From contig NZ_VWPY01000001.1 in assembly GCF_011839805.1 (NCBI RefSeq), positions 62,001-126,000 on the forward strand: DNA of 64,000 bases, written 5' to 3'. Below the pieces are notes generated by a model. That model had not been told where the DNA came from, ran no database searches, and worked only from the letters and a program-made list of their open reading frames with translations. Position 1 is the first letter of the stretch; every line of letters starts with the position of its first letter. Below, in pieces: positions 1 to 64,000 of the stretch. Made by a program: the position numbers and the translations under genes. This stretch comes from Kineococcus rubinsiae (GTDB lineage Bacteria; Actinomycetota; Actinomycetes; Actinomycetales; Kineococcaceae).

Positions 1-477
1 GCGCTCGTGACCGGGGGTGGTCATGAACGCCGTCGCGGAGTGCGGGGTGCCGATCTCGCCGGCGTCGACGAGGGCTCGCGCCGTCTGGATCCCGGTGCCC
101 AGCACGGTGTCGGGGGCGCAGCCGACCCGCAGGCCCGCCGCCGCGGCGGCTTCGACCACTTCGCGGCCCTCGGCGACGGTCATCGCCAGCGGCTTCTCGC
201 CGTAGACGTGCTTGCCCGCGGCCAGCGCCTTCAGCGCCACCTCGGCGTGCGTGCGCGGCAGCGTCAGGTTGAGGACCACGTCGACGTCGTCGGCGGCCAG
301 CAGCTCGTCCAGGGACAGCACCCGCGCGCCGTGCTCGTCGGCCAGCGCCTGCGCCCGCTCGGGCACGAAGTCGCTCACGGCGGTGATCTGCAGCTGCGGC
401 AGACGCTTCAGCGACGCCGAGTACTGCGCCGAGATGACTCCGGCGCCGACGACGCCGACCCTCAACGGGCTGCCCAC
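1..477 (-). CDS. Gfo/Idh/MocA family oxidoreductase, C-terminus cut by window edge
   Basis: Only the first 159 codons are present. The product begins with a Rossmann fold: a GxGxxS-type dinucleotide loop (VGVVGAGVIS) near residues 6-15, and the EKP motif (YGEKPLAMT) that carries the conserved lysine of this family. Members oxidise or reduce sugars, inositols or their derivatives with NAD(P) in the cytoplasm. I chose the GTG at 477 because GAGAGGGG lies six bases upstream; a TTG at 465 would give a TTGA overlap with the preceding stop. It is the last visible gene of an operon with a ThuA protein and a sugar importer, so its substrate is probably the imported sugar or a product of it. The substrate cannot be read from the sequence. 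Confidence 0.9.
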   Translation of the reverse strand, partial: MGSPLRVGVVGAGVISAQYSASLKRLPQLQITAVSDFVPERAQALADEHGARVLSLDELLAADDVDVVLNLTLPRTHAEVALKALAAGKHVYGEKPLAMTVAEGREVVEAAAAAGLRVGCAPDTVLGTGIQTARALVDAGEIGTPHSATAFMTTPGHER

Positions 478-1172
478 AGCAGACCCCTCTCGATGATCGT
501 CTTGACGTTGGTGTCCTGCAGGACCTCGACGTTGTGCCCCGGCGTGGCGACGAAGATCCTGCCCTTCCCCCACTGCCGGGTCCAGATCGCCGGGGAGGTG
601 ACCGGGCGGTTCCACGGGTCCCAGGCCCGGACGGCCTGCGTCGTCGTCGCGAGGACGTCGACGTAGTCGTCGGAGAGGACCCAGTACTGCTCGGTCACGA
701 GGTCGAAGTCCCCGATGCCGGCGGTGATGGGGTGCTCGGCTGCGGCGGGGAGCATGTTCACCGTGTAGGGGACGTAGTTGTCGGGCTGCCCGCCGGTGCG
801 CTCCTCCGGGGCCTTGCCCGGGTGGCAGCCGAACTGCCCGCCGACCAGGGTCAGGTAGTCGGAGTTGTTGCGGTAGGAGTCCGCGATCCCGCCGTGCCAG
901 CCGGCCAGACCGGTCCCGGCCTCGACGGCCGCGCGCAGGCCCTCGAACTCCTCCTTCTCGATGGAGTTCATCGTGTTGCACTGCACGACCAGGTCGACCG
1001 TCGCCATGTACGCGGCGTCGGTGTAGACCGTCGGGGTGCCGCCCGTCGCGGCGACGTCCTCGACGCGGACGGTGAACCCGTTCGCCTCCAGGTGCGGGAT
1101 GAAGAGGTCGGTGGCCTCGACGGGCATGTGCCCGTCCCAGCCGCCGCGGACGACGAGAGCCTGGCGCGTCAA
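462..1172 (-). CDS. ThuA domain protein
   Basis: This 236-residue protein has the ThuA fold related to class I glutamine amidotransferases: an N-terminal VVRGGWDGH, the GWHGG turn near residue 92, GGQFGCHPG near 111 and ATPGHN near the C-terminus. ThuA was first linked to trehalose/sucrose use in rhizobia, but the family's reaction remains poorly defined. The start is a TTG with GGAAGG eight bases upstream. It overlaps the downstream oxidoreductase gene and follows the inner permease by 40 bases, so it is part of the sugar uptake operon. A ThuA-Gfo/Idh pair suggests keto-sugar or polyol conversion; that link is inferred from context. Confidence 0.85.
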   Translation of the reverse strand: MTRQALVVRGGWDGHMPVEATDLFIPHLEANGFTVRVEDVAATGGTPTVYTDAAYMATVDLVVQCNTMNSIEKEEFEGLRAAVEAGTGLAGWHGGIADSYRNNSDYLTLVGGQFGCHPGKAPEERTGGQPDNYVPYTVNMLPAAAEHPITAGIGDFDLVTEQYWVLSDDYVDVLATTTQAVRAWDPWNRPVTSPAIWTRQWGKGRIFVATPGHNVEVLQDTNVKTIIERGLLWAAR

Positions 1173-1212
1173 GAGTGGAACCTTCCAGCTGGAGCAGGAG
1201 TCGTGGAGCAGA

Positions 1213-2118
1213 TCACTTGGAGAAGCCGGCCGTGAGGCCGGACAGGAGCTGACGGCGGCCCGCGATGTAGAGCACCAGGATCGGCACCGTGGTCAGCAGG
1301 ACCGAGGCCAGCACGGCCGGGATGTTGACGCTGTACTGCCCCTGGAAGCTGAACAGGGCCAGCGGCAGCACGCGCAGGTCGGGGCTCTGGGTCAGGACCA
1401 GCGGGAGGAGGAACGAGTTCCACACCTGCAGGGCCTGGTAGATCGAGACGGTCACGATCGCCGGCTTGGTCAGCGGGAAGGCGAGGCGCCACATGGTGCC
1501 CCACTCGCTGCTGCCGTCCAGCCGCATCGACTCGAACAGCTCGTTCGGGACGTCGCGGATGAAGTTGCCGAGGATGAGGATCGTCAGCGGCAGGGCGAAG
1601 GCGATCGAGGGGAGGATCAGCGCCAGGAGGCTGTCGTACAGCGACAGCTTGATGATGATCAGGAAGACGGGGATGATCGTCGCCTGGAGCGGGATCGCGA
1701 GCCCCATGAGGAACACCGCGTTGACGCCCTTGAGGAACCGGCCCCCGCCGCGGATGATCGCGAACGCCGCCATGAAGGAGAACAGGACGGCCGGGACGAC
1801 CGCGCCCAGGGTGACGATCACCGAGTTCGCGAAGTACCGGACGAAGCCCGACTCGATGACGAGCCGGTAGTTGTCCAGCGTCGGTGCCGTGGGCGGCGCC
1901 ATGGCGTTGCCGGAGAAGTACCCCGACGCGCTCTTGAAGCTCGTGATCACGATCCAGTAGATCGGGATGATGATGATGGCGAGCCACAGCCACCCGAAGG
2001 CGCCGCCGAGGTAGTTGCGCTTGCCCGACGAGGTGATCGCCGAGCGGTCGCCACTCGCGCGACCGGGGCGCCGCCCCTCCGCCTTGACGGGACGTTCCGC
2101 AGTGGTCGATCCGGCCAT
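1213..2118 (-). CDS. sugar ABC transporter permease, MalG type
   Basis: This 301-residue integral membrane protein has about six membrane segments, the first near residues 42-62. The EAA loop that contacts the ATPase is ESMRLDGSSEWGTMW followed by RLAFPLTKP. It is the second (MalG-like) permease of a CUT1 carbohydrate importer. The ATG at 2118 lies one base after the stop of the MalF-type gene, so the two are co-translated. No ATPase is encoded in the operon, so a shared MsiK-like ATPase elsewhere in the genome is expected; this is usual for actinobacterial CUT1 systems. The long in-frame extension upstream of 2118 lies inside the other permease gene and is not coding. Confidence 0.93.
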   Translation of the reverse strand: MAGSTTAERPVKAEGRRPGRASGDRSAITSSGKRNYLGGAFGWLWLAIIIIPIYWIVITSFKSASGYFSGNAMAPPTAPTLDNYRLVIESGFVRYFANSVIVTLGAVVPAVLFSFMAAFAIIRGGGRFLKGVNAVFLMGLAIPLQATIIPVFLIIIKLSLYDSLLALILPSIAFALPLTILILGNFIRDVPNELFESMRLDGSSEWGTMWRLAFPLTKPAIVTVSIYQALQVWNSFLLPLVLTQSPDLRVLPLALFSFQGQYSVNIPAVLASVLLTTVPILVLYIAGRRQLLSGLTAGFSK

Positions 2119-2119
2119 C

Positions 2120-3034
2120 TCAGGCACCTTCCAGCTGGCTGCTCGCGCCACCGCGGCCGCCGAGGCGCTGCAGGAGCAGCGCGAGAGCGAGGCCGATGAG
2201 GACGAGGATCGTGGCGATGACGCTCGCCGGGCCCATGAGGCTGCCGCGGAAGCCGCGCAGGTACATGTCCAGGGCCAGCACGCGCGTCGCGTCGCTCGGC
2301 CCACCGCCCGTGAGCACGAAGATGAGGTCGAAGAACGTCAGCGAGCCGACGATCATCAGCGTCGAGGAGGTGATGATCGTGTTCTTCAGCTGGGGCAGGG
2401 TCATGGAGAAGAACTGCCTGACCCGGCCGGCGCCGTCGATCTCCGCCGCCTCGTACATGGACCGGGGGATCTGCCGCACGCCACCTTGGTAGATGAGCGA
2501 GTGGAAGGGGATGAACTGCCAGGACACGATGAAGATGACGACGCCCATGGCCAGGGCGGGCCGGCCGAGCCAGTTCTGCGAGAGGAACGGCAGGCCCAGG
2601 CCGGCGCCGAGACCGAAGTTCGGGTCCAGCAGCGCCTTGTAGGCGATCGCGATCGCGGCCGAGCTGAGGAGCAGCGGCAGGAAGTACAGGACCGCGAGCA
2701 CGGCCCGGTACTTCTGGTGGCCCGAGATGAACACGCCGAGCAGGATGCTGAGCGGCGTCTGCACCGCCCACGACAGGAACATCACCAGGAAGGTGACGCC
2801 CAGCGCGTGGGGCAGGCCGGGGTCGGTGAGCACGGAACCCCAGTTCGCGAACCCGGCAGCGGTGATGGCACCGATGCCGTCCCAGTTCGTGAAGCTGAGG
2901 ACCACGACGCCGATGAGGGGGATGATCCCGAACCCGACGAACATCACGAGCGCGGGCAGCACGAGCCAGGACAGGGAGCCTGTCTTGCGCCCCGTCGCGG
3001 AGGGGGTGACCGCACCCACCGACACCGTGCTCAC
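2120..3034 (-). CDS. sugar ABC transporter permease, MalF type
   Basis: This 304-residue permease has an N-terminal membrane segment (about residues 21-42) and an EAA loop near residues 200-222 (EAAEIDGAGRVRQF). It pairs with the MalG-type protein to form the membrane channel of the importer. The GTG at 3034 overlaps the binding-protein stop in a GTGA junction, which fixes the start and implies translational coupling. The order binding protein, MalF, MalG is the standard CUT1 arrangement. Confidence 0.93.
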   Translation of the reverse strand: MSTVSVGAVTPSATGRKTGSLSWLVLPALVMFVGFGIIPLIGVVVLSFTNWDGIGAITAAGFANWGSVLTDPGLPHALGVTFLVMFLSWAVQTPLSILLGVFISGHQKYRAVLAVLYFLPLLLSSAAIAIAYKALLDPNFGLGAGLGLPFLSQNWLGRPALAMGVVIFIVSWQFIPFHSLIYQGGVRQIPRSMYEAAEIDGAGRVRQFFSMTLPQLKNTIITSSTLMIVGSLTFFDLIFVLTGGGPSDATRVLALDMYLRGFRGSLMGPASVIATILVLIGLALALLLQRLGGRGGASSQLEGA

Positions 3035-4356
3035 TTGCCGATGACCGCGTTCATGTTCGTCGCGAACTGCTCCGGCGTGATGGCGAGGCCGAACAGCTGC
3101 TCGATGTTGTTCAGGAGCTCCTCGGCCGCGGTCGGGCTGAGGGCCTGGTCCCACGACTGCGCGAAGTTGCCGGCGTTCGCTGCGGTGTCGTAGACGAACT
3201 TGAGCCACTCGGCGTCGTCCGACGCGCCGAGCTTGGAGTCGATGCCGTTGACGATCGGCACCGAGCCCGAGGCGATCCAGGCCTCGTTCTCCGCGTCGGT
3301 CAGCAGGCCGTCCTTGAAGTACTTCTTGGCGATGGTCTTCTGCTCGTCGGTCGCCTTGGAGGAGATGGCGAGGTAGGAGGAGGGGTTGCCGACCGAGTTG
3401 GTCGGGTCGCCCTTGCCGCCCGCGACGGAGGGGAAGTTCATGTAGCCGAGGTCGCCCTTGGAGACGAAGTCGCCACCGTCGGACTTCATGCTGCCGTAGG
3501 TCCAGGCGCCGTGGAGCATCATGGCGGCCTTGCCGGTGTAGAGCAGCGCCTGGTCGGCGTTGGAGTCGGCGGTGATCGACTGGAAGCCGTTGATGAAGCC
3601 GTTGGCCTTCACCAGGTCCTGGATCATCTTCAGGGCCTGCAGCGACGCGGGGTTGGACCACGCGTCCGCCTCGCCGTTGAAGACGGCCTCGAAGACCTCG
3701 GGGCCACCGACGCGGTCGAACATGAACTCGAGCCACATCATGTTGGTCCAGCGCGACTGCCCGCCGAGGGAGAACGGCGCGATGCCGGCCGCGTTGAACT
3801 TGGGCACCAGCTCCATGATCTCCTCCCACGTGGTGGGCTCGGAGACACCGACCTGCTTGAAGACGGCCTTGTTCGTGAAGAGGACGATCGGGGAGACCGT
3901 CTCGCACGGCATGGCGTAGATCTTGTCGCCGACGGACCCGGCCGCGAAGGCGGTCTCGAAGAGCTTGCTCTTCAGGTCGGCGTTCTCGGCGAACCAGCTG
4001 GTCAGGTCCTCGACCTGGCCGGCGTCGGCGTAGCTCTTGAGGCCACCGCCGCCCCAGGTCCAGATGATCGTCGGGGCCTGGTTGGCGCCGATGGCCGTCT
4101 TGATCTTGGTCTTGTAGGCGTCGTTCTGGAACAGCGTGACGGCGAGCTTGCCGTCGGGGTTCGCCTTGTTGAAGGCGTCCACCGCGTTCTGGCGGATGGT
4201 CTCCTGCGGGGCTCCGCTGAGGTACCAGATCGTGGCCTCGCCGGCCTTCGCGGCGCCGGGGCCCGAGGACCCGCAGGACGCGAGGGCGCCGACGGTGAGG
4301 GGGGTCGCCACCGCCAGGGCGAGGATGGACCGACGGGAGGTGTGCTGGGAATCCAC
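3031..4356 (-). CDS. extracellular sugar-binding lipoprotein of ABC importer
   Basis: The 441-residue product has a twin-arginine-like start (SRRSILAL at residues 7-14) and a lipobox ending at Cys28 (ALASC), so it is probably an exported membrane-anchored lipoprotein. The rest is a type 1 extracellular solute-binding fold with the WYLSG and DAFNKANPD patterns of CUT1 binding proteins. It captures the carbohydrate and delivers it to the two permeases downstream. The GTG at 4356 is preceded by GGAG six bases upstream. It is the first gene of the operon and faces the LacI gene across a region holding two operator-like palindromes, so repression by that LacI protein is likely. Ligand unknown. Confidence 0.93.
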   Translation of the reverse strand: MDSQHTSRRSILALAVATPLTVGALASCGSSGPGAAKAGEATIWYLSGAPQETIRQNAVDAFNKANPDGKLAVTLFQNDAYKTKIKTAIGANQAPTIIWTWGGGGLKSYADAGQVEDLTSWFAENADLKSKLFETAFAAGSVGDKIYAMPCETVSPIVLFTNKAVFKQVGVSEPTTWEEIMELVPKFNAAGIAPFSLGGQSRWTNMMWLEFMFDRVGGPEVFEAVFNGEADAWSNPASLQALKMIQDLVKANGFINGFQSITADSNADQALLYTGKAAMMLHGAWTYGSMKSDGGDFVSKGDLGYMNFPSVAGGKGDPTNSVGNPSSYLAISSKATDEQKTIAKKYFKDGLLTDAENEAWIASGSVPIVNGIDSKLGASDDAEWLKFVYDTAANAGNFAQSWDQALSPTAAEELLNNIEQLFGLAITPEQFATNMNAVIGK

Positions 4357-4457
4357 TGCGATCTCCGATGCGCCGAGCCGCGCCTTCGCGGCTGCTCCGT
4401 AGGGGCGGCTGGGGGCCGCACCGAGGGTCCAGGAGGACCCGGGTGTTTCCGACGGGT

Positions 4458-4474
4458 GTCGAAACTGTTTCGAC
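4458..4474. promoter_or_regulatory. LacI-type operator, proximal to the importer operon
   Basis: GTCGAAACTGTTTCGAC is a perfect inverted repeat with 8-base arms around one base. It sits about 100 bases upstream of the binding-protein start, in the 340-base divergent gap 4357-4696. The CGAAA...TTTCG arms resemble half-sites reported for actinobacterial LacI-family sugar regulators. Apart from this site and its partner at 4592-4607 I see no gene or RNA in the gap. Confidence 0.65.
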
Positions 4475-4591
4475 GCCGCGTCGCTGGATGACGATAGGTG
4501 GGCGACGGGACCGGGTCAAGCAGGTCGCGAAGATCGGGTGAACTCGCGGTGTCAGTGCAGGTCACGAGGATGTCACAGGTCTCGGCCAGGT

Positions 4592-4607
4592 CTCGAAAAG
4601 TTTCGAG
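4592..4607. promoter_or_regulatory. LacI-type operator, proximal to the lacI gene
   Basis: CTCGAAAAGTTTCGAG has perfect 7-base arms around a two-base centre. It lies about 90 bases upstream of the regulator start. It shares the CGAAA/TTTCG core with the site at 4458-4474 but has an even rather than odd centre. The pair could allow looping or separate control of the two promoters. Confidence 0.65.
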
Positions 4608-4696
4608 GACCGGTTGACCGCAGGGCTCCCGCTGGGACCGTCGAGCCCCTATCCTCGGCTCCGGCGCCCGACGGTGGGCGGACGAGGGGGAACGAC

Positions 4697-5737
4697 GTGC
4701 TGGAACCATCCACCCGAGCGGGTCGCCCCACGCTGGCCACCATCGCGGCGTCCGCGGGCGTGTCCGTCGCCACGGTCTCGAAGGTCGTCAACGGCCGCGA
4801 GGACGTCTCGGCGCAGACCCGCGCGAGCGTCCAGGCCCTGCTCAGCCAGCACGACTACGCGCCCCCGTCCGCGCGGCGGCCCACCCCCGCGGCCCCGACG
4901 GTGGAGTTCCTCATCGACGGGGAGTTCAGCGCCTACGGCCTGCAGGTGATCGAGGGCGTCGTGACCGCCGGCGTCCAGCTCGGGATCTCCGTGGTCGTGG
5001 GGCAGCTGCACCCGGACGGCGCACCGCCGGGGTCGACGGCCCCGCGGGTCTGGGCGCGCCGGCTCGCCACGGCCGGGCGCACGGGCGTCATCGTCGTGAC
5101 CGGCGAGCTCACCGCGGCGCACGTCACCGCCCTCACCCGCGTGGACCTGCCGCTCGTCGTCATCGACCCGCTGAACCTGCCGCGCACCGAGGTCACCAGC
5201 GTCGGGTCGACCAACTTCGCGGGCGGCCTCACGTCCACGCAGCACCTGCTGGACCTCGGGCACCGCCGGATCGCCTTCGTCGGCGGCCCCCCCGCCTCGT
5301 CGTGCAACCAGGCCCGGCTGCACGGCTACCGCGCGGCCATGGAGACCGCCGGGTGCCCCGTGCCTCCCGAGCACGTGCTCAACGAGGCCTTCAACTACGA
5401 CGCGGGCTTCCGGGCCGGGACCTCGCTGCTGTCGCTGCCCGAGCCGCCCACCGCCGTGGTCGGCGGCTCCGACTCGATCGCCCTGGGCTTTATGGAGGCG
5501 GCCCGCGTGCGCGGCCTGCGCATCCCCGAGGACGTGAGCGTGGTCGGCTTCGACGACACGGAGCTGGCCCAGATGTCCACCCCGCGGCTCACGACCGTGC
5601 GGCAGCCGCTGCGCGAGATGGGCGCCGTCGCGGTCCGCACGCTGGTGCGGATGGCCGCCGGCGAGGTCCTGGAGTCCCACCACGTGGAGCTCGCGACGGA
5701 GCTCGTCGTGCGCGGGACCACCACCCCCCGCCGCTGA
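4697..5737 (+). CDS. LacI family transcriptional regulator
   Basis: The 346-residue protein starts with the LacI helix-turn-helix (PTLATIAASAGVSVATVSKV, about residues 9-28) and hinge, followed by a periplasmic-binding-protein-like sensor domain ending in the family signature VSVVGFDDTELAQMSTP. It should bind the two nearby palindromes and release on binding a sugar ligand. I chose the GTG at 4697 because GAGGGGG lies six bases upstream; upstream in-frame codons lie in the operator region. It is divergent from the importer operon and is its probable repressor. Confidence 0.93.
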   Translation: MLEPSTRAGRPTLATIAASAGVSVATVSKVVNGREDVSAQTRASVQALLSQHDYAPPSARRPTPAAPTVEFLIDGEFSAYGLQVIEGVVTAGVQLGISVVVGQLHPDGAPPGSTAPRVWARRLATAGRTGVIVVTGELTAAHVTALTRVDLPLVVIDPLNLPRTEVTSVGSTNFAGGLTSTQHLLDLGHRRIAFVGGPPASSCNQARLHGYRAAMETAGCPVPPEHVLNEAFNYDAGFRAGTSLLSLPEPPTAVVGGSDSIALGFMEAARVRGLRIPEDVSVVGFDDTELAQMSTPRLTTVRQPLREMGAVAVRTLVRMAAGEVLESHHVELATELVVRGTTTPRR

Positions 5738-5888
5738 CGCCCCGGCGCACCGACCCCCCCGCGCCGACTCCCCCACCCGCCGCGCCGCCTGCCACACCGC
5801 GTTGCCGGTTCTCGCTGTCCGTGTTCGCATGGGGAGACCGGACGCAGCCGCACGGCCCGCGTCCCCGGGCACCGAGGACGAGGCCGCC

Positions 5889-6146
5889 GTGGACAGCACC
5901 CGCAACGCCCAGCTCACCCGGCACGTGATCGACCTGCGCGAGGCCCCGGCCGGCGAGCAGCTGCTCGACGACCTCCGCGCCGCCTACGACGAGCGGCTGG
6001 AGCTCCTCGAGTCCGACGCCGACGACGAGGAGCTCGTCGCCAGCGCCGTCCGCATCGACGCGCTCGAGGCGCGCTGCCGGGCCCCGCGGCCCGCGCCCCC
6101 GCGCCGCCGCCGCTCCGGCCCGGACCCCGCCACCTTCCTGGGCTGA
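5889..6146 (+). CDS. small hypothetical protein
   Basis: This 85-residue protein is helical and rich in Leu, Glu, Asp and Arg, with a proline/arginine-rich tail ending in FLG. I recognise no family. The GTG at 5889 has GAGG five bases upstream; an in-frame ATG at 5829 would add 20 residues but lacks a ribosome site. It lies between the LacI gene and a GAF-ANTAR gene and is followed by a hairpin at 6158-6190, so it may be a single transcript. The codon pattern (G or C at nearly all third positions) supports a real gene, with moderate certainty. Confidence 0.55.
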   Translation: MDSTRNAQLTRHVIDLREAPAGEQLLDDLRAAYDERLELLESDADDEELVASAVRIDALEARCRAPRPAPPRRRRSGPDPATFLG

Positions 6147-6157
6147 CGGCACCCGCT

Positions 6158-6190
6158 CCGCGCGGGCGGGCCGCGTGCGGGCCCGCGCGG
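6158..6190 (+). terminator. candidate hairpin terminator
   Basis: CCGCGCGGGC at 6158-6167 is matched perfectly by GCCCGCGCGG at 6181-6190 with a 13-base loop. It lies 12 bases after the small gene and 20 before the next start. No U-tract follows, as is common in high-GC actinobacteria, so a role in the leader of the next gene is also possible. Confidence 0.4.
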
Positions 6191-6209
6191 GCGCTGGCAG
6201 GCTGACCGC

Positions 6210-6953
6210 GTGCAGGAGCGACGGGACGACGGCCTCGCGGCGGAGGCCGTGGCCGCGGCGATGGACGACGTCGCGCAGGTGCTCGCGGCCCACGGCGAGC
6301 CCCTCGACCTGGCCGACCGGCTCGTGCGCCACGCCGCGGCCCTGCTCCGGGCGGACGCCGTTGGGCTCGTCGTCCAGGACACCGCCGGACGCACCGGCCT
6401 GCTCGCCAGCACGTCCGACGAGGCGCGCGCGGTGGAGCTGTTCCAGCTGGAGGCGCAGCAGGGCCCGTGCGTGGAGTGCTGCCGCACGGGCCTGCCGGGC
6501 GCCTCCCCCGACGCTGCGGACATGCGGCGGCGCTGGCCGGACTTCGCGCGCACGGCGGCCGAGCTGGGGATCAACGCCGTGCACACCGTCCCGCTGACCG
6601 CCACGGGGCGCACGATCGGCGCGCTCAACCTGTTCCTGCGCCGCCCGGGCGTGCTGTCCCCGGCCCAGGCCGACGTCGCGCGGGCGCTCGCGTCCTTCGG
6701 GGCCGTCGGGCTGTCCCAGCTCGAGCACGTCGCCGAGAGCCGCCGCGTCCAGGCGCAGCTGCAGGAGGCGCTGGACAGCCGCATCGTGCTGGAGCAGGCG
6801 AAGGGTGTCCTCGCGGAGCGTCACGGCACCGGCCCCGAGGAGGCCTTCGACGAGCTGCGCCGGCACGCGCGGCGCAGCCGGCGCCGGCTGCGCGACGTCG
6901 CGCAGGAGGTCCTGGACGACCTCAGCAGGGTTGCGCCGCCTCCCGTGGGGTAG
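6210..6953 (+). CDS. GAF-ANTAR transcription antitermination regulator
   Basis: The 247-residue protein has an N-terminal GAF sensor domain (about residues 20-165) and a C-terminal ANTAR domain (about 185-240) with the core DSRIVLEQAKGVLAE and a three-helix tail rich in Arg. ANTAR domains bind paired RNA hairpins and prevent transcription termination; the GAF domain is the presumed signal input. GPCVECCRTG in the GAF domain places three cysteines together (C-x-x-C-C), which could sense redox state or hold a cofactor. The start is GTG 6210. It is one of five ANTAR proteins in this window. Confidence 0.88.
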   Translation: MQERRDDGLAAEAVAAAMDDVAQVLAAHGEPLDLADRLVRHAAALLRADAVGLVVQDTAGRTGLLASTSDEARAVELFQLEAQQGPCVECCRTGLPGASPDAADMRRRWPDFARTAAELGINAVHTVPLTATGRTIGALNLFLRRPGVLSPAQADVARALASFGAVGLSQLEHVAESRRVQAQLQEALDSRIVLEQAKGVLAERHGTGPEEAFDELRRHARRSRRRLRDVAQEVLDDLSRVAPPPVG

Positions 6954-6963
6954 GGATGAGCCC

Positions 6964-8001
6964 ATGCGCATCGCCATCACCGGGGCCTCCGGCAACGTCG
7001 GCACGGCCCTGCTCCGCCGGCTCGCCACCACCGGTCACGACGTCGTCGGCATCTGCCGCCGCACCCCGCAGGACGCGGGTGCCCCCTACGACGGCGTGCA
7101 GTGGGTCTCCGCCGACGTCGCCGCGGACCACGACGTGCTGCGCGAGGCCCTCCGGGGCTGCGACGCGGTGGTCCACCTGGCCTGGCTGATCCAGCCGGCG
7201 CGCCGCCCCGAGGAGCTCACCCGCGTCAACGTGGGCGGGTCGAAGGCCGTGGTCGCCGCGGCGCTGGCCGCGGGGGTCCCCCACCTCGTCCACGTGTCCT
7301 CCGTCGGCACCTACGCCCAGCACCCCCACGACGACTCCCGCGTCGACGAGTCCTGGTCCACGGCCGGGATCCGCGGGTCGCAGTACTCGCGGGAGAAGTC
7401 GGCGGTCGAGGCCCACCTCGACCAGGTCGAGCGCGAGCACCCGGAGCTGACGGTGGCGCGCGTCCGCCCCGCCCTGGTCTTCCAGCGCGACGCGGGCAGC
7501 GAGATCGCCCGCTACTTCGTCGGTGCGCTCGCCCCGACGCGCGTGCTGCGCCGCGTCCCCCTGCCGCTGCTGCCCCTGCCGCGGCGGCTGCGCCTGCAGC
7601 TCGTGCACGCCGACGACCTGGCGGACGCGCTGGTGCGCGTGGTCGAGCAGCGGGGGCGGGGCGCCTTCAACGTCGCCGACGAGCCGGTGCTCGGCGGCCG
7701 TGACCTGGGGCTGGCGCTCAAGGCGGGGCGGATCGTGCCCGTCGACCGCCGCGTGGCACGCGCCGTGGTGAAGGCGACCTACCTGGCGCACGTGCACCCG
7801 GTGCAGGAGGGCTGGCTCGACCTCGCCCTCGGGGTGCCGCTGATGGACACCGACCGCGTCCGCACCGAGCTCGGCTGGCGTCCGGAGCGCTCCTCCTCCC
7901 AGGCGCTGCGCGAGCTGGTCGAGGGGATGTCCGAGCACGCGGGGACCGGGTCGGGGCCGCTGCGGCAGCGGCGCGCCACGGGCTCGCGGACGGGCGTCTG
8001 A
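6964..8001 (+). CDS. NAD-dependent epimerase/dehydratase family protein
   Basis: This 345-residue extended short-chain dehydrogenase has an N-terminal nucleotide loop (ITGASGNVG, residues 4-12) and a catalytic YSREK (Tyr-x-x-x-Lys) near residues 141-145. Such proteins act on nucleotide sugars or other carbonyl/hydroxyl substrates in the cytoplasm. The ATG at 6964 starts eleven bases after the GAF-ANTAR stop, so the two are probably co-transcribed. The substrate is not predictable. The C-terminal part is arginine-rich and less conserved. Confidence 0.88.
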   Translation: MRIAITGASGNVGTALLRRLATTGHDVVGICRRTPQDAGAPYDGVQWVSADVAADHDVLREALRGCDAVVHLAWLIQPARRPEELTRVNVGGSKAVVAAALAAGVPHLVHVSSVGTYAQHPHDDSRVDESWSTAGIRGSQYSREKSAVEAHLDQVEREHPELTVARVRPALVFQRDAGSEIARYFVGALAPTRVLRRVPLPLLPLPRRLRLQLVHADDLADALVRVVEQRGRGAFNVADEPVLGGRDLGLALKAGRIVPVDRRVARAVVKATYLAHVHPVQEGWLDLALGVPLMDTDRVRTELGWRPERSSSQALRELVEGMSEHAGTGSGPLRQRRATGSRTGV

Positions 8002-8048
8002 CCCGCGACCGGTCAGGACGGGCGGCCGAGCGGGCCTTGCGAGGCGGG

Positions 8049-8792
8049 TCAGGCGGCGAGCTGGTTGCGCAGCCGCCCGAGGCAGGACGTCAGCAGGCGC
8101 GAGACCTGCATCTGCGTGACGCCGAGCTCGTCGGCGATCTGCTGCTGGGTGGCGTCGCCGTAGAAGCGGAGGGCGAGCAGGCGCTGGTCGCGGGGCCCGA
8201 GGGCTGCGAGCAGGGGGCGGACCGCGGCCCCGTCGATGACGCCGGCGATCGCGTCGCCGTCGTCGGCGAGGGAGTCGGCGACCGTCGCCTCGCCGTCGCC
8301 GCCGACGGGGGTGTCGATCGACATGGCGGAGTAGGCGGCGGAGGCGCGGCGGACCTCGCGCAGCTCCGCGACGGAGGTGCCGAGCCGCTCGGCCAGCGCC
8401 TCGTCGGTGGGGGCGGTGTCGAGCTCCTGCTGCAGCTCCTGCTCCGCGACGACGAGGAGCGCGCGCAGCTCCTGCAGGCGGCGCGGCGGGCGGATGTCCC
8501 AGCCGTGGTCGCGGAAGTGGCGGCGGATCTCGCCGGTGATGGTGGGGACCGCGTACGCCGTGAAGGAGTTGCCCTCCTCCGGCCGGAAGCCGTGCGCGGC
8601 CTTGACCAGGCCCAGGCAGGCGACCTGCACGAGGTCGTCGAGCGACTCGCCGCGGTCGCGGTAGCGCAGGGCCAGCGAGCGGGCCAGCGAGAGGTGCGCG
8701 AGGACGAGCTCGTCGGGGTCGACGGGGCCGTCGGCGGACGGGTCCCGGGGCGTGGTGGTGCCGGACGGCGCGAGGCGCCGGGTCGGATGCAT
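8049..8792 (-). CDS. RNA polymerase sigma factor, SigB/SigF type
   Basis: The 247-residue protein carries region 2 (DDLVQVACLGLVKA, then FTAYAVPTITGEIRRHFRD) and a region 4 helix-turn-helix (QQQIADELGVTQMQVSRLL). This is the group 3 sigma family that directs general stress or developmental genes and is usually held by an RsbW-like anti-sigma factor. The ATG at 8792 is chosen because GGAGG lies four bases upstream; an in-frame GTG at 8813 has no such site. No anti-sigma gene adjoins it; the RsbW-type gene at 50914-51405 and STAS gene at 25828-26247 are possible partners (inference). Confidence 0.92.
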   Translation of the reverse strand: MHPTRRLAPSGTTTPRDPSADGPVDPDELVLAHLSLARSLALRYRDRGESLDDLVQVACLGLVKAAHGFRPEEGNSFTAYAVPTITGEIRRHFRDHGWDIRPPRRLQELRALLVVAEQELQQELDTAPTDEALAERLGTSVAELREVRRASAAYSAMSIDTPVGGDGEATVADSLADDGDAIAGVIDGAAVRPLLAALGPRDQRLLALRFYGDATQQQIADELGVTQMQVSRLLTSCLGRLRNQLAA

Positions 8793-8858
8793 GGGTCCTC
8801 CGGAGGCGTTCACGGAGTGGCGCGTGTCTCGACCACCGCGGCCTAGTCGAGCACCGAG

Positions 8859-9941
8859 TCAGGCGGTGCGCGAGTCGAGCGCCCCCGCCAGCGCGCTGCC
8901 GCACTCCTCGACCGCGCGCAGCACACGCTCGGCTGCGAAGCGTGACCGCAACCGGTCAGCGCCCGCCACTCCGAAGGCGCTGCAACGGAATCCGTCGCGC
9001 CACGTCCCCAGGACGGCCCGCGCGACGAACCGCTCGTCCTCCGCGCGGAACAGCGTTCCCGTCACGCCGGACACCACGACGTCCGCCGCGGCGTGGCGGC
9101 CCGGGGCCACGACGGCGCGGGCGCGGGCCATCGCCGCCAGCGGCACGAGGGTGGCGTCGGTGGAGTTCCCGGGGTCCAGGACGACCGTGGCCGCGTCGAG
9201 CTCGCGGAGCAGGTCCGGGCCGCTGACGTCGCCGGCCCAGGTGACGCGGCCGCCCACGCCGAGGCGCTCGGCCCCGGTGCGCAGGGCCTTCGCGGGGGCG
9301 TCGTCGGCGGGGCCCGCGACGCTCACCGTGAGACCGGGTTCCTCCACGAGGCAGCGCAGCAGCCCGCCCAGCACCGCGCGGCTCCACGGCGCCCCGCCGA
9401 GCACCAGCAGCCGGGGCGGGACGGCGGGGTCGACGGGGCGGGGGCCGCCGTCGGCGGCGGCCAGCTCGTGGGCGGCCAGGGCCTCCAGCAGCGCCTCGAC
9501 GGGCGGCGCGCCGGCGAGGGGCCGCAGCAGCTCCCGGTGCGCGGCGGAGGGGGCGAGCAGGGCGTCGGCGCCGCGGGCCAGCGCCGTGACGGACGCCTGG
9601 GCGGCGGCGTCCAGGCGCAGCCCGGCCAGCGCCATCCGCGCGAGCACGGGCGGACCGCCGAGGCGGCGCGCGGCCAGCGCGGCGGCCGCGGCCGGCACGT
9701 CGAGGGAGAGGACGACGTCGTGGCCCCGGGCCTGCTCGAGGACCGCCTCGCCGTGCGCGGCGGCCGCGCGCAGCAGGTCCGGGGCGCCCGGGGACGGACC
9801 GGTGGCGGCGGGCAGGACGGCGACGGAGGCCCCGGTCGCGGTGGCGAGCGCCGCCGCGACCCCGGCGGGCAGCGCGGCCAGCGGGTGCCGCGCCGCGCCG
9901 GCGGGGTCGCCGTGCACGAGCAGGTACCGGGGCGCGCTCAC
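8859..9941 (-). CDS. glycosyltransferase-like protein, GT-B fold
   Basis: The 360-residue product looks like a divergent GT4-type protein: a Rossmann-like N-half, a second half starting with PRLLVLGGAP, and a C-terminal nucleotide-sugar region (ATLVPLAAMARARAVVAP, then VVSGVTGTLF). The usual EPFG catalytic glutamate motif is not evident, so activity is uncertain. The GTG at 9941 overlaps the stop of the ANTAR gene upstream in a GTGA junction, so the two are co-translated. That pairing hints that the ANTAR protein's function is tied to cell-surface glycan or glycogen-like metabolism, but this is only context. Confidence 0.65.
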   Translation of the reverse strand: MSAPRYLLVHGDPAGAARHPLAALPAGVAAALATATGASVAVLPAATGPSPGAPDLLRAAAAHGEAVLEQARGHDVVLSLDVPAAAAALAARRLGGPPVLARMALAGLRLDAAAQASVTALARGADALLAPSAAHRELLRPLAGAPPVEALLEALAAHELAAADGGPRPVDPAVPPRLLVLGGAPWSRAVLGGLLRCLVEEPGLTVSVAGPADDAPAKALRTGAERLGVGGRVTWAGDVSGPDLLRELDAATVVLDPGNSTDATLVPLAAMARARAVVAPGRHAAADVVVSGVTGTLFRAEDERFVARAVLGTWRDGFRCSAFGVAGADRLRSRFAAERVLRAVEECGSALAGALDSRTA

Positions 9942-10405
9942 GACGGGCCGGCCCAGTCGCGCTGCAGGAGACCAGCCCCGCCCGCGCGCAGGCTCGGCAG
10001 GTCGGCGAGCAGGGCGGTGGCGAGGTCGAAGAGCTTGACGTTGTGGGTCTGCGAGACCGACGCGAGGTCGCGGAAGGCCTGGTCCTCGTCGCAACCGGTG
10101 AGCGCCATCACGACTCCCTTCGCGAGGTCGATGACCGGCCGGCGCGACAGGGCTGCGCGCAGCTGGGCCACCTCCCCGCGCAGCAGGACGACCTCGGCGA
10201 GGAGGTCGTCGTCGGTGCCGGGTCCCCCCGCGGGCTGGAGGGTCCCGTCCGGCCCGGCGGGGGCGGACGGGGTGGGCGCCGCGCCGTGCCCGGCGGGGAC
10301 ACCGGCGGCGCCGGTCTCACTGCTCTCGTGCTGAGTGGATCCGTCGAGCGGGGTCGTCCCGTCGTGCGGGGTGCTGCCGTCGTGCGGGGTGCTGCCGTCG
10401 TGCAT
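9938..10405 (-). CDS. ANTAR domain protein with repetitive N-terminus
   Basis: The 155-residue protein has a disordered N-terminus made of repeated HDGSTP-like hexapeptides, a short coiled segment (about residues 65-85, LLAEVVLLRGEVAQLRAALS) and a C-terminal ANTAR RNA-binding domain (PVIDLAKGVVMALTG onward). No sensor domain is visible; the coiled segment may mediate dimerisation or partner binding. I prefer the ATG at 10405 with GGAGG upstream (11-base spacing); an in-frame GTG at 10441 adds twelve residues but lacks a site. Its stop overlaps the next gene's start. Confidence 0.75.
   Translation of the reverse strand: MHDGSTPHDGSTPHDGTTPLDGSTQHESSETGAAGVPAGHGAAPTPSAPAGPDGTLQPAGGPGTDDDLLAEVVLLRGEVAQLRAALSRRPVIDLAKGVVMALTGCDEDQAFRDLASVSQTHNVKLFDLATALLADLPSLRAGGAGLLQRDWAGPS
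10335..10403. repeat. 18-base tandem repeat inside the ANTAR gene
   Basis: About four head-to-tail units of 18 bases, two nearly identical (GTGCTGCCGTCGTGCGGG, 10371-10388, and a partial copy after it) and two diverged (10335-10352, 10353-10370). On the coding strand they give the HDGSTP hexapeptide repeat. Copy number may vary between strains. Confidence 0.8.
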
Positions 10406-10541
10406 GCTGCCCAGGACCTCCGGAGGATCGCGCCGCTGCACGTGCTGCAGCGGACGGTCCGCGGTGGCGAGGTCTGGGCCGCGCGTTCCGGGGTCGAGCC
10501 TAGGGCTGGACGCCGGGAGCGCTCGCTGGAACGCCCCGCCC

Positions 10542-11597
10542 TCAGGCGTCCAGGTGCGGGCCCAGCAGCGAGAGGTCGGCCGGGCTGAGGCGGTCCCCCG
10601 CGGTGGCCGCCTGGTGCCAGTGGGGGTAGCGCAGCGGCACGGCGCTGACGTCGTCGAGGCGCTGCCGCTCCTCCGGGGCCAGCACGAGGTCGGCCGCGGC
10701 GAGGTTGTCGCTCAGCTGCTCCTCGGTCCGGGCGCCGATGACCAGCGACGTGACGCCCGGGCGCCCGAGCAGCCAGGCCAGCGCGACCTGGGCGGCCGAG
10801 ACGCCGCGCGCCTGGGCGACGTCGACGAGGACGTCGACGACGTCGTAGAGCTTCTCCTGGTCGTGCACGGGGGGCTCGCTCCACTCCCCCAGGTGCCGCG
10901 ACCCGGCCGGGGCGTCGACGCCGCGGCGGTACTTGCCGGACAGCAGCCCGCCGGCCAGCGGGCTCCACACGAGGACGCCGACCTCCTGGTCCAGCGACAG
11001 CGGGACGAGCTCGTCCTCGGCGTCGCGCGCCTGCAGCGTGTAGTGGATCTGCTGGCTGACGTAGCGCTGGTAGCCGTGGGCGTCCGCGGTGGCCAGGGCC
11101 TTCATCAGCTGCCAGCCCGTGTAGTTCGACGCGCCCACGTAGCGGACCTTGCCCGAGCGCACGAGGGTGTCGAGGGCCTCGAGGGTCTCCTCCAGCGGCG
11201 TCTGGCCGTCCCACTCGTGGATCTGGTACAGGTCGATGTGGTCGGTGCGCAGCCGCCGCAGGCTGCGCTCCACCGAGCGCACGAGGTGGTGGCGCGAGGC
11301 GCCGCCGTCGTTGGCGCCGGGCCCGACGAGCATGCGGGCCTTGGTCGCGATGAGCACGTCGTCGCGGCGGCCCTCGAGCACCTCGCCGGTGATCTCCTCG
11401 CTGAGCCCGTCGGAGTACATGTCCGCGGTGTCGAAGAGGGTCACGCCCGCGTCCAGCGCCAGGTCGACCTGCCGCCGCGCCTGGTCGACGCCGGCGGAGC
11501 CGACGGCCGCGAAGGCCCCCGCACCCCCGAACGTCATCGTCCCCATGGTGAGCGTCGAGACGCGCAGTCCCGACCGTCCGAGCCGTCGATGGTCCAC
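10542..11597 (-). CDS. aldo/keto reductase
   Basis: This 351-residue TIM-barrel oxidoreductase has the family's catalytic set: Asp and Tyr in DTADMYSDG, Lys in LIATKARM, and His in DLYQIHEWD. It reduces aldehydes or ketones with NADPH in the cytoplasm. The start is a GTG at 11597, where the conserved LGRSGLRVSTLTMGTM opening begins. The C-terminus ends LGPHLDA. It stands alone between the ANTAR gene and the secreted CAP protein. Substrate unknown. Confidence 0.92.
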   Translation of the reverse strand: MDHRRLGRSGLRVSTLTMGTMTFGGAGAFAAVGSAGVDQARRQVDLALDAGVTLFDTADMYSDGLSEEITGEVLEGRRDDVLIATKARMLVGPGANDGGASRHHLVRSVERSLRRLRTDHIDLYQIHEWDGQTPLEETLEALDTLVRSGKVRYVGASNYTGWQLMKALATADAHGYQRYVSQQIHYTLQARDAEDELVPLSLDQEVGVLVWSPLAGGLLSGKYRRGVDAPAGSRHLGEWSEPPVHDQEKLYDVVDVLVDVAQARGVSAAQVALAWLLGRPGVTSLVIGARTEEQLSDNLAAADLVLAPEERQRLDDVSAVPLRYPHWHQAATAGDRLSPADLSLLGPHLDA

Positions 11598-11676
11598 GGC
11601 ACGGGACCCTACGCCCGGGACCCGCCGCCCGGGGCTCAGCGCCCAGGGCTCAGCGACGGAGCTCAGAGACCGGGGC

Positions 11677-12918
11677 TCAGCCGACGGTGGTGCGGTGCGT
11701 GGACCAGGAGTACGTGAGCGTGCCGCCCTGGAACTGCTGGGCCACACCGCCCGCGACGGGGTGCTCCGGGCCGGCGGGGAACCCGAGGCGGCCGGTCTCC
11801 CAGCCGCTCTGCGCCCACGCGTCGCGGATCGCGCCGCGCACGACGTGCGTGCCGGCCGCGGCGCTCCAGTAGACCGAACCGCCCTGGAAGTGGGTGAACG
11901 CCCCGCCGCGCACGGGGGTGTCGCCCTGCACGGGCAGGCCGAGGAACCCGTTCTCCCAGCCCGTCGCGCCGTAGGCGTCGAGGATGGCGCCGCGCACGAC
12001 CTGCGCGCCCGTCGCGCCGCTCCAGTAGACGAGCCCGCCCTGGAAGCGCTGGGCGAGGCCGCTGCGGATGCCGAACTCCCCCGAGACGGGGTAGCCCAGG
12101 CCGTTCTCCCAGCCGGTCGCGGCCCAGCGGTCGCGGACGGCGCCCCGGACGGCGTGCACGCCGGTGGCCGGGCTCGTGTAGAGCGAGCCGCCCTGGAAGT
12201 GCTGCCCGGCGCCGCCGCCGCGCAGCGGCCCGAACTGCGCCCCCGTGGGCAGCCCCAGCCCGCCGACGTTCGCGCCGGCGGCGCGGTAGCCGTCGAGCAG
12301 GGCGCCGCGCACGGGGATGCCGGCGTAGCTCTGCGAGCCGTCGGCGTTGGCGCGCACGAGCGGGGTGGCGGCGCGGGCGCTGCCGAAGTCGACGACCCAG
12401 TAGGAGCGCCACACGGTGCGGCCCCCGGAGGAGGTCTTCGTGTAGACGGTGCCGATGCCCGCGGCCGTGTAGGTGCGGTCGAGCAGGACGGTGCGGTGCG
12501 GCGTCGAGCCCATCCAGCTCTTCACGGCCAGGTCGCCGTTCTCCAGGCCGTGGGTGTCGGCGTTGCCCATGTCGGCGGTGGCGACGATCTCGCCCCACCG
12601 GCCGTAGCCGGACAGCAGCCGGGCGAGGTCCGGGTTGTGCTTCATGCCGTCGCCCTGGCCGAGCACGTCGGCCCAGCGCTGGGCGACGGCGTCGAGCCCG
12701 CCGTCCAGCTGCACGGGACCGACGCCCACCGCGGCGCGCTGGGCGTTGAGCCCGGCGAGGATCTGCTGCTCCTGCGTGGCCGCGGGCACGACCGGCGCCA
12801 GGACGTCGGCCGCCGCGGCGGAGGACGCCGTCGCGAGCGCGGCGCCGGGCAGCACGAGCAGGGCCGCGAGCAGCGGGCCCAGCAGGCGGGGGCGGCGGGG
12901 ACGACGGGAGGTCAGCAC
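11677..12918 (-). CDS. secreted CAP domain protein with LGFP repeats
   Basis: The 413-residue product has a cleavable signal peptide (charged start, hydrophobic residues about 11-30, AAA-rich cleavage region near 37). A CAP/SCP-like domain follows (about 45-190, with QRWADVLGQGDGMKHNPDL and GEIVATADMG). The C-terminal half is about four LGFP repeats of some 50 residues, each with GWENG, LG.P and FQGG(x)(V/L)YWS patterns. LGFP repeats are thought to anchor proteins to the actinobacterial cell wall, so this is probably a wall-associated protein. The start at GTG 12918 is inferred from the signal peptide and lacks a strong ribosome site. Confidence 0.85.
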   Translation of the reverse strand: MLTSRRPRRPRLLGPLLAALLVLPGAALATASSAAAADVLAPVVPAATQEQQILAGLNAQRAAVGVGPVQLDGGLDAVAQRWADVLGQGDGMKHNPDLARLLSGYGRWGEIVATADMGNADTHGLENGDLAVKSWMGSTPHRTVLLDRTYTAAGIGTVYTKTSSGGRTVWRSYWVVDFGSARAATPLVRANADGSQSYAGIPVRGALLDGYRAAGANVGGLGLPTGAQFGPLRGGGAGQHFQGGSLYTSPATGVHAVRGAVRDRWAATGWENGLGYPVSGEFGIRSGLAQRFQGGLVYWSGATGAQVVRGAILDAYGATGWENGFLGLPVQGDTPVRGGAFTHFQGGSVYWSAAAGTHVVRGAIRDAWAQSGWETGRLGFPAGPEHPVAGGVAQQFQGGTLTYSWSTHRTTVG

Positions 12919-13338
12919 CCCACCTGCATCGACCCTCCGCGGGTGTGACCCCAGGCGCCGCCCGGGGACCGCCGGGCGCGGGGCGCCCGCCACGGTGGGT
13001 GACCGCCGCTGCGGCCGGCGGGGGTGCCTGCACCCGGACGGGGGGCTCACACGGGTGACGCGCCCGCCGCCGCCGGAGGCGGGGACTCCTCGCGCGGCCG
13101 GTCGCGGACCCGGTCGCGGGGCGGGGCGGACGCGCACCGCGCCACGCCGCTGACCTGCACCTCCCGGTCTATGCAGCGTTGCAAACGGGTGCTAGCGTCC
13201 CGCCCATCTCGACGGGAGCGTCGGGTGCTCGAGTCGTGCGACGGCGCACGAGGCGACATCCGCGAGCCGTCGCCGCACGACCGGCCGAACCCCGGCCGGA
13301 CCCACTCCACGGCCAACGAGGGCAGGGATCGAACGCGC
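12919..13338. other. divergent intergenic region upstream of the arabinoside operon
   Basis: This 420-base gap separates the divergent CAP/LGFP gene and the binding-protein gene. I see no convincing gene in it. It holds one operator-like element, CGTTGCAAACG at 13177-13187, and presumably both promoters. The LGFP side is extremely GC-rich. Confidence 0.6.
13177..13187. promoter_or_regulatory. possible LacI-family operator
   Basis: CGTTGCAAACG has 4-base arms (CGTT/AACG) around GCA and a TTGCAA core typical of LacI-family sites. It lies about 150 bases upstream of the arabinoside operon. No regulator gene adjoins the operon, so the binding protein would be encoded elsewhere. Short and unverified. 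Confidence 0.35.
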
Positions 13339-14691
13339 GTGAACACACACACTTCGTCAGGGGGCCTGTCGCGACGGGCGCTCCTGCGCGGCGGACTGGC
13401 CGCGGGCGGGATCGGTGCGGCCGCCTCGCTGGCCGGCTGCGGCTCGCCGCTGGCCGCCGGCCTGGCCGGGTCGGCCCTGAACCCGGGGACGCTGACCTTC
13501 TGGAACCTCTTCGGCGGCGGTGACGGCGTCCGGCTCCAAACGATGCTGGACAAGTACTCCACCGACACGGGGCCGAACTCCCTGCAGTCGGCCACCTTCG
13601 CGTGGGGCAACCCGTACTACACGAAGGTGTCGCTGGCGACGATCGGCGACAAGCCGCCGGACGTCGCGGTCGCGCACCTGACCCGGGCGGCCAACCTGGC
13701 CGAGGCCGGGCTCCTCACGCCCATCACGGCCGACATGCTGAGCCTCGTCGACCTGTCGTCCACGGACTTCAACCAGAAGGTCTGGGAGACCCAGAAGGTC
13801 AACGGCCAGGACTGGGTCGTCCCGCTGGACACCCACCCGTTCGTGATGTTCTACAACACCGACGTCTGCGAGAAGGCCGGCCTGCTCGGCAGCGACGGCA
13901 AGCTCGCGCCGATCGAGGGCAAGGAGGCCTTCGAGGCCGCGCTGACGGCGGCCAAGCAGGCCACGGGCGGTGTCGGGCTCAGCGTCGCCAACATCAACGA
14001 GTTCGCGACCCCGTGGCGCTTCTTCCAGACGCTCTACTCCCAGCAGGAGGGCGCGACCGAGTTCCTGGGCGACTCGGGCACGAAGATCACCATGAACGAC
14101 GACCTCGTGGTGTCGACGCTGGAGTACATCGCGAAGCTGGCCAAGGACGGCCTGATCAGCAAGGCCGCGGACTACGCCGGCTCCCAGACCGAGATGTTCA
14201 CGGGCAAGTCGGCCTTCTACCTGCAGGGCGAGTGGGAGATCACCACCGCCCAGGGCATCGAGGGGCTGAAGTTCGGGATGGTCCCCGTGCCGACGATCTT
14301 CGACAAGCCCGCCGCGCAGGCCGACTCGCACACCTTCATCCTGCCGAAGATGGACCGCACCGACGAGCAGATGAAGCGCGCGATGGGCTTCATCAAGTCC
14401 ATGCTCGACCAGAGCATGACGTGGGCCGCGGGCGGCCACGTGCCGGCCTACCTGCCGACGCTGGACAGCGCCGAGTACAAGGCGCTGGAGCCGCAGGCCG
14501 ACTACGCGGCCGCGGCCGACGCCGCCGTCTACGACGCGCCCGCGTGGTACTCCGGCTCGGGCTCGAACTTCGAGACCATCGTCGGCGCGGCCATCGGCCT
14601 CTGCCAGCAGGGCCTGTCCACCCCCCAGGACGCCCTGAACAGCATCAAGTCCCAGCTGCAGACCTACGCGAACACGGCGAACCCGCTGTGA
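13339..14691 (+). CDS. sugar-binding lipoprotein of arabinoside ABC importer
   Basis: The 450-residue protein has a twin-arginine start (SRRALLRGG at residues 11-19) and a lipobox ending at Cys34 (LAGC), which suggests Tat export as a lipoprotein. The remainder is a CUT1 extracellular binding protein (LTFWNLFGGGDG, then AFYLQGEWEI). It heads an operon with two permeases and a GH51 arabinofuranosidase, so the likely ligands are arabino-oligosaccharides or similar hemicellulose fragments. The start is GTG 13339. Confidence 0.93.
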   Translation: MNTHTSSGGLSRRALLRGGLAAGGIGAAASLAGCGSPLAAGLAGSALNPGTLTFWNLFGGGDGVRLQTMLDKYSTDTGPNSLQSATFAWGNPYYTKVSLATIGDKPPDVAVAHLTRAANLAEAGLLTPITADMLSLVDLSSTDFNQKVWETQKVNGQDWVVPLDTHPFVMFYNTDVCEKAGLLGSDGKLAPIEGKEAFEAALTAAKQATGGVGLSVANINEFATPWRFFQTLYSQQEGATEFLGDSGTKITMNDDLVVSTLEYIAKLAKDGLISKAADYAGSQTEMFTGKSAFYLQGEWEITTAQGIEGLKFGMVPVPTIFDKPAAQADSHTFILPKMDRTDEQMKRAMGFIKSMLDQSMTWAAGGHVPAYLPTLDSAEYKALEPQADYAAAADAAVYDAPAWYSGSGSNFETIVGAAIGLCQQGLSTPQDALNSIKSQLQTYANTANPL

Positions 14692-14746
14692 GCGCCGTGC
14701 GGACCGCCGCGAACTCCACCCCCGCCGCCCCCCTGGAGGTCTCCCG

Positions 14747-15688
14747 GTGAGCACCCCGACCATCGCGCCGCTGCAGGTCCCGGCCACCAGCTCGAAGCAG
14801 CGGGGCAACATCGGCTACCCCGAGAACAAGCCCGCGTGGCTCTTCCTGGCCCCCTTCGCGGTCTTCTTCGTGCTCTTCCTGGTCGCTCCGACGATCTACA
14901 TGATCATCTCGAGCTTCTTCAACACGAGCATCGCCAAGTCCGGCCTCGGCAGCTTCGCCGGGCTGGCCAACTACCAGGAGATGCTCACCAAGGCCGAGTT
15001 CTGGTCGAGCATGGGCCACACCCTGCTCTTCACGGTCCTCACCGTGATCCCGCTGGTCGTGCTGTCCTTCGTGTTCGCCGTCCTGGCCAACCGGGTGGGC
15101 CGCGGGCAGTGGTTCTTCCGGCTCGCGTTCTTCGTGCCGTTCATCCTGCCGTCGGCGACGATCTCCCTGATCTGGGTCTTCATCTTCGCCCCGACCAACG
15201 GCCTCTTCGCCCAGGTGCAGACGTGGCTCGGCAACGCGGTCCCCACCCCCGTGCTCGCCGACCCGAGCAGCGCCATGATCGGCATCGCCGTCGCCACGAT
15301 CTGGTGGACGATCGGGTTCAACTTCATCCTCTACCTGGCGGGCCTGCAGGACATCCCGCGCGAGCTGTACGAGGCCGCCTCCATCGACGGCGCGTCGCCC
15401 TGGCAGCAGATCCGGTTCCTCACGATCCCGCTGCTCAGCCGGACCACCTCGCTGGTCATCGTGCTGCAGATCATCGCCAGCCTGAAGGTCTTCGACCAGG
15501 TCTACCTGATGACCTCCGGCGGCCCGGGCACGTCCACCCAGGTGGCGCTCGGCCTCATCACCAACACCGCGTTCACCGACTTCCGCAGCGGTGCGGCGTC
15601 GGCCGCGGCGGTGCTCCTGTTCATCGTCATCCTGGCCATCGCCATCATCCGACAGCTGCTCGAGCGCAACCAGGAGAGGACTGCCTGA
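14747..15688 (+). CDS. sugar ABC transporter permease, MalF type
   Basis: This 313-residue membrane protein has a first segment near residues 28-52 (WLFLAPFAVFFVLFLVAP) and an EAA loop (EAASIDGASPWQQIRF) near 205-220. It forms the import channel with the next gene's product. GGAGG lies seven bases before the GTG at 14747. The 55-base gap after the binding-protein gene holds no other gene. Confidence 0.93.
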   Translation: MSTPTIAPLQVPATSSKQRGNIGYPENKPAWLFLAPFAVFFVLFLVAPTIYMIISSFFNTSIAKSGLGSFAGLANYQEMLTKAEFWSSMGHTLLFTVLTVIPLVVLSFVFAVLANRVGRGQWFFRLAFFVPFILPSATISLIWVFIFAPTNGLFAQVQTWLGNAVPTPVLADPSSAMIGIAVATIWWTIGFNFILYLAGLQDIPRELYEAASIDGASPWQQIRFLTIPLLSRTTSLVIVLQIIASLKVFDQVYLMTSGGPGTSTQVALGLITNTAFTDFRSGAASAAAVLLFIVILAIAIIRQLLERNQERTA

Positions 15689-15689
15689 C

Positions 15690-16601
15690 ATGGCCACCCA
15701 AACGGTCGGAGGCAGCAACACCTCCGGTGTCTCCGCGGCAGCACCCGCGACCCGCGGCGCGAAGAACGCGTCGCAGAACTCCACCCGCACGTTCAACGTC
15801 ATCTGCGGTGTCGTCCTCGGCGTCTTCGCGGTCATCTGGCTGATCCCGAGCCTGTGGGCCATCAAGACGTCGCTGACCTCCAACGCCGTCTCGGCGCTGG
15901 GCACGCCCGCGATCCTCAAGGACACCAGCCCGACGCTCGCGTCGTACCTGACGCTGCTCAAGGGCGGCGACATCTGGCACTGGTACCTCGCCAGCTTCGT
16001 GACCTCGGCCGTCACCGTCGTGCTGACGCTGGTCTTCGGCTCCATGGCCGGCTACGCGCTGTCCCGGATGCGCTTTCGGGGCCGCAACATCGTGTTCGCC
16101 CTCATGCTCGCGGGCATCATGATCCCCGGCCAGGTCCTGGTCGTCCCGATCTTCGAGGGCCTCGGCGCCGTCAACCTGCTGAACACCTACTGGGCGGTCA
16201 TCCTCCCGCAGGTGCCCGCGGTCATCGCCGTCTTCGTCTTCAAGCAGTTCTTCGACGGCCTGCCCGTGGAGATGGAGGAGGCCGCCCGCCTCGACGGCGC
16301 CGGCTACTGGCGGATCTACCGCTCGGTGATCATGCCGCTGTCCAAGCCGGTGCTCGCGGCGATGGGCATCCTGTCCTTCGTCAACGTGTGGAACAGCCTG
16401 CTGCTCCCGCTGTTCGTGGTCTCCAACCCGGACCTCATGACCATCCCGGTCGGCCTGGCGACGGTGCAGGGCTCCTTCGGGCAGCGCTACTCCGACATCC
16501 AGGCGTCCTCGCTGCTGGGCGCCCTGCCCCTGGTGATCCTCTTCCTCTTCTTCCAGAAGCGGATCGTCGAGGGCGTGGCCGGCACCGGGCTGAAGGGCTG
16601 A
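15690..16601 (+). CDS. sugar ABC transporter permease, MalG type
   Basis: The 303-residue protein has about six membrane segments and the EAA loop EEAARLDGAGYWRIYRS followed by VIMPLSKP. It is the second channel subunit. The ATG at 15690 lies two bases after the preceding stop, with AGGAGAGG upstream. No ATPase is encoded in this operon, so it must borrow one, as in the first importer of this window. Confidence 0.93.
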   Translation: MATQTVGGSNTSGVSAAAPATRGAKNASQNSTRTFNVICGVVLGVFAVIWLIPSLWAIKTSLTSNAVSALGTPAILKDTSPTLASYLTLLKGGDIWHWYLASFVTSAVTVVLTLVFGSMAGYALSRMRFRGRNIVFALMLAGIMIPGQVLVVPIFEGLGAVNLLNTYWAVILPQVPAVIAVFVFKQFFDGLPVEMEEAARLDGAGYWRIYRSVIMPLSKPVLAAMGILSFVNVWNSLLLPLFVVSNPDLMTIPVGLATVQGSFGQRYSDIQASSLLGALPLVILFLFFQKRIVEGVAGTGLKG

Positions 16602-16602
16602 C

Positions 16603-18138
16603 GTGGACCTCACCCACCCGGAGCTGAGGGGCGTCGTCGACCTCGACGTCGACGGCCCCACCATCAGCCGCCACCTGTACGGGCACTTCGCCGAGCACCT
16701 CGGCCGGTGCGTGTACGACGGCTTCTGGGTGGGTGAGGACTCCCCCGTGGCGAACACCGCCGGGCTGCGCGACGACGTCGTCGCGGCCCTGCGGGCGATC
16801 GACATCCCGAACCTGCGCTGGCCCGGCGGCTGCTTCGCCGACGAGTACCACTGGCGCGACGGCGTCGGCCCGCGCGAGCAGCGCCCCACGATGGTGAACT
16901 CCCACTGGGGCGACGTCGTCGAGGACAACTCCTTCGGCACGCACGAGTTCCTGCAGCTGTGCGAGCTGCTCGGCGCCGAGCCGTACGTCGCGGGCAACGT
17001 GGGCAGCGGGACCGTCTTCGAGATGAGCGAGTGGGTCGAGTACCTGACGCGCGCGGGCGACGCCCCCATGTCGCGGCTGCGCACCGCCAACGGCCGCAGC
17101 GAGCCGTGGCGCGTGAAGTACTTCGGCGTCGGCAACGAGCCCTGGGGCTGCGGCGGGCGCATGAGCGCCCAGCAGTACGCCGGGCTGGCCACCCAGTACG
17201 CGACCTACTGCCGCGACCATGGCGACAACGAGCTGTACCGCATCGCCGCCGGACCGCACCGCGACGACTACGCCTGGACCGAGACGCTCATGAAGACCGT
17301 CGCGGAGCTGGGCGGACGGCGGCTGCTGCACCCCGCACCGTGGCAGGCGGTGTCGTTCCACTACTACACGCTCGGCGGATCCCCGGACAAGCAGGGCTCC
17401 GCGACCCGCTTCTCCACCGACGACTACCACCGCACGATGGTCGACGCGTGGCGGATCGAGGAGATCGTGGCCGGGCACAGCCGGGTCATGGACGCCTACG
17501 ACCCCGACGCCGAGATCGGCCTCGTGTGCGACGAGTGGGGCACGTGGTGGAAGGTCGAGGACGGCACGAACCCCGGCTTCCTGTTCCAGCAGAACGCCCT
17601 GCGCGACGCCCTCGTCGCGGGTGTGCACTTCGACGTCTTCCACGCGAACGCGCGCCGCCTGGTCATGGCGAACATCGCCCAGACCGTCAACGTCCTGCAG
17701 GCGATGGTGCTCACCGACGGCCCGGACCTCGTCCTCACCCCGACCTACCACGTGTTCGCGATGAACGCCGGGCACCAGGACGCTGTGAGCCACCCCGTGC
17801 AGGTCACCGCCGACGGCGGCCGGCACGAGAGCGGGGCGGGCGCCTACCGGACGATCACGACGTCGGTGAGCTCGCGCGACGGCGCCGCGCTCGTGTCGCT
17901 CACCAACCTCGACGTCGACCGGCCCGCCACCGTGACACTGCAGCTGCGCGGGCGCCGCTGGAGCCCCGGCGCGGCCACGCTGCTGACGGCCCCGACACCG
18001 CAGGCGCACAACACCGTCGAGGACCCGGCGGCCGTCGCCCCCGTGCCCTTCGACGGCGCCCGGCAGGTGGGCGAGGCGCTCGTCGTCGAGCTCCCACCGC
18101 ACTCGTTCGCGACCGTGCGGCTGGACCTCGGGGACTGA
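16603..18138 (+). CDS. alpha-L-arabinofuranosidase, GH51
   Basis: The 511-residue enzyme should release non-reducing terminal alpha-L-arabinofuranosyl groups from arabinan or arabinoxylan fragments. The family signatures are clear: HFAEHLGRCVYDG at 28-40, PNLRWPGGCFADEYHW at 69-84, the acid/base Glu179 in GNEPWG and the nucleophile Glu311 in CDEWGTWW. A C-terminal beta-sandwich starts near residue 380. There is no signal peptide, so it acts in the cytoplasm on imported oligosaccharides, which fits its place directly after the importer (start GTG 16603, one base after the permease stop). Confidence 0.95.
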   Translation: MDLTHPELRGVVDLDVDGPTISRHLYGHFAEHLGRCVYDGFWVGEDSPVANTAGLRDDVVAALRAIDIPNLRWPGGCFADEYHWRDGVGPREQRPTMVNSHWGDVVEDNSFGTHEFLQLCELLGAEPYVAGNVGSGTVFEMSEWVEYLTRAGDAPMSRLRTANGRSEPWRVKYFGVGNEPWGCGGRMSAQQYAGLATQYATYCRDHGDNELYRIAAGPHRDDYAWTETLMKTVAELGGRRLLHPAPWQAVSFHYYTLGGSPDKQGSATRFSTDDYHRTMVDAWRIEEIVAGHSRVMDAYDPDAEIGLVCDEWGTWWKVEDGTNPGFLFQQNALRDALVAGVHFDVFHANARRLVMANIAQTVNVLQAMVLTDGPDLVLTPTYHVFAMNAGHQDAVSHPVQVTADGGRHESGAGAYRTITTSVSSRDGAALVSLTNLDVDRPATVTLQLRGRRWSPGAATLLTAPTPQAHNTVEDPAAVAPVPFDGARQVGEALVVELPPHSFATVRLDLGD

Positions 18139-18169
18139 GTGGGCGGACTGATCGGGTAGGAACGGTGCC

Positions 18170-19504
18170 ATGAGCCCCGATCCCACCGACTCCCCCGGGG
18201 CGGGCGCACCGCGCAGCCTCGCGGACCGCCTCGCCGGGGAACCGCCCGCGGTGCGCCGCGCGCTGGCCGTCCTGGGCGAGCTGCTCACCGGGACGACGTC
18301 GACCACCTCCACGGCCAGCGGGTTCCTCGAGGTGCACCTCGGGCGGCCCCACACGTCCCTCGTCGTCGAGCGGGTCGACCTCACGCACACCCAGTCGGTG
18401 TCCGTCGGCGCCGCCCTGGCCGACCTCGTGGCCGCGCACGCCGCGGTCCTCGGCCCGGTCGTGGACGACGAGGCCCCCACCTGGCACCGCATCGACCTCG
18501 ACGGCGAGCACGTGTCGGTCCCGACCTCGGCGGCCGCGTTCTTCCCCGCCGGGACGGCCGCCGCCGCCGACGTCGTGGTGCAGCTCGTCGAGCACGACTA
18601 CGAGCCGGAACCCGCCTCCCTGCGCGTCCTCTCGCGGCCCGAGGACCACCGCGCCGCGCGGGCCCTCACCGACGAGGTCCTCGCGACCGCGCGCCGCGAC
18701 AAGGGGTTCTACCGCGGTCGCGTGCTGCACGCCGACGCCCGGCTGCCCCTGCGGCTGCAGCCCACGTCGCTCGGGCCGGGCGGCCGCGACGACCTCGTGC
18801 TGCCGCCGCACGTGTGGGCGGAGATCGACGCCAACGTCGCGGCCCTCACGACCCGGGCGCCGCTGCTGCGCGACCTGGGGCTCGGCACCAACCGCGGCGT
18901 GCTGCTGGCCGGGCCGCCCGGGGTGGGCAAGAGCGCCCTGAGCCGCGTGGTGGCGCGGGAGCTGGCGGGCGCCTTCACCGTGATCATCGTCGACGCGGCC
19001 GCGGCCTCCTCGGTGCTGCGCCAGGTCTACCGGGAGACCTCCGACCTGGGGCCGTGCGTCGTCGTCCTGGAGGACGTCGACCTCTACCTGGGCGACCGGA
19101 AGGCGGGCGCCCGCGGCACGGCGCTGGCCGACCTGCTCGCCGTCCTGGACGGCACGGAGGTCTACACCGACGTCCTGACCATCGCCAGCACCAACGATCC
19201 CTCGGCGCTGGACGCGGCCGCGACGCGCTCGGCCCGCTTCGACGCCGTGCTGCCGCTGGAGGCGCCGGACCGCTCCGCGTGCGCGCGCATCCTCGACCGC
19301 TACCTCGGCGACGCGGCGGGCGACGCCGTCGACACCGCGGTCGTCGCGGCGCACCTGCCCGCGGGGGTGTCGGGGGCGGACCTGCGCGAGGTCGTGCGGC
19401 GGGCCGTCCTCTCGCACGGGCGGGACCTGACGACGCAGCGCCTGCTGGACGTCGTCGCCGACGGGCGCTGGCAGCCCTCCGCCCTCACCGGCAACTACCT
19501 CTAG
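18170..19504 (+). CDS. AAA family ATPase
   Basis: This 444-residue protein has an uncharacterised N-terminal half (1-235) and a C-terminal AAA domain: Walker A GPPGVGKS at 248-255, Walker B VVVLEDVD at about 297-304, and the arginine-finger stretch RSARFD near 347. It resembles classic AAA proteins such as proteasome-ATPase or spastin-like domains more than MoxR. It would couple ATP hydrolysis to remodelling of an unknown substrate. It follows the arabinofuranosidase by 31 bases but has no obvious functional link to it. No membrane segment. Confidence 0.8.
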   Translation: MSPDPTDSPGAGAPRSLADRLAGEPPAVRRALAVLGELLTGTTSTTSTASGFLEVHLGRPHTSLVVERVDLTHTQSVSVGAALADLVAAHAAVLGPVVDDEAPTWHRIDLDGEHVSVPTSAAAFFPAGTAAAADVVVQLVEHDYEPEPASLRVLSRPEDHRAARALTDEVLATARRDKGFYRGRVLHADARLPLRLQPTSLGPGGRDDLVLPPHVWAEIDANVAALTTRAPLLRDLGLGTNRGVLLAGPPGVGKSALSRVVARELAGAFTVIIVDAAAASSVLRQVYRETSDLGPCVVVLEDVDLYLGDRKAGARGTALADLLAVLDGTEVYTDVLTIASTNDPSALDAAATRSARFDAVLPLEAPDRSACARILDRYLGDAAGDAVDTAVVAAHLPAGVSGADLREVVRRAVLSHGRDLTTQRLLDVVADGRWQPSALTGNYL

Positions 19505-19537
19505 GGCGGCCCCGCGGGACGGGCCGGCCCGGGGGCG

Positions 19538-20218
19538 TCAGCGCAGGCGGCCCGCGAGCACGCGCAGGTCGGCGCCGCCGGGGCAGCTGACCTCGCGCAG
19601 GTCGCGCACGACGACGTCGGCGTCGGTCTCCAGCGCCCGCTCCCCCACCCCGACGACCGCGGCGACGCCCGCGGCCCGCGCGGCGGCGACGCCCGCGACC
19701 GCGTCCTCGAGGACCAGGCAGCGCGCGGCGTCGACCCCGAGGCGGCCGGCGGCGAGGAGGTAGCCGTCGGGGGCGGGCTTGCCGGCCTCGACGTCGTCGG
19801 CCGTGACGAGGACCGCGGGCGCGGCGACGCCCGCCGCGGCGAGGCGGGCCGTGGCGAGCGCCCGGGTGCCGGAGGTGACGACGGCCCAGCGCCCCGCGGG
19901 CAGGGCGGCGGTGAGCGCAGCCGCCCCGGGGACGGCGGTGACGCCGGCCGCGGCGTCGAGCTCGTAGCGGTGGATGCGCTCCAGCGCCGCCACCCGCTCC
20001 GGCTCGGCCACGAGCGCCGCCACCGTGTCGGCGGCCCGGCGCCCGTGCACCTGCGGCACCACCTCGTCGGGGTCCAGCCCCACGTCGGCGGCCCACCGGG
20101 ACCAGGCGGCCACCACGCTCGCGTCGGAGTCGACCAGGACGCCGTCGCAGTCGAAGAGGACGGCGTCGGCGGGCAGGTCGCGGGAGGAGGTGGCGTCGGT
20201 GGAGGGGGTGGCGCTCAT
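19538..20218 (-). CDS. HAD superfamily phosphatase, beta-phosphoglucomutase-like
   Basis: The 226-residue protein has the HAD motifs in order: DCDGVLVDSD (motif I, about residues 22-31), TSG (motif II, near 116), GKPAPDGYL (motif III) and VLEDAVAGVAAARAAG (motif IV). The DxDGVLVDS start with a helical cap is typical of sugar-phosphate phosphatases and phosphoglucomutases. The ATG at 20218 is only 34 bases from the divergent start of the dehydrogenase gene and lacks a ribosome site, so a leaderless or near-leaderless transcript is likely. Confidence 0.88.
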   Translation of the reverse strand: MSATPSTDATSSRDLPADAVLFDCDGVLVDSDASVVAAWSRWAADVGLDPDEVVPQVHGRRAADTVAALVAEPERVAALERIHRYELDAAAGVTAVPGAAALTAALPAGRWAVVTSGTRALATARLAAAGVAAPAVLVTADDVEAGKPAPDGYLLAAGRLGVDAARCLVLEDAVAGVAAARAAGVAAVVGVGERALETDADVVVRDLREVSCPGGADLRVLAGRLR

Positions 20219-20252
20219 GGCCAGAGCGTGGCAGAGCGGCGAGGATGACGCC

Positions 20253-21287
20253 GTGACCGCCCAGCCCGTCGTCGTGCTCCGGCCGGCGCCCCAGCGCCTC
20301 GACCGCATCTTCACCCCGCAGGCCCTGGCCCGGCTGCACGCCCGCTTCGAGGTCGTCGACCTGTCCTCCGGCGAGCTGTCGCCGGCGGCGGGCGAGGAGG
20401 CCCTGGACGCGGTGCTGCCCCGCGCCTTCGCGGTCGTCGGGCAGCCGGACATGCCGGCCGCGCGGCTGGACCGCGCGCCGGCGCTGCGCGCGCTGGTGAA
20501 CGTCGAGGGCAACTTCTTCCCCAACGTCGACTACGCGCGGGCGCACGAGCGCGGCGTGCGGGTGCTGGGCTGCGGGCCCGCCTACGCCGACGCGGTGGCC
20601 GAGATGGCGCTGGGCCTCGCCCTCGACCTGGCCCGCGGGATCAGCCGCGAGGACCGGGCGTTCCGCGCGGGGACGGAGCGCTACGTCGCCGACGGCACGG
20701 CGGACTCGGTCCTGCTGCGCCACGCCGACGTCGGGCTCGTGGGCTTCGGGAACCTCGGCCGCAGCCTGCGCCGCGTCCTCGGGGGGTTCGACGCGCGGGT
20801 CCGCGCCTTCGACCCGTGGCTGCCGGACGCGGTCCTCGCCGACGTCGGCGTGGAACCCGCCTCCCTGGCGGAGGTGCTGTCCCGCAGCACGTTCGTGTTC
20901 GTGCTGGCCACCGTGACCGCCGAGTCCGAGCACCTGCTGGGCCCCGCGGAGCTCGACCTGCTGCCCGCGGGCGCCCGCCTCGTGCTGGTCAGCCGCGCCG
21001 CGGTCGTCGACCTCGACGCGCTGCTGGACCGCGTCGCCGCCGGGAGGTTCCTCGCGGCGCTGGACGTCTGGCCCGAGGAACCCCTGGCGGCGGACCACCG
21101 GGCCCGCACGCTCGAGGGGCTCGTGCTCTCCCCGCACCGCGCGGGCGGGATCCCGCAGGCGTTCGCCACCATCGGCGACATGGTCTGCGACGACCTGGAG
21201 CTGCTGGCGGCCGGGCTGCCCCCGGTGCGGATGCAGGTCGCGGCCCCGGAGCTCGTGGCCCGCTACCGCAACCGTCCCGTCAGCTGA
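20253..21287 (+). CDS. D-isomer-specific 2-hydroxyacid dehydrogenase
   Basis: The 344-residue enzyme interconverts 2-hydroxyacids and 2-ketoacids with NAD(P). The Rossmann motif is GLVGFGNLGRSL, and the catalytic triad is present as Arg in VSRAAVVD, Glu in WPEEPLAAD and His in LSPHRAGG. GAGG lies eight bases before the GTG at 20253. Its 3' end overlaps the convergent DUF1992 gene by eight bases. The divergent HAD phosphatase may share its promoter region; a joint role in clearing sugar acids or phosphates is possible but unproven. Confidence 0.9.
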   Translation: MTAQPVVVLRPAPQRLDRIFTPQALARLHARFEVVDLSSGELSPAAGEEALDAVLPRAFAVVGQPDMPAARLDRAPALRALVNVEGNFFPNVDYARAHERGVRVLGCGPAYADAVAEMALGLALDLARGISREDRAFRAGTERYVADGTADSVLLRHADVGLVGFGNLGRSLRRVLGGFDARVRAFDPWLPDAVLADVGVEPASLAEVLSRSTFVFVLATVTAESEHLLGPAELDLLPAGARLVLVSRAAVVDLDALLDRVAAGRFLAALDVWPEEPLAADHRARTLEGLVLSPHRAGGIPQAFATIGDMVCDDLELLAAGLPPVRMQVAAPELVARYRNRPVS

Positions 21288-21777
21288 GCCCGCGACCGAC
21301 CCCGCGGCGCCGCCGCCACCAGCGCCGGCGGACCTCCGCGACGGGTTCCGCGGGCGGCGGCGGGGGCGGCGGGGGCCGCAGCTCCCGCCAGCGGGCCGCG
21401 AGGTCGTCGGGGTCCAGCAGGGCCACCACGAGCGGCGGCCCCTCCTGCGGGCGGCGGTAGGCCGCCCGCAGCCGGGTGTTGAAGTCCTCCGCGACCTCGC
21501 GCACCGCGTCCTCGGAGGCGAGCCGTCCGAGCTCCTCGCGCAGCTGCTCGCGCTCCCGGCGGAACGCGAGGCCGGGCGGCAGCAGCGCCGAGAGGTCGAG
21601 GTCCTCGCTGCGGGCCTTGGCGATCGCCCAGTCCTCGGCCGACCAGGGCTTGTCCAGCCCGGTCAGCGGGCGGCCGGCCCCGGCGAGACCGTCGAAGTCG
21701 CCGCGCTCCTGCGCCTCGCGGATCTGGCGCTCGACCCAGTCCCCGAAGGACGACGACGCGGGCTTGCGGGCGGTCAC
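21280..21777 (-). CDS. DUF1992 (DnaJ-C28-like) protein
   Basis: The 165-residue protein has the conserved DUF1992 block: SFGDWVERQIREAQERGDFD and GAGRPLTGLD near residues 10-44, then WAIAKARSEDL. The family is found across bacteria and as DNAJC28 in animals, and its role is unknown. A proline run (PPPPPPPP) and an Arg/Trp-rich tail (RRRWWRRRR) end the protein and may bind nucleic acid or membrane. GGAGG lies four bases before the GTG at 21777. Confidence 0.88.
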   Translation of the reverse strand: MTARKPASSSFGDWVERQIREAQERGDFDGLAGAGRPLTGLDKPWSAEDWAIAKARSEDLDLSALLPPGLAFRREREQLREELGRLASEDAVREVAEDFNTRLRAAYRRPQEGPPLVVALLDPDDLAARWRELRPPPPPPPPAEPVAEVRRRWWRRRRGVGRGLS

Positions 21778-21851
21778 GGCACCTCCGGGCGGGGAACGGC
21801 TGGACCCACTCTGCGGCAGCCGGCGGGCGCCCGCCAGCGCCGCCGGGGACG

Positions 21852-22682
21852 TCAGCGGCCGTCGAGCAGGTCGGCGTCGACGCGGCCCGCGACGACGTCG
21901 GCCGCGAGCACGCTCAGCGGGACCCCGCGGCGGCGTGCGGTGCGGCGCAACCGCCGGAAGGCCTCGGGGATCGACGTGCCCGCGGTGGCGGCCAGCACGC
22001 CCTTGGCCTGGTCGACGACGATGCGGTCCTGCAGCGCCGTCTGCAGCTGCTCGGAGAGCACGACCAGCTCGGCCGTGCTGCGCGCCTGCAGCAGCCCGAC
22101 CGTGGCGACGTCGGCCATGGCCTGGCCCACGGCGACCTCGGAGCCGCTGAGCCGGACGTCGCCGGGCGTCACCACGGCGAGGGCGCCGAGCACCGTGCCC
22201 CGCCAGCGCAGGGGCAGCGCCGTGACGCGGCCGGGCGCCGCGCCGAGGGCCGCGGGACCGAGCGCGGGCCAGCGCTCGCCGACCGCCGCCAGGTCGACGT
22301 CGACGACGGCGACCCCGGTGCTGAAGACGTCGTGGCCGGGGCCTGCGTGCAGCTGCTGCTCCAGGAAGTCGGCCGGACCGCCGCCGCCCGTGCGGGCCAT
22401 GAGGTGCAGCGACCCGCGCTGGTCGGCGAGCCCCAGGCCCGCGGCCGACGCGCCGAGCAGCGCCCCGGACCGGTCGGTGAGCACCTGCAGGAAGTCGACG
22501 ACGTCGAGGGGCTCGACGAGGGCGTCGGCCAGCTCCACGAACACCCCTGCCGCGTCTCGCGGTTGCCGCACCGTCGCCTCCTCGTCCACCTGCTCCCCAC
22601 CGTAGGTGCGCACGCCCCCGCCGTCCTCCGCTGCGCCACCGGCGCTCCCGCCGGGGCCCACCCCGCCGCCCGGCCCGCTCAC
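21852..22682 (-). CDS. GAF-ANTAR antitermination regulator
   Basis: The 276-residue protein has a glycine-rich start, a GAF sensor domain (about residues 45-195) and a C-terminal ANTAR domain (DRIVVDQAKGVLAA, then FRRLRRTARRRGVPL). It should bind paired hairpins in target mRNA leaders when the GAF domain receives its signal. The GTG at 22682 overlaps the stop of the upstream GAF-ANTAR gene in a GTGA junction, so two paralogous regulators are made from one message, perhaps as a hetero-oligomer. Confidence 0.87.
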   Translation of the reverse strand: MSGPGGGVGPGGSAGGAAEDGGGVRTYGGEQVDEEATVRQPRDAAGVFVELADALVEPLDVVDFLQVLTDRSGALLGASAAGLGLADQRGSLHLMARTGGGGPADFLEQQLHAGPGHDVFSTGVAVVDVDLAAVGERWPALGPAALGAAPGRVTALPLRWRGTVLGALAVVTPGDVRLSGSEVAVGQAMADVATVGLLQARSTAELVVLSEQLQTALQDRIVVDQAKGVLAATAGTSIPEAFRRLRRTARRRGVPLSVLAADVVAGRVDADLLDGR

Positions 22683-23404
22683 CCGCCACCGATCCCGTCG
22701 TCGTCGCGCGTGAAGCGCACGGCCCCGCGCAGGACGTCGCGGGCGACCTCGCGCAGCGGACGCCCGCCGGCGAAGGCCCGGGCCTGCAGGAGCCCCAGGG
22801 CCTGCGCCACACCGACCCCCGCCTGGACGGAGACCATGCCGGTGGCCTGGTGGACCTCGGCGCTGTCCTCGACCAGGCGCAGCGCCAGGGGCGGGCCGTC
22901 CCCCGCGCCGCGCCCGGCCTGCAGGTGGACCAGGACGGCGACGGCCGCGTCGGCGTAGGTCAGGGCGGTGGCCAGCTCGGCGGTGTCCAGGGCCCCGCGG
23001 GCGGCGCGGGACACGTCGAGCACGCCGAGGCGGACGGCGCCCACGCGCACGGGGAAGGCGAAGACGGCCTGCACCCCGGCGCCGAGCGCCCCGGCCACGA
23101 AGGCGGGCCAGCGGGCGGCCCCCGTGGCGGCGAGGTCGGCGTGCAGGGCGGGACGCCCGCTCGTCCAGGCGTCGCGGCAGGGCCCCACGCCCAGCGTCAG
23201 CTGCAGCTCCTCCACCGCGGCCCCCGTGCCCCGCGTCGCGGCGAGCACCCCGGCGGGCCCGGCCGGCGTCGTCAGGCTGAGCCCGACCCCGGCACCGGGC
23301 AGGGCCGCGGCGCAGGACTCGGCCAGGCGCTGCGGGAGCTCGGCGTCGGGCGGCGCACCGCGGCCGAGCTCGGTGAGGACGTCCGCGACGCTGCGGCCGG
23401 CCAC
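22679..23404 (-). CDS. GAF-ANTAR regulator with atypical ANTAR core
   Basis: This 241-residue protein has a GAF domain (about residues 25-160, with LGVGPCRDAWTSGRP) and a C-terminal ANTAR-like domain. The ANTAR core reads VHQATGMVSVQAGVG instead of the usual DQAKGVL, a variant seen in other actinobacterial ANTAR proteins. The start at GTG 23404 is where the conserved VADVLTELGRG opening begins, with GAGG upstream. It is the first gene of the coupled pair and is divergent from the GGDEF-EAL gene. Confidence 0.82.
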   Translation of the reverse strand: MAGRSVADVLTELGRGAPPDAELPQRLAESCAAALPGAGVGLSLTTPAGPAGVLAATRGTGAAVEELQLTLGVGPCRDAWTSGRPALHADLAATGAARWPAFVAGALGAGVQAVFAFPVRVGAVRLGVLDVSRAARGALDTAELATALTYADAAVAVLVHLQAGRGAGDGPPLALRLVEDSAEVHQATGMVSVQAGVGVAQALGLLQARAFAGGRPLREVARDVLRGAVRFTRDDDGIGGG

Positions 23405-23594
23405 CTCACCACCTCGGTCCTCGTGCGCGGGCCGCCGCGGGGCAGCGGCGGCGTCGGCCGACGGTACCCCGGGTGATCGCAGGACGGGACGGGCCGCGCG
23501 TCCAGGCCCTAGAGTCGTCGGCGGGTTGGGCAGGCAGCTCCCTCCGGTGCGGGTCGTACCGTCCCCCGCCGCCGGGCGGGCACGAGGAGACGCC

Positions 23595-25640
23595 GTGACC
23601 GCTCCCACCCCGCCGCCCGCCGAGACCGTGGACGACGTCGGCCGGCGCAACCCCGACGGGGCGCGTCCGCGGCCGGCCGTGGACCGCACCGCCCTCAGCG
23701 AGGTCCTGGCCGAGTTCGCCGCCACCCTGCTCGCCGACTACGCCGTCCAGGACATCGTGCGCCACCTCGTCGCGGCCGCCACGCGCGTGCTGCCCGTCGA
23801 CGGCGCCGGCGTCATGGTCCCCGGTGAGGGCGGTCTGCTGCGCATGGCGCTGGCGACCGGCGGCACCGTGGAGGACCTCGAGGCCCGCCAGGACGCCGAG
23901 CAGTCCGGCCCCTGCATCGACTGCCACGCGAGCGGTGAGCTCGTGAGCAGCCCGGACCTGGCGGTGACCGGCAGCTGGCCCGCGTACCAGCAGCACGCGG
24001 CCGCCCGCGGGGTGCACGCCGTGCTGGCCGTGCCGATGCGCGCCCGCGGCCGGGGCTGGGGGGTGCTGGACGTCTACCGCCGCTCTCCCGGCCCCTTCAC
24101 CGACGACGAGATCGCCGTGGCGCGGACCCTCGCGGACGTGGCCACCACCTACCTGGTGGTCGCGGCGGATCGCGACAGCGCCCGCCGGGCGCAGGAGGAG
24201 CTCGCCTGGCGGGCCATGCACGACCCCCTGACGGGGCTCGTCGTGCGGTGGGTGCTGATGGAGCGCCTGGAGCGGGCGCTCGCGGGGCTGAACCGCCGCA
24301 CGGGCTTCGTGGGCACCCTCTTCCTGGACCTGGACGGGCTGAAGACCGTCAACGACACCCACGGCCACTCCGCGGGCGACGCGCTGCTGCGCGTCGCGGC
24401 GGAGCGCATCGGCGGGGCGCTGCGCCCCACCGACGTGCTGGCCCGCGTCGGCGGCGACGAGTTCGTCGTGCTGCTGGAGTCGATGGGCACCCCCGAGGAG
24501 GCCGCCGTCGTCGCCGAGCGCATCCTCAGCCTGCTGCGCGGCGCTCCCCCCGGGGACGCGGCACCGGACGGGACCACGGAGCGGGCGGGGCTCCCCGCGG
24601 CCTCCGCCAGCATCGGCATCGCCGTGACCGACGACCCGGCCACGGGCGCCGAGACGCTGCTGGCGAGGGCGGACACGGCGATGTACACCGCCAAGCGCAG
24701 CGGGCGCGGCCGCATCGCCGTGGCCCGCACCGACGGCGGCGCCGGCCGGGGCGTGCGGACCGCCGGCCCCCCGCAGGACGGCGCCACCCAGGACGGAGAC
24801 CGGCACGACGGCCACGCGCGCCGCAGCCCCTCGGCGGCCGCCGACGCGCGCACGAGCCCCACGGGCCGCGTGCAGCTGGCGCTGGACCTCGAGCGCGCCC
24901 TCGACCTCGGGGAGCTGGTGCTGCACTACCAGCCGATCGTCGACCTGGAGACGGGTGACGTGTACGGGGTCGAGGCCCTCGCGCGCTGGGAGCACCCGGA
25001 CCGGGGCCTGCTGCCCGCGACGGCCTTCGTCGACGTCGCGCGGCGAAACCACCTCATCGGCCGCCTCGACGGGTGGGCGCTGCGCACGGCCTGCCACCAG
25101 CTCGCCGCCTGGGACGCGCAGCTCGGGGCGCGGTCGCCGCGGAAGGTCTTCGTCAACCTCTGCGTCACCAGCCTGCGCGACCGGTCGCTGCCGGCCGAGG
25201 TGGCGCGCCTGCTGGCCGAGTGCGGGCTCCCGCCGCAGCGCCTGGTCCTGGAGATCACCGAGATCGGGACGCTGGCGGAGCTGGGCACGGGGCACGTGGT
25301 CCGGGCGCTCGCCGACCTCGGGTGCCCCCTGGCGATCGACGACTTCGGCTCGGGCAACGCCTCCTTGAACCGCGTGCTGGAGGTGCCGGTGCCGATCCTC
25401 AAGGTCGACCAGACGTTCGCGGCGGCACTGGGCGCCGGGGTGCCCGGCCGGGCCGCCGCCGCGACGGCCGCGCTGTCCGCCGCGCTCACCCTCGGGCGCC
25501 TCGTCGACCGCCCCGTGATCGTCGAGGGCGTCGAGGACGAGAGCACGGCACAGGTGCTGCGGCAGCTGGGGTTCCGCTACGCGCAGGGCTTCCACCTGGG
25601 CTCACCCGAACCCGCCGGTGACTCGTCGTCGAGGGGTTGA
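23595..25640 (+). CDS. GAF-GGDEF-EAL cyclic-di-GMP signalling protein
   Basis: The 681-residue protein has a GAF domain (about 35-195), a GGDEF domain (about 200-378), a charged linker and an EAL domain (about 425-675). The GGDEF motif is intact (286-290) with an inhibitory RxxD (RPTD, 277-280) five residues before it. However, the substrate-binding Asn of the LTGLxNR motif is Val217. The EAL domain keeps EAL (460-462), FVNL, EITE, DDFGSG, LKVDQ and EGVED, so phosphodiesterase activity is likely and cyclase activity less certain. GAGGAG lies five bases before the GTG at 23595. No membrane segment, so cytoplasmic. Confidence 0.92.
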   Translation: MTAPTPPPAETVDDVGRRNPDGARPRPAVDRTALSEVLAEFAATLLADYAVQDIVRHLVAAATRVLPVDGAGVMVPGEGGLLRMALATGGTVEDLEARQDAEQSGPCIDCHASGELVSSPDLAVTGSWPAYQQHAAARGVHAVLAVPMRARGRGWGVLDVYRRSPGPFTDDEIAVARTLADVATTYLVVAADRDSARRAQEELAWRAMHDPLTGLVVRWVLMERLERALAGLNRRTGFVGTLFLDLDGLKTVNDTHGHSAGDALLRVAAERIGGALRPTDVLARVGGDEFVVLLESMGTPEEAAVVAERILSLLRGAPPGDAAPDGTTERAGLPAASASIGIAVTDDPATGAETLLARADTAMYTAKRSGRGRIAVARTDGGAGRGVRTAGPPQDGATQDGDRHDGHARRSPSAAADARTSPTGRVQLALDLERALDLGELVLHYQPIVDLETGDVYGVEALARWEHPDRGLLPATAFVDVARRNHLIGRLDGWALRTACHQLAAWDAQLGARSPRKVFVNLCVTSLRDRSLPAEVARLLAECGLPPQRLVLEITEIGTLAELGTGHVVRALADLGCPLAIDDFGSGNASLNRVLEVPVPILKVDQTFAAALGAGVPGRAAAATAALSAALTLGRLVDRPVIVEGVEDESTAQVLRQLGFRYAQGFHLGSPEPAGDSSSRG

Positions 25641-25827
25641 CGACACCGCGTCACCAGACTGGTCAGCCGGTCGCCAGGGTCGTCACTGGAGGTCGCCAGA
25701 CGGTTGCTCCAGACGCCACGCCGACCTACTCTGAGCGCGGGTTGAGAGGCAGCTCGGTCGTCGAGACAGAGGCGGCCACCGAGCACCGCGAGCGATGACG
25801 CCCGGTGCTGTCCCGAGGGGACGAGCC

Positions 25828-26247
25828 ATGACCACCGCCACACCAGCACTGCCGACCACGTCCACGTGCCCGTCCACCGCCCCGGTGCACGACGCCGGCC
25901 GTCCCCCGTCGGCGCGGGCCACGCGGACGGAGCCCGCGGCCCTCACCGTCACCGTCGCGCGCGGCGCCCGCGGCACGGTCCTCCGCCTCGACGGTGAGCT
26001 CGAGGCCACGACGGCCCCGCTGCTGGACTGCCTCGTGGCGGACGTCGTGGACCGCCACCGCGGCGACCTGTCCGTCGACCTCACCCGCACGGCCTTCTGC
26101 GACGTCAAGGGCCTCAACAGCCTGCTCGCCGCCCGGCGGCGCGTGCACGCGCGCGGCCGGCACCTCACGCTCGTGGGCCCCGATCCGCTCCTGCGGCACC
26201 TGCTGCGCATCAGCGGTGCGGGCGACGTCGTGGCGTCCGCCGCCTGA
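25828..26247 (+). CDS. STAS domain protein, anti-sigma antagonist-like, no phospho-Ser
   Basis: The 139-residue protein has a disordered Thr/Pro-rich N-terminus (1-38) and a STAS domain. In SpoIIAA/RsbV proteins the core reads DSSGL with the second Ser phosphorylated by the anti-sigma kinase; here it is CDVKGL, so Asp92 is kept but Lys94 replaces that Ser. It may act as a constitutive antagonist or in an unrelated scaffold. GAGGGG lies seven bases before the ATG at 25828. It follows the GGDEF-EAL gene by 187 bases and precedes another GAF-ANTAR gene. Confidence 0.82.
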   Translation: MTTATPALPTTSTCPSTAPVHDAGRPPSARATRTEPAALTVTVARGARGTVLRLDGELEATTAPLLDCLVADVVDRHRGDLSVDLTRTAFCDVKGLNSLLAARRRVHARGRHLTLVGPDPLLRHLLRISGAGDVVASAA

Positions 26248-26484
26248 CGCGGGCCGCCCGCCCGCTGCGGCGCCCGGGCGTCCCCGAGCACGGGCCGCAC
26301 CTGACTAGGATTCCTGCAACTGCACCGTGACCGGGCCCAGAACCAGAGACGAGGGGGCACCGGTCGCGAGAGTTGGAGCAACAGCTCGCAGCGCCCCCGG
26401 TGGCACTCGCCACGTCAGGGTTCGACTGCACGCCGCGAGCCTGCGTTCCGCCGCTCGCGCGCGTCACGGAGTGGATGGACGGAC

Positions 26485-27228
26485 ATGCCCGACGAGATCG
26501 ACGCACCCGGCAACGGGACGCCGATGCCACCCCAGCAGGCGTTCGCGGAGCTCAGCACGATGGTGCTGGGGCAGCAGCCCCTCAGCCAGGTGCTGCTGCG
26601 CGTCGCCGAGCTCGCCGTGGCCACGATCCCCGGCGCGGACGAGATCAGCATGACCCTCGTGGAGAAGGGCGTTCCGCACACCGCCGCGTTCACGGGGTCA
26701 CTGGCCGCGGCCCTGGACGAGCGGCAGTACGCCGCGGGGTTCGGGCCCTGCGTCGACGCGGCGCAGTCCGGCAACACGATCCGGATCGACGACGTCGCGC
26801 GGGACACGTCCTACCGCGACTTCTCGGCGATCGCCGCCCGGCAGGGCGTGCGCAGCATCCTCAGCCTGGGGCTGCCGATGCCCCAGCAGGTGCTGGCCGC
26901 CATGAACATCTACCAGTTCGGCGAGACCCCGCTGGACGCGGAGGCGGAGGCCGTGGCCACGGAGTTCGGTCGCTACGCGGCCGTCTCGCTGGCCAACGCC
27001 TCGCTGTACGAGCACTCCACGCTGCTGGCCGCGCGCATGCAGCACGCCATGGAGTCGCGGGCCGTGATCGACCAGGCCAAGGGCATGATCATGATCACCG
27101 AGGGCGTGACGGCCGACGAGGCGTTCCAGCGGCTCGTGGCCGCCTCGCAGTCGGCCAACCGGAAGCTCCGCGACCTCGCCGCGGAGATGGTCCGCGAGGT
27201 CGAGAGCGGGCGCCGCGCGCGGCGCTAG
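26485..27228 (+). CDS. GAF-ANTAR antitermination regulator
   Basis: The 247-residue protein has a GAF domain (about 35-175) and a C-terminal ANTAR domain (SRAVIDQAKGMIMITEG, then FQRLVAASQSANRKLRDLA) with the conserved arrangement of RNA-contacting residues. The ATG at 26485 follows GGACGG. It is the best-conserved ANTAR protein of the window. The 237-base gap before it holds no gene that I can support. Confidence 0.9.
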   Translation: MPDEIDAPGNGTPMPPQQAFAELSTMVLGQQPLSQVLLRVAELAVATIPGADEISMTLVEKGVPHTAAFTGSLAAALDERQYAAGFGPCVDAAQSGNTIRIDDVARDTSYRDFSAIAARQGVRSILSLGLPMPQQVLAAMNIYQFGETPLDAEAEAVATEFGRYAAVSLANASLYEHSTLLAARMQHAMESRAVIDQAKGMIMITEGVTADEAFQRLVAASQSANRKLRDLAAEMVREVESGRRARR

Positions 27229-27398
27229 GGCTCACAGGATCCGCCGTCGCGTCCCCCGATGCGGCGGGGCCTGTTCTACTGGAGGCGTCGTCGGGTCAGC
27301 GATGGCCCGGGGAACGGCCGGGGGTTCAGCAGCGAGCTCCCGGTCCGCCGCCTCGCCGAGGCCGGACCGTGGCCCCGCCCCCTCCAGCCGGCACCGCG

Positions 27399-27911
27399 TC
27401 AGTTGAGCCGGACCTGCACGAGCGCCGGGCCCTCGTGCGCGAGCGCCTCGCAGACCGCCCCCGCCAGCTCCCCCGCCGCGGTGACGACGACCGCGTGACC
27501 GTCCAGGGCGCCCGTCCAGGGCCGCAGGCCGTCCGGGCCCTCCGCGGAGTCGTCCACGGCCACCACGCAGGTCCGCGCGTCCCCGGCCGCCGCGGCGAAG
27601 GCCGACGGGCGGCCCCGCCCGACGACGACCACCACCTCCGCGTCGGTGCCGGCGAGGCCCTCCGCGACGAGCGCCCCCACGTCCCCCGCCGCCGCACCGA
27701 GCAGGACGGCGCCGGGGCCGGCGAAGGTCTCCGCGCACGACCAGGCCTGCGCCAGGACGTCCGCCGGCCCCCCGGAGGGCGCCGTCGCGCGGCGACCCCC
27801 ATCGAGCGGGGTCCTGCCGGGAACGCCGCGCACCTGCAGGACGTCACGGTGGGCGGTCGCGGCAGGCGGTGCGGCGGCCGGGCGGGTGCTCCCGGGCTGG
27901 ACTCCGGTCAT
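27399..27911 (-). CDS. hypothetical protein
   Basis: The 170-residue protein is not recognised. Residues 1-50 look disordered. The rest alternates short hydrophobic strands and Ala/Gly-rich helices (AEVVVVVGRGRPSAFAAAA, TCVVAVDDSAEG, HAVVVTAAGELAG, PALVQVRLN), as in a small Rossmann-like or thiamine-enzyme-like alpha/beta domain. Only one Cys-containing pair is present and no catalytic motif stands out. GAGGAG lies six bases before the ATG at 27911. It lies downstream of RecQ on the same strand after 142 bases. Confidence 0.6.
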   Translation of the reverse strand: MTGVQPGSTRPAAAPPAATAHRDVLQVRGVPGRTPLDGGRRATAPSGGPADVLAQAWSCAETFAGPGAVLLGAAAGDVGALVAEGLAGTDAEVVVVVGRGRPSAFAAAAGDARTCVVAVDDSAEGPDGLRPWTGALDGHAVVVTAAGELAGAVCEALAHEGPALVQVRLN

Positions 27912-28053
27912 CGACGGCTCCTCGTGCCCGCGAGGCGCGACGCGGTGCGGCGCCTCGGGTTCCGGCGCCGGGGCTGGACCGTGGGAGGGAGCCTACGACG
28001 CGCGGGCCCGCGGCGCGCCCCGTCGCGCGGACGGCCGCGCGAGCCGGCCGCCG

Positions 28054-29682
28054 TCAGGCCGCGTGCAGCAGCTCCTCCTCCTGGACCAGCTGCAGGGAGA
28101 GGGTGCGGTAGCCGGCCTCCTCGAAGAGCACCGTGACCCGGTCGGGTTCGACGCGCACGACCTCCCCGCCGCCCCAGCGCGCGTGGACGACGCTCGCCCC
28201 GACGCGGAACTCCCCCGCGTCCCGCACGACGTGCCCCGCCGCGGTCCCCGCGCGGCAGCGGTCGCAGCGCCCGCACGTGCCGCGCAGCTCCTCCCCGAAG
28301 TACCCGAGCAGGAACGCCCGGCGGCAGCCGGCGGTCTCGGCGTACTCGCGCACCACCTCCAGCCGGGTCCGCTCCAGCACCCGCCACCGCCGCGACAGCT
28401 CCACCGCCGCGGCCACGGCCTCCTCGGGGTCCCCGCCGCCGGCCGCGACGCGCAGCCGCCCGTCGGCGTCCTCCTCCACCGCCCCGACCTGCCCGAGCAG
28501 GTTCACGGCGGCCGTCAGCCGCGCCGCCGAGACCCCCAGCGCGCGCCGCAGCTGCTCCGGGGACGTCCCCGCGGGTTCCCGGCGCAGCGCGGTGAGCACC
28601 TCCCGCAGCGGTCCGGGCTTCGCGACGGGGGACGTGAAGAACCGCCGCAGGCCCAGGTCCTCGGGCCGGTAGGCCAGCACGGCGACGGCCGGGGCGCCGT
28701 CGCGGGCCGCCCGCCCGATCTCCTGGTGGTAGCTGTCGAGGGAGTCGGGCACGTGCGCGTGCACGACGGCCCGCACGGCCCCGGCGTCGACGCCCATGCC
28801 GAACGCCGTGGTCGCGACCACCACCCCGACCTCGCCGGCGAGGAACTCCCGCAGCACCCGGTCGCGATCGCCCTTGCGCCGGCCCGCGTGGTAGTGCTCG
28901 GCCGGCCGCCCGGCGGCACGCACGGCGGCCGCGTACTCCTCGGCGTCGCGGCGGCGGGCGACGTAGACGAGCACGCTGCCCTCGGTGGCGGTCGCGGTGC
29001 GCACCACGAGGTCCCGCTGGGCGGCCTCGTCGCGGCAGCGCTGCACGCGCAGGTCGATCTCGGGGCGGTCGAAGCCCTCGACGAGGACGACGGGGTCCCG
29101 CAGCCCGAGGTGCTCGACGACCTCCGCGCGGACCTGCGGGCCGGCCGTCGCGGTGAGGGCCAGCACGGGTGGGGACCCCAGGCGCTCGCGGGCGCGGCGG
29201 AGCCGCAGGTAGTGCGGCCGGAAGTCGTGGCCCCACGAGGAGACGCAGTGCGCCTCGTCGACGACGAGCAGCGCGGGGCGCAGGGCGGCGAGCTCCGCCA
29301 GCACCTCCTCGCGCGCGAGCTGCTCCGGGGCGAGCAGGACGAACACGGCCCGCCCGGTGCGCAGGTCCTCCAGCGCGGCGGCCGTCTGCGCCGGCGTCCG
29401 CTGGGAGTTCAGCAGGACCGCACCTCCGCGGCGCTCGTCGGCGCGCAGGGTGTCGACCTGGTCGCGCTCGAGGGCGATCAGCGGGGACACGACGACGACG
29501 GGGCCGTCGAGCTCCGGGCCGGTCAGCTGGTAGATCGCGGACTTCCCGGAACCCGTCGGCATCACGGCCAGCACGTCGCGGCCCGCGAGCACCGCCTCCA
29601 TCGCCTCCCGCTGACCCGGCCGGAGGTCCCCGAACCCGAAGAGCTCCGCTGCCCTGCGCCGCAACCGGTCCGCGTCCGCCAC
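28054..29682 (-). CDS. recQ: RecQ family ATP-dependent DNA helicase
   Basis: The 542-residue enzyme unwinds DNA 3' to 5' in recombination and repair. It has Walker A TGSGKS (43-48), DEAH at 142-145 followed by the RecQ aromatic-rich loop (CVSSWGHDFRP), motif VI (SYHQEIGRAARDG) and the zinc-binding subdomain with CGRCDRC near residue 440. A C-terminal 50-residue segment (VVHARWGGGEVVRVEPDRVT) replaces the longer RQC/HRDC region of E. coli RecQ, as in shorter actinobacterial RecQ-like helicases. GGAGG lies six bases before the GTG at 29682. Confidence 0.93.
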   Translation of the reverse strand: MADADRLRRRAAELFGFGDLRPGQREAMEAVLAGRDVLAVMPTGSGKSAIYQLTGPELDGPVVVVSPLIALERDQVDTLRADERRGGAVLLNSQRTPAQTAAALEDLRTGRAVFVLLAPEQLAREEVLAELAALRPALLVVDEAHCVSSWGHDFRPHYLRLRRARERLGSPPVLALTATAGPQVRAEVVEHLGLRDPVVLVEGFDRPEIDLRVQRCRDEAAQRDLVVRTATATEGSVLVYVARRRDAEEYAAAVRAAGRPAEHYHAGRRKGDRDRVLREFLAGEVGVVVATTAFGMGVDAGAVRAVVHAHVPDSLDSYHQEIGRAARDGAPAVAVLAYRPEDLGLRRFFTSPVAKPGPLREVLTALRREPAGTSPEQLRRALGVSAARLTAAVNLLGQVGAVEEDADGRLRVAAGGGDPEEAVAAAVELSRRWRVLERTRLEVVREYAETAGCRRAFLLGYFGEELRGTCGRCDRCRAGTAAGHVVRDAGEFRVGASVVHARWGGGEVVRVEPDRVTVLFEEAGYRTLSLQLVQEEELLHAA

Positions 29683-29854
29683 CGCTGTCCTCCACCGCGC
29701 CGCCCGGCGCCTCCCGCCTGCTCGGGCCCTGCTCGCCCGACCCTCGCTACCTACCCGCGGCCCTCCCCGGCAAACCGGGCTCGAACCGGGTCGTCGGGGG
29801 CCGGCGGGGCGGCGCGGAGGTGACGCGGGCGGGCGGGTCGCGGAGGATGCCGGG

Positions 29855-30727
29855 ATGCCGGACCCGCGACCGCCGACCCGCCTGACGACCTTCACCCGCG
29901 AGGACCCGCACGCGGGTGCCCTGGAGTTCACCGTGGACGACGTGGGCCCCCTGGACGGTGACGTCGTCGTCTGCCTGCACGGGTTCCCGCAGGACCGCCG
30001 CGCCTACGCGGCCGTCGCGCCGCTCCTGGCCGAGGCGGGTCTGCGGGTCCTCGTGCCGGACCAGCGCGGGTACTCGCCCGGGGCCCGCCCGCCGGGCCGC
30101 CGGGCGTACGCGGTGCGGGACCTCGTCGGCGACGTCGCGGCCTTGCTGGACGCCGCGGGCGCCGCGCGGGCGCACGTCGTGGGCCACGACTGGGGCGGCG
30201 CGGTGGCGTGGGCGCTGGCCACCGCCGTGCCCGAGCGGGTCGCGACGCTGACCGCCCTCTCCACGCCCCACCCCGCCGCGATGCGCGAGGGGCTCCTGCG
30301 GGGCACCCAGTCCCTGCGCTCCTGGTACATGGGCTTCTTCCAGCTGCCGCGGGTGCCCGAGGCCCTGCTGCTCGCGGGCGACGGCGCACGGCTGGGCACG
30401 CTCCTGCAGCGCGGCGGGCTGCCGGAGGACGTGGCCGGGGCCTACGCCGCGGCGCTCACCGCGCCCGGCGCCCTCACGGCCGCGCTGAACTGGTACCGCG
30501 CCCTGCCCCTGGCGGGCGGCTCCGGACCCACCCGCCCGGTCCGCGTCCCCGTCACGTACCTGCACGGGCGCCGCGACCCGTTCTTCGCGCCCGCGGCGGT
30601 CGCGGCGACCGGGCGCTTCGTCGCCGCCCCGTTCCGGACGCAGGCCCTGGACACGGGCCACTGGATCCCGGAGGCCCGTCCCGCCGACGTCGCCGAGGCC
30701 GTGCTCCGGGGCGCCGGCCGGCTCTGA
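29855..30727 (+). CDS. alpha/beta hydrolase, epoxide hydrolase-like
   Basis: The 290-residue enzyme has the oxyanion motif LHGFPQ near residue 39, the nucleophile elbow GHDWGG (Asp near 111) and a catalytic His in DTGHWIPEARP near the C-terminus. An Asp nucleophile with HGFP is typical of soluble epoxide hydrolases and haloalkane dehalogenases; the ring-opening Tyr residues of the cap cannot be assigned with confidence. Start ATG 29855. It is divergent from recQ and convergent with the next small gene. Confidence 0.88.
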   Translation: MPDPRPPTRLTTFTREDPHAGALEFTVDDVGPLDGDVVVCLHGFPQDRRAYAAVAPLLAEAGLRVLVPDQRGYSPGARPPGRRAYAVRDLVGDVAALLDAAGAARAHVVGHDWGGAVAWALATAVPERVATLTALSTPHPAAMREGLLRGTQSLRSWYMGFFQLPRVPEALLLAGDGARLGTLLQRGGLPEDVAGAYAAALTAPGALTAALNWYRALPLAGGSGPTRPVRVPVTYLHGRRDPFFAPAAVAATGRFVAAPFRTQALDTGHWIPEARPADVAEAVLRGAGRL

Positions 30728-30746
30728 CGCCGGGCGGCGGGACGGC

Positions 30747-31058
30747 TCAGCGGCCGCGGACGTCGGTGTCGCGCAGCACCTCCGCCACGCCGTGCTCGCG
30801 CATCTCCTCGGGCGTGCGCCGCTCACCGGAGCTGTCCCGCCACACCGCCGGGCTGCCGTCGGCGAGCTGCCAGGCGTGCCCGGCCTTGTCGAGCAGGACC
30901 GACCCGGCGCCGCTGGGCAGGGGCGGGGCGAGCTCCTCCACGGCGACCGCGTCGAAGGCGTCGAGGAGCTTGCCCGACGGCGTCACGAGCTGCTGGAGGT
31001 CGTTGGCCACGCCCTCGAAGACGAACCGGTAGTGCAAGCCGCGCTTGATGTCGGTCAT
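30747..31058 (-). CDS. small hypothetical protein
   Basis: The 103-residue protein is not recognised. It is acidic and well ordered in appearance, with a conserved-looking start (MTDIKRGLHYRFVFEGVAN) and a central strand-rich part (GSVLLDKAGHAWQLADGSPA). Lower Ala and normal Phe/Tyr/Trp content support a folded protein. Start ATG 31058. It converges on the hydrolase gene and is divergent from the gene at 31234. Confidence 0.65.
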   Translation of the reverse strand: MTDIKRGLHYRFVFEGVANDLQQLVTPSGKLLDAFDAVAVEELAPPLPSGAGSVLLDKAGHAWQLADGSPAVWRDSSGERRTPEEMREHGVAEVLRDTDVRGR

Positions 31059-31233
31059 GACCGCATCCTGCCGAGAGCCGCCGGGCGCGACCACCGGGCG
31101 GGTCCTGCGCCGGGGGCGGGCGCCGACCTGCGGGCGCCGCGCAGCGCCCGTAGCCTGCCGCACACGGTCCAGCCGCGTGGCCGCCCGACCCGGCGCCCGC
31201 GCACCCGGCGGCGCCACCGACGTGGAGGTCCCC

Positions 31234-31569
31234 GTGACCGACGACCGGACCCAGCTCCCCGTGCCCGACTACGACCACCTGCCCGTGGCGACGCTGCGGG
31301 ACCGGGTGCGCTCCCTGGACGCCGGGGGTCTCGCGACGCTCCTCGCCTACGAGGAGGAGCACGGCGCCCGCGAGCCCGTCCTGACGGTCCTGCGCGCCCG
31401 CGCGGACCAGCTCGCCGCGGGCGCCCAGCCCTCGGGCGGCGACCCCGCGGCAGCGCAGCCCGAGCACGCGGGCGCCCCGACCGGGCCGCTGCTCGGCGAG
31501 AGCGGCGCCCCGCCGATCAACCCGCCGTCGCAGGGCGACCCGACCAACCCGGCGCAGCCGCGGAAGTAG
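31234..31569 (+). CDS. actinobacterial helical DUF protein with disordered tail
   Basis: The 111-residue protein has an opening block (LPVPDYDHLPVATLRDRVRS then LLAYEEEHGAREPVLTVLRA) that I recognise as a small helical domain common in actinobacteria, possibly DUF8129, of unknown role. The last 45 residues are Pro/Gly/Ala-rich and disordered. GGAGG lies five bases before the GTG at 31234. The stop codon lies inside the first unit of a 19-base tandem repeat, so repeat slippage would alter the C-terminus. Confidence 0.7.
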   Translation: MTDDRTQLPVPDYDHLPVATLRDRVRSLDAGGLATLLAYEEEHGAREPVLTVLRARADQLAAGAQPSGGDPAAAQPEHAGAPTGPLLGESGAPPINPPSQGDPTNPAQPRK

Positions 31570-31606
31570 GGCGCAACCGCGGAAGCAGGGCGCAGCCGCG
31601 GAAGCA
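31550..31606. repeat. 19-base tandem repeat, three copies
   Basis: Three adjacent units of consensus GGGCGCARCCGCGGAAGYA at 31550-31568, 31569-31587 and 31588-31606. The first carries the last codons and TAG stop of the upstream gene. Since 19 is not a multiple of three, gain or loss of a unit upstream of the stop would shift the frame. Confidence 0.85.
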
Positions 31607-31615
31607 GCGCACCCG

Positions 31616-31936
31616 TCAGGGCCGGGGGTCGCGGCGTTCCCAGCCCCGGGAACCCCGCGGCCGCCCGGACGCGGCGGCGCACTTCGGGCAGACCCAGCGC
31701 ACCGCGTCCGCGCTGCCCCCGGTCAGCGGGTCCGTGTCGGCGAAGGCGACGTGCGGGAACCGGACGAGCCCCGCCCGCGCGAGCGGCAGCCCGCACACCG
31801 TCTGGTTCTGCCCGGGTTCCCAGGCGTGCACCTCACCGGCCGGCTTGCGGATGCCGTCGTCGTCGACCCACGTGTCGCGCGCGGCCACCTTGCCGCTCGT
31901 GACCGTGGGCCGGGCCGGGCGTCGCGAGGGGGACAT
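31616..31936 (-). CDS. hypothetical protein with putative zinc-binding cysteines
   Basis: The 106-residue protein has a conserved-looking core ([16 protein letters not shown], then [14 protein letters not shown]) and a late CPKC pair. Cys48 with the CPKC pair and a nearby His could form a zinc site. The tail is Arg/Gly-rich. I do not know its function. Start ATG 31936. It is divergent from hsp20; the 200-base gap between them holds the CIRCE-like element. Confidence 0.6.
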
Positions 31937-32026
31937 GGACCTCCCCTACCCTCCGGCGCCGCCGGTACGCGCGGCCGCGCAGGTCGGGTCCGAAGTCGCT
32001 GCACTGCAGCGCCTTCGACCTCTTGC

Positions 32027-32046
32027 GCACTCCGGCGCAGGAGTGC
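32027..32046. promoter_or_regulatory. CIRCE-like inverted repeat upstream of hsp20
   Basis: GCACTC at 32027-32032 and GAGTGC at 32041-32046 form the core arms of the HrcA operator CIRCE (TTAGCACTC-N9-GAGTGCTAA), and the right arm continues GAGTGCTA. Here the spacer is 8 rather than 9 bases. It lies about 90 bases upstream of the hsp20 start, a position compatible with heat-shock repression. Confidence 0.55.
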
Positions 32047-32136
32047 TACAACCTGTGCTGTCGACCCGGGACGTGCCGGGCGACAGCGGAAACCGCACAG
32101 CGCATCTCCTACTTCGAACGCCTGGAGGTGGTGGCC

Positions 32137-32556
32137 ATGTTGATGCGCACCGACCCCTTCCGTGAGCTGGACCGCCTGACCCAGCAGGTCCTCGGGACGA
32201 ACGCCCGGCCTGCCGTGATGGCGATGGACGCGTGGCGCTCCGGCGAGGAGTTCCACGTCGAGTTCGACCTCCCCGGCGTCGACCCCACGAGCATCGAGCT
32301 CGACGTCGAGCGCAACGTCCTGACGGTGCGGGCGCAGCGGCCCGTCGCCGAGACGACGGCGGAGGTGGTCGCCGCGGAACGTCCCCGCGGCGTCTTCAGC
32401 CGGCAGCTGATCCTCGGGGACAACCTCGACACCGACCGGATCGGGGCCGCCTACCGCAACGGGGTCCTGGCCCTGAAGATCCCCGTGGCGGAGCGGGCCA
32501 AGCCCCGCCGGATCCAGGTCGAGACCGCGGACGAGCAGCCGGCGCTGCAGTCCTGA
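32137..32556 (+). CDS. Hsp20/alpha-crystallin small heat-shock protein
   Basis: The 139-residue chaperone binds unfolding proteins without ATP. The alpha-crystallin domain spans about residues 30-125, from [19 protein letters not shown] to the [11 protein letters not shown] signature (canonical GVLxxxxP). A short C-terminal tail contains an RRIQVE segment. GGAGG lies eight bases before the ATG at 32137. The CIRCE-like element upstream suggests HrcA-type control. Confidence 0.93.
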
Positions 32557-32565
32557 GGTCCGGTC

Positions 32566-32829
32566 GTGACCGCGACGGCCTCCCCGTGCCGGGACCGGCC
32601 CGGGGAGCTCCCCGAACCCGACGACGGCTGGTGGGCGCGTGAGTTCGACGCCATCGTCGAGCAGCTGACCGCGCCACCGGAGGACCCGGGCCCGCCCGCG
32701 GCGACGGGCACGGGAGCCCCGGCGCCGCACGGGTTCCGGCCCACCGACCGGCCGGCCCGGTCGCGACGGCGGCCCCGCCGGTCCCCTTTGACGCGGGCCC
32801 CGCGCCACCAGCGCTCCCCGCCCACCTGA
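32566..32829 (+). CDS. small hypothetical protein downstream of hsp20
   Basis: The 87-residue protein has a short conserved-looking start (DGWWAREFDAIVEQLTAPP) followed by a disordered Pro/Arg-rich tail. The start is a GTG nine bases after the hsp20 stop, so it would be co-transcribed with hsp20. It ends just before a strong palindrome. I recognise no family; the tail has biased composition, so reality is moderately supported. Confidence 0.5.
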   Translation: MTATASPCRDRPGELPEPDDGWWAREFDAIVEQLTAPPEDPGPPAATGTGAPAPHGFRPTDRPARSRRRPRRSPLTRAPRHQRSPPT

Positions 32830-32837
32830 CCCCCGTC

Positions 32838-32880
32838 CCCCCGGTGATCATGCAGGTAATCCCTGCATGATCACCGGGGG
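32838..32880. terminator. perfect 19-base-pair palindrome, probable bidirectional terminator
   Basis: Two perfect 19-base arms (32838-32856 and 32862-32880) flank a 5-base loop TAATC. The arms contain the AT-richer core TGATCATGCAGG, unusual in this GC-rich setting. It lies between the convergent hsp20 unit and selB, so it can stop transcription from both sides. The unusual core also suggests a dispersed repeat family. Confidence 0.75.
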
Positions 32881-32893
32881 AGGGGGGCGGGGG

Positions 32894-34654
32894 TCAGCGG
32901 GGGACCAGGGTGCGGCGGTCGTCGGCCCCGCGGCGCGTGCGGCGGGCCGCGTCCAGCGCGCTCAGCAGCGGCACCGCGACCCGGCGCGACGTGCCGAGGG
33001 CCTGCTTGGCCTCGCTCACCGTGAACGGCGCGGGCAGCGCCGCGAGGCGTTCCGCGGCGCGGTCGAGGGCGTCCGGGCCCAGGACGATCCCGGGCGCCGG
33101 CGAGGAGAGCAGGCCCGCGCGCACGGCCGCCGCGAGCTCCGCCCGCCCGAGCCCGAGCTCGCGCAGCCGCTCCGCGTCGGGGGCGGCGAACGGGTCTGCC
33201 GCGAGGCCCGCGCGCAGCGCCGCGACCGCCCGGGAGACCCCCGCGGGCAGCTGGTCGGTGGCCGTGACGATCCGGCCGTCGGCCACCCGCAGGGGCGCCG
33301 CGACGAGGGCCTCCACGAGCGCGCGGTCGGGCAGCGCGCACGCATGCCGGGCCTCCTCCAGCGTCGGCCCGGGGTGCAGGGGGTGCTCGCGGACGTAGGC
33401 CGCGACGGCCTCGCGCAGCCGCTCCCCCGCCCGGGTCCAGACCGCCGGGTCGGCGTGCCAGTCCCGCGCGACGGCGGCCGAGCGGACCTCGACGCCCATG
33501 GCCCGCAGGTCGCCGGCGCGCACGAGGCCCCGCCGCCGCAGCTCCGAAGCCTCGTCGGGGGTGCCGTCCAGCGGGGCGAGGACCTGCGCGCGGGCCGCGG
33601 CGGCCCCGCGGCGCCGCAGGGGCGGCGGGGCGACGTCGAGCACGACGGCCCCGCCGAGCACGAGGTGCTGGGCGGGTTCGCGGACCAGGAGGCGGTCGCC
33701 GATCCACAGCGGCAGCGGCCGGTCCAGCTGCAGCCGCAGGGTGTCGGGCCCCAGCGGCCGCACGCGCGCGCCGACGGCCGCGGTGCCGAGGTGGGCGACG
33801 ACGTGCTGCGGCAGCTCGGCGGCCACGACCCCGGCCAGGCGGACGTCGACCACCGCGGTGGAACGGGCGCTGCCGGGGGTGAGCAGGGCGTCGCCCCGGG
33901 CGACCTCGCCGCGCTCCACCCCGCGCAGGTTCACGGCGACGCGGGTGACCGCGTCGGCGCGGGGCACGTCGTGCTCCAGCGACTGCAGCCCGCGCACCCG
34001 CACGCGGCGCCGGCCGCCGTCGGCCGCGGCGAGGTCGAGCTCGTCGCCCACCGCGATGGACGACGTGGCCAGCGTCCCCGTGACGACGGTCCCCGCGCCG
34101 CGGACCGAGAAGCTGCGGTCGACCCACAGCCGCACCGGCCCGGCGGGGGGCGGCGGGACCTGCGCGAGCACCTCGCCGAGGACGCGGCGCACGTCGTCGA
34201 GGCCCTGGCCGGTGGTGGCGCTGCACGCGACCGCGGGCACCGTGCCGAGGCTGGTGCGCGCGAGGTGGGCCAGCGCCTCCTGCGTCGCGGGCCCCGGGTC
34301 GGCGAGGTCCGCGCGGGTGACCACGAGCATCCCGCGGGACACCCCGAGGGCGTCCAGCGCGGCGAGGTGCTCGGCCGACTGAGGCATCCAGCCGCCGTCG
34401 GCGGCCACGACGAACAGGACGACCCCGATCGAGCCGACACCCGCGAGCATGGTCGGGACGAACCGCTCGTGGCCCGGGACGTCGACGAAGGCGACCGTGC
34501 GCCCGGGGGCCAGGTCGGTCCAGGCGAACCCCAGGTCGATCGTCAGGCCGCGCCGCTTCTCCTCGGCGTAGCGGTCCGGGTCGGTGCCGGTGAGCGCCCG
34601 CACGAGGGTGGACTTGCCGTGGTCGACGTGCCCGGCGGTGGCGACGACGTGCAC
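32894..34654 (-). CDS. selB: selenocysteine-specific elongation factor SelB
   Basis: The 586-residue GTPase carries Sec-tRNA(Sec) to ribosomes stalled at UGA and binds SECIS RNA through its C-terminal winged helices. G motifs are GHVDHGKS (8-15), DVPGHERF near 58 and TRAD near 113. A switch I-adjacent [14 protein letters not shown] is typical of SelB. Domains 2-3 run to about residue 345 and the winged-helix region fills the rest. The GTG at 34654 starts immediately after the selA stop. It serves the UGA-containing formate dehydrogenase at 42910-46368. Confidence 0.96.
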
Positions 34655-35944
34655 TCACTTCCTCCCGGCGGCGAGCACGGCCGACGCGACGCGCGCGTCG
34701 TCGGCGGGGCGGACGCAGCGCAGGTCCAGCCGCAGGTGCCCGCGGACGCTGCGGCCCACGACGCCCTGCTCCCGCAGCGGTGCGGCCAGCGCCTCGGGCA
34801 GTTCGACCGCCCACGACGGCAGTTCCAGACCCGGTGCTCCCCCGCCCCCGACGACCGCCTCGCTGGGCACCGAACCGGCCTCGACCCCGCTGCCGCGCAA
34901 CGACTCCGCGAGCTCCTCGCACCGGCGGCGCAGGTCCTCCGGGTCCGCCCGCAGCGCCTGCCAGGTGGGGTTCTCGTCGAAGCGCAGGGTGGCCTCCAGG
35001 GCGGCGAGGGTCAGCTTGTCGACGCGCAGGGCGCGCGCGAGGGGGTGCCTCCGCAGCCGGTCGACGACGTCCGCGTCCCCGAGCAGCAACCCGGCCTGGG
35101 GACCGCCGAGGAGCTTGTCACCGCTCGTGGTGATGAGGGTGGCGCCGTCGCGCAGCGCGGTGTCCGCGTCGGGTTCGTCGGGCAGCAGCGGGTCGGGGCG
35201 CAGCAGGCCGGAACCCGTGTCGACGACGACGGGCAGGCCCAGCGTGGCCAGCTCGCGGGGCCCGACGCCCGCCGTGAACCCCGTGACGACGAAGTTCGAG
35301 GGGTGCACCTTCAGCACCATCCGGGTCGCGGGCCCGACGGCCGCCGCGTAGTCCGCGAGCGTCGTGCGGTTCGTCGTGCCGACCTCGCGCAGCCGGGCGC
35401 CCGTGGACTCCAGCAGGTCCGGCAGCCGGAACCCGTCGCCGATCTCGACGAGCTCGCCGCGGCTGACGAGGACCTCTCCCCCCGCGGCGAGCGCCGTGGC
35501 GGCCAGCACGAGGGCGGCCGCGCCGTTGTTGACCACGTGCACGTCGCCCGCGGCGGGCACGGCCTCGCGCAGCGCCGCGAGCACCCCCCGCCCGCGTCGC
35601 GCCCTCCGGCCCGTCGCGAGGTCCATCTCGACGTCGGTGGCCCCGGCCGCGGCCGTGACGGCCTCGACCGCCGGGCCCGACAGGGCGGCCCGGCCGAGGT
35701 TGGTGTGCAGGACGGCGCCCGTGCAGTTCAGGACCGGGCGCAGGCTGGACGCCGCCCGGGGCAGCGCACCGAGCACGGCCTCGACGGTCGCGTCGGCGGG
35801 CAGCTCGCCCGTGCGGACGCGGTCCTGCGCCCCGCGCACGGCCTGCTTGACCGCGTCGCGGCCGTGGCGCTGCAGCGCGCCGGCGAGCCGGGGGTCGGCG
35901 AGGACGGTGTCCGTGCGGGGCACGGCTCGACGGGGGTCCGACAC
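34655..35944 (-). CDS. selA: L-seryl-tRNA(Sec) selenium transferase SelA
   Basis: This 429-residue PLP enzyme converts Ser-tRNA(Sec) to Sec-tRNA(Sec) with selenophosphate. The Schiff-base lysine is Lys277 in SGDKLLGGPQAG. Other family signatures are NCTGAVLHTNLGRA near 73-86, VNNGAAALVLA near 138 and REVGTTNRT near 186. The length matches bacterial SelA. The start is GTG 35944 with no clear ribosome site. It forms a tight operon with selB. Confidence 0.96.
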   Translation of the reverse strand: MSDPRRAVPRTDTVLADPRLAGALQRHGRDAVKQAVRGAQDRVRTGELPADATVEAVLGALPRAASSLRPVLNCTGAVLHTNLGRAALSGPAVEAVTAAAGATDVEMDLATGRRARRGRGVLAALREAVPAAGDVHVVNNGAAALVLAATALAAGGEVLVSRGELVEIGDGFRLPDLLESTGARLREVGTTNRTTLADYAAAVGPATRMVLKVHPSNFVVTGFTAGVGPRELATLGLPVVVDTGSGLLRPDPLLPDEPDADTALRDGATLITTSGDKLLGGPQAGLLLGDADVVDRLRRHPLARALRVDKLTLAALEATLRFDENPTWQALRADPEDLRRRCEELAESLRGSGVEAGSVPSEAVVGGGGAPGLELPSWAVELPEALAAPLREQGVVGRSVRGHLRLDLRCVRPADDARVASAVLAAGRK

Positions 35945-36109
35945 CCGTGGAGCGTAGGAGGTGCCCGCACGGCCCGCACCGGCAGCACCGGACCGGCCGC
36001 CTCGGATCGAGCAGGATCGAAGAAGCGCTCACCTCGGGGCGGGCCCTAGCGTCGGCCGCGGAACCGGTCGCCACCGCGGCGGTCGGCGCAGCGGCGAGGG
36101 GGGACGACG

Positions 36110-36616
36110 GTGGCGTCAGCACCGGGGTCGGAGGCGAGGTTCTCCGAGCAGGAGCGGACCGCGATGAAGGAGCGGGCGTCCGAGCTGAGGACGCAGGCGC
36201 AGCGCAGCGGGCCGACGGGCAAGGGGTCGGGGACGGGCAAGGCCGCGGAGAAGGCGGCGCAGAAGGCCGCGGCCGACGAGGCGGACGTGCTGGCCAGGAT
36301 CGCGCAGATGCCGGCGGCGGACCGGGCGCTGGCCGAGCGGGTGCACGAGGTCGTCCTGACCGCTGCGCCGGACCTCGCGCCGAAGCTCTACTACGGCCAA
36401 CCCGGCTGGGCGAGAGCCGGATCCGTCGTGTGCTTCTTCCGCAGCGGGCAGATGGACAAGCTCCGGTACTCGACCTTCGGGTTCAGCCCCCACGCGCGGC
36501 TGGACGAGGACGGGGGCCTCTGGGCGACCTCCTACGCGTTGACCGGCGACGCGGACGAGGCGACGTGGGAGCGGATCGCCCGGCTGGTCGAGCGGGCCAC
36601 CGCCGGGACGTCCTGA
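36110..36616 (+). CDS. DUF1801 domain protein
   Basis: The 168-residue protein has a Lys/Ala-rich, probably coiled N-terminus (residues 10-60) and a DUF1801 (YdhG-like) domain containing LAPKLYYGQPGWARAGSVVC and MDKLRYSTFGFSPHARLD. The domain's biochemical role is unknown. The start is GTG 36110. It sits between selA and an AraC-type regulator; a link to selenium metabolism is not evident. Confidence 0.82.
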   Translation: MASAPGSEARFSEQERTAMKERASELRTQAQRSGPTGKGSGTGKAAEKAAQKAAADEADVLARIAQMPAADRALAERVHEVVLTAAPDLAPKLYYGQPGWARAGSVVCFFRSGQMDKLRYSTFGFSPHARLDEDGGLWATSYALTGDADEATWERIARLVERATAGTS

Positions 36617-36634
36617 CCCGCCGGTGAACCGCCC

Positions 36635-37612
36635 TCACCTCGGTTCGACGTCCGGTGCGGGGTGCGGTGCGCCGGTGCTCCCCCGGGCACCCTCGCGGTG
36701 CTGCGACGGGCTGGTCCCGAACCGGCGCGAGAACGCGGCGCTCAGGGCGAAGGGCGATCCGTAGCCGACCCGGCGGGCGACGGCGGCGACCGTGGTGGCC
36801 GGGTCGAGCAGCAGGTCGGCGGCCAGGTCCAGGCGCCACGTCGCGAGGTAGCCCATCGGGGGCTGGCCGACGAGGCGGGTGAAGCGCCGGGCCAGGGTGG
36901 CGCGGCTGGTCGCCGCGGCCGCGGCCAGGGAACCGAGGGTCCACGGCTCCTCCGGGTGGTCCTGCAGCAGGCGCAGGGCCGGCCCCACGACGGGATCGGC
37001 GGCGGCGGTGTACCAGCCCGGCGCGCCGCCCCCGGCGGTGTCGAAGCAGGACCGCAGCGCCGTCACCAGCAGCAGGTCCAGCAACCGGTCCAGGACGGCC
37101 TCCTGACCCGGGACCGGGGAGGTCACCTCCCGGGCAAGCCAGTCGAGGACGGGCGCGGTCGCGGTGTCGCCGCGCAGGACGAGGAGGGGCGGCAGGGCCC
37201 GCAGCAGCCGCCCGCTGAGCGCCCCGTGCTCGGGGTACGTGCCGGTGACCAGCCGGGTATGGCCACCGGCGCTGTTCCCCCAGGACCGGGTCCCCAGCCG
37301 GCCCAGGGGCACCTCGACGCCCTCGAGGGTGGTGCAGCGCTGGTCGGCGTCGATGACCGCCTGGGGCGGGGTCCCCGGCTCGTCCGACACCACGTAGGGG
37401 TCGGGGCCGCGGACCACCGCCACGTCACCGGGGTCGACCCGCTGCGGCGGCGCCCCGTCGAACGTCACCCAGGCCGATCCGGCGACGACGGCGACGACGG
37501 TCAGCGGGGCCCGGTCGTGGACCCGCAGCGCCCAGGGCGGTTCCAGGTCGCACCGCAGCAGGAACGCCCCCCGTGCCCGGGGGCCGGCGAGGAGGTCCGC
37601 GAGGGGGTCCAC
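36635..37612 (-). CDS. AraC family transcriptional regulator, cupin type
   Basis: The protein has an N-terminal cupin ligand-binding domain (DPLADLLAGPRARGAFLLRC onward, with the APPQRVDPGDVAVV turn) and a C-terminal AraC double helix-turn-helix (WTLGSLAAAAATSRATLARR and AAVARRVGYGSPFALSAAF). The start at GTG 37612 gives 325 residues, the usual family length, but there is no good ribosome site. In-frame ATGs at 37693 and 37729 are alternatives. It is divergent from the DUF1772 gene and may regulate it. Confidence 0.85.
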   Translation of the reverse strand: MDPLADLLAGPRARGAFLLRCDLEPPWALRVHDRAPLTVVAVVAGSAWVTFDGAPPQRVDPGDVAVVRGPDPYVVSDEPGTPPQAVIDADQRCTTLEGVEVPLGRLGTRSWGNSAGGHTRLVTGTYPEHGALSGRLLRALPPLLVLRGDTATAPVLDWLAREVTSPVPGQEAVLDRLLDLLLVTALRSCFDTAGGGAPGWYTAAADPVVGPALRLLQDHPEEPWTLGSLAAAAATSRATLARRFTRLVGQPPMGYLATWRLDLAADLLLDPATTVAAVARRVGYGSPFALSAAFSRRFGTSPSQHREGARGSTGAPHPAPDVEPR

Positions 37613-37831
37613 GCCGGCAGACGGTAGGGCCGCGACCGCCGCGGACGCCAGGAGGGTGAGACGCCCGCGCATCCGCTCGCCGCTCTCGACCATGTCCCGG
37701 AGGGCCCTCGTCCGCTTCGCTGGCTCCATGACGAGCACCGCGTCCCCGACGACGAGCACCACCCGTCCCCCGCCCCTCCCCGGGGCGACCGGCAGGGCGG
37801 AACAGCGAGCCGCGGAGGGGGTGCGGGGCTC

Positions 37832-38260
37832 GTGAGGGTCCTGGCGCTGGCCGCCGGCATCGGGTGCGCGGTGGTGGGCGGTGTGTTCTTCGCCTTCTCC
37901 ACGTTCGTCGTGCCCGCGCTGGTGCGCCTGCCCGAGGCGCAGGCCGCCCCGGCGATGCGCTCGATCAACGTCCTGGCGGTGCGGCCGCCGTTCATGCTCG
38001 CGCTGTTCGGCACCGCGGCCGCGTGCCTGGTGCTGGCGGTCCTGGCCGTCCGCGGCGCGGACCCGCGGGTCGTAGTCGCGTGCGCTCTCTACCTCGTCGG
38101 GGTGGTCGCGGTCACCGTCGCCGGCAACGTCCCGCTGAACGACCGCCTGGCGCAGGAGCAGGCGACGTTCCACGCCGTCGCCGGGGCGTGGTGCGCCTGG
38201 AACCACGTGCGCACCGTCTCCGCGGTCCTCGCGGCGGTGCTGCTCCTCGCGCAGAGGTGA
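37832..38260 (+). CDS. DUF1772 integral membrane protein
   Basis: The 142-residue protein has four predicted membrane segments (about residues 3-28, 53-73, 82-101 and 122-140). The pattern GGVFFAFSTFVVPAL at the start and NVPLNDRLA with WCAWNHVRT later is the DUF1772 (anthrone-oxygenase-like) signature. Function in bacteria is unclear. Start GTG 37832, divergent from the AraC gene, so it is a likely target of that regulator. Confidence 0.85.
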   Translation: MRVLALAAGIGCAVVGGVFFAFSTFVVPALVRLPEAQAAPAMRSINVLAVRPPFMLALFGTAAACLVLAVLAVRGADPRVVVACALYLVGVVAVTVAGNVPLNDRLAQEQATFHAVAGAWCAWNHVRTVSAVLAAVLLLAQR

Positions 38261-38277
38261 ACGCAGGAGGCGGCCGC

Positions 38278-38373
38278 TGGCGGAGGCGGATGGGAATCGA
38301 ACCCACCTGACCGAGGTGCTCGGTCACGCCGGTGTTGAAGACCGCGGGGGCCACCAGGCACCCTGACGCCTCC
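38278..38373 (-). tRNA. selC: tRNA-Sec (anticodon UCA)
   Basis: A 96-base tRNA with encoded CCA end. The acceptor arms GGAGGCG and CGCCTCC pair. The anticodon loop CTTCAAC gives anticodon TCA at 38336-38338, which reads UGA. The long variable arm has a 7-bp stem (TGACCGA/TCGGTCA), as expected for tRNA-Sec. The T arm contains GGGTTCGATTCCC. It lies 144 bases upstream of, and divergent from, selD. Confidence 0.96.
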
Positions 38374-38516
38374 CCGGGCAGCAGACCGGTCCCGCGGGAC
38401 CGGCCCGGTCAGCCTGGCAGAGGCCCGTCCGGGCGGCACGTCGGCCCCCCACCCGGGGCGGGCCACCCGTCGCGGGGCCGGTCGCGGGGTGTGGACCCGC
38501 CGATTACGGTCGCGGC

Positions 38517-39521
38517 ATGACGACGACCAGCCCCGCCGCGGTCCGCCTCACGCAGTTCGCCCACGGCGGGGGGTGCGCCTGCAAGATCCCGCCCGGTGAG
38601 CTGGAGCAGATGGTCGCCGGCCTCACCTCCGCCGGGCAGGCGCCGGGCGACGACCTTCTCGTCGGGGTCGGCGACGACGCGGCCGTGGTCCGGATCAGCG
38701 GGGACGTCGCGGTCATCGCGACGGCCGACTTCTTCACCCCCGTCGTCGACGACGCCTACACCTTCGGGCGCATCGCGGCCACGAACGCCCTCTCCGACGT
38801 CTACGCCATGGGCGGGCGTCCCCTGGTCGCCGTGAACCTGCTCGGCTGGCCCCGCGACCTGCTCCCGCCGGAGCTCGCCCGCGAGGTGCTGCGCGGCGGG
38901 GCCGACGCCGCGGCGGAGGCCGGCTGCCACGTCGGCGGCGGGCACAGCATCGACGACCCGGAACCCAAGTACGGCATGGCCGTCACCGGCACGGGGCACC
39001 CGGACCGGCTGCTGCGCAACGACGCCGGGCGCGCGGGCGTGCCGCTGACCCTGACGAAGCCGCTGGGCCTCGGCGTGCTGAACAACCGCCACAAGGCGAC
39101 GGGTGAGGTCTTCGAGGAGGCGATCGCCGTCATGACGACGCTGAACGCCGCCGCCTCCAGCGCGGCGCTGGCCGCGGGGGTGCGCTGCGCGACCGACATC
39201 ACGGGGTTCGGCCTGCTCGGGCACCTGCACGAGATCACCCGCGCCAGCGGTGTCACCGCCGTGGTCGACGCGGCGGCCGTGCCGTACGTCGACGGGGCGC
39301 GGCAGTCGCTGCGCGACGGCTTCGTGCCCGGGGGTTCGCGCCGCAACCTCGAGTGGGTGCGGCCGTTCCTGGACGCGGGGTCCGCGAGCGAGGAGGAGCT
39401 GATCCTGCTCGCCGACGCGCAGACGTCCGGCGGGCTGCTCGTCGCGGGCGAGCTTCCGGGTCACCCCGTGGTGGGCGAGCTCGTCCCCGCCCGCGACGGC
39501 CGCACCGTCGTGGTGCGCTGA
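38517..39521 (+). CDS. selD: selenide, water dikinase SelD
   Basis: The 334-residue enzyme makes selenophosphate from selenide and ATP. The catalytic loop is GGGCACK: Cys20 and Lys23 match E. coli Cys17 and Lys20, so this SelD uses Cys, not Sec, at its active site. ATP-binding signatures include GVGDDAAVV near 51, TADFFTPVVDD near 69 and the glycine-rich GGGHSIDDPEPKYG near 140. Start ATG 38517. It provides the selenium donor for SelA. Confidence 0.96.
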   Translation: MTTTSPAAVRLTQFAHGGGCACKIPPGELEQMVAGLTSAGQAPGDDLLVGVGDDAAVVRISGDVAVIATADFFTPVVDDAYTFGRIAATNALSDVYAMGGRPLVAVNLLGWPRDLLPPELAREVLRGGADAAAEAGCHVGGGHSIDDPEPKYGMAVTGTGHPDRLLRNDAGRAGVPLTLTKPLGLGVLNNRHKATGEVFEEAIAVMTTLNAAASSAALAAGVRCATDITGFGLLGHLHEITRASGVTAVVDAAAVPYVDGARQSLRDGFVPGGSRRNLEWVRPFLDAGSASEEELILLADAQTSGGLLVAGELPGHPVVGELVPARDGRTVVVR

Positions 39522-39525
39522 CGCG

Positions 39526-40419
39526 TCACCCGCGCGGGGCGCCCGCCGTCCCGGAGCCGTCCGAGGTCGCCGCCGGGGCCCCGCCCTCGTGGCCGGTCCC
39601 GTCGCTGCCCGCGTCGCTGCCGCGCAGGAACAGGTACCAGTAGGCGAGCCCGACGAACACCGTGCCGCCGACCGCGTTGCCCAGGCCCGCGAACACCCAG
39701 TTGCGCAGGATGTCGCCCCACCCGATCCCGGGGACCCCGGCGAACAGGGCCGCGGGCAGGAAGAACATGTTGGCCACGACGTGGTCGAAGCCGAGCGCGA
39801 CGAACGCGGTGATGGGGAAGAAGATCGCCGCCACCTTGCCGCCGATGTCCTCGGCGGCCATGGCCATCCACACGCCCAGGCACACCAGCCAGTTGCAGCC
39901 GATGGCGCGCAGGAAGACCGTGCCGTCGTCCTCGGTGATCGCCTTGCCCGTCGCGATCGCGCCGAGGCGCTCGTAGGCGGAGTGGGCCGCACCCGCCGGT
40001 GACGACGCGGTGCCGATGACGCCGGTGTGGACGGCCAGGACGTAGGCGACGAACAGCGACCCGATCAGGTTGGCGACGAGGACCACGCCCCAGTTCACCC
40101 CGAGGCGCCCCAGCGTCACGCGCTTGCGCAGCACAGCCATCGGCACGAGGGCCATGTTCCCGGTCAGCAGCTCCGCCCCGCCGACGATGACGAGGATGAG
40201 GCCGAGGCTGAACACCGCACCGGTCAGCAGCGTCGTGACGCCGCCCCAGATCGCCGGGTCGAGGCCCGCGGTGACGACGACCGCGAGCAGCCCCGCGAAG
40301 GCGATGTAGGCCCCGGCGAGGAACCCGCCCACCAGCATCTTGCCGGTGGACAGGTGGGCCTTCTTGTCCCCGGTCGCGGCGGCGGCGACGGCGATCTGGT
40401 CAGGGGTCTTGTACGCCAC
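39526..40419 (-). CDS. formate/nitrite channel, FocA family
   Basis: The 297-residue protein has six membrane segments and FNT signatures: GGAELLTGNMALVP near 80, CNWLVCLGVWMA near 176 and GFDHVVANMFF near 212, which holds the central pore histidine. It should pass formate (or nitrite) across the membrane. It lies on the same strand 104 bases after the NrfD-like subunit gene of formate dehydrogenase, so formate is the likely substrate. The C-terminal 35 residues are Gly/Ala-rich and disordered. Confidence 0.92.
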   Translation of the reverse strand: MAYKTPDQIAVAAAATGDKKAHLSTGKMLVGGFLAGAYIAFAGLLAVVVTAGLDPAIWGGVTTLLTGAVFSLGLILVIVGGAELLTGNMALVPMAVLRKRVTLGRLGVNWGVVLVANLIGSLFVAYVLAVHTGVIGTASSPAGAAHSAYERLGAIATGKAITEDDGTVFLRAIGCNWLVCLGVWMAMAAEDIGGKVAAIFFPITAFVALGFDHVVANMFFLPAALFAGVPGIGWGDILRNWVFAGLGNAVGGTVFVGLAYWYLFLRGSDAGSDGTGHEGGAPAATSDGSGTAGAPRG

Positions 40420-40523
40420 GGGAACCTCCGGGTGCGGGGGCGGGGACGCACGGTCTCGACGTCACGGGGGTGGGGAACCGGCTCGCGAGCCGGGGTGGTG
40501 CGGGAGGTCCGTCCGGGCGGACG

Positions 40524-41744
40524 TCAGGCGGAGGCCGTCGCGGCTGCCGCGTCGCGGGCCGCGACGCGCTCGCGCTGCGGGACGACGACGTACTTCGGGT
40601 CCTCGACGGAGGTGATGCCCGCCTCGAAGACGGCCATGCGGGTCAGGAACGAGCCGGTCAGCAGGCACGCGCCGGCGGCCGCCGAGACGACGCGGGAGCG
40701 CCGGCCGAGGACGGCTCCCACGGCGCCCGCCGCGGTGAGGGCGCGGGCCGCGCGCAGGAACTTCCCCGGGCGGCCGATCCGGAACGGCTCGCTCACGAGG
40801 CCGTGCTCGTTCTCCATGCGGTGCGCCGCCACGAGCTCCAGCGTCGCGCCGAGGACCGCGGCCCGGCGCGCCGGGACGGCCTGCGCCACGGGCGAGAGCA
40901 GCATCCCCGCGCCGGCCCCGCTGGCCAGGGCGCTGCCCGCGAAGACGAACGGGAGCTCCCGGTAGGGCTCGTGCCAGGAGGGCACGGCCGTGTCGGCGAA
41001 CAGCACGGCGGTGTAGGTGGCGAGCAGCGGCGCGAAGAGCGCCGCCCCGGCCCCGGCCACCGAGGCCGCCGGGCGGGCGAGGGTCCGCGCGAGGCCCCAC
41101 ACACCGCGCTGCGGCAGCAGGACGGCGCCCTCGAACACGGCCGCCGCACCGCACAGCGGCCCGAAGCCCGTGAGGATCCACGTGCCGACCGACATGGGCG
41201 AGGTCACCTTGGCCACGCGGAGCATGTTGTAGAACCGCTCCGGCTTGCCCAAGTCGATGATGAGGAAGTAGGCGCTGGCGCCGACCGCCGTCAGCGACGT
41301 CAGGCGCAGGTTGCGCCGGGCCGTCGCGTCGCCGCGCGCGTCCGCGACGAGGGCGAGCATCGAGGAGCCCGCGGCCAGCCCGCCGGAGAACAGGTAGTAG
41401 GCGATGTCGTGCGTCCACACGGGCCGCTTGAGGACCGGGCGGCCGTAGTAGGAGCGGAACTCGGCGTCGGGGACGACCGCGTTCGGGTCGCCCCGGCGGC
41501 GCCGGCCACCGCGGCGGCGGGGCTTCCCGCCGTCGGGCCCACCGGGGGCGTCCACCGCGGCCCCGTCGCGGCGCCCCATGCCGGCGCCCCACATGCGCGC
41601 CGCCTGGCCGCCGAGGGGGTCGTGGTGGGACTGCCCGCCCTGGTGGGCGGGGTGCGGTTCCTGGTTCTGGGTCCGGCGCGGGTCGGCGTCGGGGTGCGGG
41701 TCGCGCTCGAAGGCCCCCTCGGTGGGGCTGCCGGGGGTGTTCAC
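40524..41744 (-). CDS. NrfD/PsrC-like membrane subunit of formate dehydrogenase
   Basis: The 406-residue protein has a long hydrophilic His/Asp/Arg-rich N-terminus (1-90) and then eight or so membrane segments (from HDIAYYLFSGGLAAGSSML, near 112). SAYFLIIDLGKPERFYNMLR is the NrfD family signature. It should anchor the complex and exchange electrons with quinone or menaquinone. The GTG at 41744 overlaps the iron-sulphur subunit stop (GTGA). The long N-terminal extension is unusual for NrfD proteins. Confidence 0.9.
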   Translation of the reverse strand: MNTPGSPTEGAFERDPHPDADPRRTQNQEPHPAHQGGQSHHDPLGGQAARMWGAGMGRRDGAAVDAPGGPDGGKPRRRGGRRRRGDPNAVVPDAEFRSYYGRPVLKRPVWTHDIAYYLFSGGLAAGSSMLALVADARGDATARRNLRLTSLTAVGASAYFLIIDLGKPERFYNMLRVAKVTSPMSVGTWILTGFGPLCGAAAVFEGAVLLPQRGVWGLARTLARPAASVAGAGAALFAPLLATYTAVLFADTAVPSWHEPYRELPFVFAGSALASGAGAGMLLSPVAQAVPARRAAVLGATLELVAAHRMENEHGLVSEPFRIGRPGKFLRAARALTAAGAVGAVLGRRSRVVSAAAGACLLTGSFLTRMAVFEAGITSVEDPKYVVVPQRERVAARDAAAATASA

Positions 41745-42910
41745 GAGCGGCGCCCCAGACCGGAGACGAGCGCCCCGAGGACCATGGCGCCCGCCGCGAC
41801 GGCCATGTGCTTGTACATCGAGGGCAGGTCCCGCGTCGTCACGACCGGGTCCGGCGGCAAGCCGTAGACCTCGGGCTCGTCGAGCAGGAGGAAGAACGCC
41901 CCGTCCCCGCCCACGCCGTCGTCGGGGTCCTCGCCGTACAGGCGCGCCTCGGTGACGCCGACGTCGTGCAGCTGCTGCCGCCGCGCCTCGGCGCGCTCGC
42001 GCAGCTCGTCGAGGTCGCCGTACTGGATCGACTCGGTGGGGCACGCCTTGGCGCACGCGGGCGTCTCGTCGTTGCCGAGCCGGTCGTAGCACAGCGTGCA
42101 CTTCCAGGCCCGGCCGTCGCCCTCGCGCTTGTCGATGACGCCGTAGGGGCACGCGGAGACGCAGTAGCCGCAGCCGTTGCAGACGTCCTGCTGCACGACG
42201 ACTGTCCCGAACTCGGTGCGGAACAGGGCGCCCGTGGGGCAGACGTCGAGGCACGCGGCGTGGGTGCAGTGCTTGCAGACGTTGGACATCATCAGCCAGC
42301 GCACGTCCTGGCGGCCCTCGCGGTCCGGCAGCGGGGCCGGCGCGAGCATGCCGGGCATGCCGAGGAACTGCTCCGACGCGGGCGCGGCGGTGGTGGTCGT
42401 CGCGGCGGCGGCGGCCGGTGCGGAGCCGCACCCTCCCCCGCCGGACCCGCAGCCGCAGCCGCCCGAGGCACCGGTGGCCGCCGCGGCCGCGTCGGCTATC
42501 GGCGTGCCGCCCGGGAGCGCCGTGCCGAGGCGCGAGGCCTCCTCGAAGACGTCGATGCCGGCCGCGACGACGTCCTGCTGCAGGGCGTCGGAGGACCCGC
42601 CCGTCGTGGTGCCGTCGAAGGCGGGGGTCCCCCGGCCGATCGGGCGCGACTGCTCGATGAACGCCACGGCCCGCCACGAGTCCGCGCCGAGCCCGCCGGT
42701 GTTGTCGTAGGACATGCCGAGGAGGTCGATGCCGTCCTCCGGCACCATGTTCCACTCCTTGCACGCCACCTCGCAGGCCTTGCAGCCGATGCACACCGAG
42801 GTGTCGGTGAAGAACCCCTTGCGGGGCGGCGGGGCCTCGTAGCCGGCGTTCGCGGCCGGGTCGTCGAGGCGACCGGCGAAGCTGTTCGGGGCCACCGTGC
42901 GCGGGACCAT
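41741..42910 (-). CDS. fdhB: formate dehydrogenase iron-sulphur subunit
   Basis: The 389-residue subunit carries four 4Fe-4S clusters that relay electrons from the catalytic subunit. The first cluster motif is CIGCKACEVAC (40-50); the others are CKHCTHAACLDVC (212-224), CNGCGYCVSAC and CTLC...CAKAC. Between clusters there is a roughly 105-residue insertion (92-198) with a Gly/Cys-rich stretch (GGCGCGSGGGGCGS) and an Ala/Thr run. A single C-terminal membrane segment (AVAAGAMVLGALVSGL) would anchor it. The ATG at 42910 shares one base with the catalytic subunit stop. Confidence 0.94.
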   Translation of the reverse strand: MVPRTVAPNSFAGRLDDPAANAGYEAPPPRKGFFTDTSVCIGCKACEVACKEWNMVPEDGIDLLGMSYDNTGGLGADSWRAVAFIEQSRPIGRGTPAFDGTTTGGSSDALQQDVVAAGIDVFEEASRLGTALPGGTPIADAAAAATGASGGCGCGSGGGGCGSAPAAAAATTTTAAPASEQFLGMPGMLAPAPLPDREGRQDVRWLMMSNVCKHCTHAACLDVCPTGALFRTEFGTVVVQQDVCNGCGYCVSACPYGVIDKREGDGRAWKCTLCYDRLGNDETPACAKACPTESIQYGDLDELRERAEARRQQLHDVGVTEARLYGEDPDDGVGGDGAFFLLLDEPEVYGLPPDPVVTTRDLPSMYKHMAVAAGAMVLGALVSGLGRRS

Positions 42911-45900
42911 CAGTTCCCCTCCAGGCTCGTGTCGGGGTGCGCGTCCAGGACCGCCGGGTCGACACCGTTCTGCTGCGGCTGACCCGGCCGGGACCGGACG
43001 TCGTGGCGGACGCTCAGGACCTTCTCCATCTCCGCCGCGCTGTGACCCGTGCCGGTGCCGGTGGCCCCGGCCATGGCCTGCTCGACCCGGCTCTTGCCCT
43101 GCGGGTCCAGCAGTTCCGCGGTCACGGCGACCGCACCCGAGGACATGGTCACGGCACCGCGCACCCGGTAGGCGTCGATGAGGTCGAGGACCTCCCCGCC
43201 GCGCGGGCGCCGGCCGGGCTGCACGTCGCACGTCCCGGCCTTGAACTCCTGGATGTGCACGTTCGGGTCCAGCGTCAGGTGCGCGAGGTCGTTGACCACG
43301 TCACCCGTCGTGAGACCGCCGCCGCCACCCCAGTGGTAGGGCATCCAGATCTGGTGGACCACGCGGTCCTGGATGCGCAGCGGCGCCAGGCGGTCGGTCA
43401 CCATCACGCGGGCCTCGACGACGGCGCGCGCGGTGATGACGTGCGCCCACCCGAGGTGCTCGAGACCCTGCTGGGCCGCGAGCTCCGGCGAGACCTCCAT
43501 GAACAGCGCGGGCTGCAGCTCCGCCAGGTACGGCAGGTACCGGCTCATGCCGCCCGCCGTGTGGTGCTCGGTGAGCCGCGACGTCACCCAGACGAAGGGG
43601 AACACGTCGCTGCCGCGCTCCGGCGGCGACGGGTGCACCTCGTTGAGGTGGTTCGTGTAGAGCTCCCGGGCCGGGTTCTGCTGCTGCGTGTAGACGGTGT
43701 TGCGGAACGGCGACTCGGCCGGCTCGTAGTGCGCCGGCAGCGGGCCGTCGACGACGCCCTTGGGCGCGTAGAGCCAGCCCTTGCCGTCGCTCTGCATGAT
43801 GAACGGGTCGTCGCCGGCGATCGCCTCGACGCCCGTGGCGCCCTTCGGCGGCCGGTAGGACGGGGCCTTCGTGGCCTCGAAGTCGGGGATGTCGTCCCCG
43901 ACCCAGCGGCCCTGGGCCTCGTCCCACCACACGAGCGCCTTGCGCTCGCTCCACGGCTTGCCGTCCGGGTCCGCCGAGGCGCGGTTGTACAGGACGCGCC
44001 GGTTCATCGGCCACGCCCAGCCCCACTCGTGCGCGTGCAGCGACTGCTCGCGCCCGGGCTTGCGGCGCGCGGCCTGGTTCACGTCGTCGGCGTAGACGCC
44101 CGAGTAGATCCAGCACCCGCTGGAGGTCGAGCCGTCCGCCTTCAGCGCCGTGTAGCCGGGCAGCAGGTCCCCGGTGCTCCGGTCGTAGCCGTTGATCTCC
44201 CGCAGGACGTCCTCGGAGCTCGGCTCCTGCTTCTCGCCGTGCACCGGGTAGTCCCAGGCGACGTCGAGCAGCAGGCGGTCGCGCGGGTCCGTGGACCCGG
44301 CGAGCTTCTCCCGCATGCGCCGGCCCAGGTGGTAGAAGAACCACAGCTCGCTGGTGCAGTCGCCCGGCGCCTCGACGGCCTTCTCCCGCCACTGCAGCAG
44401 CCGCTGCGTCTGGGTGAAGGTGCCCTCCTTCTCCACGTGGGAGGCGGCGGGCAGGAAGAACACCTCGGTGCGGCACTCCTCGGGGACGATCTCCCCCGTC
44501 TCGACCTCGGGCGCGTCCTTCCAGAACGTCGCGCTCTCGATCATCACGAGGTCGCGCACGACCATCCAGTCGAGGTTGGCCATGCCGAGGCGCTGGGCAC
44601 GGCCGTTCGCCGAGCCCACCGCGGGGTTCTGCCCCAGCAGGAAGTACCCGAAGATCTTCCCGCCCTCGATCATGTCCATGACCTGGCCGTAGGTGCCGTG
44701 GTCACCGTTGATCTTGGGCATGGCGTCGAACAGGTAGTCGTTCTCGGCCGTCGCGGCGTCGCCGAAGTAGGCCTTCAGCAGGCTGATCGTGTAGGCGTCC
44801 GCGTTGCCCCAGAAGCCCTTCTGGTTCGCGCCCTTGATCGAGTCGATGTACTCGGCGAGGCTGCGGTGCCGCTCCGCGTGCGGCATCTGCAGGTAGCCGG
44901 GCAGCAGGTTGTACAGCGTCGGGATGTCCGTGGAGCCCTGGATGCTGGCGTGACCGCGCAGCGCCATGACCCCGCCCCCCGGGCGGCCCATGTTGCCCAG
45001 CAGCAGCTGGAGGATCGCCCCGGCGCGGATGTACTGCACACCGGTGCCGCGCTGGGTCCACCCGACGCTGTAGACGAGCACGCCCGTCTTCTCGCGCCCG
45101 GAGTTGCTGATCCAGGCCTCGGCGATCTCGTCGAAGAGGTCGGTGGGGATGCCGCAGACCTCCTGCACCATCTCCGGGGTGTAGCGGGCGAAGTGCCGCT
45201 TCATCACCTGCCAGACGGTGCGCGGGTCCTGCAGCGTGTCGTCGCGCTGGATCGACTCGTGGTCGACCGCCGCGCCGCCCGCGCCCAGGGAGTGCCCGGA
45301 CTCGCTCTCCTGGGAGTCGGCCGTCTCCTCCTGCTCGTCCCCGTGGTGCTCGGCCCCGGCGTACTGCCAGGACTTGGTGTCGTAGGAGCGCGTCTCGGAG
45401 TCGAAGCCGGAGAACAGCCCGTCGAGGTCCTCGGTGCCCTGGAAGTCCTCGCTGACGAGCCAGGAGGCGTTCGTGTAGGCGAGGACGTACTCGCGGAAGT
45501 CCCGCTCCTGGGTCAGGACGCGGTTGATGATCGCCCCGAGCAGCACGATGTCCGTGCCCGTGCGGATGGGGACGTAGGTGTCCGCCAGCGCACTGGTCCG
45601 CGTGAACCGGGGGTCGATGTGGATGACCTTGGTCCCGCGGGCCTTCGCCTCCATCACCCACTGGAACCCGACCGGGTGGCACTCGGCCATGTTCGAGCCC
45701 TGGATGACGATGACGTCGGCGTTGCCCAGGTCCTGCAGGTCAGAGGTGGCTCCACCGCGACCGAACGAGGCACCCAGACCGGGCACCGTGGCGGAGTGTC
45801 ATATGCGGGCCTGGTTCTCCACCTGGATCGCGCCCATGGCGGTGAACAGCTTCTTGATGAGGTAGTTCTCCTCGTTGTCCAGCGTGGCTCCACCCAGGCT

Positions 45901-46368
45901 GGCGATCCCCATCGTGCGGTTGAGCTTGTTGCCCTGGTCGTCGGCGTCCTGCCAGCCGCGCCGGCGCGCCTCGATCGTGCGGTCGACGATCATCTCCATC
46001 GCGGTCTCGAGGTCCAGGTCGGACCACTCGGTCGCGTAGGGGGCGCGGTACTTGACCTGCGTCATCCGCTGCGGGCCGTTGACGAGCTGCTCGCTCGCGG
46101 AGCCCTTGGGACACAGGCGGCCGCGCGAGTGCGGGCTGTCCGGGTCGCCCTCGATCTGCGTGACCCGGCCGTCCTTGACGTAGACGCGCTGGCCGCAGCC
46201 GACGGCGCAGTACGGGCAGATCGACTTGGCGACGCTGTCCGCCTCGGCGGTGCGCGGGGTCAGCGACTTCGACTTCTTCGACTGGGCGGCGGCACCGCGG
46301 CCCAGGGGGTCGTCGCCGGTCAGCTGCCGGTAGACCGGCCAGCCCTCGATGAAGGTCCGCACGCCCAC
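42910..46368 (-). CDS. fdhA: selenocysteine-containing formate dehydrogenase catalytic subunit
   Basis: The gene encodes 1152 residues if UGA at 45799-45801 is read as Sec190. Without recoding it would seem to be two genes. The N-terminal cluster ligands are Cys51, Cys54, Cys58 and Cys86 (CPYCAVGCG, LCPKG). The junction reads ENQARI-Sec-HSATVPGLG and then SFGRGGATSD, the exact molybdenum-site motif of formate dehydrogenases, where the residue is Sec or Cys. Molybdopterin-binding domains follow, to the C-terminal PDTSLEGN. The GTG at 46368 is chosen because GGGGA lies six bases upstream. No Tat signal is visible. It oxidises formate to CO2, or the reverse. Confidence 0.95.
45769..45801 (-). 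promoter_or_regulatory. bacterial SECIS-like element with its UGA(Sec) codon
   Basis: The UGA occupies 45799-45801. Reading downstream on the coding strand, GGUGCCC (45781-45787) pairs with GGGUGCC (45769-45775), including two G-U pairs, around the loop GGUCU (45776-45780). The loop starts 21 bases after the U of UGA. E. coli fdhF also has GGUCU at that distance, as I recall its sequence. SelB should bind this hairpin. Confidence 0.85.
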
Positions 46369-46520
46369 GCGCACTCCCCGTTCTCGCTGGGCGCGCACAC
46401 CGTGGTTCCGGGTGCTGCGCCGTCCTGCGGGGAGGCTACTGCGCCCGCCCGCCGACAGCCTCCCGGGGCCCCCGGCGCGTCGAGGACACCGGCGCCCGCG
46501 CCAGGAAGGACGGTCCCCCG

Positions 46521-47602
46521 TTGCCCGCTGTCCCGCTCGACGCACCCCCCGCACCCGGCCGCCGCGCGGCCCTCGCGTCCACCGCCGCGTTCCTCGTGCT
46601 CGCGGTCGTCCTGCTCACGTGGGCCAAGTGGAGCCCCTACGCGTCGCGGGTCGGCGAGCTCGCCGGCACGCGCACGTGGTCGGGGAAGGCCATCGCGACC
46701 GCCGCCGGGGTCGAGCCCGGCTCGGCGCCCAGCCTCGCGGCCGGCTGGCGCTTCCTGCTGGCCTACGGCGGGGCCGTCTGGAAGGCGCTCGTCGCGGGCC
46801 TCGTGCTGGCGGCGGCGGTGCAGACGCTCGTGCCGCGCCGGTGGCTGCTGCAGGTCATGCGCCGGCGCCGCTCGGGCTCGAGCGCGGTGGTCGGCGGGCT
46901 GCTGTCCACCCCGGGGATGATGTGCACCTGCTGCACCGCGCCCGTGGCCTCAGCGCTGCGCCGCGGCGGGGTGCCGACGGCCGGCGTCGTGGCCTACTGG
47001 CTGGGCAACCCGCTGCTGAACCCCGGGTCCTCGTGTTCCTCGCCCTCGTCGCCCCGTGGCCGTGGGTCGTGACGCGGCTCGTCGTGGGCCTGCTCGTCGT
47101 CGTCGGCGGCAGCGTCCTGGTGGCCCACCTCACCGACGCGCGGCTTCCCGCCGCCGCGGCCGACGCCGTCGGGAGCGCGCCCGACCCCGCGGCGGACGAG
47201 GGCGGCGCGCGGCGGTTCCTGCCGACGCTGCTGCGCACCGCCGCCGTGGTCGCGGTCGAGTACGCCGTGGTCGTGTTCTGCGTCGGCGCGGTCAGCGGCT
47301 GGCTCTTCCCGCTGGGCGGCTCCGCGCAGTCGTGGGGCGCGGCCGGGCTGCTCGTGGCGCTCGTCCTGGGCACGCTCGCGGTGATCCCCACCGCCGGGGA
47401 GGTCCCGATCGCGCAGGGCCTCGCCGCGGCCGGGTTCGGCAGCGCGGTCGTCGGGGTCCTGCTCGTCGTGCTGCCCGCCATCAGCCTGCCGTCGGCCGTG
47501 CTCGTGGTGCGGGCCCTCACGCTGCGGGTGGTCCTCGCCTCGGCCGCGGTCGTCGTCGCGGGCGGCGTCCTCGCCGCCGGGCTGCTGGGCGTCCTGAGCT
47601 GA
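46521..47602 (+). pseudogene. YraQ/ArsP-like permease gene broken by a one-base deletion
   Basis: The first frame (TTG start 46521, AGGAAGGA upstream) encodes a membrane protein with STPGMMCTCCTAPVA near residue 133 and AYWLGNPLLNP near 160, typical of permeases of the DUF318/YraQ/ArsP group. The reading then fails at 47024-47027, where CCCGGGTC seems to have lost one base of CCCGCGGTC. The expected continuation VLVFLALVAPWPWVV resumes in the other frame and runs, with several membrane segments, to 47602. Total length 1082 is one base short of a codon multiple. It is either a recent frameshift mutation or a sequencing error; restored, the product would be about 360 residues. Confidence 0.82.
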
Positions 47603-47631
47603 ACCCCGCGGGTGTGCGCCGAGGAGCCGCC

Positions 47632-48108
47632 TCAGCCGTCGAGCTCGACCTCGTACATCACGTCGGAGCTCAGGCGGGCGACCTGGTCGTACAGGGAGCG
47701 GGCGCGGCCGTTGAAGGCCTGCGTGCGCCAGTAGACCGCCGTGGCGCCGCGCTCCCGCGCCTGGGCGAGCGTGGCGTCGATGAGCGCGCGCCCCGTGGCA
47801 CCCCCGCACGCGGCGGGGTCGACGAAGAGATCCTCGAGGTAGCAGACCGACGTGGGCGACCACGTCGAGGCGTGCAGGAGGACGTGCGCGAACCCGACGG
47901 GCCGGTCGGCCGCGTCGACCGCGACGAGGCCGAACAGGTCGTCCCCGCCCCGGCACAGCCGGGCGAACGTCGCCTCGGTCACCGCCGCGTCGAGGTCGTG
48001 GCGGTAGAAGCGGAGGTAGGCCGCCCACAGCGCGTCCCACGCGTCCCGGTCCCCGGCCCGCAGGGCCCGCACCCCACCCGGCTGCTGGTCCACGCGCTGC
48101 TCGCCCAC
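47632..48108 (-). CDS. GNAT family N-acetyltransferase
   Basis: The 158-residue protein has the GNAT fold: a central strand (LFGLVAVDAADRPVGFAHVLL), the LEDLFVDPAACGGATGRALID acetyl-CoA loop (RxxGxG-like region, here GGATGRAL) and a late YWRTQAFNGRARSLYDQVA. It transfers acetyl to an amine of unknown identity. The GTG at 48108 is preferred over one at 48093; both lack strong ribosome sites. The 62-base region upstream contains a hexanucleotide repeat. Confidence 0.85.
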   Translation of the reverse strand: MGEQRVDQQPGGVRALRAGDRDAWDALWAAYLRFYRHDLDAAVTEATFARLCRGGDDLFGLVAVDAADRPVGFAHVLLHASTWSPTSVCYLEDLFVDPAACGGATGRALIDATLAQARERGATAVYWRTQAFNGRARSLYDQVARLSSDVMYEVELDG

Positions 48109-48144
48109 GCGGCGGAGCCTAGGTCCGGGCGCCGGCGGCGGGGC

Positions 48145-48168
48145 ACCCGGACCCGGACCCGGACCCGG
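48145..48168. repeat. hexanucleotide repeat (ACCCGG)4
   Basis: Four exact copies of ACCCGG in tandem, followed by a diverged copy, between the divergent-strand starts of two minus-strand genes. It lies upstream of the GNAT gene start and downstream of the Ohr stop. Such tracts can slip and alter promoter spacing. Confidence 0.75.
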
Positions 48169-48189
48169 ACGACCCGGGCTCACGCAGCC

Positions 48190-48591
48190 TCACGCGGCGA
48201 CGGTCACCTCGAGGACGGCCGGGTCGACGGTCTTGGTGAAGGGGCAGATGGCCAGCGCCTGCTGCAGCACCGCGTCGGCGTCCTCGGCGCTGGGCAGGGA
48301 CACGCTCAGGGCGTAGCGCGCCGAGTAGCCGGGGCCGTCGTCCTCCACGAGCGTCACGCGCGTCTCGACGCTGACGTCGTCGACGTTCCCGCCCGTGCTG
48401 CTCGTCGCGATCCGCAGCGACTCCAGCAGGCAGGTGCCGAGCGCGGCGGCCATCAGCTGCTCGGGGTTGGTGCCCTCCCCCGTGCCCTTGAGCGCGGTGG
48501 GCTCGTGCACGGCGAGGGACAGGTTGCCGTCGTCGGAGCGGGCGGTGCCGGAGGTGCTCGTCACGACAGCGGTGTAGAGGTCGGTTGCCAT
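48190..48591 (-). CDS. Ohr/OsmC family peroxiredoxin
   Basis: The 133-residue protein should reduce organic hydroperoxides with its two cysteines, Cys54 (GTCLLESL) and Cys116 (AICPFTK). Arg18 is placed to activate the first Cys. TNPEQLMAAALGTCLLE corresponds to the Ohr signature TNPEQLFAAGYAACF. Typical Ohr proteins are 140-145 residues, so this one is slightly short. Start ATG 48591. Often under OhrR control, but no ohrR gene adjoins it. Confidence 0.9.
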   Translation of the reverse strand: MATDLYTAVVTSTSGTARSDDGNLSLAVHEPTALKGTGEGTNPEQLMAAALGTCLLESLRIATSSTGGNVDDVSVETRVTLVEDDGPGYSARYALSVSLPSAEDADAVLQQALAICPFTKTVDPAVLEVTVAA

Positions 48592-48734
48592 GCCCCGACG
48601 CTAAGCCGGGTCGCGCCCGTCCGCGCGCGGGGACGGCGAGCGGCCCGGGGGTTTGCCACCCCCGCGGGCTGGGCACAGAGCGAGCAACGGGCTGCGCGGA
48701 ACGCGGTGGCGATCGACGAGGGAGACGACGAGCA

Positions 48735-49193
48735 GTGAGCCTCAGCATGTCGGGCCGGCAGGACACGAACGTCCCCGCACGGACGGCGGGGCAGTACCTC
48801 TCGCTGATCGCCGGGATCCTCCTCGTGCTGCTGGCGGTGGGAGGCACCGTCGTCGCGGGCTTCTCCGACGTCACCGGTTCCGACCACCAGCGGCAGGTCA
48901 TCGGGTTCGCGGTGAACCCGCTCTCGAACCTCGTGCACCTCGTCCTCGGCGCCCTGGGGATCGCCGCGTACACCGGCCGCCGGCGCGCCCGCTGGTACGG
49001 CGTCGTCCTCTTCCTCGCCTGCGCCGCGCTCTACGCCTACGGCTCCGTGGTCGCGGACAACCCCTCCGGGAACCCGCTGAACATCAACTGGCCCGTGAAC
49101 GTCCTGCACGCCGTCTTCGGCCTGCTCGGCGTGCTCATCGCGCTCGTGCCCGTCAAGGCGGGGCGCCCGCCGAGCACCGCCGAGCTGAAGTAG
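48735..49193 (+). CDS. DUF4383 membrane protein
   Basis: The 152-residue protein has four predicted membrane segments (about 22-44, 62-80, 88-106 and 122-140) and the DUF4383 pattern FAVNPLSNLVHLVLGALGI and NVLHAVFGLLG. Role unknown; it is common in stress-tolerant actinobacteria. The GTG at 48735 follows GAGGGAG. Its stop is four bases from the convergent phosphatase stop. Confidence 0.85.
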   Translation: MSLSMSGRQDTNVPARTAGQYLSLIAGILLVLLAVGGTVVAGFSDVTGSDHQRQVIGFAVNPLSNLVHLVLGALGIAAYTGRRRARWYGVVLFLACAALYAYGSVVADNPSGNPLNINWPVNVLHAVFGLLGVLIALVPVKAGRPPSTAELK

Positions 49194-49197
49194 CCGC

Positions 49198-50904
49198 TCA
49201 GCGGCTGCGGCGGTGCAGGTCCTCGGGCAGCACCTCGGGGCCGGCCGCGGCCGGGCGGGGGCGGTCCTGCGGGTGCGCGCGCAGCACGAGCAGCGCGACG
49301 TCGTCCTCCCGCGGCCCCTGCTCCACGAGCGCGAGGGCGCGGTCGCAGACCTCCTCCGCCGTCAGGTCCTGCACCCCCTCCAGGCTGCGGCGCAGGCGCT
49401 CCAGCCCCACCGACAGCAGCTCACCGCGCCGCTCGACGAGGCCGTCGGTGTAGAGCAGCAGGCCGGAACCCGGCGGCAGCTCGACCTCGTGGTCGCTGCG
49501 CGGCAGCGTCGGGTCGACGCCGAGCAGCAGGTCGGCCGCCGAGGTGAGCAGGCGGGCGCTGCCGTCGGCGCCCAGCAGGACGGGCGGCGGGTGCCCGGCG
49601 CTGGACCAGCGCGCCGTGCGGATCCCCGACGCCTCGTCCCCGGGGCCCTGCTCGAGCTGGATGAGGACGGCGGTGGCGACGATGTCGACCGAGAGGCCCC
49701 GCATGGCCCGGTCGAGCCCCGTCAGGACGGCGGCCGGTGCCTTGCCCAGGGTGGAGGACACCCCGCGCAGCAGGTTGCGGACCTGCGCCATCGCCGCCGC
49801 GGCCTCCCGGTCGTGGCCGGCGACGTCGCCGACGAGCACCGTGAGCGCGCCGTCCACGAGGAAGGAGTCGTACCAGTCGCCCCCGATGCGGGCCTGGTCG
49901 GCCGCGGGCAGGTAGCGCACCGCGACCTCGAGGTGGTCGGGCTGCAGCGGGTCCTCGAGCAGGCTGCGCTGCAGCGACTCCGACAGACCCCGCTCGACCA
50001 TCGCCGCCCGCCGCTCGCCCGCCCGGACCTCGAGCCGCGCGAGCGCCTGGCCCACCCCCGCGGCGATCAGCCGCAGGAAGTCCAGGTAACCGGCGTCGGG
50101 CGCGAGGTGCTCGCTCAGCAGCACCGCGAGGGCGGCCCCGCCCGGCCGCACCCGCCCGCCGGGCTGCAGCGGCACCCACGCCACCGTGCCGCGCGCCGTC
50201 CGCTCCAGCACGACGTCACCGCCCTCCGCGGGCCGCCCGGGGCTGCGGGGCAGGCGCGGGTCGTCGTCGTCGGGGGCCGCGAGGTCGTCCAGCCGGATCC
50301 CCACGGCGGGCAGGTCCTCGGTCTGCGCGCGCAGCAGCGGCAGGGCCCGCGCGACGACCTCCGCGCCGTCCTCCGCCGACGCCAGCACGTCCCCGAGGCG
50401 GCTGAGCAGCCGCAGCCGCCGGCGGTCCACCACGGTGGCGGTGGTCTCGATGGCGATGTCGAGCACGCCCTCGACCGGGCCGTCGCCGCTGCGCAGCGGG
50501 GAGTAGCAGAAGGTGAAGAAGCACTCCTCGGGGTACCCGTGCCGCTCGAGCAGGAGCCGCTCGTCCTCGTGGAAGGCCGGGCCCTCACCCGCCAGGACGC
50601 GGGTCAGCAGCGGGCCGATCCGGTCCCAGATCTCCGGGAACACCTCGCGCGCCGGCCGCCCGAACGCCGCGGGGTGCTTGTCGGCGATGAGCGCCACGAA
50701 CGCCTCGTTGTAGATCATCGAGAGGTCCGGGCCCCAGAACAGGCACACCGGGAACCGGGTGTGCAGCGCCAGGTCCACGGCCGAGGTCAGCGCCGGGCTC
50801 CAGCCCGCGGGCTCCCCCAGCACGGTCGCGGCCCAGCCCACGGGGGGGAAGCCCACCGGGGGCAGGTCCACCGGCGCGGCGGGCGGCGGGAGCTCGTCGG
50901 GCAT
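49198..50904 (-). CDS. PAS-GAF-PP2C (RsbU/SpoIIE-type) phosphatase
   Basis: The 568-residue protein has a PAS-like domain (about 40-165, with CLFWGPDLSMIYNEAFVAL), a GAF-like region (170-315) and a C-terminal PP2C phosphatase (330-545) with metal-binding GGDWYDSFLVD, VGDVAGHDREAA and REDDVALLVL. It should dephosphorylate a STAS anti-sigma antagonist in response to a signal and so activate a stress sigma factor. Start at 50904, nine bases after the RsbW-type gene stop, so the two form a unit. Confidence 0.92.
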   Translation of the reverse strand: MPDELPPPAAPVDLPPVGFPPVGWAATVLGEPAGWSPALTSAVDLALHTRFPVCLFWGPDLSMIYNEAFVALIADKHPAAFGRPAREVFPEIWDRIGPLLTRVLAGEGPAFHEDERLLLERHGYPEECFFTFCYSPLRSGDGPVEGVLDIAIETTATVVDRRRLRLLSRLGDVLASAEDGAEVVARALPLLRAQTEDLPAVGIRLDDLAAPDDDDPRLPRSPGRPAEGGDVVLERTARGTVAWVPLQPGGRVRPGGAALAVLLSEHLAPDAGYLDFLRLIAAGVGQALARLEVRAGERRAAMVERGLSESLQRSLLEDPLQPDHLEVAVRYLPAADQARIGGDWYDSFLVDGALTVLVGDVAGHDREAAAAMAQVRNLLRGVSSTLGKAPAAVLTGLDRAMRGLSVDIVATAVLIQLEQGPGDEASGIRTARWSSAGHPPPVLLGADGSARLLTSAADLLLGVDPTLPRSDHEVELPPGSGLLLYTDGLVERRGELLSVGLERLRRSLEGVQDLTAEEVCDRALALVEQGPREDDVALLVLRAHPQDRPRPAAAGPEVLPEDLHRRSR

Positions 50905-50913
50905 CCGGCGAGC

Positions 50914-51405
50914 CTAGGTGGCCGGGGCCCCCGCGAGGGCCAGCTCGAACCAGACCGCCTTGCCGACGGCGGGCGGCGGCAGAGGAGCGTGCCCCCACCG
51001 GGACGCGAGCGCGTCCACGAGGGCCACCCCGCGGCCACCCGTCGCCTCCGCGCCCACGTGGCGCAGCTGCGGCGGCTCCGGGTTCCCGTCGTGCACGGCG
51101 ACCCGGACGGCACCGGCCGCGCCGCTCACGTGCACCTCGACGGAACCCTCGTCGGGAGCACCGGGGTCCCCGACCGCGCCTTGCGGCGGAGCCCCGCCGT
51201 GCAGCACCGCGTTGGCGACCAGCTCGCTCGTGAGCAGCTCCACGACCTGGCGCTCGCCGGCGCTCAGCCGCGGCCCGCACTGCGCCGCGACCCAGTGCCG
51301 CGCCTCGGGGACGGCCGAGAGCCGGGCGGGCAGGACGAGCTGGGGCACGCGGGGCCTTCCGGTCGGGCGCAGGAGCGCGGCGGGGGTGCGTCGATGATCG
51401 GTCAC
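50914..51405 (-). CDS. RsbW-type ATPase/anti-sigma factor
   Basis: The 163-residue protein is a HATPase_c domain: N-box ELVANAVLHGG near residue 62, G1 VAVHDGNPEPP near 107 and G2 GGRGVALVDAL near 126. Such serine kinases phosphorylate STAS antagonists and hold sigma factors. The start is GTG 51405. It is paired with the PP2C phosphatase and divergent from the glycan operon. Its partners could be the STAS protein at 25828-26247 (which lacks the phospho-Ser) or others elsewhere. Confidence 0.88.
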   Translation of the reverse strand: MTDHRRTPAALLRPTGRPRVPQLVLPARLSAVPEARHWVAAQCGPRLSAGERQVVELLTSELVANAVLHGGAPPQGAVGDPGAPDEGSVEVHVSGAAGAVRVAVHDGNPEPPQLRHVGAEATGGRGVALVDALASRWGHAPLPPPAVGKAVWFELALAGAPAT

Positions 51406-51579
51406 GGGGCTTCCCGCGGCCAGGCGGGGCCGGGGTCCCGGACGTGCGGGGCTCGGCGGGCGATCGTGCCCGGAGTCTGGCAACGTACGCGGACGTCGGG
51501 CCAAGATCTTCGACCGACTGCAACATCCAGCGCTCAAGACGCGGGCGCTTTTCGCTCCCCCGCCCGGAGGTCCGCCGTC

Positions 51580-53253
51580 ATGCGCGTCCTTGGTGTCAAC
51601 GCCGTGTTCCACGACCCCGCGGCCGCGCTCGTGGTCGACGGTCAGGTCGTCGCAGCGGCGGAGGAGGAGCGCTTCAGCCGGCGCAAGCACGGCAAGCGCC
51701 CCGTGCCGTACTCCACGTGGGAGCTGCCCGAGCTGGCCATCCGCTCGTGCCTGCAGCAGGCGGGGCTGAGCATCACCGACGTCGACCTCGTCGGGTACTC
51801 CTACGACCCGCGCCTGGTCCTGCCGTCCTCGGAGCTCGACCTCGGCGACCCGGACGACGCGATCCGCACCGACTACGCGCGCCGCGCCCCCGAGGCCCTG
51901 GCCACGGCCTTCCCCGGCCTGGACCGCGAGAAGGTCCGCTTCGTCCCCCACCACGTCGCCCACGCCGCCTCGGCCGCGCTCGCCTCCCCCGAGGCCGCGC
52001 GCGCGGGCGGCAGCAGCGTGCTCACGGTCGACGGCCGCGGCGAGCAGATCTCCTCCCTCCTCGGCCGCTACACGGGCGGATCCCTGCAGGTGCTGGCCAG
52101 CCAGCGCCTGCCCGACTCCCTGGGCCTGGTCTACGAGAACCTCACGAGCCACCTGGGTTTCCTGCACTCCTCCGACGAGTACAAGGTCATGGCGCTCGCC
52201 TCCTACGGCAAGCCCCGCTTCGCCGACGAGATCGCGGAGTTCATCCACGCCACCGGCGACGGGGGTTTCGTCGCCCGCTCCCCCGAGTGGAGCCGGTGGG
52301 CCCCGCGGCTGCTGGACGGCGAGCAGTGGGACCCCCGCCGCGACACCGACCACGCCGACCTGGCCGCGTCGGTGCAGGAGGCCCTCGAGCGCACGCTCGT
52401 CGACCTCGCCACGTGGCTGCACGCGCAGACCGGCGACCGCGTCCTGACCATGGCCGGCGGCACCGCGCTGAACTGCGTCGCGAACTCCCGCATCTGGCGC
52501 GAGAGCCCCTTCGAGGAGGTCTTCGTGCAGCCCGCCGCGGGCGACTCGGGCACGGCTCTCGGTGCGGCGCTGCAGGTCTCGGCCGACGAGGGCGAGCTCG
52601 TGGCGCCCATGACGACCGCCGCCCTGGGCCGCGGGTGGAGCGACGACGAGCTCGCGGGCTGGCTGCAGCGCGCCCGCGTCCCGTACACGACGCCCGACGA
52701 CCTGGCCGGTGAGGTCGCCGACGTGCTCGCCGCCGACGGCGTCGTGGCGTGGTTCCAGGGGCGCTCGGAGTTCGGGCCCCGCGCCCTGGGTCACCGCTCG
52801 CTCATGGCCCACCCCGGCCGCTCGGAGAACCTCGAGCGCCTCAACGACGTCAAGGGCCGTGAGCAGTTCCGGCCCGTGGCGCCCATGGTGCTGGCCGAGC
52901 GCGCGCCGGAGATCTTCTCCGACGGCCCGTTCCCGAGCCCGTACATGCTGTTCGTCCACGACGTGCGCCCGGAGTGGCGCCAGCGGATCCCCGCCGTCAC
53001 CCACGTGGACGGCACGGCCCGCATCCAGACCATCGACGACGAGCGCACCCCGCAGGTGGCCGCGCTGCTGCGCGCGTTCGAGGCGCGCACGGGGCTGCCG
53101 GTCGTCGTGAACACCAGCCTGAACACCGCGGGGCGGCCCATGGTCGACGACCCCCGCGACGCGCTGGAGCTGTTCGGCTCCGCGCCCGTCGACGTCCTGG
53201 TCCTCGGTCCCCACCTCGTGCGACGGGCCGGTCTGTTCCAGGGCGGAGCGTGA
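51580..53253 (+). CDS. carbamoyltransferase, NodU/CmcH family
   Basis: The 557-residue enzyme transfers a carbamoyl group from carbamoyl phosphate to a hydroxyl, usually on a sugar. The N-terminal Kae1-like domain starts MRVLGVNAVFHDPAAALV and has the metal-binding HHVAHAASA near 127. The C-terminal domain has the hallmark EFGPRALGHRSLMAHP near 400 and PVVVNTSLNTAGRPMV near 507. CGGAGG lies nine bases before the ATG at 51580. It opens a glycan operon with GTGA overlaps, so it probably decorates a sugar in that glycan. Confidence 0.94.
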   Translation: MRVLGVNAVFHDPAAALVVDGQVVAAAEEERFSRRKHGKRPVPYSTWELPELAIRSCLQQAGLSITDVDLVGYSYDPRLVLPSSELDLGDPDDAIRTDYARRAPEALATAFPGLDREKVRFVPHHVAHAASAALASPEAARAGGSSVLTVDGRGEQISSLLGRYTGGSLQVLASQRLPDSLGLVYENLTSHLGFLHSSDEYKVMALASYGKPRFADEIAEFIHATGDGGFVARSPEWSRWAPRLLDGEQWDPRRDTDHADLAASVQEALERTLVDLATWLHAQTGDRVLTMAGGTALNCVANSRIWRESPFEEVFVQPAAGDSGTALGAALQVSADEGELVAPMTTAALGRGWSDDELAGWLQRARVPYTTPDDLAGEVADVLAADGVVAWFQGRSEFGPRALGHRSLMAHPGRSENLERLNDVKGREQFRPVAPMVLAERAPEIFSDGPFPSPYMLFVHDVRPEWRQRIPAVTHVDGTARIQTIDDERTPQVAALLRAFEARTGLPVVVNTSLNTAGRPMVDDPRDALELFGSAPVDVLVLGPHLVRRAGLFQGGA

Positions 53254-54863
53254 GCACGGCCACCGGGGCCGTCGTCGGGCTCGCCCCGGGCCGGCCGGAG
53301 GAGAGCAGCGCCCCCGACGCGGGCACGAGCTTCTCCGTCGTCGTCCCGACGGTGGGGCGCCCGAGCCTGGGCGTGCTGCTGGACGGGCTGGCCGCGCAGA
53401 CCGGCCCGCTGCCCGACCTCGTGGTCGTCGTCGACGACCGCCGCGGGCGCGACGCGGGCGAGGACCCGTGCGTCGCCGCCGTCGAGCGCGCCCGCACCGC
53501 CGGGCTCACCGTCCGCCTCGTGCGCTCGGGGGGCCGCGGGCCCGCCGCCGCGCGCAACGCGGGCTGGCGGCGCACGACCTCGGAGTGGGTCGCCTTCGTC
53601 GACGACGACGTCGAGCTGCCCGCGGTGTGGTCGCGCGAGCTGGTGCGCGACCTCGCGCAGTGCCTGCCCGACGTCGGCGGCTGCCAGGGCTCGATCACCG
53701 TGCCGCTTCCGCCCGACCGGCGCCCCACCGACTGGGAGCGCGGCACCGCGGGCCTGGAGACGGCCGCCTGGATCACCGCCGACATGGCCTACCGCCGCGA
53801 GGCGCTGGTCGCCGTCGCAGGCTTCGACGAGCGCTTCCCGCGCGCGTTCCGCGAGGACGCCGACCTGGCGCTGCGCGTCGTCGCGGCCGGGTGGGAGCTG
53901 GTGCGCGGCGGGCACCGGGCCGTGCACCCCGTGCGCCCCGCCGCCGACCTCGCGAGCCTGCGCCAGCAGGCCGGCAACGCCGACGACGTCCTGACCGCGG
54001 CCCTGCACGGGCGGGACTGGCGCCGCCGCGCCGACGCCCCCCTGGGCCGGCTGCCCTGGCACCTCGTCACCACCGCCGCCGCCCTGCTCGCCGTCGGGGC
54101 CACCGCCGCCGGGCGCCGCCGCAGCGCCGCCCTGGCCGCGACCTCCTGGGCCGGGCTGACCGCCGACTTCGCGTGGCGCCGCATCGCCCCGGGCCCGCGC
54201 ACGCGCGACGAGGTCGCCCGCATGCTCGTCACGAGCGCCGCGATCCCGCCCGCCGCCGTCTTCCACCGCGCGAAGGGCGAGCTGCGCTGGCGCCGCCGCC
54301 CGCCGCACGCCTGGCCGCCGCCCGTGCGGGCCGTGCTCTTCGACCGCGACGGCACGCTGGTCCACGACGTGCCCTACAACGGCGACCCGGCGAAGGTCAG
54401 CCCGGTCGACGGCGCCGCCGCGGCCCTGCGCCGCGTGCGCGACGCCGGACTGCCCGTCGGTCTCGTCAGCAACCAGTCCGCCGTCGGCCGCGGCATGATC
54501 ACCCTCGCCCAGGTCGACGCGGTCAACGCGCGCCTGGCCGACCTGGTCGGGCCCTTCGCGACCGTGCAGGTCTGCCCGGACGCGCCCGGCGTCCCCTCCA
54601 CGTGCCGCAAGCCGGAGCCGGGCATGGTCCTGGCCGCCGCGGCCGCGCTGGGCGTCTCCCCCGCCGAGTGCCTCGTCGTGGGCGACATCGGCGCCGACGT
54701 CGACGCCGCGGTGTCCGCGGGCGCGCGCGCCGTCCTCGTGCCGATGCCCGTCACCCGGCCCGAGGAGGTCGAGGCGGCCCGCACCACCGACCGCGTGCAG
54801 GTGGCCGCGACCCTGGCCGAGGCCGTGGAGCTGGCCCTGCGCGCCGCGGGAGGTGCGGCGTGA
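53250..54863 (+). CDS. GT2 glycosyltransferase fused to GmhB-like HAD phosphatase
   Basis: The 537-residue protein has an N-terminal GT2 domain (28-250: nucleotide-binding VVPTVGR, DDD at 118-120, the ED pair at 202-203), a hydrophobic helical region (265-305) and a C-terminal HAD-IIIA phosphatase (360-535: FDRDGTLVHD with Asp365/Asp367, SNQS at 407, CRKPEPGM near 450, VGDIGADVDAA). The phosphatase resembles GmhB, which removes the 7-phosphate from heptose 1,7-bisphosphate; the Cys-rich zinc loop is partly kept (VCPDAPGVPSTC). GTG 53250 overlaps the preceding stop. Confidence 0.9.
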   Translation: MSTATGAVVGLAPGRPEESSAPDAGTSFSVVVPTVGRPSLGVLLDGLAAQTGPLPDLVVVVDDRRGRDAGEDPCVAAVERARTAGLTVRLVRSGGRGPAAARNAGWRRTTSEWVAFVDDDVELPAVWSRELVRDLAQCLPDVGGCQGSITVPLPPDRRPTDWERGTAGLETAAWITADMAYRREALVAVAGFDERFPRAFREDADLALRVVAAGWELVRGGHRAVHPVRPAADLASLRQQAGNADDVLTAALHGRDWRRRADAPLGRLPWHLVTTAAALLAVGATAAGRRRSAALAATSWAGLTADFAWRRIAPGPRTRDEVARMLVTSAAIPPAAVFHRAKGELRWRRRPPHAWPPPVRAVLFDRDGTLVHDVPYNGDPAKVSPVDGAAAALRRVRDAGLPVGLVSNQSAVGRGMITLAQVDAVNARLADLVGPFATVQVCPDAPGVPSTCRKPEPGMVLAAAAALGVSPAECLVVGDIGADVDAAVSAGARAVLVPMPVTRPEEVEAARTTDRVQVAATLAEAVELALRAAGGAA

Positions 54864-55831
54864 GGATCCTCGTCTGGCACGTCCACGGCTCCTGGATGAC
54901 GGCGTTCGTGCAGGGCCGCCACGACTACCTGCTGCCTCTGGTCCCCGACCGCGGGCCCGACGGCCGCGGCCGGGCCCGCACCTGGGACTGGCCCGCGAGC
55001 GCCGTCGAGGTCCCCGCGGAGGACCTGCGACACACCGACTTCGACGTCGTCGTGCTGCAGCGGCCCGAGGAGGTCGAGCTCGTCGAGCGCTGGACCGGCC
55101 GGCGCCCCGGCCGCGACGTGCCCGCTCTGTACGTCGAGCACGACGCGCCCCGGGCGGGCGCCGCGGACAGCCGCCACCCCCTGGCGGACCGCAAGGACCT
55201 CAAGGTCGTGCACGTCACGGCCTTCAACCGCCTCTACTGGGACTGCGGGGACGCGCCGACGGCCGTGGTCGAGCACGGCGTCGTCGACCCCGGCTACCGG
55301 TACACGGGGGCCTCGCCGTCGCTGGCCGTCTCGGTCAACGAGCCCGTGCGCCGCTGGCGCACGGCCGGGACCGACGTCGTGCTGCACCTCGCCGCGGGCG
55401 TCCCCGTGGCCGTGCACGGCATGGGCGTCCTGGACCTCGCCGAGCGCACGCACGGCACGCCGGCGGGGGCGAACCTCACGGTGCACGAGGACCTGCCGCA
55501 GGCGCGCCTGCACGAGGTGCTGGGCACGCACCGCGCCTACCTGCACCCCTACCGCTGGACGAGCCTGGGGCTCTCGCTCATCGAGGCCATGATGCTCGGC
55601 CTGCCCGTCCTCGCCCTGCCCGCCACCGCGGCGCCCGAGAACGTGCCGCGCGAGGCGGGGGTGCTCTCGAGCGACCCCGACGTGCTGCTGGCGACCGCGC
55701 GGCGGTGGATCGCGGAGCCGGAGGAGGCCCGGGCCGCGGGGCTCGCGGCGCGCGAGGCCGCCGTCGCGGCCTTCGGCGTGCACCGCTTCCAGGCGGACTG
55801 GGACCGACTGCTGACGGAGGTGACGTCGTGA
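54860..55831 (+). CDS. GT-B fold glycosyltransferase
   Basis: The 323-residue protein has a short divergent N-domain (VRILVWHVHGSWMTAFVQG) and a GT4-like C-domain with YRWTSLGLSLIEAMMLGLPV near 235, where the catalytic Glu sits. It is shorter than typical GT4 enzymes. It starts in a GTGA overlap at 54860 and ends in another at 55831, so it is co-translated with the fusion proteins around it. Donor and acceptor are unknown. Confidence 0.85.
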   Translation: MRILVWHVHGSWMTAFVQGRHDYLLPLVPDRGPDGRGRARTWDWPASAVEVPAEDLRHTDFDVVVLQRPEEVELVERWTGRRPGRDVPALYVEHDAPRAGAADSRHPLADRKDLKVVHVTAFNRLYWDCGDAPTAVVEHGVVDPGYRYTGASPSLAVSVNEPVRRWRTAGTDVVLHLAAGVPVAVHGMGVLDLAERTHGTPAGANLTVHEDLPQARLHEVLGTHRAYLHPYRWTSLGLSLIEAMMLGLPVLALPATAAPENVPREAGVLSSDPDVLLATARRWIAEPEEARAAGLAAREAAVAAFGVHRFQADWDRLLTEVTS

Positions 55832-57798
55832 CGAACCCGACTGCGCGACAGGGGGTCCCGCCGCGGCGGATCGCCATGGTCTCGGAGCACGCCAGCCCGC
55901 TGGCGGTGCTGGGCGGCGTCGACGCCGGCGGTCAGAACGTCCACGTCGCCGCGCTCGCCGGGGCGCTGGCCGACCGCGGCCACGAGGTCGTCGTCTACAC
56001 GCGCCGCGACGACCCGGACCTGCTGCGCCGCACGGCGCTGCGCCCCGGCGTCGACGTCGTGCACGTCGACGCGGGCCCGCCCGAGGTGCTCGGCAAGGAC
56101 GAGCTGCCGCCGCACATGCCGGCCTTCGGCGAGGTGCTGCGGGAGGCGTGGGCCGGCGAGGGCCGCCCGGACGTCGTGCACGCCCACTTCTGGATGTCGG
56201 GCACGGCGGCCGTGCCCGCGGCGCGCGCCCTGGGCCTGCCCGTGGTGCAGACCTTCCACGCGCTGGGCAGCGTCAAGCGCCGCTACCAGGGCGCCGCCGA
56301 CACGAGCCCAGCGGCGCGCATCCCCGCCGAGCGCTCCCTGGCCCGCGAGGCCGACCTCGTCATCGCCACCTGCAGCGACGAGGTCGCCGAGCTGCACGCC
56401 GCGGGCGTCCCCCCGCGCCGCGTCCAGGTCGTGCCCTGCGGCGTCGACGCGGCGCGCTTCTCCCCCGACGCCCCCGCGGTCGCCGACGTCGTGGGCCCCC
56501 GCCTGCCGGGCTGCCGCACCCGCCTGGTCACCGTGGGGCGCCTGGTGGAGCGCAAGGGCGTCGAGCAGGCCGTCCGCGCGCTGCGGTTCCTGCCGGAGGC
56601 CGAGCTGGTCGTGGCCGGCGGCCCCGACGCGGCCGGCCTCGCCGACGACGCGGAGGCCGTCCGGCTGCAGCGCCTCGCGCACGAGCTGGGCGTCGCGGAC
56701 CGGCTGCGGATGGTCGGCCGGGTCGCTCCCGACGGCCTGCCCGGCGTCCTGCACGCGGCCGACGCGCTGCTGGCCACGCCCTGGTACGAGCCGTTCGGCA
56801 TCGCCGTCCTGGAGGCCATGGCCGCGGGTCTGCCCGTCGTCGCCTCGGCCGTCGGCGGGATGCTCGACACGGTCCGCGACGGCGTCACGGGTCGGCTGGT
56901 CCCGGTCGACGCGACCGGGCACCTCGACCCGGCGGAGCTCGCCGACGCCGTGCGCGGCGTGGTGGACGACCCGGCCACGGCCGCCCGCATGGGCGCCGCC
57001 GGCCGCGAGCTGGCCCGCCAGCGCTACGACTGGGCGCGCGTGGCCGCGGCCACGGAGGCCGCCTACGACCTGGTCCTCGGGGGGCTGCGCGACGTGCGGA
57101 CCCGCGACGCGGGCACCGACGACACCCCCGCCCGGCGCCCCGCGCGCAACCGGCGCCCGCGCGCCACGACCCGCTCCTGGCTGCGCGAGCACGTGGGGGA
57201 GCTCGAGGGCGTCCTGGCCGCGCTCGAGGCGCAGGGCGAGGCGATCGACCGCTGGGGCCGCCGGCTCGTCGACGTCGTCGACGGCGGCGGGCGGCTGCTG
57301 GTGGCGGGCAACGGCGGCAGCGCCGCGGAGGCCCAGCACCTGACGGCCGAGCTCGTGGGCCGGTTCACGGGCGAACGGCGGCCGCTGTCGGCCATCGCCC
57401 TGCACGCCGAGACCTCCACCCTCACGGCCGTCCTGAACGACTACGGCGCGGAGGAGGTCTACGCGCGCCAGGTCGAGGCGCACGGGCGCGAGGGCGACCT
57501 GCTCCTGCTGCTGTCCACGAGCGGCCGCAGCCCGAACCTCCTGCGGGCGGCCGAGCGGGCCCGCTCGCTGGGCCTGCAGGTCTGGGCGATGACCGTCGAC
57601 GCGCCGAACCCGCTGCGGGAGCTGGCCGACGAGGTCATCGCGTTCCCCGGGCCGTCGACGTCGGCGGTGCAGGAGGGGCACCTCATGGCCGTGCACACGC
57701 TGTGCGTCGCCGTCGAGGTCCACCTCCCGGCGGCCCGCGACGGGCAGACCACCCTCGACCTGACGGCCCTGCCGCGCCGCGCCGGCGTCCCCGCGTGA
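55828..57798 (+). CDS. GT4 glycosyltransferase fused to GmhA-like SIS isomerase
   Basis: The 656-residue protein has a GT4 domain (15-420; GGVDAGGQNVHV at 29-40, donor-site EPFGIAVLE at 321-329), an Arg-rich linker (421-450) and a SIS domain (452-650) with NGGSAAEAQHLTAELVGRF near 495 and STSGRSPNLLRAAE near 563. These SIS motifs match GmhA, which isomerises sedoheptulose 7-phosphate to heptose 7-phosphate. One chain could thus make a heptose precursor and transfer a sugar. GTG 55828 overlaps the preceding stop. Confidence 0.92.
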   Translation: MTNPTARQGVPPRRIAMVSEHASPLAVLGGVDAGGQNVHVAALAGALADRGHEVVVYTRRDDPDLLRRTALRPGVDVVHVDAGPPEVLGKDELPPHMPAFGEVLREAWAGEGRPDVVHAHFWMSGTAAVPAARALGLPVVQTFHALGSVKRRYQGAADTSPAARIPAERSLAREADLVIATCSDEVAELHAAGVPPRRVQVVPCGVDAARFSPDAPAVADVVGPRLPGCRTRLVTVGRLVERKGVEQAVRALRFLPEAELVVAGGPDAAGLADDAEAVRLQRLAHELGVADRLRMVGRVAPDGLPGVLHAADALLATPWYEPFGIAVLEAMAAGLPVVASAVGGMLDTVRDGVTGRLVPVDATGHLDPAELADAVRGVVDDPATAARMGAAGRELARQRYDWARVAAATEAAYDLVLGGLRDVRTRDAGTDDTPARRPARNRRPRATTRSWLREHVGELEGVLAALEAQGEAIDRWGRRLVDVVDGGGRLLVAGNGGSAAEAQHLTAELVGRFTGERRPLSAIALHAETSTLTAVLNDYGAEEVYARQVEAHGREGDLLLLLSTSGRSPNLLRAAERARSLGLQVWAMTVDAPNPLRELADEVIAFPGPSTSAVQEGHLMAVHTLCVAVEVHLPAARDGQTTLDLTALPRRAGVPA

Positions 57799-57850
57799 GC
57801 CCGGTGCCCCGCCCCGCCGCCCCGGTTCCCGCTCCCCCGGCGGACCGGGC

Positions 57851-58804
57851 GTGACGCGGGAGCTCACCGACGGCGACGTCCTCGTCCTGCGCGCGCTCGG
57901 CCTCGGCGACCTGCTGGCCGGGATCCCCGCCCTCCGCGGGGTGCGGCGCCGCTGGCCCGGCCGGCGGCTGGTCCTCGCCGCCCCGCGGGCCATCGGGGAG
58001 TTCCTGCGGGCGTGCGGCGTGGTCGACGAGGTGCTGGTCACCTCCGGGCTGGACCCGCTGCCGGCGAAGGGGTCCGGGCACGTCGCGGTCGACCTGCACG
58101 GGCGCGGCCCCGCGAGCCAGGAGCTGCTGCTCGCCACGGGGCCGGAGTCCCTCCTGGGCTTCCGCAGCACCGCGACCGGCGGCCCCGCGTTCCCCGACGG
58201 GCCGCCGTGGTTCCTCGACGAGCACGAGGTGACGCGCTGGTGCCGGCTGCTGGCCGCGGCCGGCGGCGCGTGCGGGTCCGAGGACCTGCGGCTGCGGGAG
58301 CGGCCCGCGGCGCCTCCCGCCGGCCCGGTCGTCGTGCACCCCGGCGCCGCGTTCGCCGCCCGCCGCTGGCCCGTGGAGCGCTGGGCCGCCGTCGTGCGGG
58401 CGCTGACGGCGGGCGGGCACCCCGTCGTCGTCACGGGCACCGCCGACGAGGCCGGGCTCGGGGCCGCGCTCGCGGAGCACGGCGCGCGGGACCTCACGGG
58501 GGCCCTGGACCTCGACGGCCTCGCCGACGCGGTGGCCGCCAGCCGCCTCGTGCTGTCGGGCGACACGGGCACCGCGCACCTCGCGACGGCGTACGCCGTC
58601 CCCTCGGTCCTGCTGTTCGGGCCGACGCCGCCGCACTGGTGGGGACCGGCGATCGACGCCGACCTGCACACCGTCCTGTGGCACGGCGACCCGGCCGCGA
58701 CCGACTACGTGGGCGACCCGCACGGCGCCGCACTGGACCCGACGCTCGGGCGCACCGGGGTCGACGAGGTCCTCGCGGCCGCCGCGCGGCACCTCCCGCG
58801 GTAG
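57851..58804 (+). CDS. GT9 glycosyltransferase, heptosyltransferase-like
   Basis: The 317-residue protein has GT9 hallmarks: LRALGLGDLLAGIPALRGVRR at 13-33, VVHPGAAFAARRWPVERWA near 155 and the donor site SGDTGTAHLATAYAVPSVLLFGPT near 235. GT9 members transfer heptose from ADP-heptose to glycans in Gram-negatives; in actinobacteria the substrates are unproven. It starts at GTG 57851, 52 bases after the GT4-SIS gene. It supports the heptose reading of this operon. Confidence 0.9.
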   Translation: MTRELTDGDVLVLRALGLGDLLAGIPALRGVRRRWPGRRLVLAAPRAIGEFLRACGVVDEVLVTSGLDPLPAKGSGHVAVDLHGRGPASQELLLATGPESLLGFRSTATGGPAFPDGPPWFLDEHEVTRWCRLLAAAGGACGSEDLRLRERPAAPPAGPVVVHPGAAFAARRWPVERWAAVVRALTAGGHPVVVTGTADEAGLGAALAEHGARDLTGALDLDGLADAVAASRLVLSGDTGTAHLATAYAVPSVLLFGPTPPHWWGPAIDADLHTVLWHGDPAATDYVGDPHGAALDPTLGRTGVDEVLAAAARHLPR

Positions 58805-58969
58805 GACCAGCCGCCCCGGTCAGGCGCGGTCGTGCAGGCTCACGTGGTGGCCGTCGGGGTACGGCACCGACCTCGCGCGCCCCCGTGCGGACCCGCGGCG
58901 TCCCACCCCGGCGCCGCACGTGGCACGCTGCTCGGCCTGGACGTCCTCCGGCCGGTCGGGAAGGTCCCC

Positions 58970-59578
58970 GTGAACGTCAGCTACGCCCTCGCCTACCGCT
59001 TCGGCATCACGCCGTGGGAACACGCCATGGCGGCCGGTGCCGGCCAGTTCGCCGCGCTGCTCGACCGGGAGGAGGCCGAGCGCGTTCCCCCGTTCGGCCA
59101 CGCCCTCGACCTCGGGTGCGGCACCGGCACGCACGCCGTGCAGCTGGCCGGTCGCGGCTGGGAGGTCAGCGCGGTCGACGCGGTGCCGTCCGCCGTGCGC
59201 CGCACTCGCGAGCGGGCCGTGGGGCACGGCGTGGACGTCGACGCGCTCGAGGACGACGTGACGGCGCTCGACCCGGCCCGCGTCGCCCGCCCGGTCGACT
59301 TCTTCCTCGACGCGGGCTGCTTCAACGGGCTCCGGCGCACGCAGCGCGCGGCCCTGGGCCGCGGGGTCACCGCGTGCGCCGCGCCCCGCGCCACCCTCCT
59401 GGTGCTCGCCTTCGAGCCGGGACACCGGGGGCCGCTGCCCCGTGGGGCCAGCCGCTCCGACGTGACCTGGGCCTTCCCCGGGTGGGACGTCGTGGCCCAG
59501 GACGTCGCGGACAGCAGGGGGTTCCCGGCGCCGCTGCGCGACACCGGCCCGCAGTGGTACCGCCTGCGGCGCCGCTGA
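58970..59578 (+). CDS. class I SAM-dependent methyltransferase
   Basis: The 202-residue enzyme has the SAM loop LDLGCGTGTHAVQLA near residue 44, the acidic VSAVDAV strand and a DFFLDAGCFNGL motif IV-like segment. It resembles small methyltransferases of the TPMT/UbiE type. AAGG lies five bases before the GTG at 58970. It follows the GT9 gene by 165 bases; whether it belongs to the glycan operon, for example methylating a sugar, is uncertain. A hairpin ends it. Confidence 0.86.
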   Translation: MNVSYALAYRFGITPWEHAMAAGAGQFAALLDREEAERVPPFGHALDLGCGTGTHAVQLAGRGWEVSAVDAVPSAVRRTRERAVGHGVDVDALEDDVTALDPARVARPVDFFLDAGCFNGLRRTQRAALGRGVTACAAPRATLLVLAFEPGHRGPLPRGASRSDVTWAFPGWDVVAQDVADSRGFPAPLRDTGPQWYRLRRR

Positions 59579-59609
59579 CCGGCCCTGCCGGAACCGGGTG
59601 GGCGCAACG

Positions 59610-59644
59610 CCGACGGCCCACCGGGGAGACCGGTGGGCCGTCGG
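59610..59644. terminator. convergent bidirectional terminator
   Basis: Perfect 15-base arms (59610-59624 and 59630-59644) with loop GGAGA, between the methyltransferase stop and the phosphoesterase stop. The arms read GACGGCCCACCGG and its complement. It can end transcription from both sides. Confidence 0.85.
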
Positions 59645-59674
59645 GTCACGCTGCTGCCGGGTGCTCCGGCGACC

Positions 59675-62488
59675 TCACTCCGTGTCGCCGCTGGGGATGT
59701 TCGCCCCCGGGACCGCCGCCGGCGCGTAGATCGTGGTGTCACCCGGGTAGGGCGTCGTCCACTCGTGCGCGCGGTACCAGGTCCAGCGGTTCATCTGCTC
59801 GGGGTTCGCGGAGTCCGCGACGGCGTTCGGCCCCGAGAACTTCTGCTTCGCGGCCCAGGCCGCCCACTGCGTCGCGACGGACTGCTGCGCGGCCGGGACG
59901 GTGAGCGCCTGCGCCTGCGCGCTCTTCAGCTGCGCCGCAGGCGCACCGGCGAGGCCGAGGGTGTCCGGGCCGCAGGCCGGCGCGGTCGCGACGCCCTCGG
60001 TGAGCGGGACCTGGTTCGGGACCGCCGTGAAGGGTGTGAAGTCGGGCTCGTCCGTGAACGCCGCCGCCATCGGCGTCGCCGCGGCGAGCTTCTGGTTCAG
60101 CGGCTGGGCGCCGAGGATCTGCTCGATGGTCCGCACCATGTTGAGCTGGGTGTAGTAGGTGCTGTCCACCACCCCGTGCTGGGCGTAGGGGCTGATGACC
60201 TGCACGGGGGCCCGGTGCCCGTCGACGTGGTCGGCGCCGGCCTGGCTGTCGTCCTCGACCACGAAGATCGCGGAGTCCTTCCAGTACGGGCTGTGCGAGA
60301 TCTCGTCGACCATCTTCCCGACGGCGAGGTCGTTGTCGGCGACCTGGGCGCGCGGGTCGGGCGTGCCGCCCGTGTGGTCGCTGGAGAGCCAGAACATGTT
60401 CAGCGCGGCCGGGCCGTTCTTCTCGAAGTCCTGCTTCCACACCTGGTACCGGTACTGGTCCGGGATGTCGGTGTCGAACTTCGGGTAGGCGTGGTCGGTG
60501 ATGGCGTTCAGCGACGGGATCGGCGACTCGGTGTCCTGCTTGATCGCCGGGTCGAACAGCGCGCTCGGGTCACCGCCCGCGTCCACGGCCTTGGTGGCGC
60601 AGTAGTACGACTGCCACGTGGCGGTCGCAGGCTTGGTCTCGAACTGCGTGAACTCCCCGAAGTTCCGCACGCTCCTGCCCGCGGTCTCGGCCGCGGTCCA
60701 CAGGAAGCCCGAGCGCTGGTGGCCGAGGACGTCGTCCTCGGTGTCGTAGCTGCGCACGTACTCGCCCGCCGAGGACTCGGTGTACTCCGGGTTGTCGCCC
60801 TGCATGAGCCAGTTGTGGCCCTCGGCGGAGTTCGTGCCGATGTCGTAGGTGTTGTCGTACAGGCCGAACTGCTTCGCCAGCGCGTGCTGGTTGGGCGTGA
60901 CCGTCTGGCCGAACTGGGCCAGCGTGGCGTCGCCGTTGCCGCGGGCGTCGTCGCCGTACACCTGGTCGTAGGTGCGGTTCTCCTTCACCAGCAGGAAGAC
61001 GTGCTTGATGGTGGAGGGGTCGCCGACCCGCGCCGGCACGGCCACGGGTGCCGCCTTCTTCTTGCCGGCCTGGACGACGTCCTTGCTGCCCCAGCCGTTC
61101 TGGGCGAACACGGTCTTGGTGTACCCCGCGAGCTCGGCGTCGCTCGGGAGGGTGAACCGGGTGAGGGACGCCGTGGTGCTGTGCGTCCCGTGCCCCGTCG
61201 CGGGCGTCGTGCCCGCGCCCTGCTTGAAGGTGAGGGCCGGGCCGCGCGCGTCGATGCCGCGGGTGTTGGTGACGACGACCTGGTTCCCGACGGTCGCGAT
61301 GTCGGCCGGGTAGTAGTCCGTCGGCAGCAGGCCGAGGGAGCTCACCGGCTCCTGGGGGCGGGTCGTGTAGCGGTACACGGCCACGGCGTTGGCGCGGCCG
61401 AGGGTGACCAGGAGGTGCCCGTCGGCGGTGGTGGCGACGGCGGTGGGCTCGTAGCCGACCGCGGACGACGCCCAGGGCTTCGTGGAGATCGTCTGCACGA
61501 CCTTCTCGCCCCGCGTGTCGATGACCGACACGGTGTCGCTGCCGGTGTCGGCGACGTACAGCGCGCTGCCCGCGAGGTGCAGCGCCGTCGGGTGCAGGCC
61601 GACCGGGATGGAGCGGACCGGGGTCGAGGTGCGGGCCGTGTCGATGACGCTGACGGTCCCTGTGGTGGACGTGCCGAGGTACGGGTCGGCGGGCACGGCG
61701 GTGCCGTAGGAGTTGATCGCCGCCTCACCGGGCCGGGCGGGGCGGCCGCCCTCGTTGGACACGTACAGCGTGCTGCCGACCACGGCGATCTCGCGGGGGG
61801 CCGTGCCCACGTTCCAGGTCTGCTTGACGGATCCCGTGGCCGGGTCCAGCGCCACGACGGTGTTCTGGCCGTTGACGGGGACGTAGACGGTCTTCGCGTC
61901 GGCGGAGTACACGGGCTTGCCGGGCAGCGCGGACAGGCCGTTCAGCTGCAGCAGCGCGACCACGGTGCCGGTGCCGAGCGTGCCGTCGGCGTTGACCGGG
62001 AACCGGGTCAGGCCGTCGGTCTGCGAGAGCCAGAGGAACCTGCCGTCCGGGGAGAACGTCGGCGCCTCCTGCCCGACGCTGCCGTCCTTCACGACCTCGT
62101 TCGCCGTGGTCTTCGTCCCGACGGTCCAGAGCAGCTTGTAGCTCTTCAGGTCGAACACCTGCAGGACGACCGACTTGTCGGTGCTGGCGGCGGCGAGGAG
62201 CCGCCCGTCCGGACTGACCGAGGAGCCCATGATCTTGCCGTTGTCGGTGACGAGCCGGTCGCCGATCGGCTTGAGCACCTGGTCGGAGGAGATCTGGAGG
62301 CCGTCGGGGTAGGTCGTGCCGACCTGGCGGTGCCCGAAGGCGGAGGTGGTGGCGTAGGCGACCCCCCCGCCGGTGACGGCGAGGACGGCGGTGCCGGCGG
62401 CGAGCACCTGCAGGGGGCGGCGGCCGAGGCGGCCCGGGAGACCCGTGGAGGCGGCCGGTCGCTGCCGGCGTCGTGTGACCTGGTGCAT
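59675..62488 (-). CDS. secreted YncE-like beta-propeller / phosphoesterase protein
   Basis: The 937-residue protein has a membrane segment or signal peptide at about 27-47, a YncE-type seven-bladed propeller (about 60-460; repeated VYVPVNGQNTVVALD and LYVADTGSDTVSVID blades) and a phosphoesterase domain of the alkaline phosphatase superfamily (about 500-870) with KENRTYDQVYGD, EGHNWLMQGDNPEY and VEDDSQAGADHVDGHR. It would cleave phosphate esters or phosphonate/lipid head groups outside the cell. The ATG at 62488 lies one base after the permease stop. Confidence 0.92.
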   Translation of the reverse strand: MHQVTRRRQRPAASTGLPGRLGRRPLQVLAAGTAVLAVTGGGVAYATTSAFGHRQVGTTYPDGLQISSDQVLKPIGDRLVTDNGKIMGSSVSPDGRLLAAASTDKSVVLQVFDLKSYKLLWTVGTKTTANEVVKDGSVGQEAPTFSPDGRFLWLSQTDGLTRFPVNADGTLGTGTVVALLQLNGLSALPGKPVYSADAKTVYVPVNGQNTVVALDPATGSVKQTWNVGTAPREIAVVGSTLYVSNEGGRPARPGEAAINSYGTAVPADPYLGTSTTGTVSVIDTARTSTPVRSIPVGLHPTALHLAGSALYVADTGSDTVSVIDTRGEKVVQTISTKPWASSAVGYEPTAVATTADGHLLVTLGRANAVAVYRYTTRPQEPVSSLGLLPTDYYPADIATVGNQVVVTNTRGIDARGPALTFKQGAGTTPATGHGTHSTTASLTRFTLPSDAELAGYTKTVFAQNGWGSKDVVQAGKKKAAPVAVPARVGDPSTIKHVFLLVKENRTYDQVYGDDARGNGDATLAQFGQTVTPNQHALAKQFGLYDNTYDIGTNSAEGHNWLMQGDNPEYTESSAGEYVRSYDTEDDVLGHQRSGFLWTAAETAGRSVRNFGEFTQFETKPATATWQSYYCATKAVDAGGDPSALFDPAIKQDTESPIPSLNAITDHAYPKFDTDIPDQYRYQVWKQDFEKNGPAALNMFWLSSDHTGGTPDPRAQVADNDLAVGKMVDEISHSPYWKDSAIFVVEDDSQAGADHVDGHRAPVQVISPYAQHGVVDSTYYTQLNMVRTIEQILGAQPLNQKLAAATPMAAAFTDEPDFTPFTAVPNQVPLTEGVATAPACGPDTLGLAGAPAAQLKSAQAQALTVPAAQQSVATQWAAWAAKQKFSGPNAVADSANPEQMNRWTWYRAHEWTTPYPGDTTIYAPAAVPGANIPSGDTE

Positions 62489-62489
62489 G

Positions 62490-63836
62490 TCAGCCCTTCG
62501 TGGTGGGTGCGAGCAGGTCGACGAGGCCGTCGAACTGCCAGATCGGGTTGGGCGCGTCGCCCGTGGGGGTGCGGACCTGGAAGAAGCCGTTGACCGCCTG
62601 CGGGCCGTCGCCGTCGGCGACGTAGCGCCCGTCGGCGGTGACGTCGAGCTGGTAGACGGCCGAGCCGACGGCCGTGGCGCCGGGGATGTGCCAGGACACG
62701 ACGCACCGCCAGTCGTTGCCGGGCCCGGTGTCCGCGACCAGTCCGCCGCCCTTGTCGCAGGTGGCGCTCGTGCGCAGCTGCGCCTCGGTCACGTCCGGGC
62801 GTGCCAGCTCGCGCGTCTGCAGGCGGTACAGGTGGGCGTAGGAGGTGGCCAGCGAGGTCTGCAGCTGCTCGCGCCCGATGCCGGCTCCGCTCGCCGGGGC
62901 CGCGACCGCGACCCCGGCGACGGTCACCGCGAACAGGGCCGCGAGCGGCAGCACCACCCGGAGCAGGACCCGCCCGCCGAGGCCGTCGGAGGCCACGTCG
63001 GTGAAGTCGCGGCGCACGAACAGGTGACGCGCCAGCGCCGTCGCCGCGACGGCCCACACCAGGCCCACGCCCACGCCGAGGAGCAGCGGTGTCGTCTGCG
63101 CGGGCGTCGTGAACAGCCCGCGCCAGGCGAGGAAGGCGGAGCCGGGCAGGGCGACGCGCACGGCGACGGGCAGCGGCAGCAGCTGCACGAGCTGCAGCAG
63201 CAGTGCCAGCAGGGCGGGCAGCAGGAGCCCCGTCGGCGACCGGCCCAGCGCCACCGACCCGAGCAGCCCGACGGCCGCGAACGCGCAGGTGGGAGCGAGG
63301 ACCACGGCCCAGGCCAGCAGCACCGTCCCCGCAGCCTGCCCCGGGGTGAGCAGGTGCCCGTCCAGGCCGACGAGCTCGTGCGAGCCGACGGCGAGGAGGC
63401 CCCCGACCAGGCTCGAGGCCGCCAGGGCCACGGCCAGGACCGCGAGGACGGTGGCGGCCGCGAGCGCCTTCGTCGCGAACAGGCGTCCCGGCGAGCGCAC
63501 GACGGTCACGAGGTGGCGCCAGGTGCCCAGCCGGTCCTCCACGGCGAACGCGTCCCCGGCGACCAGCGACGTCAGCAGGGGCAGGATCCAGCTGCAGCAG
63601 AAGGACAGCACGACCAGCGAGCCGGCCCAGCCGGTCTGGCCCATCCAGCGCCCGAAGACGGTGTCGGTCGGCAGCGTGCTCTGCCGGCTGACCGCGGCCA
63701 CGAACACCGCCGGGCCCACGGCGCAGACCAGCAGCAGCACGCGCGTGCGCCACTGGGCGGTCAGCTTGAGCAGCTCGAAGCGGTAGCCGCGCAGCGCGGA
63801 CGCCGGGCGCGTGGGCACGGCGACGACCGCGCTCAC
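62490..63836 (-). CDS. ABC-2 type exporter permease with soluble C-terminal domain
   Basis: The 448-residue protein has about six membrane segments in residues 30-320, including QWRTRVLLLVCAVGPAVF and LLRVVLPLAALFAVTVAG. Then a soluble domain (325-448) follows with two cysteines (SATCDKGGG, WRCVVSW) that could form a disulphide, so it is likely outside the cell. The GTG at 63836 overlaps the ATPase stop. The extra domain is not typical of ABC-2 permeases. Confidence 0.85.
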   Translation of the reverse strand: MSAVVAVPTRPASALRGYRFELLKLTAQWRTRVLLLVCAVGPAVFVAAVSRQSTLPTDTVFGRWMGQTGWAGSLVVLSFCCSWILPLLTSLVAGDAFAVEDRLGTWRHLVTVVRSPGRLFATKALAAATVLAVLAVALAASSLVGGLLAVGSHELVGLDGHLLTPGQAAGTVLLAWAVVLAPTCAFAAVGLLGSVALGRSPTGLLLPALLALLLQLVQLLPLPVAVRVALPGSAFLAWRGLFTTPAQTTPLLLGVGVGLVWAVAATALARHLFVRRDFTDVASDGLGGRVLLRVVLPLAALFAVTVAGVAVAAPASGAGIGREQLQTSLATSYAHLYRLQTRELARPDVTEAQLRTSATCDKGGGLVADTGPGNDWRCVVSWHIPGATAVGSAVYQLDVTADGRYVADGDGPQAVNGFFQVRTPTGDAPNPIWQFDGLVDLLAPTTKG

Positions 63837-64000
63837 CGGGACTCCCCCGTCCCGCGGCCACCGGCCGCGCCCACGAGCGGGCCGTCGTGCTGGCCCTCGG
63901 TGAGGGCGAGGAACGCGGCCTCGAGCGGCGCCACGACGGGGGCGACCTCGCGCACGGCCACGCCCGCCTGCACCAGGCGGGCGACGAGCCCCTCCAGCGC
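63833..64000 (-). CDS. ABC transporter ATP-binding protein, C-terminal fragment
   Basis: Only the last 55 residues are in the window; the gene continues past 64000. The stretch VARLVQAGVAVREVAPVVAP followed by LEAAFLALTEG matches the C-terminal end of ABC-2 ATPases of the CcmA type. It overlaps the permease start by GTGA, so the two form one exporter. Walker motifs lie outside the window. Confidence 0.75.
   Translation of the reverse strand, partial: ALEGLVARLVQAGVAVREVAPVVAPLEAAFLALTEGQHDGPLVGAAGGRGTGESR

Follow-up and report, generated by a model that had tools for sequence, protein, structure and literature searches.

Introduction

Oligosaccharides of heptose are familiar chiefly from the envelopes of Gram-negative bacteria, but an operon with heptosyltransferase-family genes of its own is widespread in actinobacteria. 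One of the closest described systems is the ADP-heptose pathway of Escherichia coli (GmhA, HldE and GmhB), and homologues of all four of its activities are found in the Kineococcus genome studied here. As in that pathway, the SIS and HAD domains match GmhA and GmhB structures best; unlike in E. coli they are fused to glycosyltransferases, equivalog cut-offs are not reached, and the HAD in our window lacks the zinc-ligand pattern. According to passages of PMC8005017, the Pseudomonas LPS inner core contains heptose residues and a carbamoyltransferase, WapO, belongs there; the Kineococcus operon likewise has a carbamoyltransferase and heptosyltransferase-family genes beside its heptose genes, although its host is an actinobacterium. 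Tridomain NDP-heptose synthetases (SIS-kinase-nucleotidyltransferase) are already known from actinobacteria (Tang et al. 2022, Sci China Life Sci 65:1014, as cited in parts of PMC11573728 and PMC10948575). This architecture is whole in two relatives and probably broken across two contigs here, and beyond it Kineococcus has a further SIS on a GT4, a GmhB-like domain on a GT2 and a split over two loci. NDP-heptoses are described as potent ALPK1 agonists in parts of PMC11573728, and it therefore matters for innate immunity which actinobacteria make them.

Here we analyse a 64,000-nucleotide stretch of Kineococcus rubinsiae DNA (the window). We think it likely that the window holds half of an actinobacterial heptose-oligosaccharide gene set, the rest of which lies on contigs C99 and C102, and that its fusions join neighbouring genes of this pathway. 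In the literature searched we found no description of the glycan made by the operon, and the Actinoplanes EPS paper (PMC13390465) does not mention heptose.

Results

Sequence reading and profile scans place five genes at positions 51580–58804, encoding in order a carbamoyltransferase, a GT2-HAD fusion, a GT-B-type transferase, a GT4-SIS fusion and a GT9 protein, and because the same gene order is seen again in relatives the arrangement is not due to chance. The original prediction of two heptose-enzyme/glycosyltransferase fusions (HAD on GT2, SIS on GT4), together with a carbamoyltransferase and a heptosyltransferase-like GT9 gene, is borne out by matches to PF16861, PF02543 and PF01075 among others, and the scans agree with it that none of the five genes encodes a kinase or nucleotidyltransferase. 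The GTGA coupling that it ascribed to the operon holds at three junctions, where the stop of one gene overlaps the start of the next (at 53250, 54860 and 55828), but not at the GT9 junction, where the SIS and GT9 genes do not overlap directly and are bridged by a 19-codon mini-ORF.

The carbamoyltransferase (51580–53253, forward strand, as are all features below; NodU/TobZ/GdmN superfamily) passes the gathering scores of PF16861 (218.9 bits) and PF02543 (175.9 bits) and is the sole PF16861 match in the genome. Its best PDB match is 7xb6, followed by the novobiocin carbamoyltransferase 9s2t, TobZ and GdmN, and it falls below the cut-off of the NodU equivalog model NF041651 (208.5 of 1000). No carbamoyltransferase was found in any of 16 Geodermatophilaceae loci with a simple gene caller, whose absences are weak.

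The second gene (53250–54863) encodes 537 aa in which a GT2 domain is joined through a helical linker to a GmhB-like HAD domain. PF00535 matches residues 29–137 and the HAD-IIIA model TIGR01662 residues 360–497; in the predicted structure (pLDDT 93.1, pTM 0.90) the GT2 occupies about residues 28–225, helices 235–349 and the HAD 361–534. The helical segment behind the GT2 shows no more than moderate hydrophobicity (its peak over 19 residues is 1.15), which neither proves nor excludes membrane contact. The best PDB matches of the HAD domain (54327–54851) are the GmhB structures 4pnh, 3l8e and 2gmw, and in alignment with these the HAD-IIIA catalytic motifs DRDGT, SNQS, RKP and GDIGAD are present. 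The CxH..CxC pattern, which we take to be the zinc site of GmhB, is replaced by CPD..TC (CPDAPGVPSTCRKP), and the specificity of the domain may therefore have shifted. This pattern is retained by 71 of 72 HAD calls of named loci and is missing in 6 of the 13 rows of one alignment (A1), namely the window HAD and L049–L053. With the GmhB model NF006506 the protein scores 93.6 bits in the protein scan, short of the equivalog cut-off of 178, and a search of the genome gives 96.9 bits for GT2-HAD and 27.3 for the next best, so that GT2-HAD is, judged by sequence, the genome's only good GmhB candidate.

The third gene (54860–55831), which the original prediction did not list, encodes a GT-B-type glycosyltransferase of 323 aa (GTx) that matches PF13692 (34.5 bits) and PF00534 (33.7 bits); its N-terminal half has no Pfam match in the profile scan. 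The fourth (55828–57798) encodes a 656 aa fusion of a GT4 and a GmhA-like SIS domain (57169–57738) through a flexible linker, with matches to PF13439 (127.5 bits), PF00534 (112.9), SIS_2 (85.6) and the gmhA equivalog model TIGR00441 (150.6, against a cut-off of 209.45). The structures nearest to the SIS domain are GmhA 1tk9, 2xbl and 2x3y, named phosphoheptose isomerases taking PDB ranks 1–11 and DiaA ranks 12–13, and in alignment with 2xbl/2x3y its segment AEAQHLTAEL pairs with ADAQHIAGEF and its VQEGHL with IQEGHL, segments in which the His/Glu and Gln/His are presumably the GmhA metal and catalytic positions. The solved relatives nearest to the GT4 in structure and in sequence are a sucrose-phosphate synthase (6kih, 202.9 bits) and MshA (3c4q, 181.5 bits). 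We rejected the assignment of this GT4 as MshA itself, as it scores 241.6 bits with TIGR03449 against a cut-off of 462.5, whereas C1:205817–207043 in the same genome scores 638.4.

The mini-ORF, VSPVPRPAAPVPAPPADRA (57795–57854), is coupled at both ends, its GTGA start overlapping the SIS stop and its TGA overlapping the GTG of the GT9 gene. It occupies the position where relatives have hldE, and the loci L049–L052 carry a kinase-nucleotidyltransferase gene there; in a sister species (G002) the corresponding mini-ORF is 12 codons long and is coupled in the same way. Position, frame and coupling suggest that the mini-ORF may be the scar of an in-frame hldE deletion, both mini-ORFs (19 and 12 codons) being too short for similarity to the ends of HldE to show. 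The heptosyltransferase-like GT9a gene (57851–58804) matches PF01075 at 77.0 bits (gathering score 22) and stays below the cut-off of the Heptosyltransferase I equivalog TIGR02193 (63.7 against 185.3 bits). The only other GT9 in the genome, GT9b, is on C99 and belongs to a second heptose locus.

That second locus answers the question of the missing activities, for which the original prediction left two options, that they lie elsewhere or that the activated sugar is unusual. On C99 a kinase (TIGR02198, 131.4 bits; equivalog cut-off 345) is fused to a second SIS in a reading frame still open at the contig end, and on C102 a nucleotidyltransferase in a frame open from the contig start just misses TIGR02199 (180.5–180.7 bits against 181.5). 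HldE homologues are thus present elsewhere, relatives have an HldE-type kinase-nucleotidyltransferase within the operon, and we rejected an unusual activated sugar. Judged by how their sequences start and by the genes around them, the only three GHMP kinase matches of the genome resemble GalK, IspE and ThrB and not HddA. None of the heptose-enzyme domains of this genome (gmhA, GmhB, kinase, nucleotidyltransferase) reaches its NCBI equivalog cut-off. C99 carries rpsT and C102 lepA (named by inspection), the kinase-nucleotidyltransferase gene adjoins lepA in the sister species, and C99 and C102 are presumably adjacent; a complete tridomain protein is found in G001 (706 aa) and G009. We had also considered that G002 lacks the second SIS, a claim we dropped since contig C233 of that genome breaks off shortly before the kinase, on its upstream side. 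The C102 nucleotidyltransferase carries YLPGRSTT, and passages of PMC11573728 give (F/L)XXGRSTT as the motif of STTR5 nucleotidyltransferases (CDP/UDP/ADP-heptose), so the Arg is present and the first residue is Tyr rather than Phe or Leu; GRSTT occurs in 23 of 62 nucleotidyltransferase calls of named loci. The window and C99/C102 loci are reciprocally incomplete, because the window has the genome's only GmhB candidate.

In relatives, GmhA-, HldE- and GmhB-like genes and two GT9 genes lie within one operon. Loci were found by the GT2 motifs of the GT2-HAD alignment and the best 80 of at least 581 were used; domains were labelled by BLAST against this genome's own domains and an SDR from relatives, on genes from a simple codon-model caller, for which reason absences are weak. 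GT2-HAD was not called in ten (L121, L133, L136, L138, L149, L153, L154, L156, L159 and L162), and among the 70 others a further 16, whose flanks are short, were left out of the flank-complete count; L063 has no usable gene calls and L167 nearly none. The 54 flank-complete loci come from 14 named actinobacterial families and contain, anywhere in the locus, kinase in 51, nucleotidyltransferase in 51, SIS in 49, GT9b in 50 and GT9a in 43, with SIS, kinase and nucleotidyltransferase all missing from three (L128, L130 and L164).

Across 59 related genomes a nucleotidyltransferase above 170 bits and a GT9 above its cut-off occur in exactly the same 18, and a HAD above 150 bits in these and one remnant, with bit thresholds chosen after the gaps had been seen (next HAD 63.5, next nucleotidyltransferase 110.7 bits). 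With E 0.001 as the threshold, a HAD or GT2 match is present in 49 of the 59 and a nucleotidyltransferase match in 35. Four families hold genomes both with and without the gene set, and within Kineococcus the pathway is found in 7 of 11 genomes, each with one HAD above 150 bits (scoring was limited to 24 candidates in each genome), and is absent from G005–G008.

Discussion

Homology to GmhA, GmhB and HldE, together with co-occurrence, supports the heptose assignment. The SIS (GmhA) would convert sedoheptulose-7-P to heptose-7-P, the C99 kinase domain would form heptose-1,7-bisphosphate, the HAD of GT2-HAD would take off the 7-phosphate and the C102 nucleotidyltransferase would yield NDP-heptose; we infer these reactions and the configuration of the sugar. 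GT9a and GT9b would then attach heptose to an oligosaccharide, in whose assembly GT2, GTx and GT4 may also take part and which the carbamoyltransferase may decorate. By the Pseudomonas precedent a carbamoyl-heptose glycan is plausible, with a putative acceptor and carbamoylation site; a Kdo-lipid A acceptor is not expected in an actinobacterium. Read-through between closely coupled neighbouring genes is the most likely origin of the fusions, which could provide tethering or fixed stoichiometry. The Kineococcus studied here offers a natural dissection of this system, with a single pathway over two reciprocally incomplete loci and GmhB on one fused domain.

As there is no flippase, polymerase or ligase among the five window genes, an envelope product is a guess. 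The product could instead be a soluble or secreted small glycoside, a natural product, which would fit the lack of an export or ligation gene among the five and the fact that other carbamoyltransferases of this superfamily act on antibiotics; ADP-heptoses are moreover intermediates of septacidins and spicamycins (passages of PMC10948575). We nevertheless find this doubtful, as no natural-product scaffold gene is among the five window genes and 14 named families (54 loci) is a broad distribution for an antibiotic cluster.

A different role for the GT4-SIS fusion would be that the GT4 takes heptose-7-phosphate (or a different sugar phosphate) from its own SIS as the acceptor to be glycosylated, with a HAD dephosphorylating later. 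Both nearest solved relatives of this GT4 use phosphorylated acceptors, and the product of sucrose-phosphate synthase is dephosphorylated by a HAD phosphatase. In MshA we take K78, R154, Y110 and T134 to be phosphate contacts; equivalents of K78 and R154 are present in the window GT4, but the other two are altered (Y110 to F, T134 to A). The R-region pattern is found in 65 of 68 operon GT4s and the strict K-region pattern in 43 of 68, against none of nine in a comparison set of distant GT4s that may just misfit the pattern. As the GT4 is also unfused to SIS in most rows, we regard this reading as unlikely. Its extension, that many actinobacteria make a conserved carbamoylated heptose oligosaccharide with LPS-inner-core logic (two GT9s and a carbamoyltransferase), in which GT4-SIS glycosylates its own heptose-7-phosphate, the GT2-linked HAD later takes off a phosphate and what the fusions channel is the acceptor, not the donor, seems to us decidedly improbable.

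The original prediction took fusion to imply channelling, each biosynthetic domain passing its sugar straight to its own transferase. GmhA makes heptose-7-P and GmhB heptose-1-P, three steps and one step short of the NDP-sugar, and neither is a glycosyl donor. The compact GT2-HAD model (pTM 0.90) would be in keeping with channelling, as would the fusion of GT2-HAD in 15 of the 19 genomes with a HAD above 150 bits in the 59-genome set; the HAD is however separate from the GT2 in G001 and G050, and matches span the HAD alone in G016 and G034. Fifteen of 19 is the less biased figure, as the 80 loci were found through GT2 motifs and are therefore uninformative on how often GmhB is unfused. A count over loci gave 84 fused and 4 unfused, and two of these four (L121 and L162) probably reflect wrong gene calls, because the alignment covers both domains there. 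The GT4-SIS model (pLDDT 86.7, pTM 0.67) has a low-confidence linker, with residues 432–443 below 50. The SIS, scored for two fusion partners only, stands alone in 46 of 77 rows (one K. indalonis operon counted twice, as L051 and L085), is joined to a kinase in 17 rows and to a GT4 in 14, and changes state at least nine times on a quick tree in which 16 of the 73 inner branches are starred. With fused enzymes that make no activated sugar and a SIS fusion state that differs between lineages, donor channelling is very improbable, and we prefer read-through of coupled neighbours.

An alpha/GDP route (HddA, HddC) in place of HldE is scarcely credible, for although parts of PMC7705670 assign Mycobacterium tuberculosis GmhA to the GDP route and parts of PMC12786566 mention a gmhD (guanosyltransferase) gene for Rhodococcus ruber, the genome has an HldE-type kinase and nucleotidyltransferase, we rejected the HddA side on inspection of its GHMP kinases, and the HAD scores 23.1 bits with the alpha-type phosphatase model NF050049 and 93.6 with the beta model. 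The same HAD passes the subfamily-level histidinol-phosphatase domain model TIGR01656 (88.5 bits, cut-off 84.15), although the HisB structure 2fpr gives 36 bits against 57–59 for GmhB structures.

Gene content of the window operon

Sequence reading and family profiles identify five plus-strand genes, bearing out the operon make-up proposed in the original prediction: a carbamoyltransferase (51580–53253; the only one in the genome by genome-wide profile search), a GT2-HAD fusion (53250–54863), a GT-B transferase absent from the predicted gene list (GTx; 54860–55831), a GT4-SIS fusion (55828–57798) and a GT9 gene (GT9a; 57851–58804). Three junctions overlap directly as GTGA, as had been claimed for the operon, but the last, between GT4-SIS and GT9a, is spanned by a plus-strand mini-ORF of 19 codons (57795–57854) with GTGA coupling at each end.

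By PDB sequence comparison the closest solved structures to the HAD domain are GmhB (4pnh, 59.1 bits; 3l8e, 57.7; 2gmw, 57.3), and a structure search with the predicted GT2-HAD model again returns GmhB for this domain (3l8e, TM 0.80–0.81 by target length). The SIS domain is closest to GmhA enzymes (1tk9, 138.8 bits; 2xbl, 137.3; 2x3y, 136.8), with whose metal and catalytic positions its own align. Neither HAD nor SIS reaches the NCBI equivalog cut-off for GmhB or GmhA respectively, and the HAD exceeds the cut-offs of two more general domain models, HAD-IIIA and histidinol-phosphatase. In the window HAD the catalytic motifs are intact, whereas the zinc-ligand pattern (region 54573–54605) is absent. 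In a first alignment this pattern is missing from the window HAD and loci L049–L053 (all family f1), that is, from the fused HADs of the aligned Kineococcus and sister genus, and is kept in seven other rows; the stand-alone HAD of Kineococcus genome G001 retains it, as do 71 of 72 HAD calls of named loci, K. indalonis being the sole exception.

Kinase and nucleotidyltransferase on other contigs

The window operon contains neither a kinase nor a nucleotidyltransferase (NT), and one alternative offered originally was that these lie elsewhere; whole-genome search locates both, on contigs C99 and C102. At the left end of C99 an HldE-type kinase (131.4 bits) is fused behind a second SIS in a gene that runs off the contig end, with a further GT9 gene (GT9b) directly upstream and rpsT on the same contig, while an HldE-type NT (180.5 bits) is open from the left end of C102, upstream of lepA. 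There are only two GT9 matches in the genome, one per heptose locus. No phosphatase is found at the C99/C102 locus. Each locus thus lacks what the other holds, because the only good GmhB candidate in the genome is the window HAD (96.9 bits, the next being 27.3 in a genome-wide profile search) and the kinase and NT sit on C99 and C102. No HddA was found among the genome's three GHMP kinase matches, since by start sequence and neighbours these look like GalK, IspE and ThrB.

The most likely reading of these sequences is a genuine and widely distributed NDP-heptose glycan operon, present here in split and reduced form, with sugar identity, acceptor and carbamoylation all predicted. We consider a split actinobacterial heptose-glycan pathway probable as an explanation of the whole, with slightly lowered confidence since the HAD also scores above cut-off for the more general histidinol-phosphatase model.

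Distribution and apparent decay in relatives

A single operon (carbamoyltransferase, GT2-HAD, GT9b, GTx, GT4, SIS, kinase-NT, outside Kineococcus frequently an SDR, and GT9a) is present in four Kineococcus genomes (G003, G004, G009, G010) and in members of families f2, f5, f8, f17 and f18. G001 has only the second kind of locus, with its own HAD; G009 carries one of each, and its second-kind locus has no HAD. In the window strain and Kineococcus G002 the first locus is without GT9b and hldE, for which loss is the simplest reading. Mini-ORFs of 19 codons (window) and 12 codons (G002) occupy the hldE position of relatives, which fits an in-frame deletion remnant with translational coupling preserved; no residual HldE similarity is demonstrable in either. 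The sister-genus genome G011 holds only a carbamoyltransferase fragment and GT2-HAD (L053, 7985–9888), with no TIGR02199 or GT9 match genome-wide, and its operon is apparently orphaned or decaying.

When named genomes were scanned with the GT2-HAD alignment, at least 581 stretches were confirmed; the best 80 loci were fetched, a GT2-HAD gene was called in 70 of them, and 54 of these 70 have at least 2.5 kb before and at least 9 kb after. Across these 54 flank-complete loci, counting any position within the locus, kinase and NT each occur in 51, GT9b in 50, SIS in 49, GTx in 46, GT4 in 44, GT9a in 43, carbamoyltransferase in 37 and SDR in 27. The carbamoyltransferase is found in 0 of 16 Geodermatophilaceae loci as against 37 of 38 elsewhere. 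SIS, kinase and NT are all unseen in three loci (L128, L130, L164), and SIS alone in two more (L127, L161).

Among 59 genomes, the window's own included, an HldE-type NT (>170 bits) and a GT9 above cut-off pick out one identical set of 18 and are both missing from the remaining 41, and a HAD (>150 bits) occurs in those 18 plus G011; the NT and HAD thresholds were chosen after gaps were seen (next NT 110.7, next HAD 63.5). Chance coincidence of two sets of 18 is nominally about 1.5e-15, treating related genomes as independent, which they are not. Families f1, f5, f17 and f18 each hold genomes with and without the pathway genes, and therefore at least four within-family contrasts agree.

Domain fusions and channelling

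Of 77 SIS domains, 46 stand alone, 17 are fused to the kinase and 14 to GT4 (the two partners examined), which are the downstream and upstream neighbours respectively of stand-alone SIS. A quick SIS tree requires at least nine fusion-state changes, with at least three gains or losses of GT4-SIS on well-supported branches. Fusion of GT2 to HAD is more constant, occurring in 15 of the 19 genomes of the 59-genome set that have a HAD above 150 bits. Its predicted model is compact, with helices between the domains (pLDDT 93.1, pTM 0.90), whereas that of GT4-SIS shows two domains joined by a linker of low confidence (pLDDT 86.7, pTM 0.67).

Acceptor-side channelling in GT4-SIS is possible by analogy, because the GT4 domain resembles sucrose-phosphate synthase and MshA in comparison with solved structures and sequences, and these enzymes act on phosphorylated acceptors. 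Against it, two of four positions that we take to be MshA phosphate contacts are changed in the window GT4. Tethering of GmhB to GT2 could also matter. The proposal that fusion channels the sugar to its own transferase is disfavoured, because SIS fusion state shifts on the tree and the GmhA and GmhB products, heptose-7-P and heptose-1-P, are not donors.

Relation to known systems

The heptose pathway itself is already known: tridomain actinobacterial isomerase/kinase/nucleotidyltransferases were reported by Tang et al. 2022, as related in PMC10948575 and PMC11573728. Fusion to transferases, the setting among GT9 and carbamoyltransferase genes, and the division over two loci constitute a variant without a description in the literature searched; no account of GT2-GmhB or GT4-GmhA fusions was found among the top results, subscription papers being mostly outside coverage. 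PMC8005017 describes carbamoylated heptose in Pseudomonas LPS core, with a putative carbamoyltransferase, WapO.

A GRSTT motif, (F/L)XXGRSTT in full, marks promiscuous heptose nucleotidyltransferases (PMC11573728, PMC11461863); this genome's NT reads YLPGRSTT, keeping the Arg but with Tyr in place of the leading Phe/Leu. Among the 62 NT calls (L085–L164), the GxSTT position just before STT, which published work connects with NTP choice, holds Arg 23 times and His 20 times, so different families may use different donor nucleotides.

Other observations

In many relatives an NAD-dependent epimerase/dehydratase gene runs convergently towards the operon (e.g. L057, 16546–17496), and in Amycolatopsis GT9a is followed by a gene for a nucleotide-sugar dehydrogenase (L120, 5153–6463; TIGR03026, 415.9 bits); such genes possibly reflect a second sugar of this glycan, for instance a uronic acid or a pentose. 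In three Kineococcus genomes a GT8 glycosyltransferase and an FAD/ALO-type lactone oxidase adjoin the second heptose locus (L065, 3220–5642; L064, 9958–12305, the pair assigned by Pfam; L166, 12906–15190).

The window also carries a selenocysteine set (32894–46374), its proteins named by sequence inspection: SelB-like (32894–34654), SelA-like (34655–35923) and SelD-like (38517–39521) genes, tRNA-Sec (38278–38373) and, on the minus strand, a formate dehydrogenase alpha subunit (42910–46374) containing a single in-frame TGA, its codon 192.
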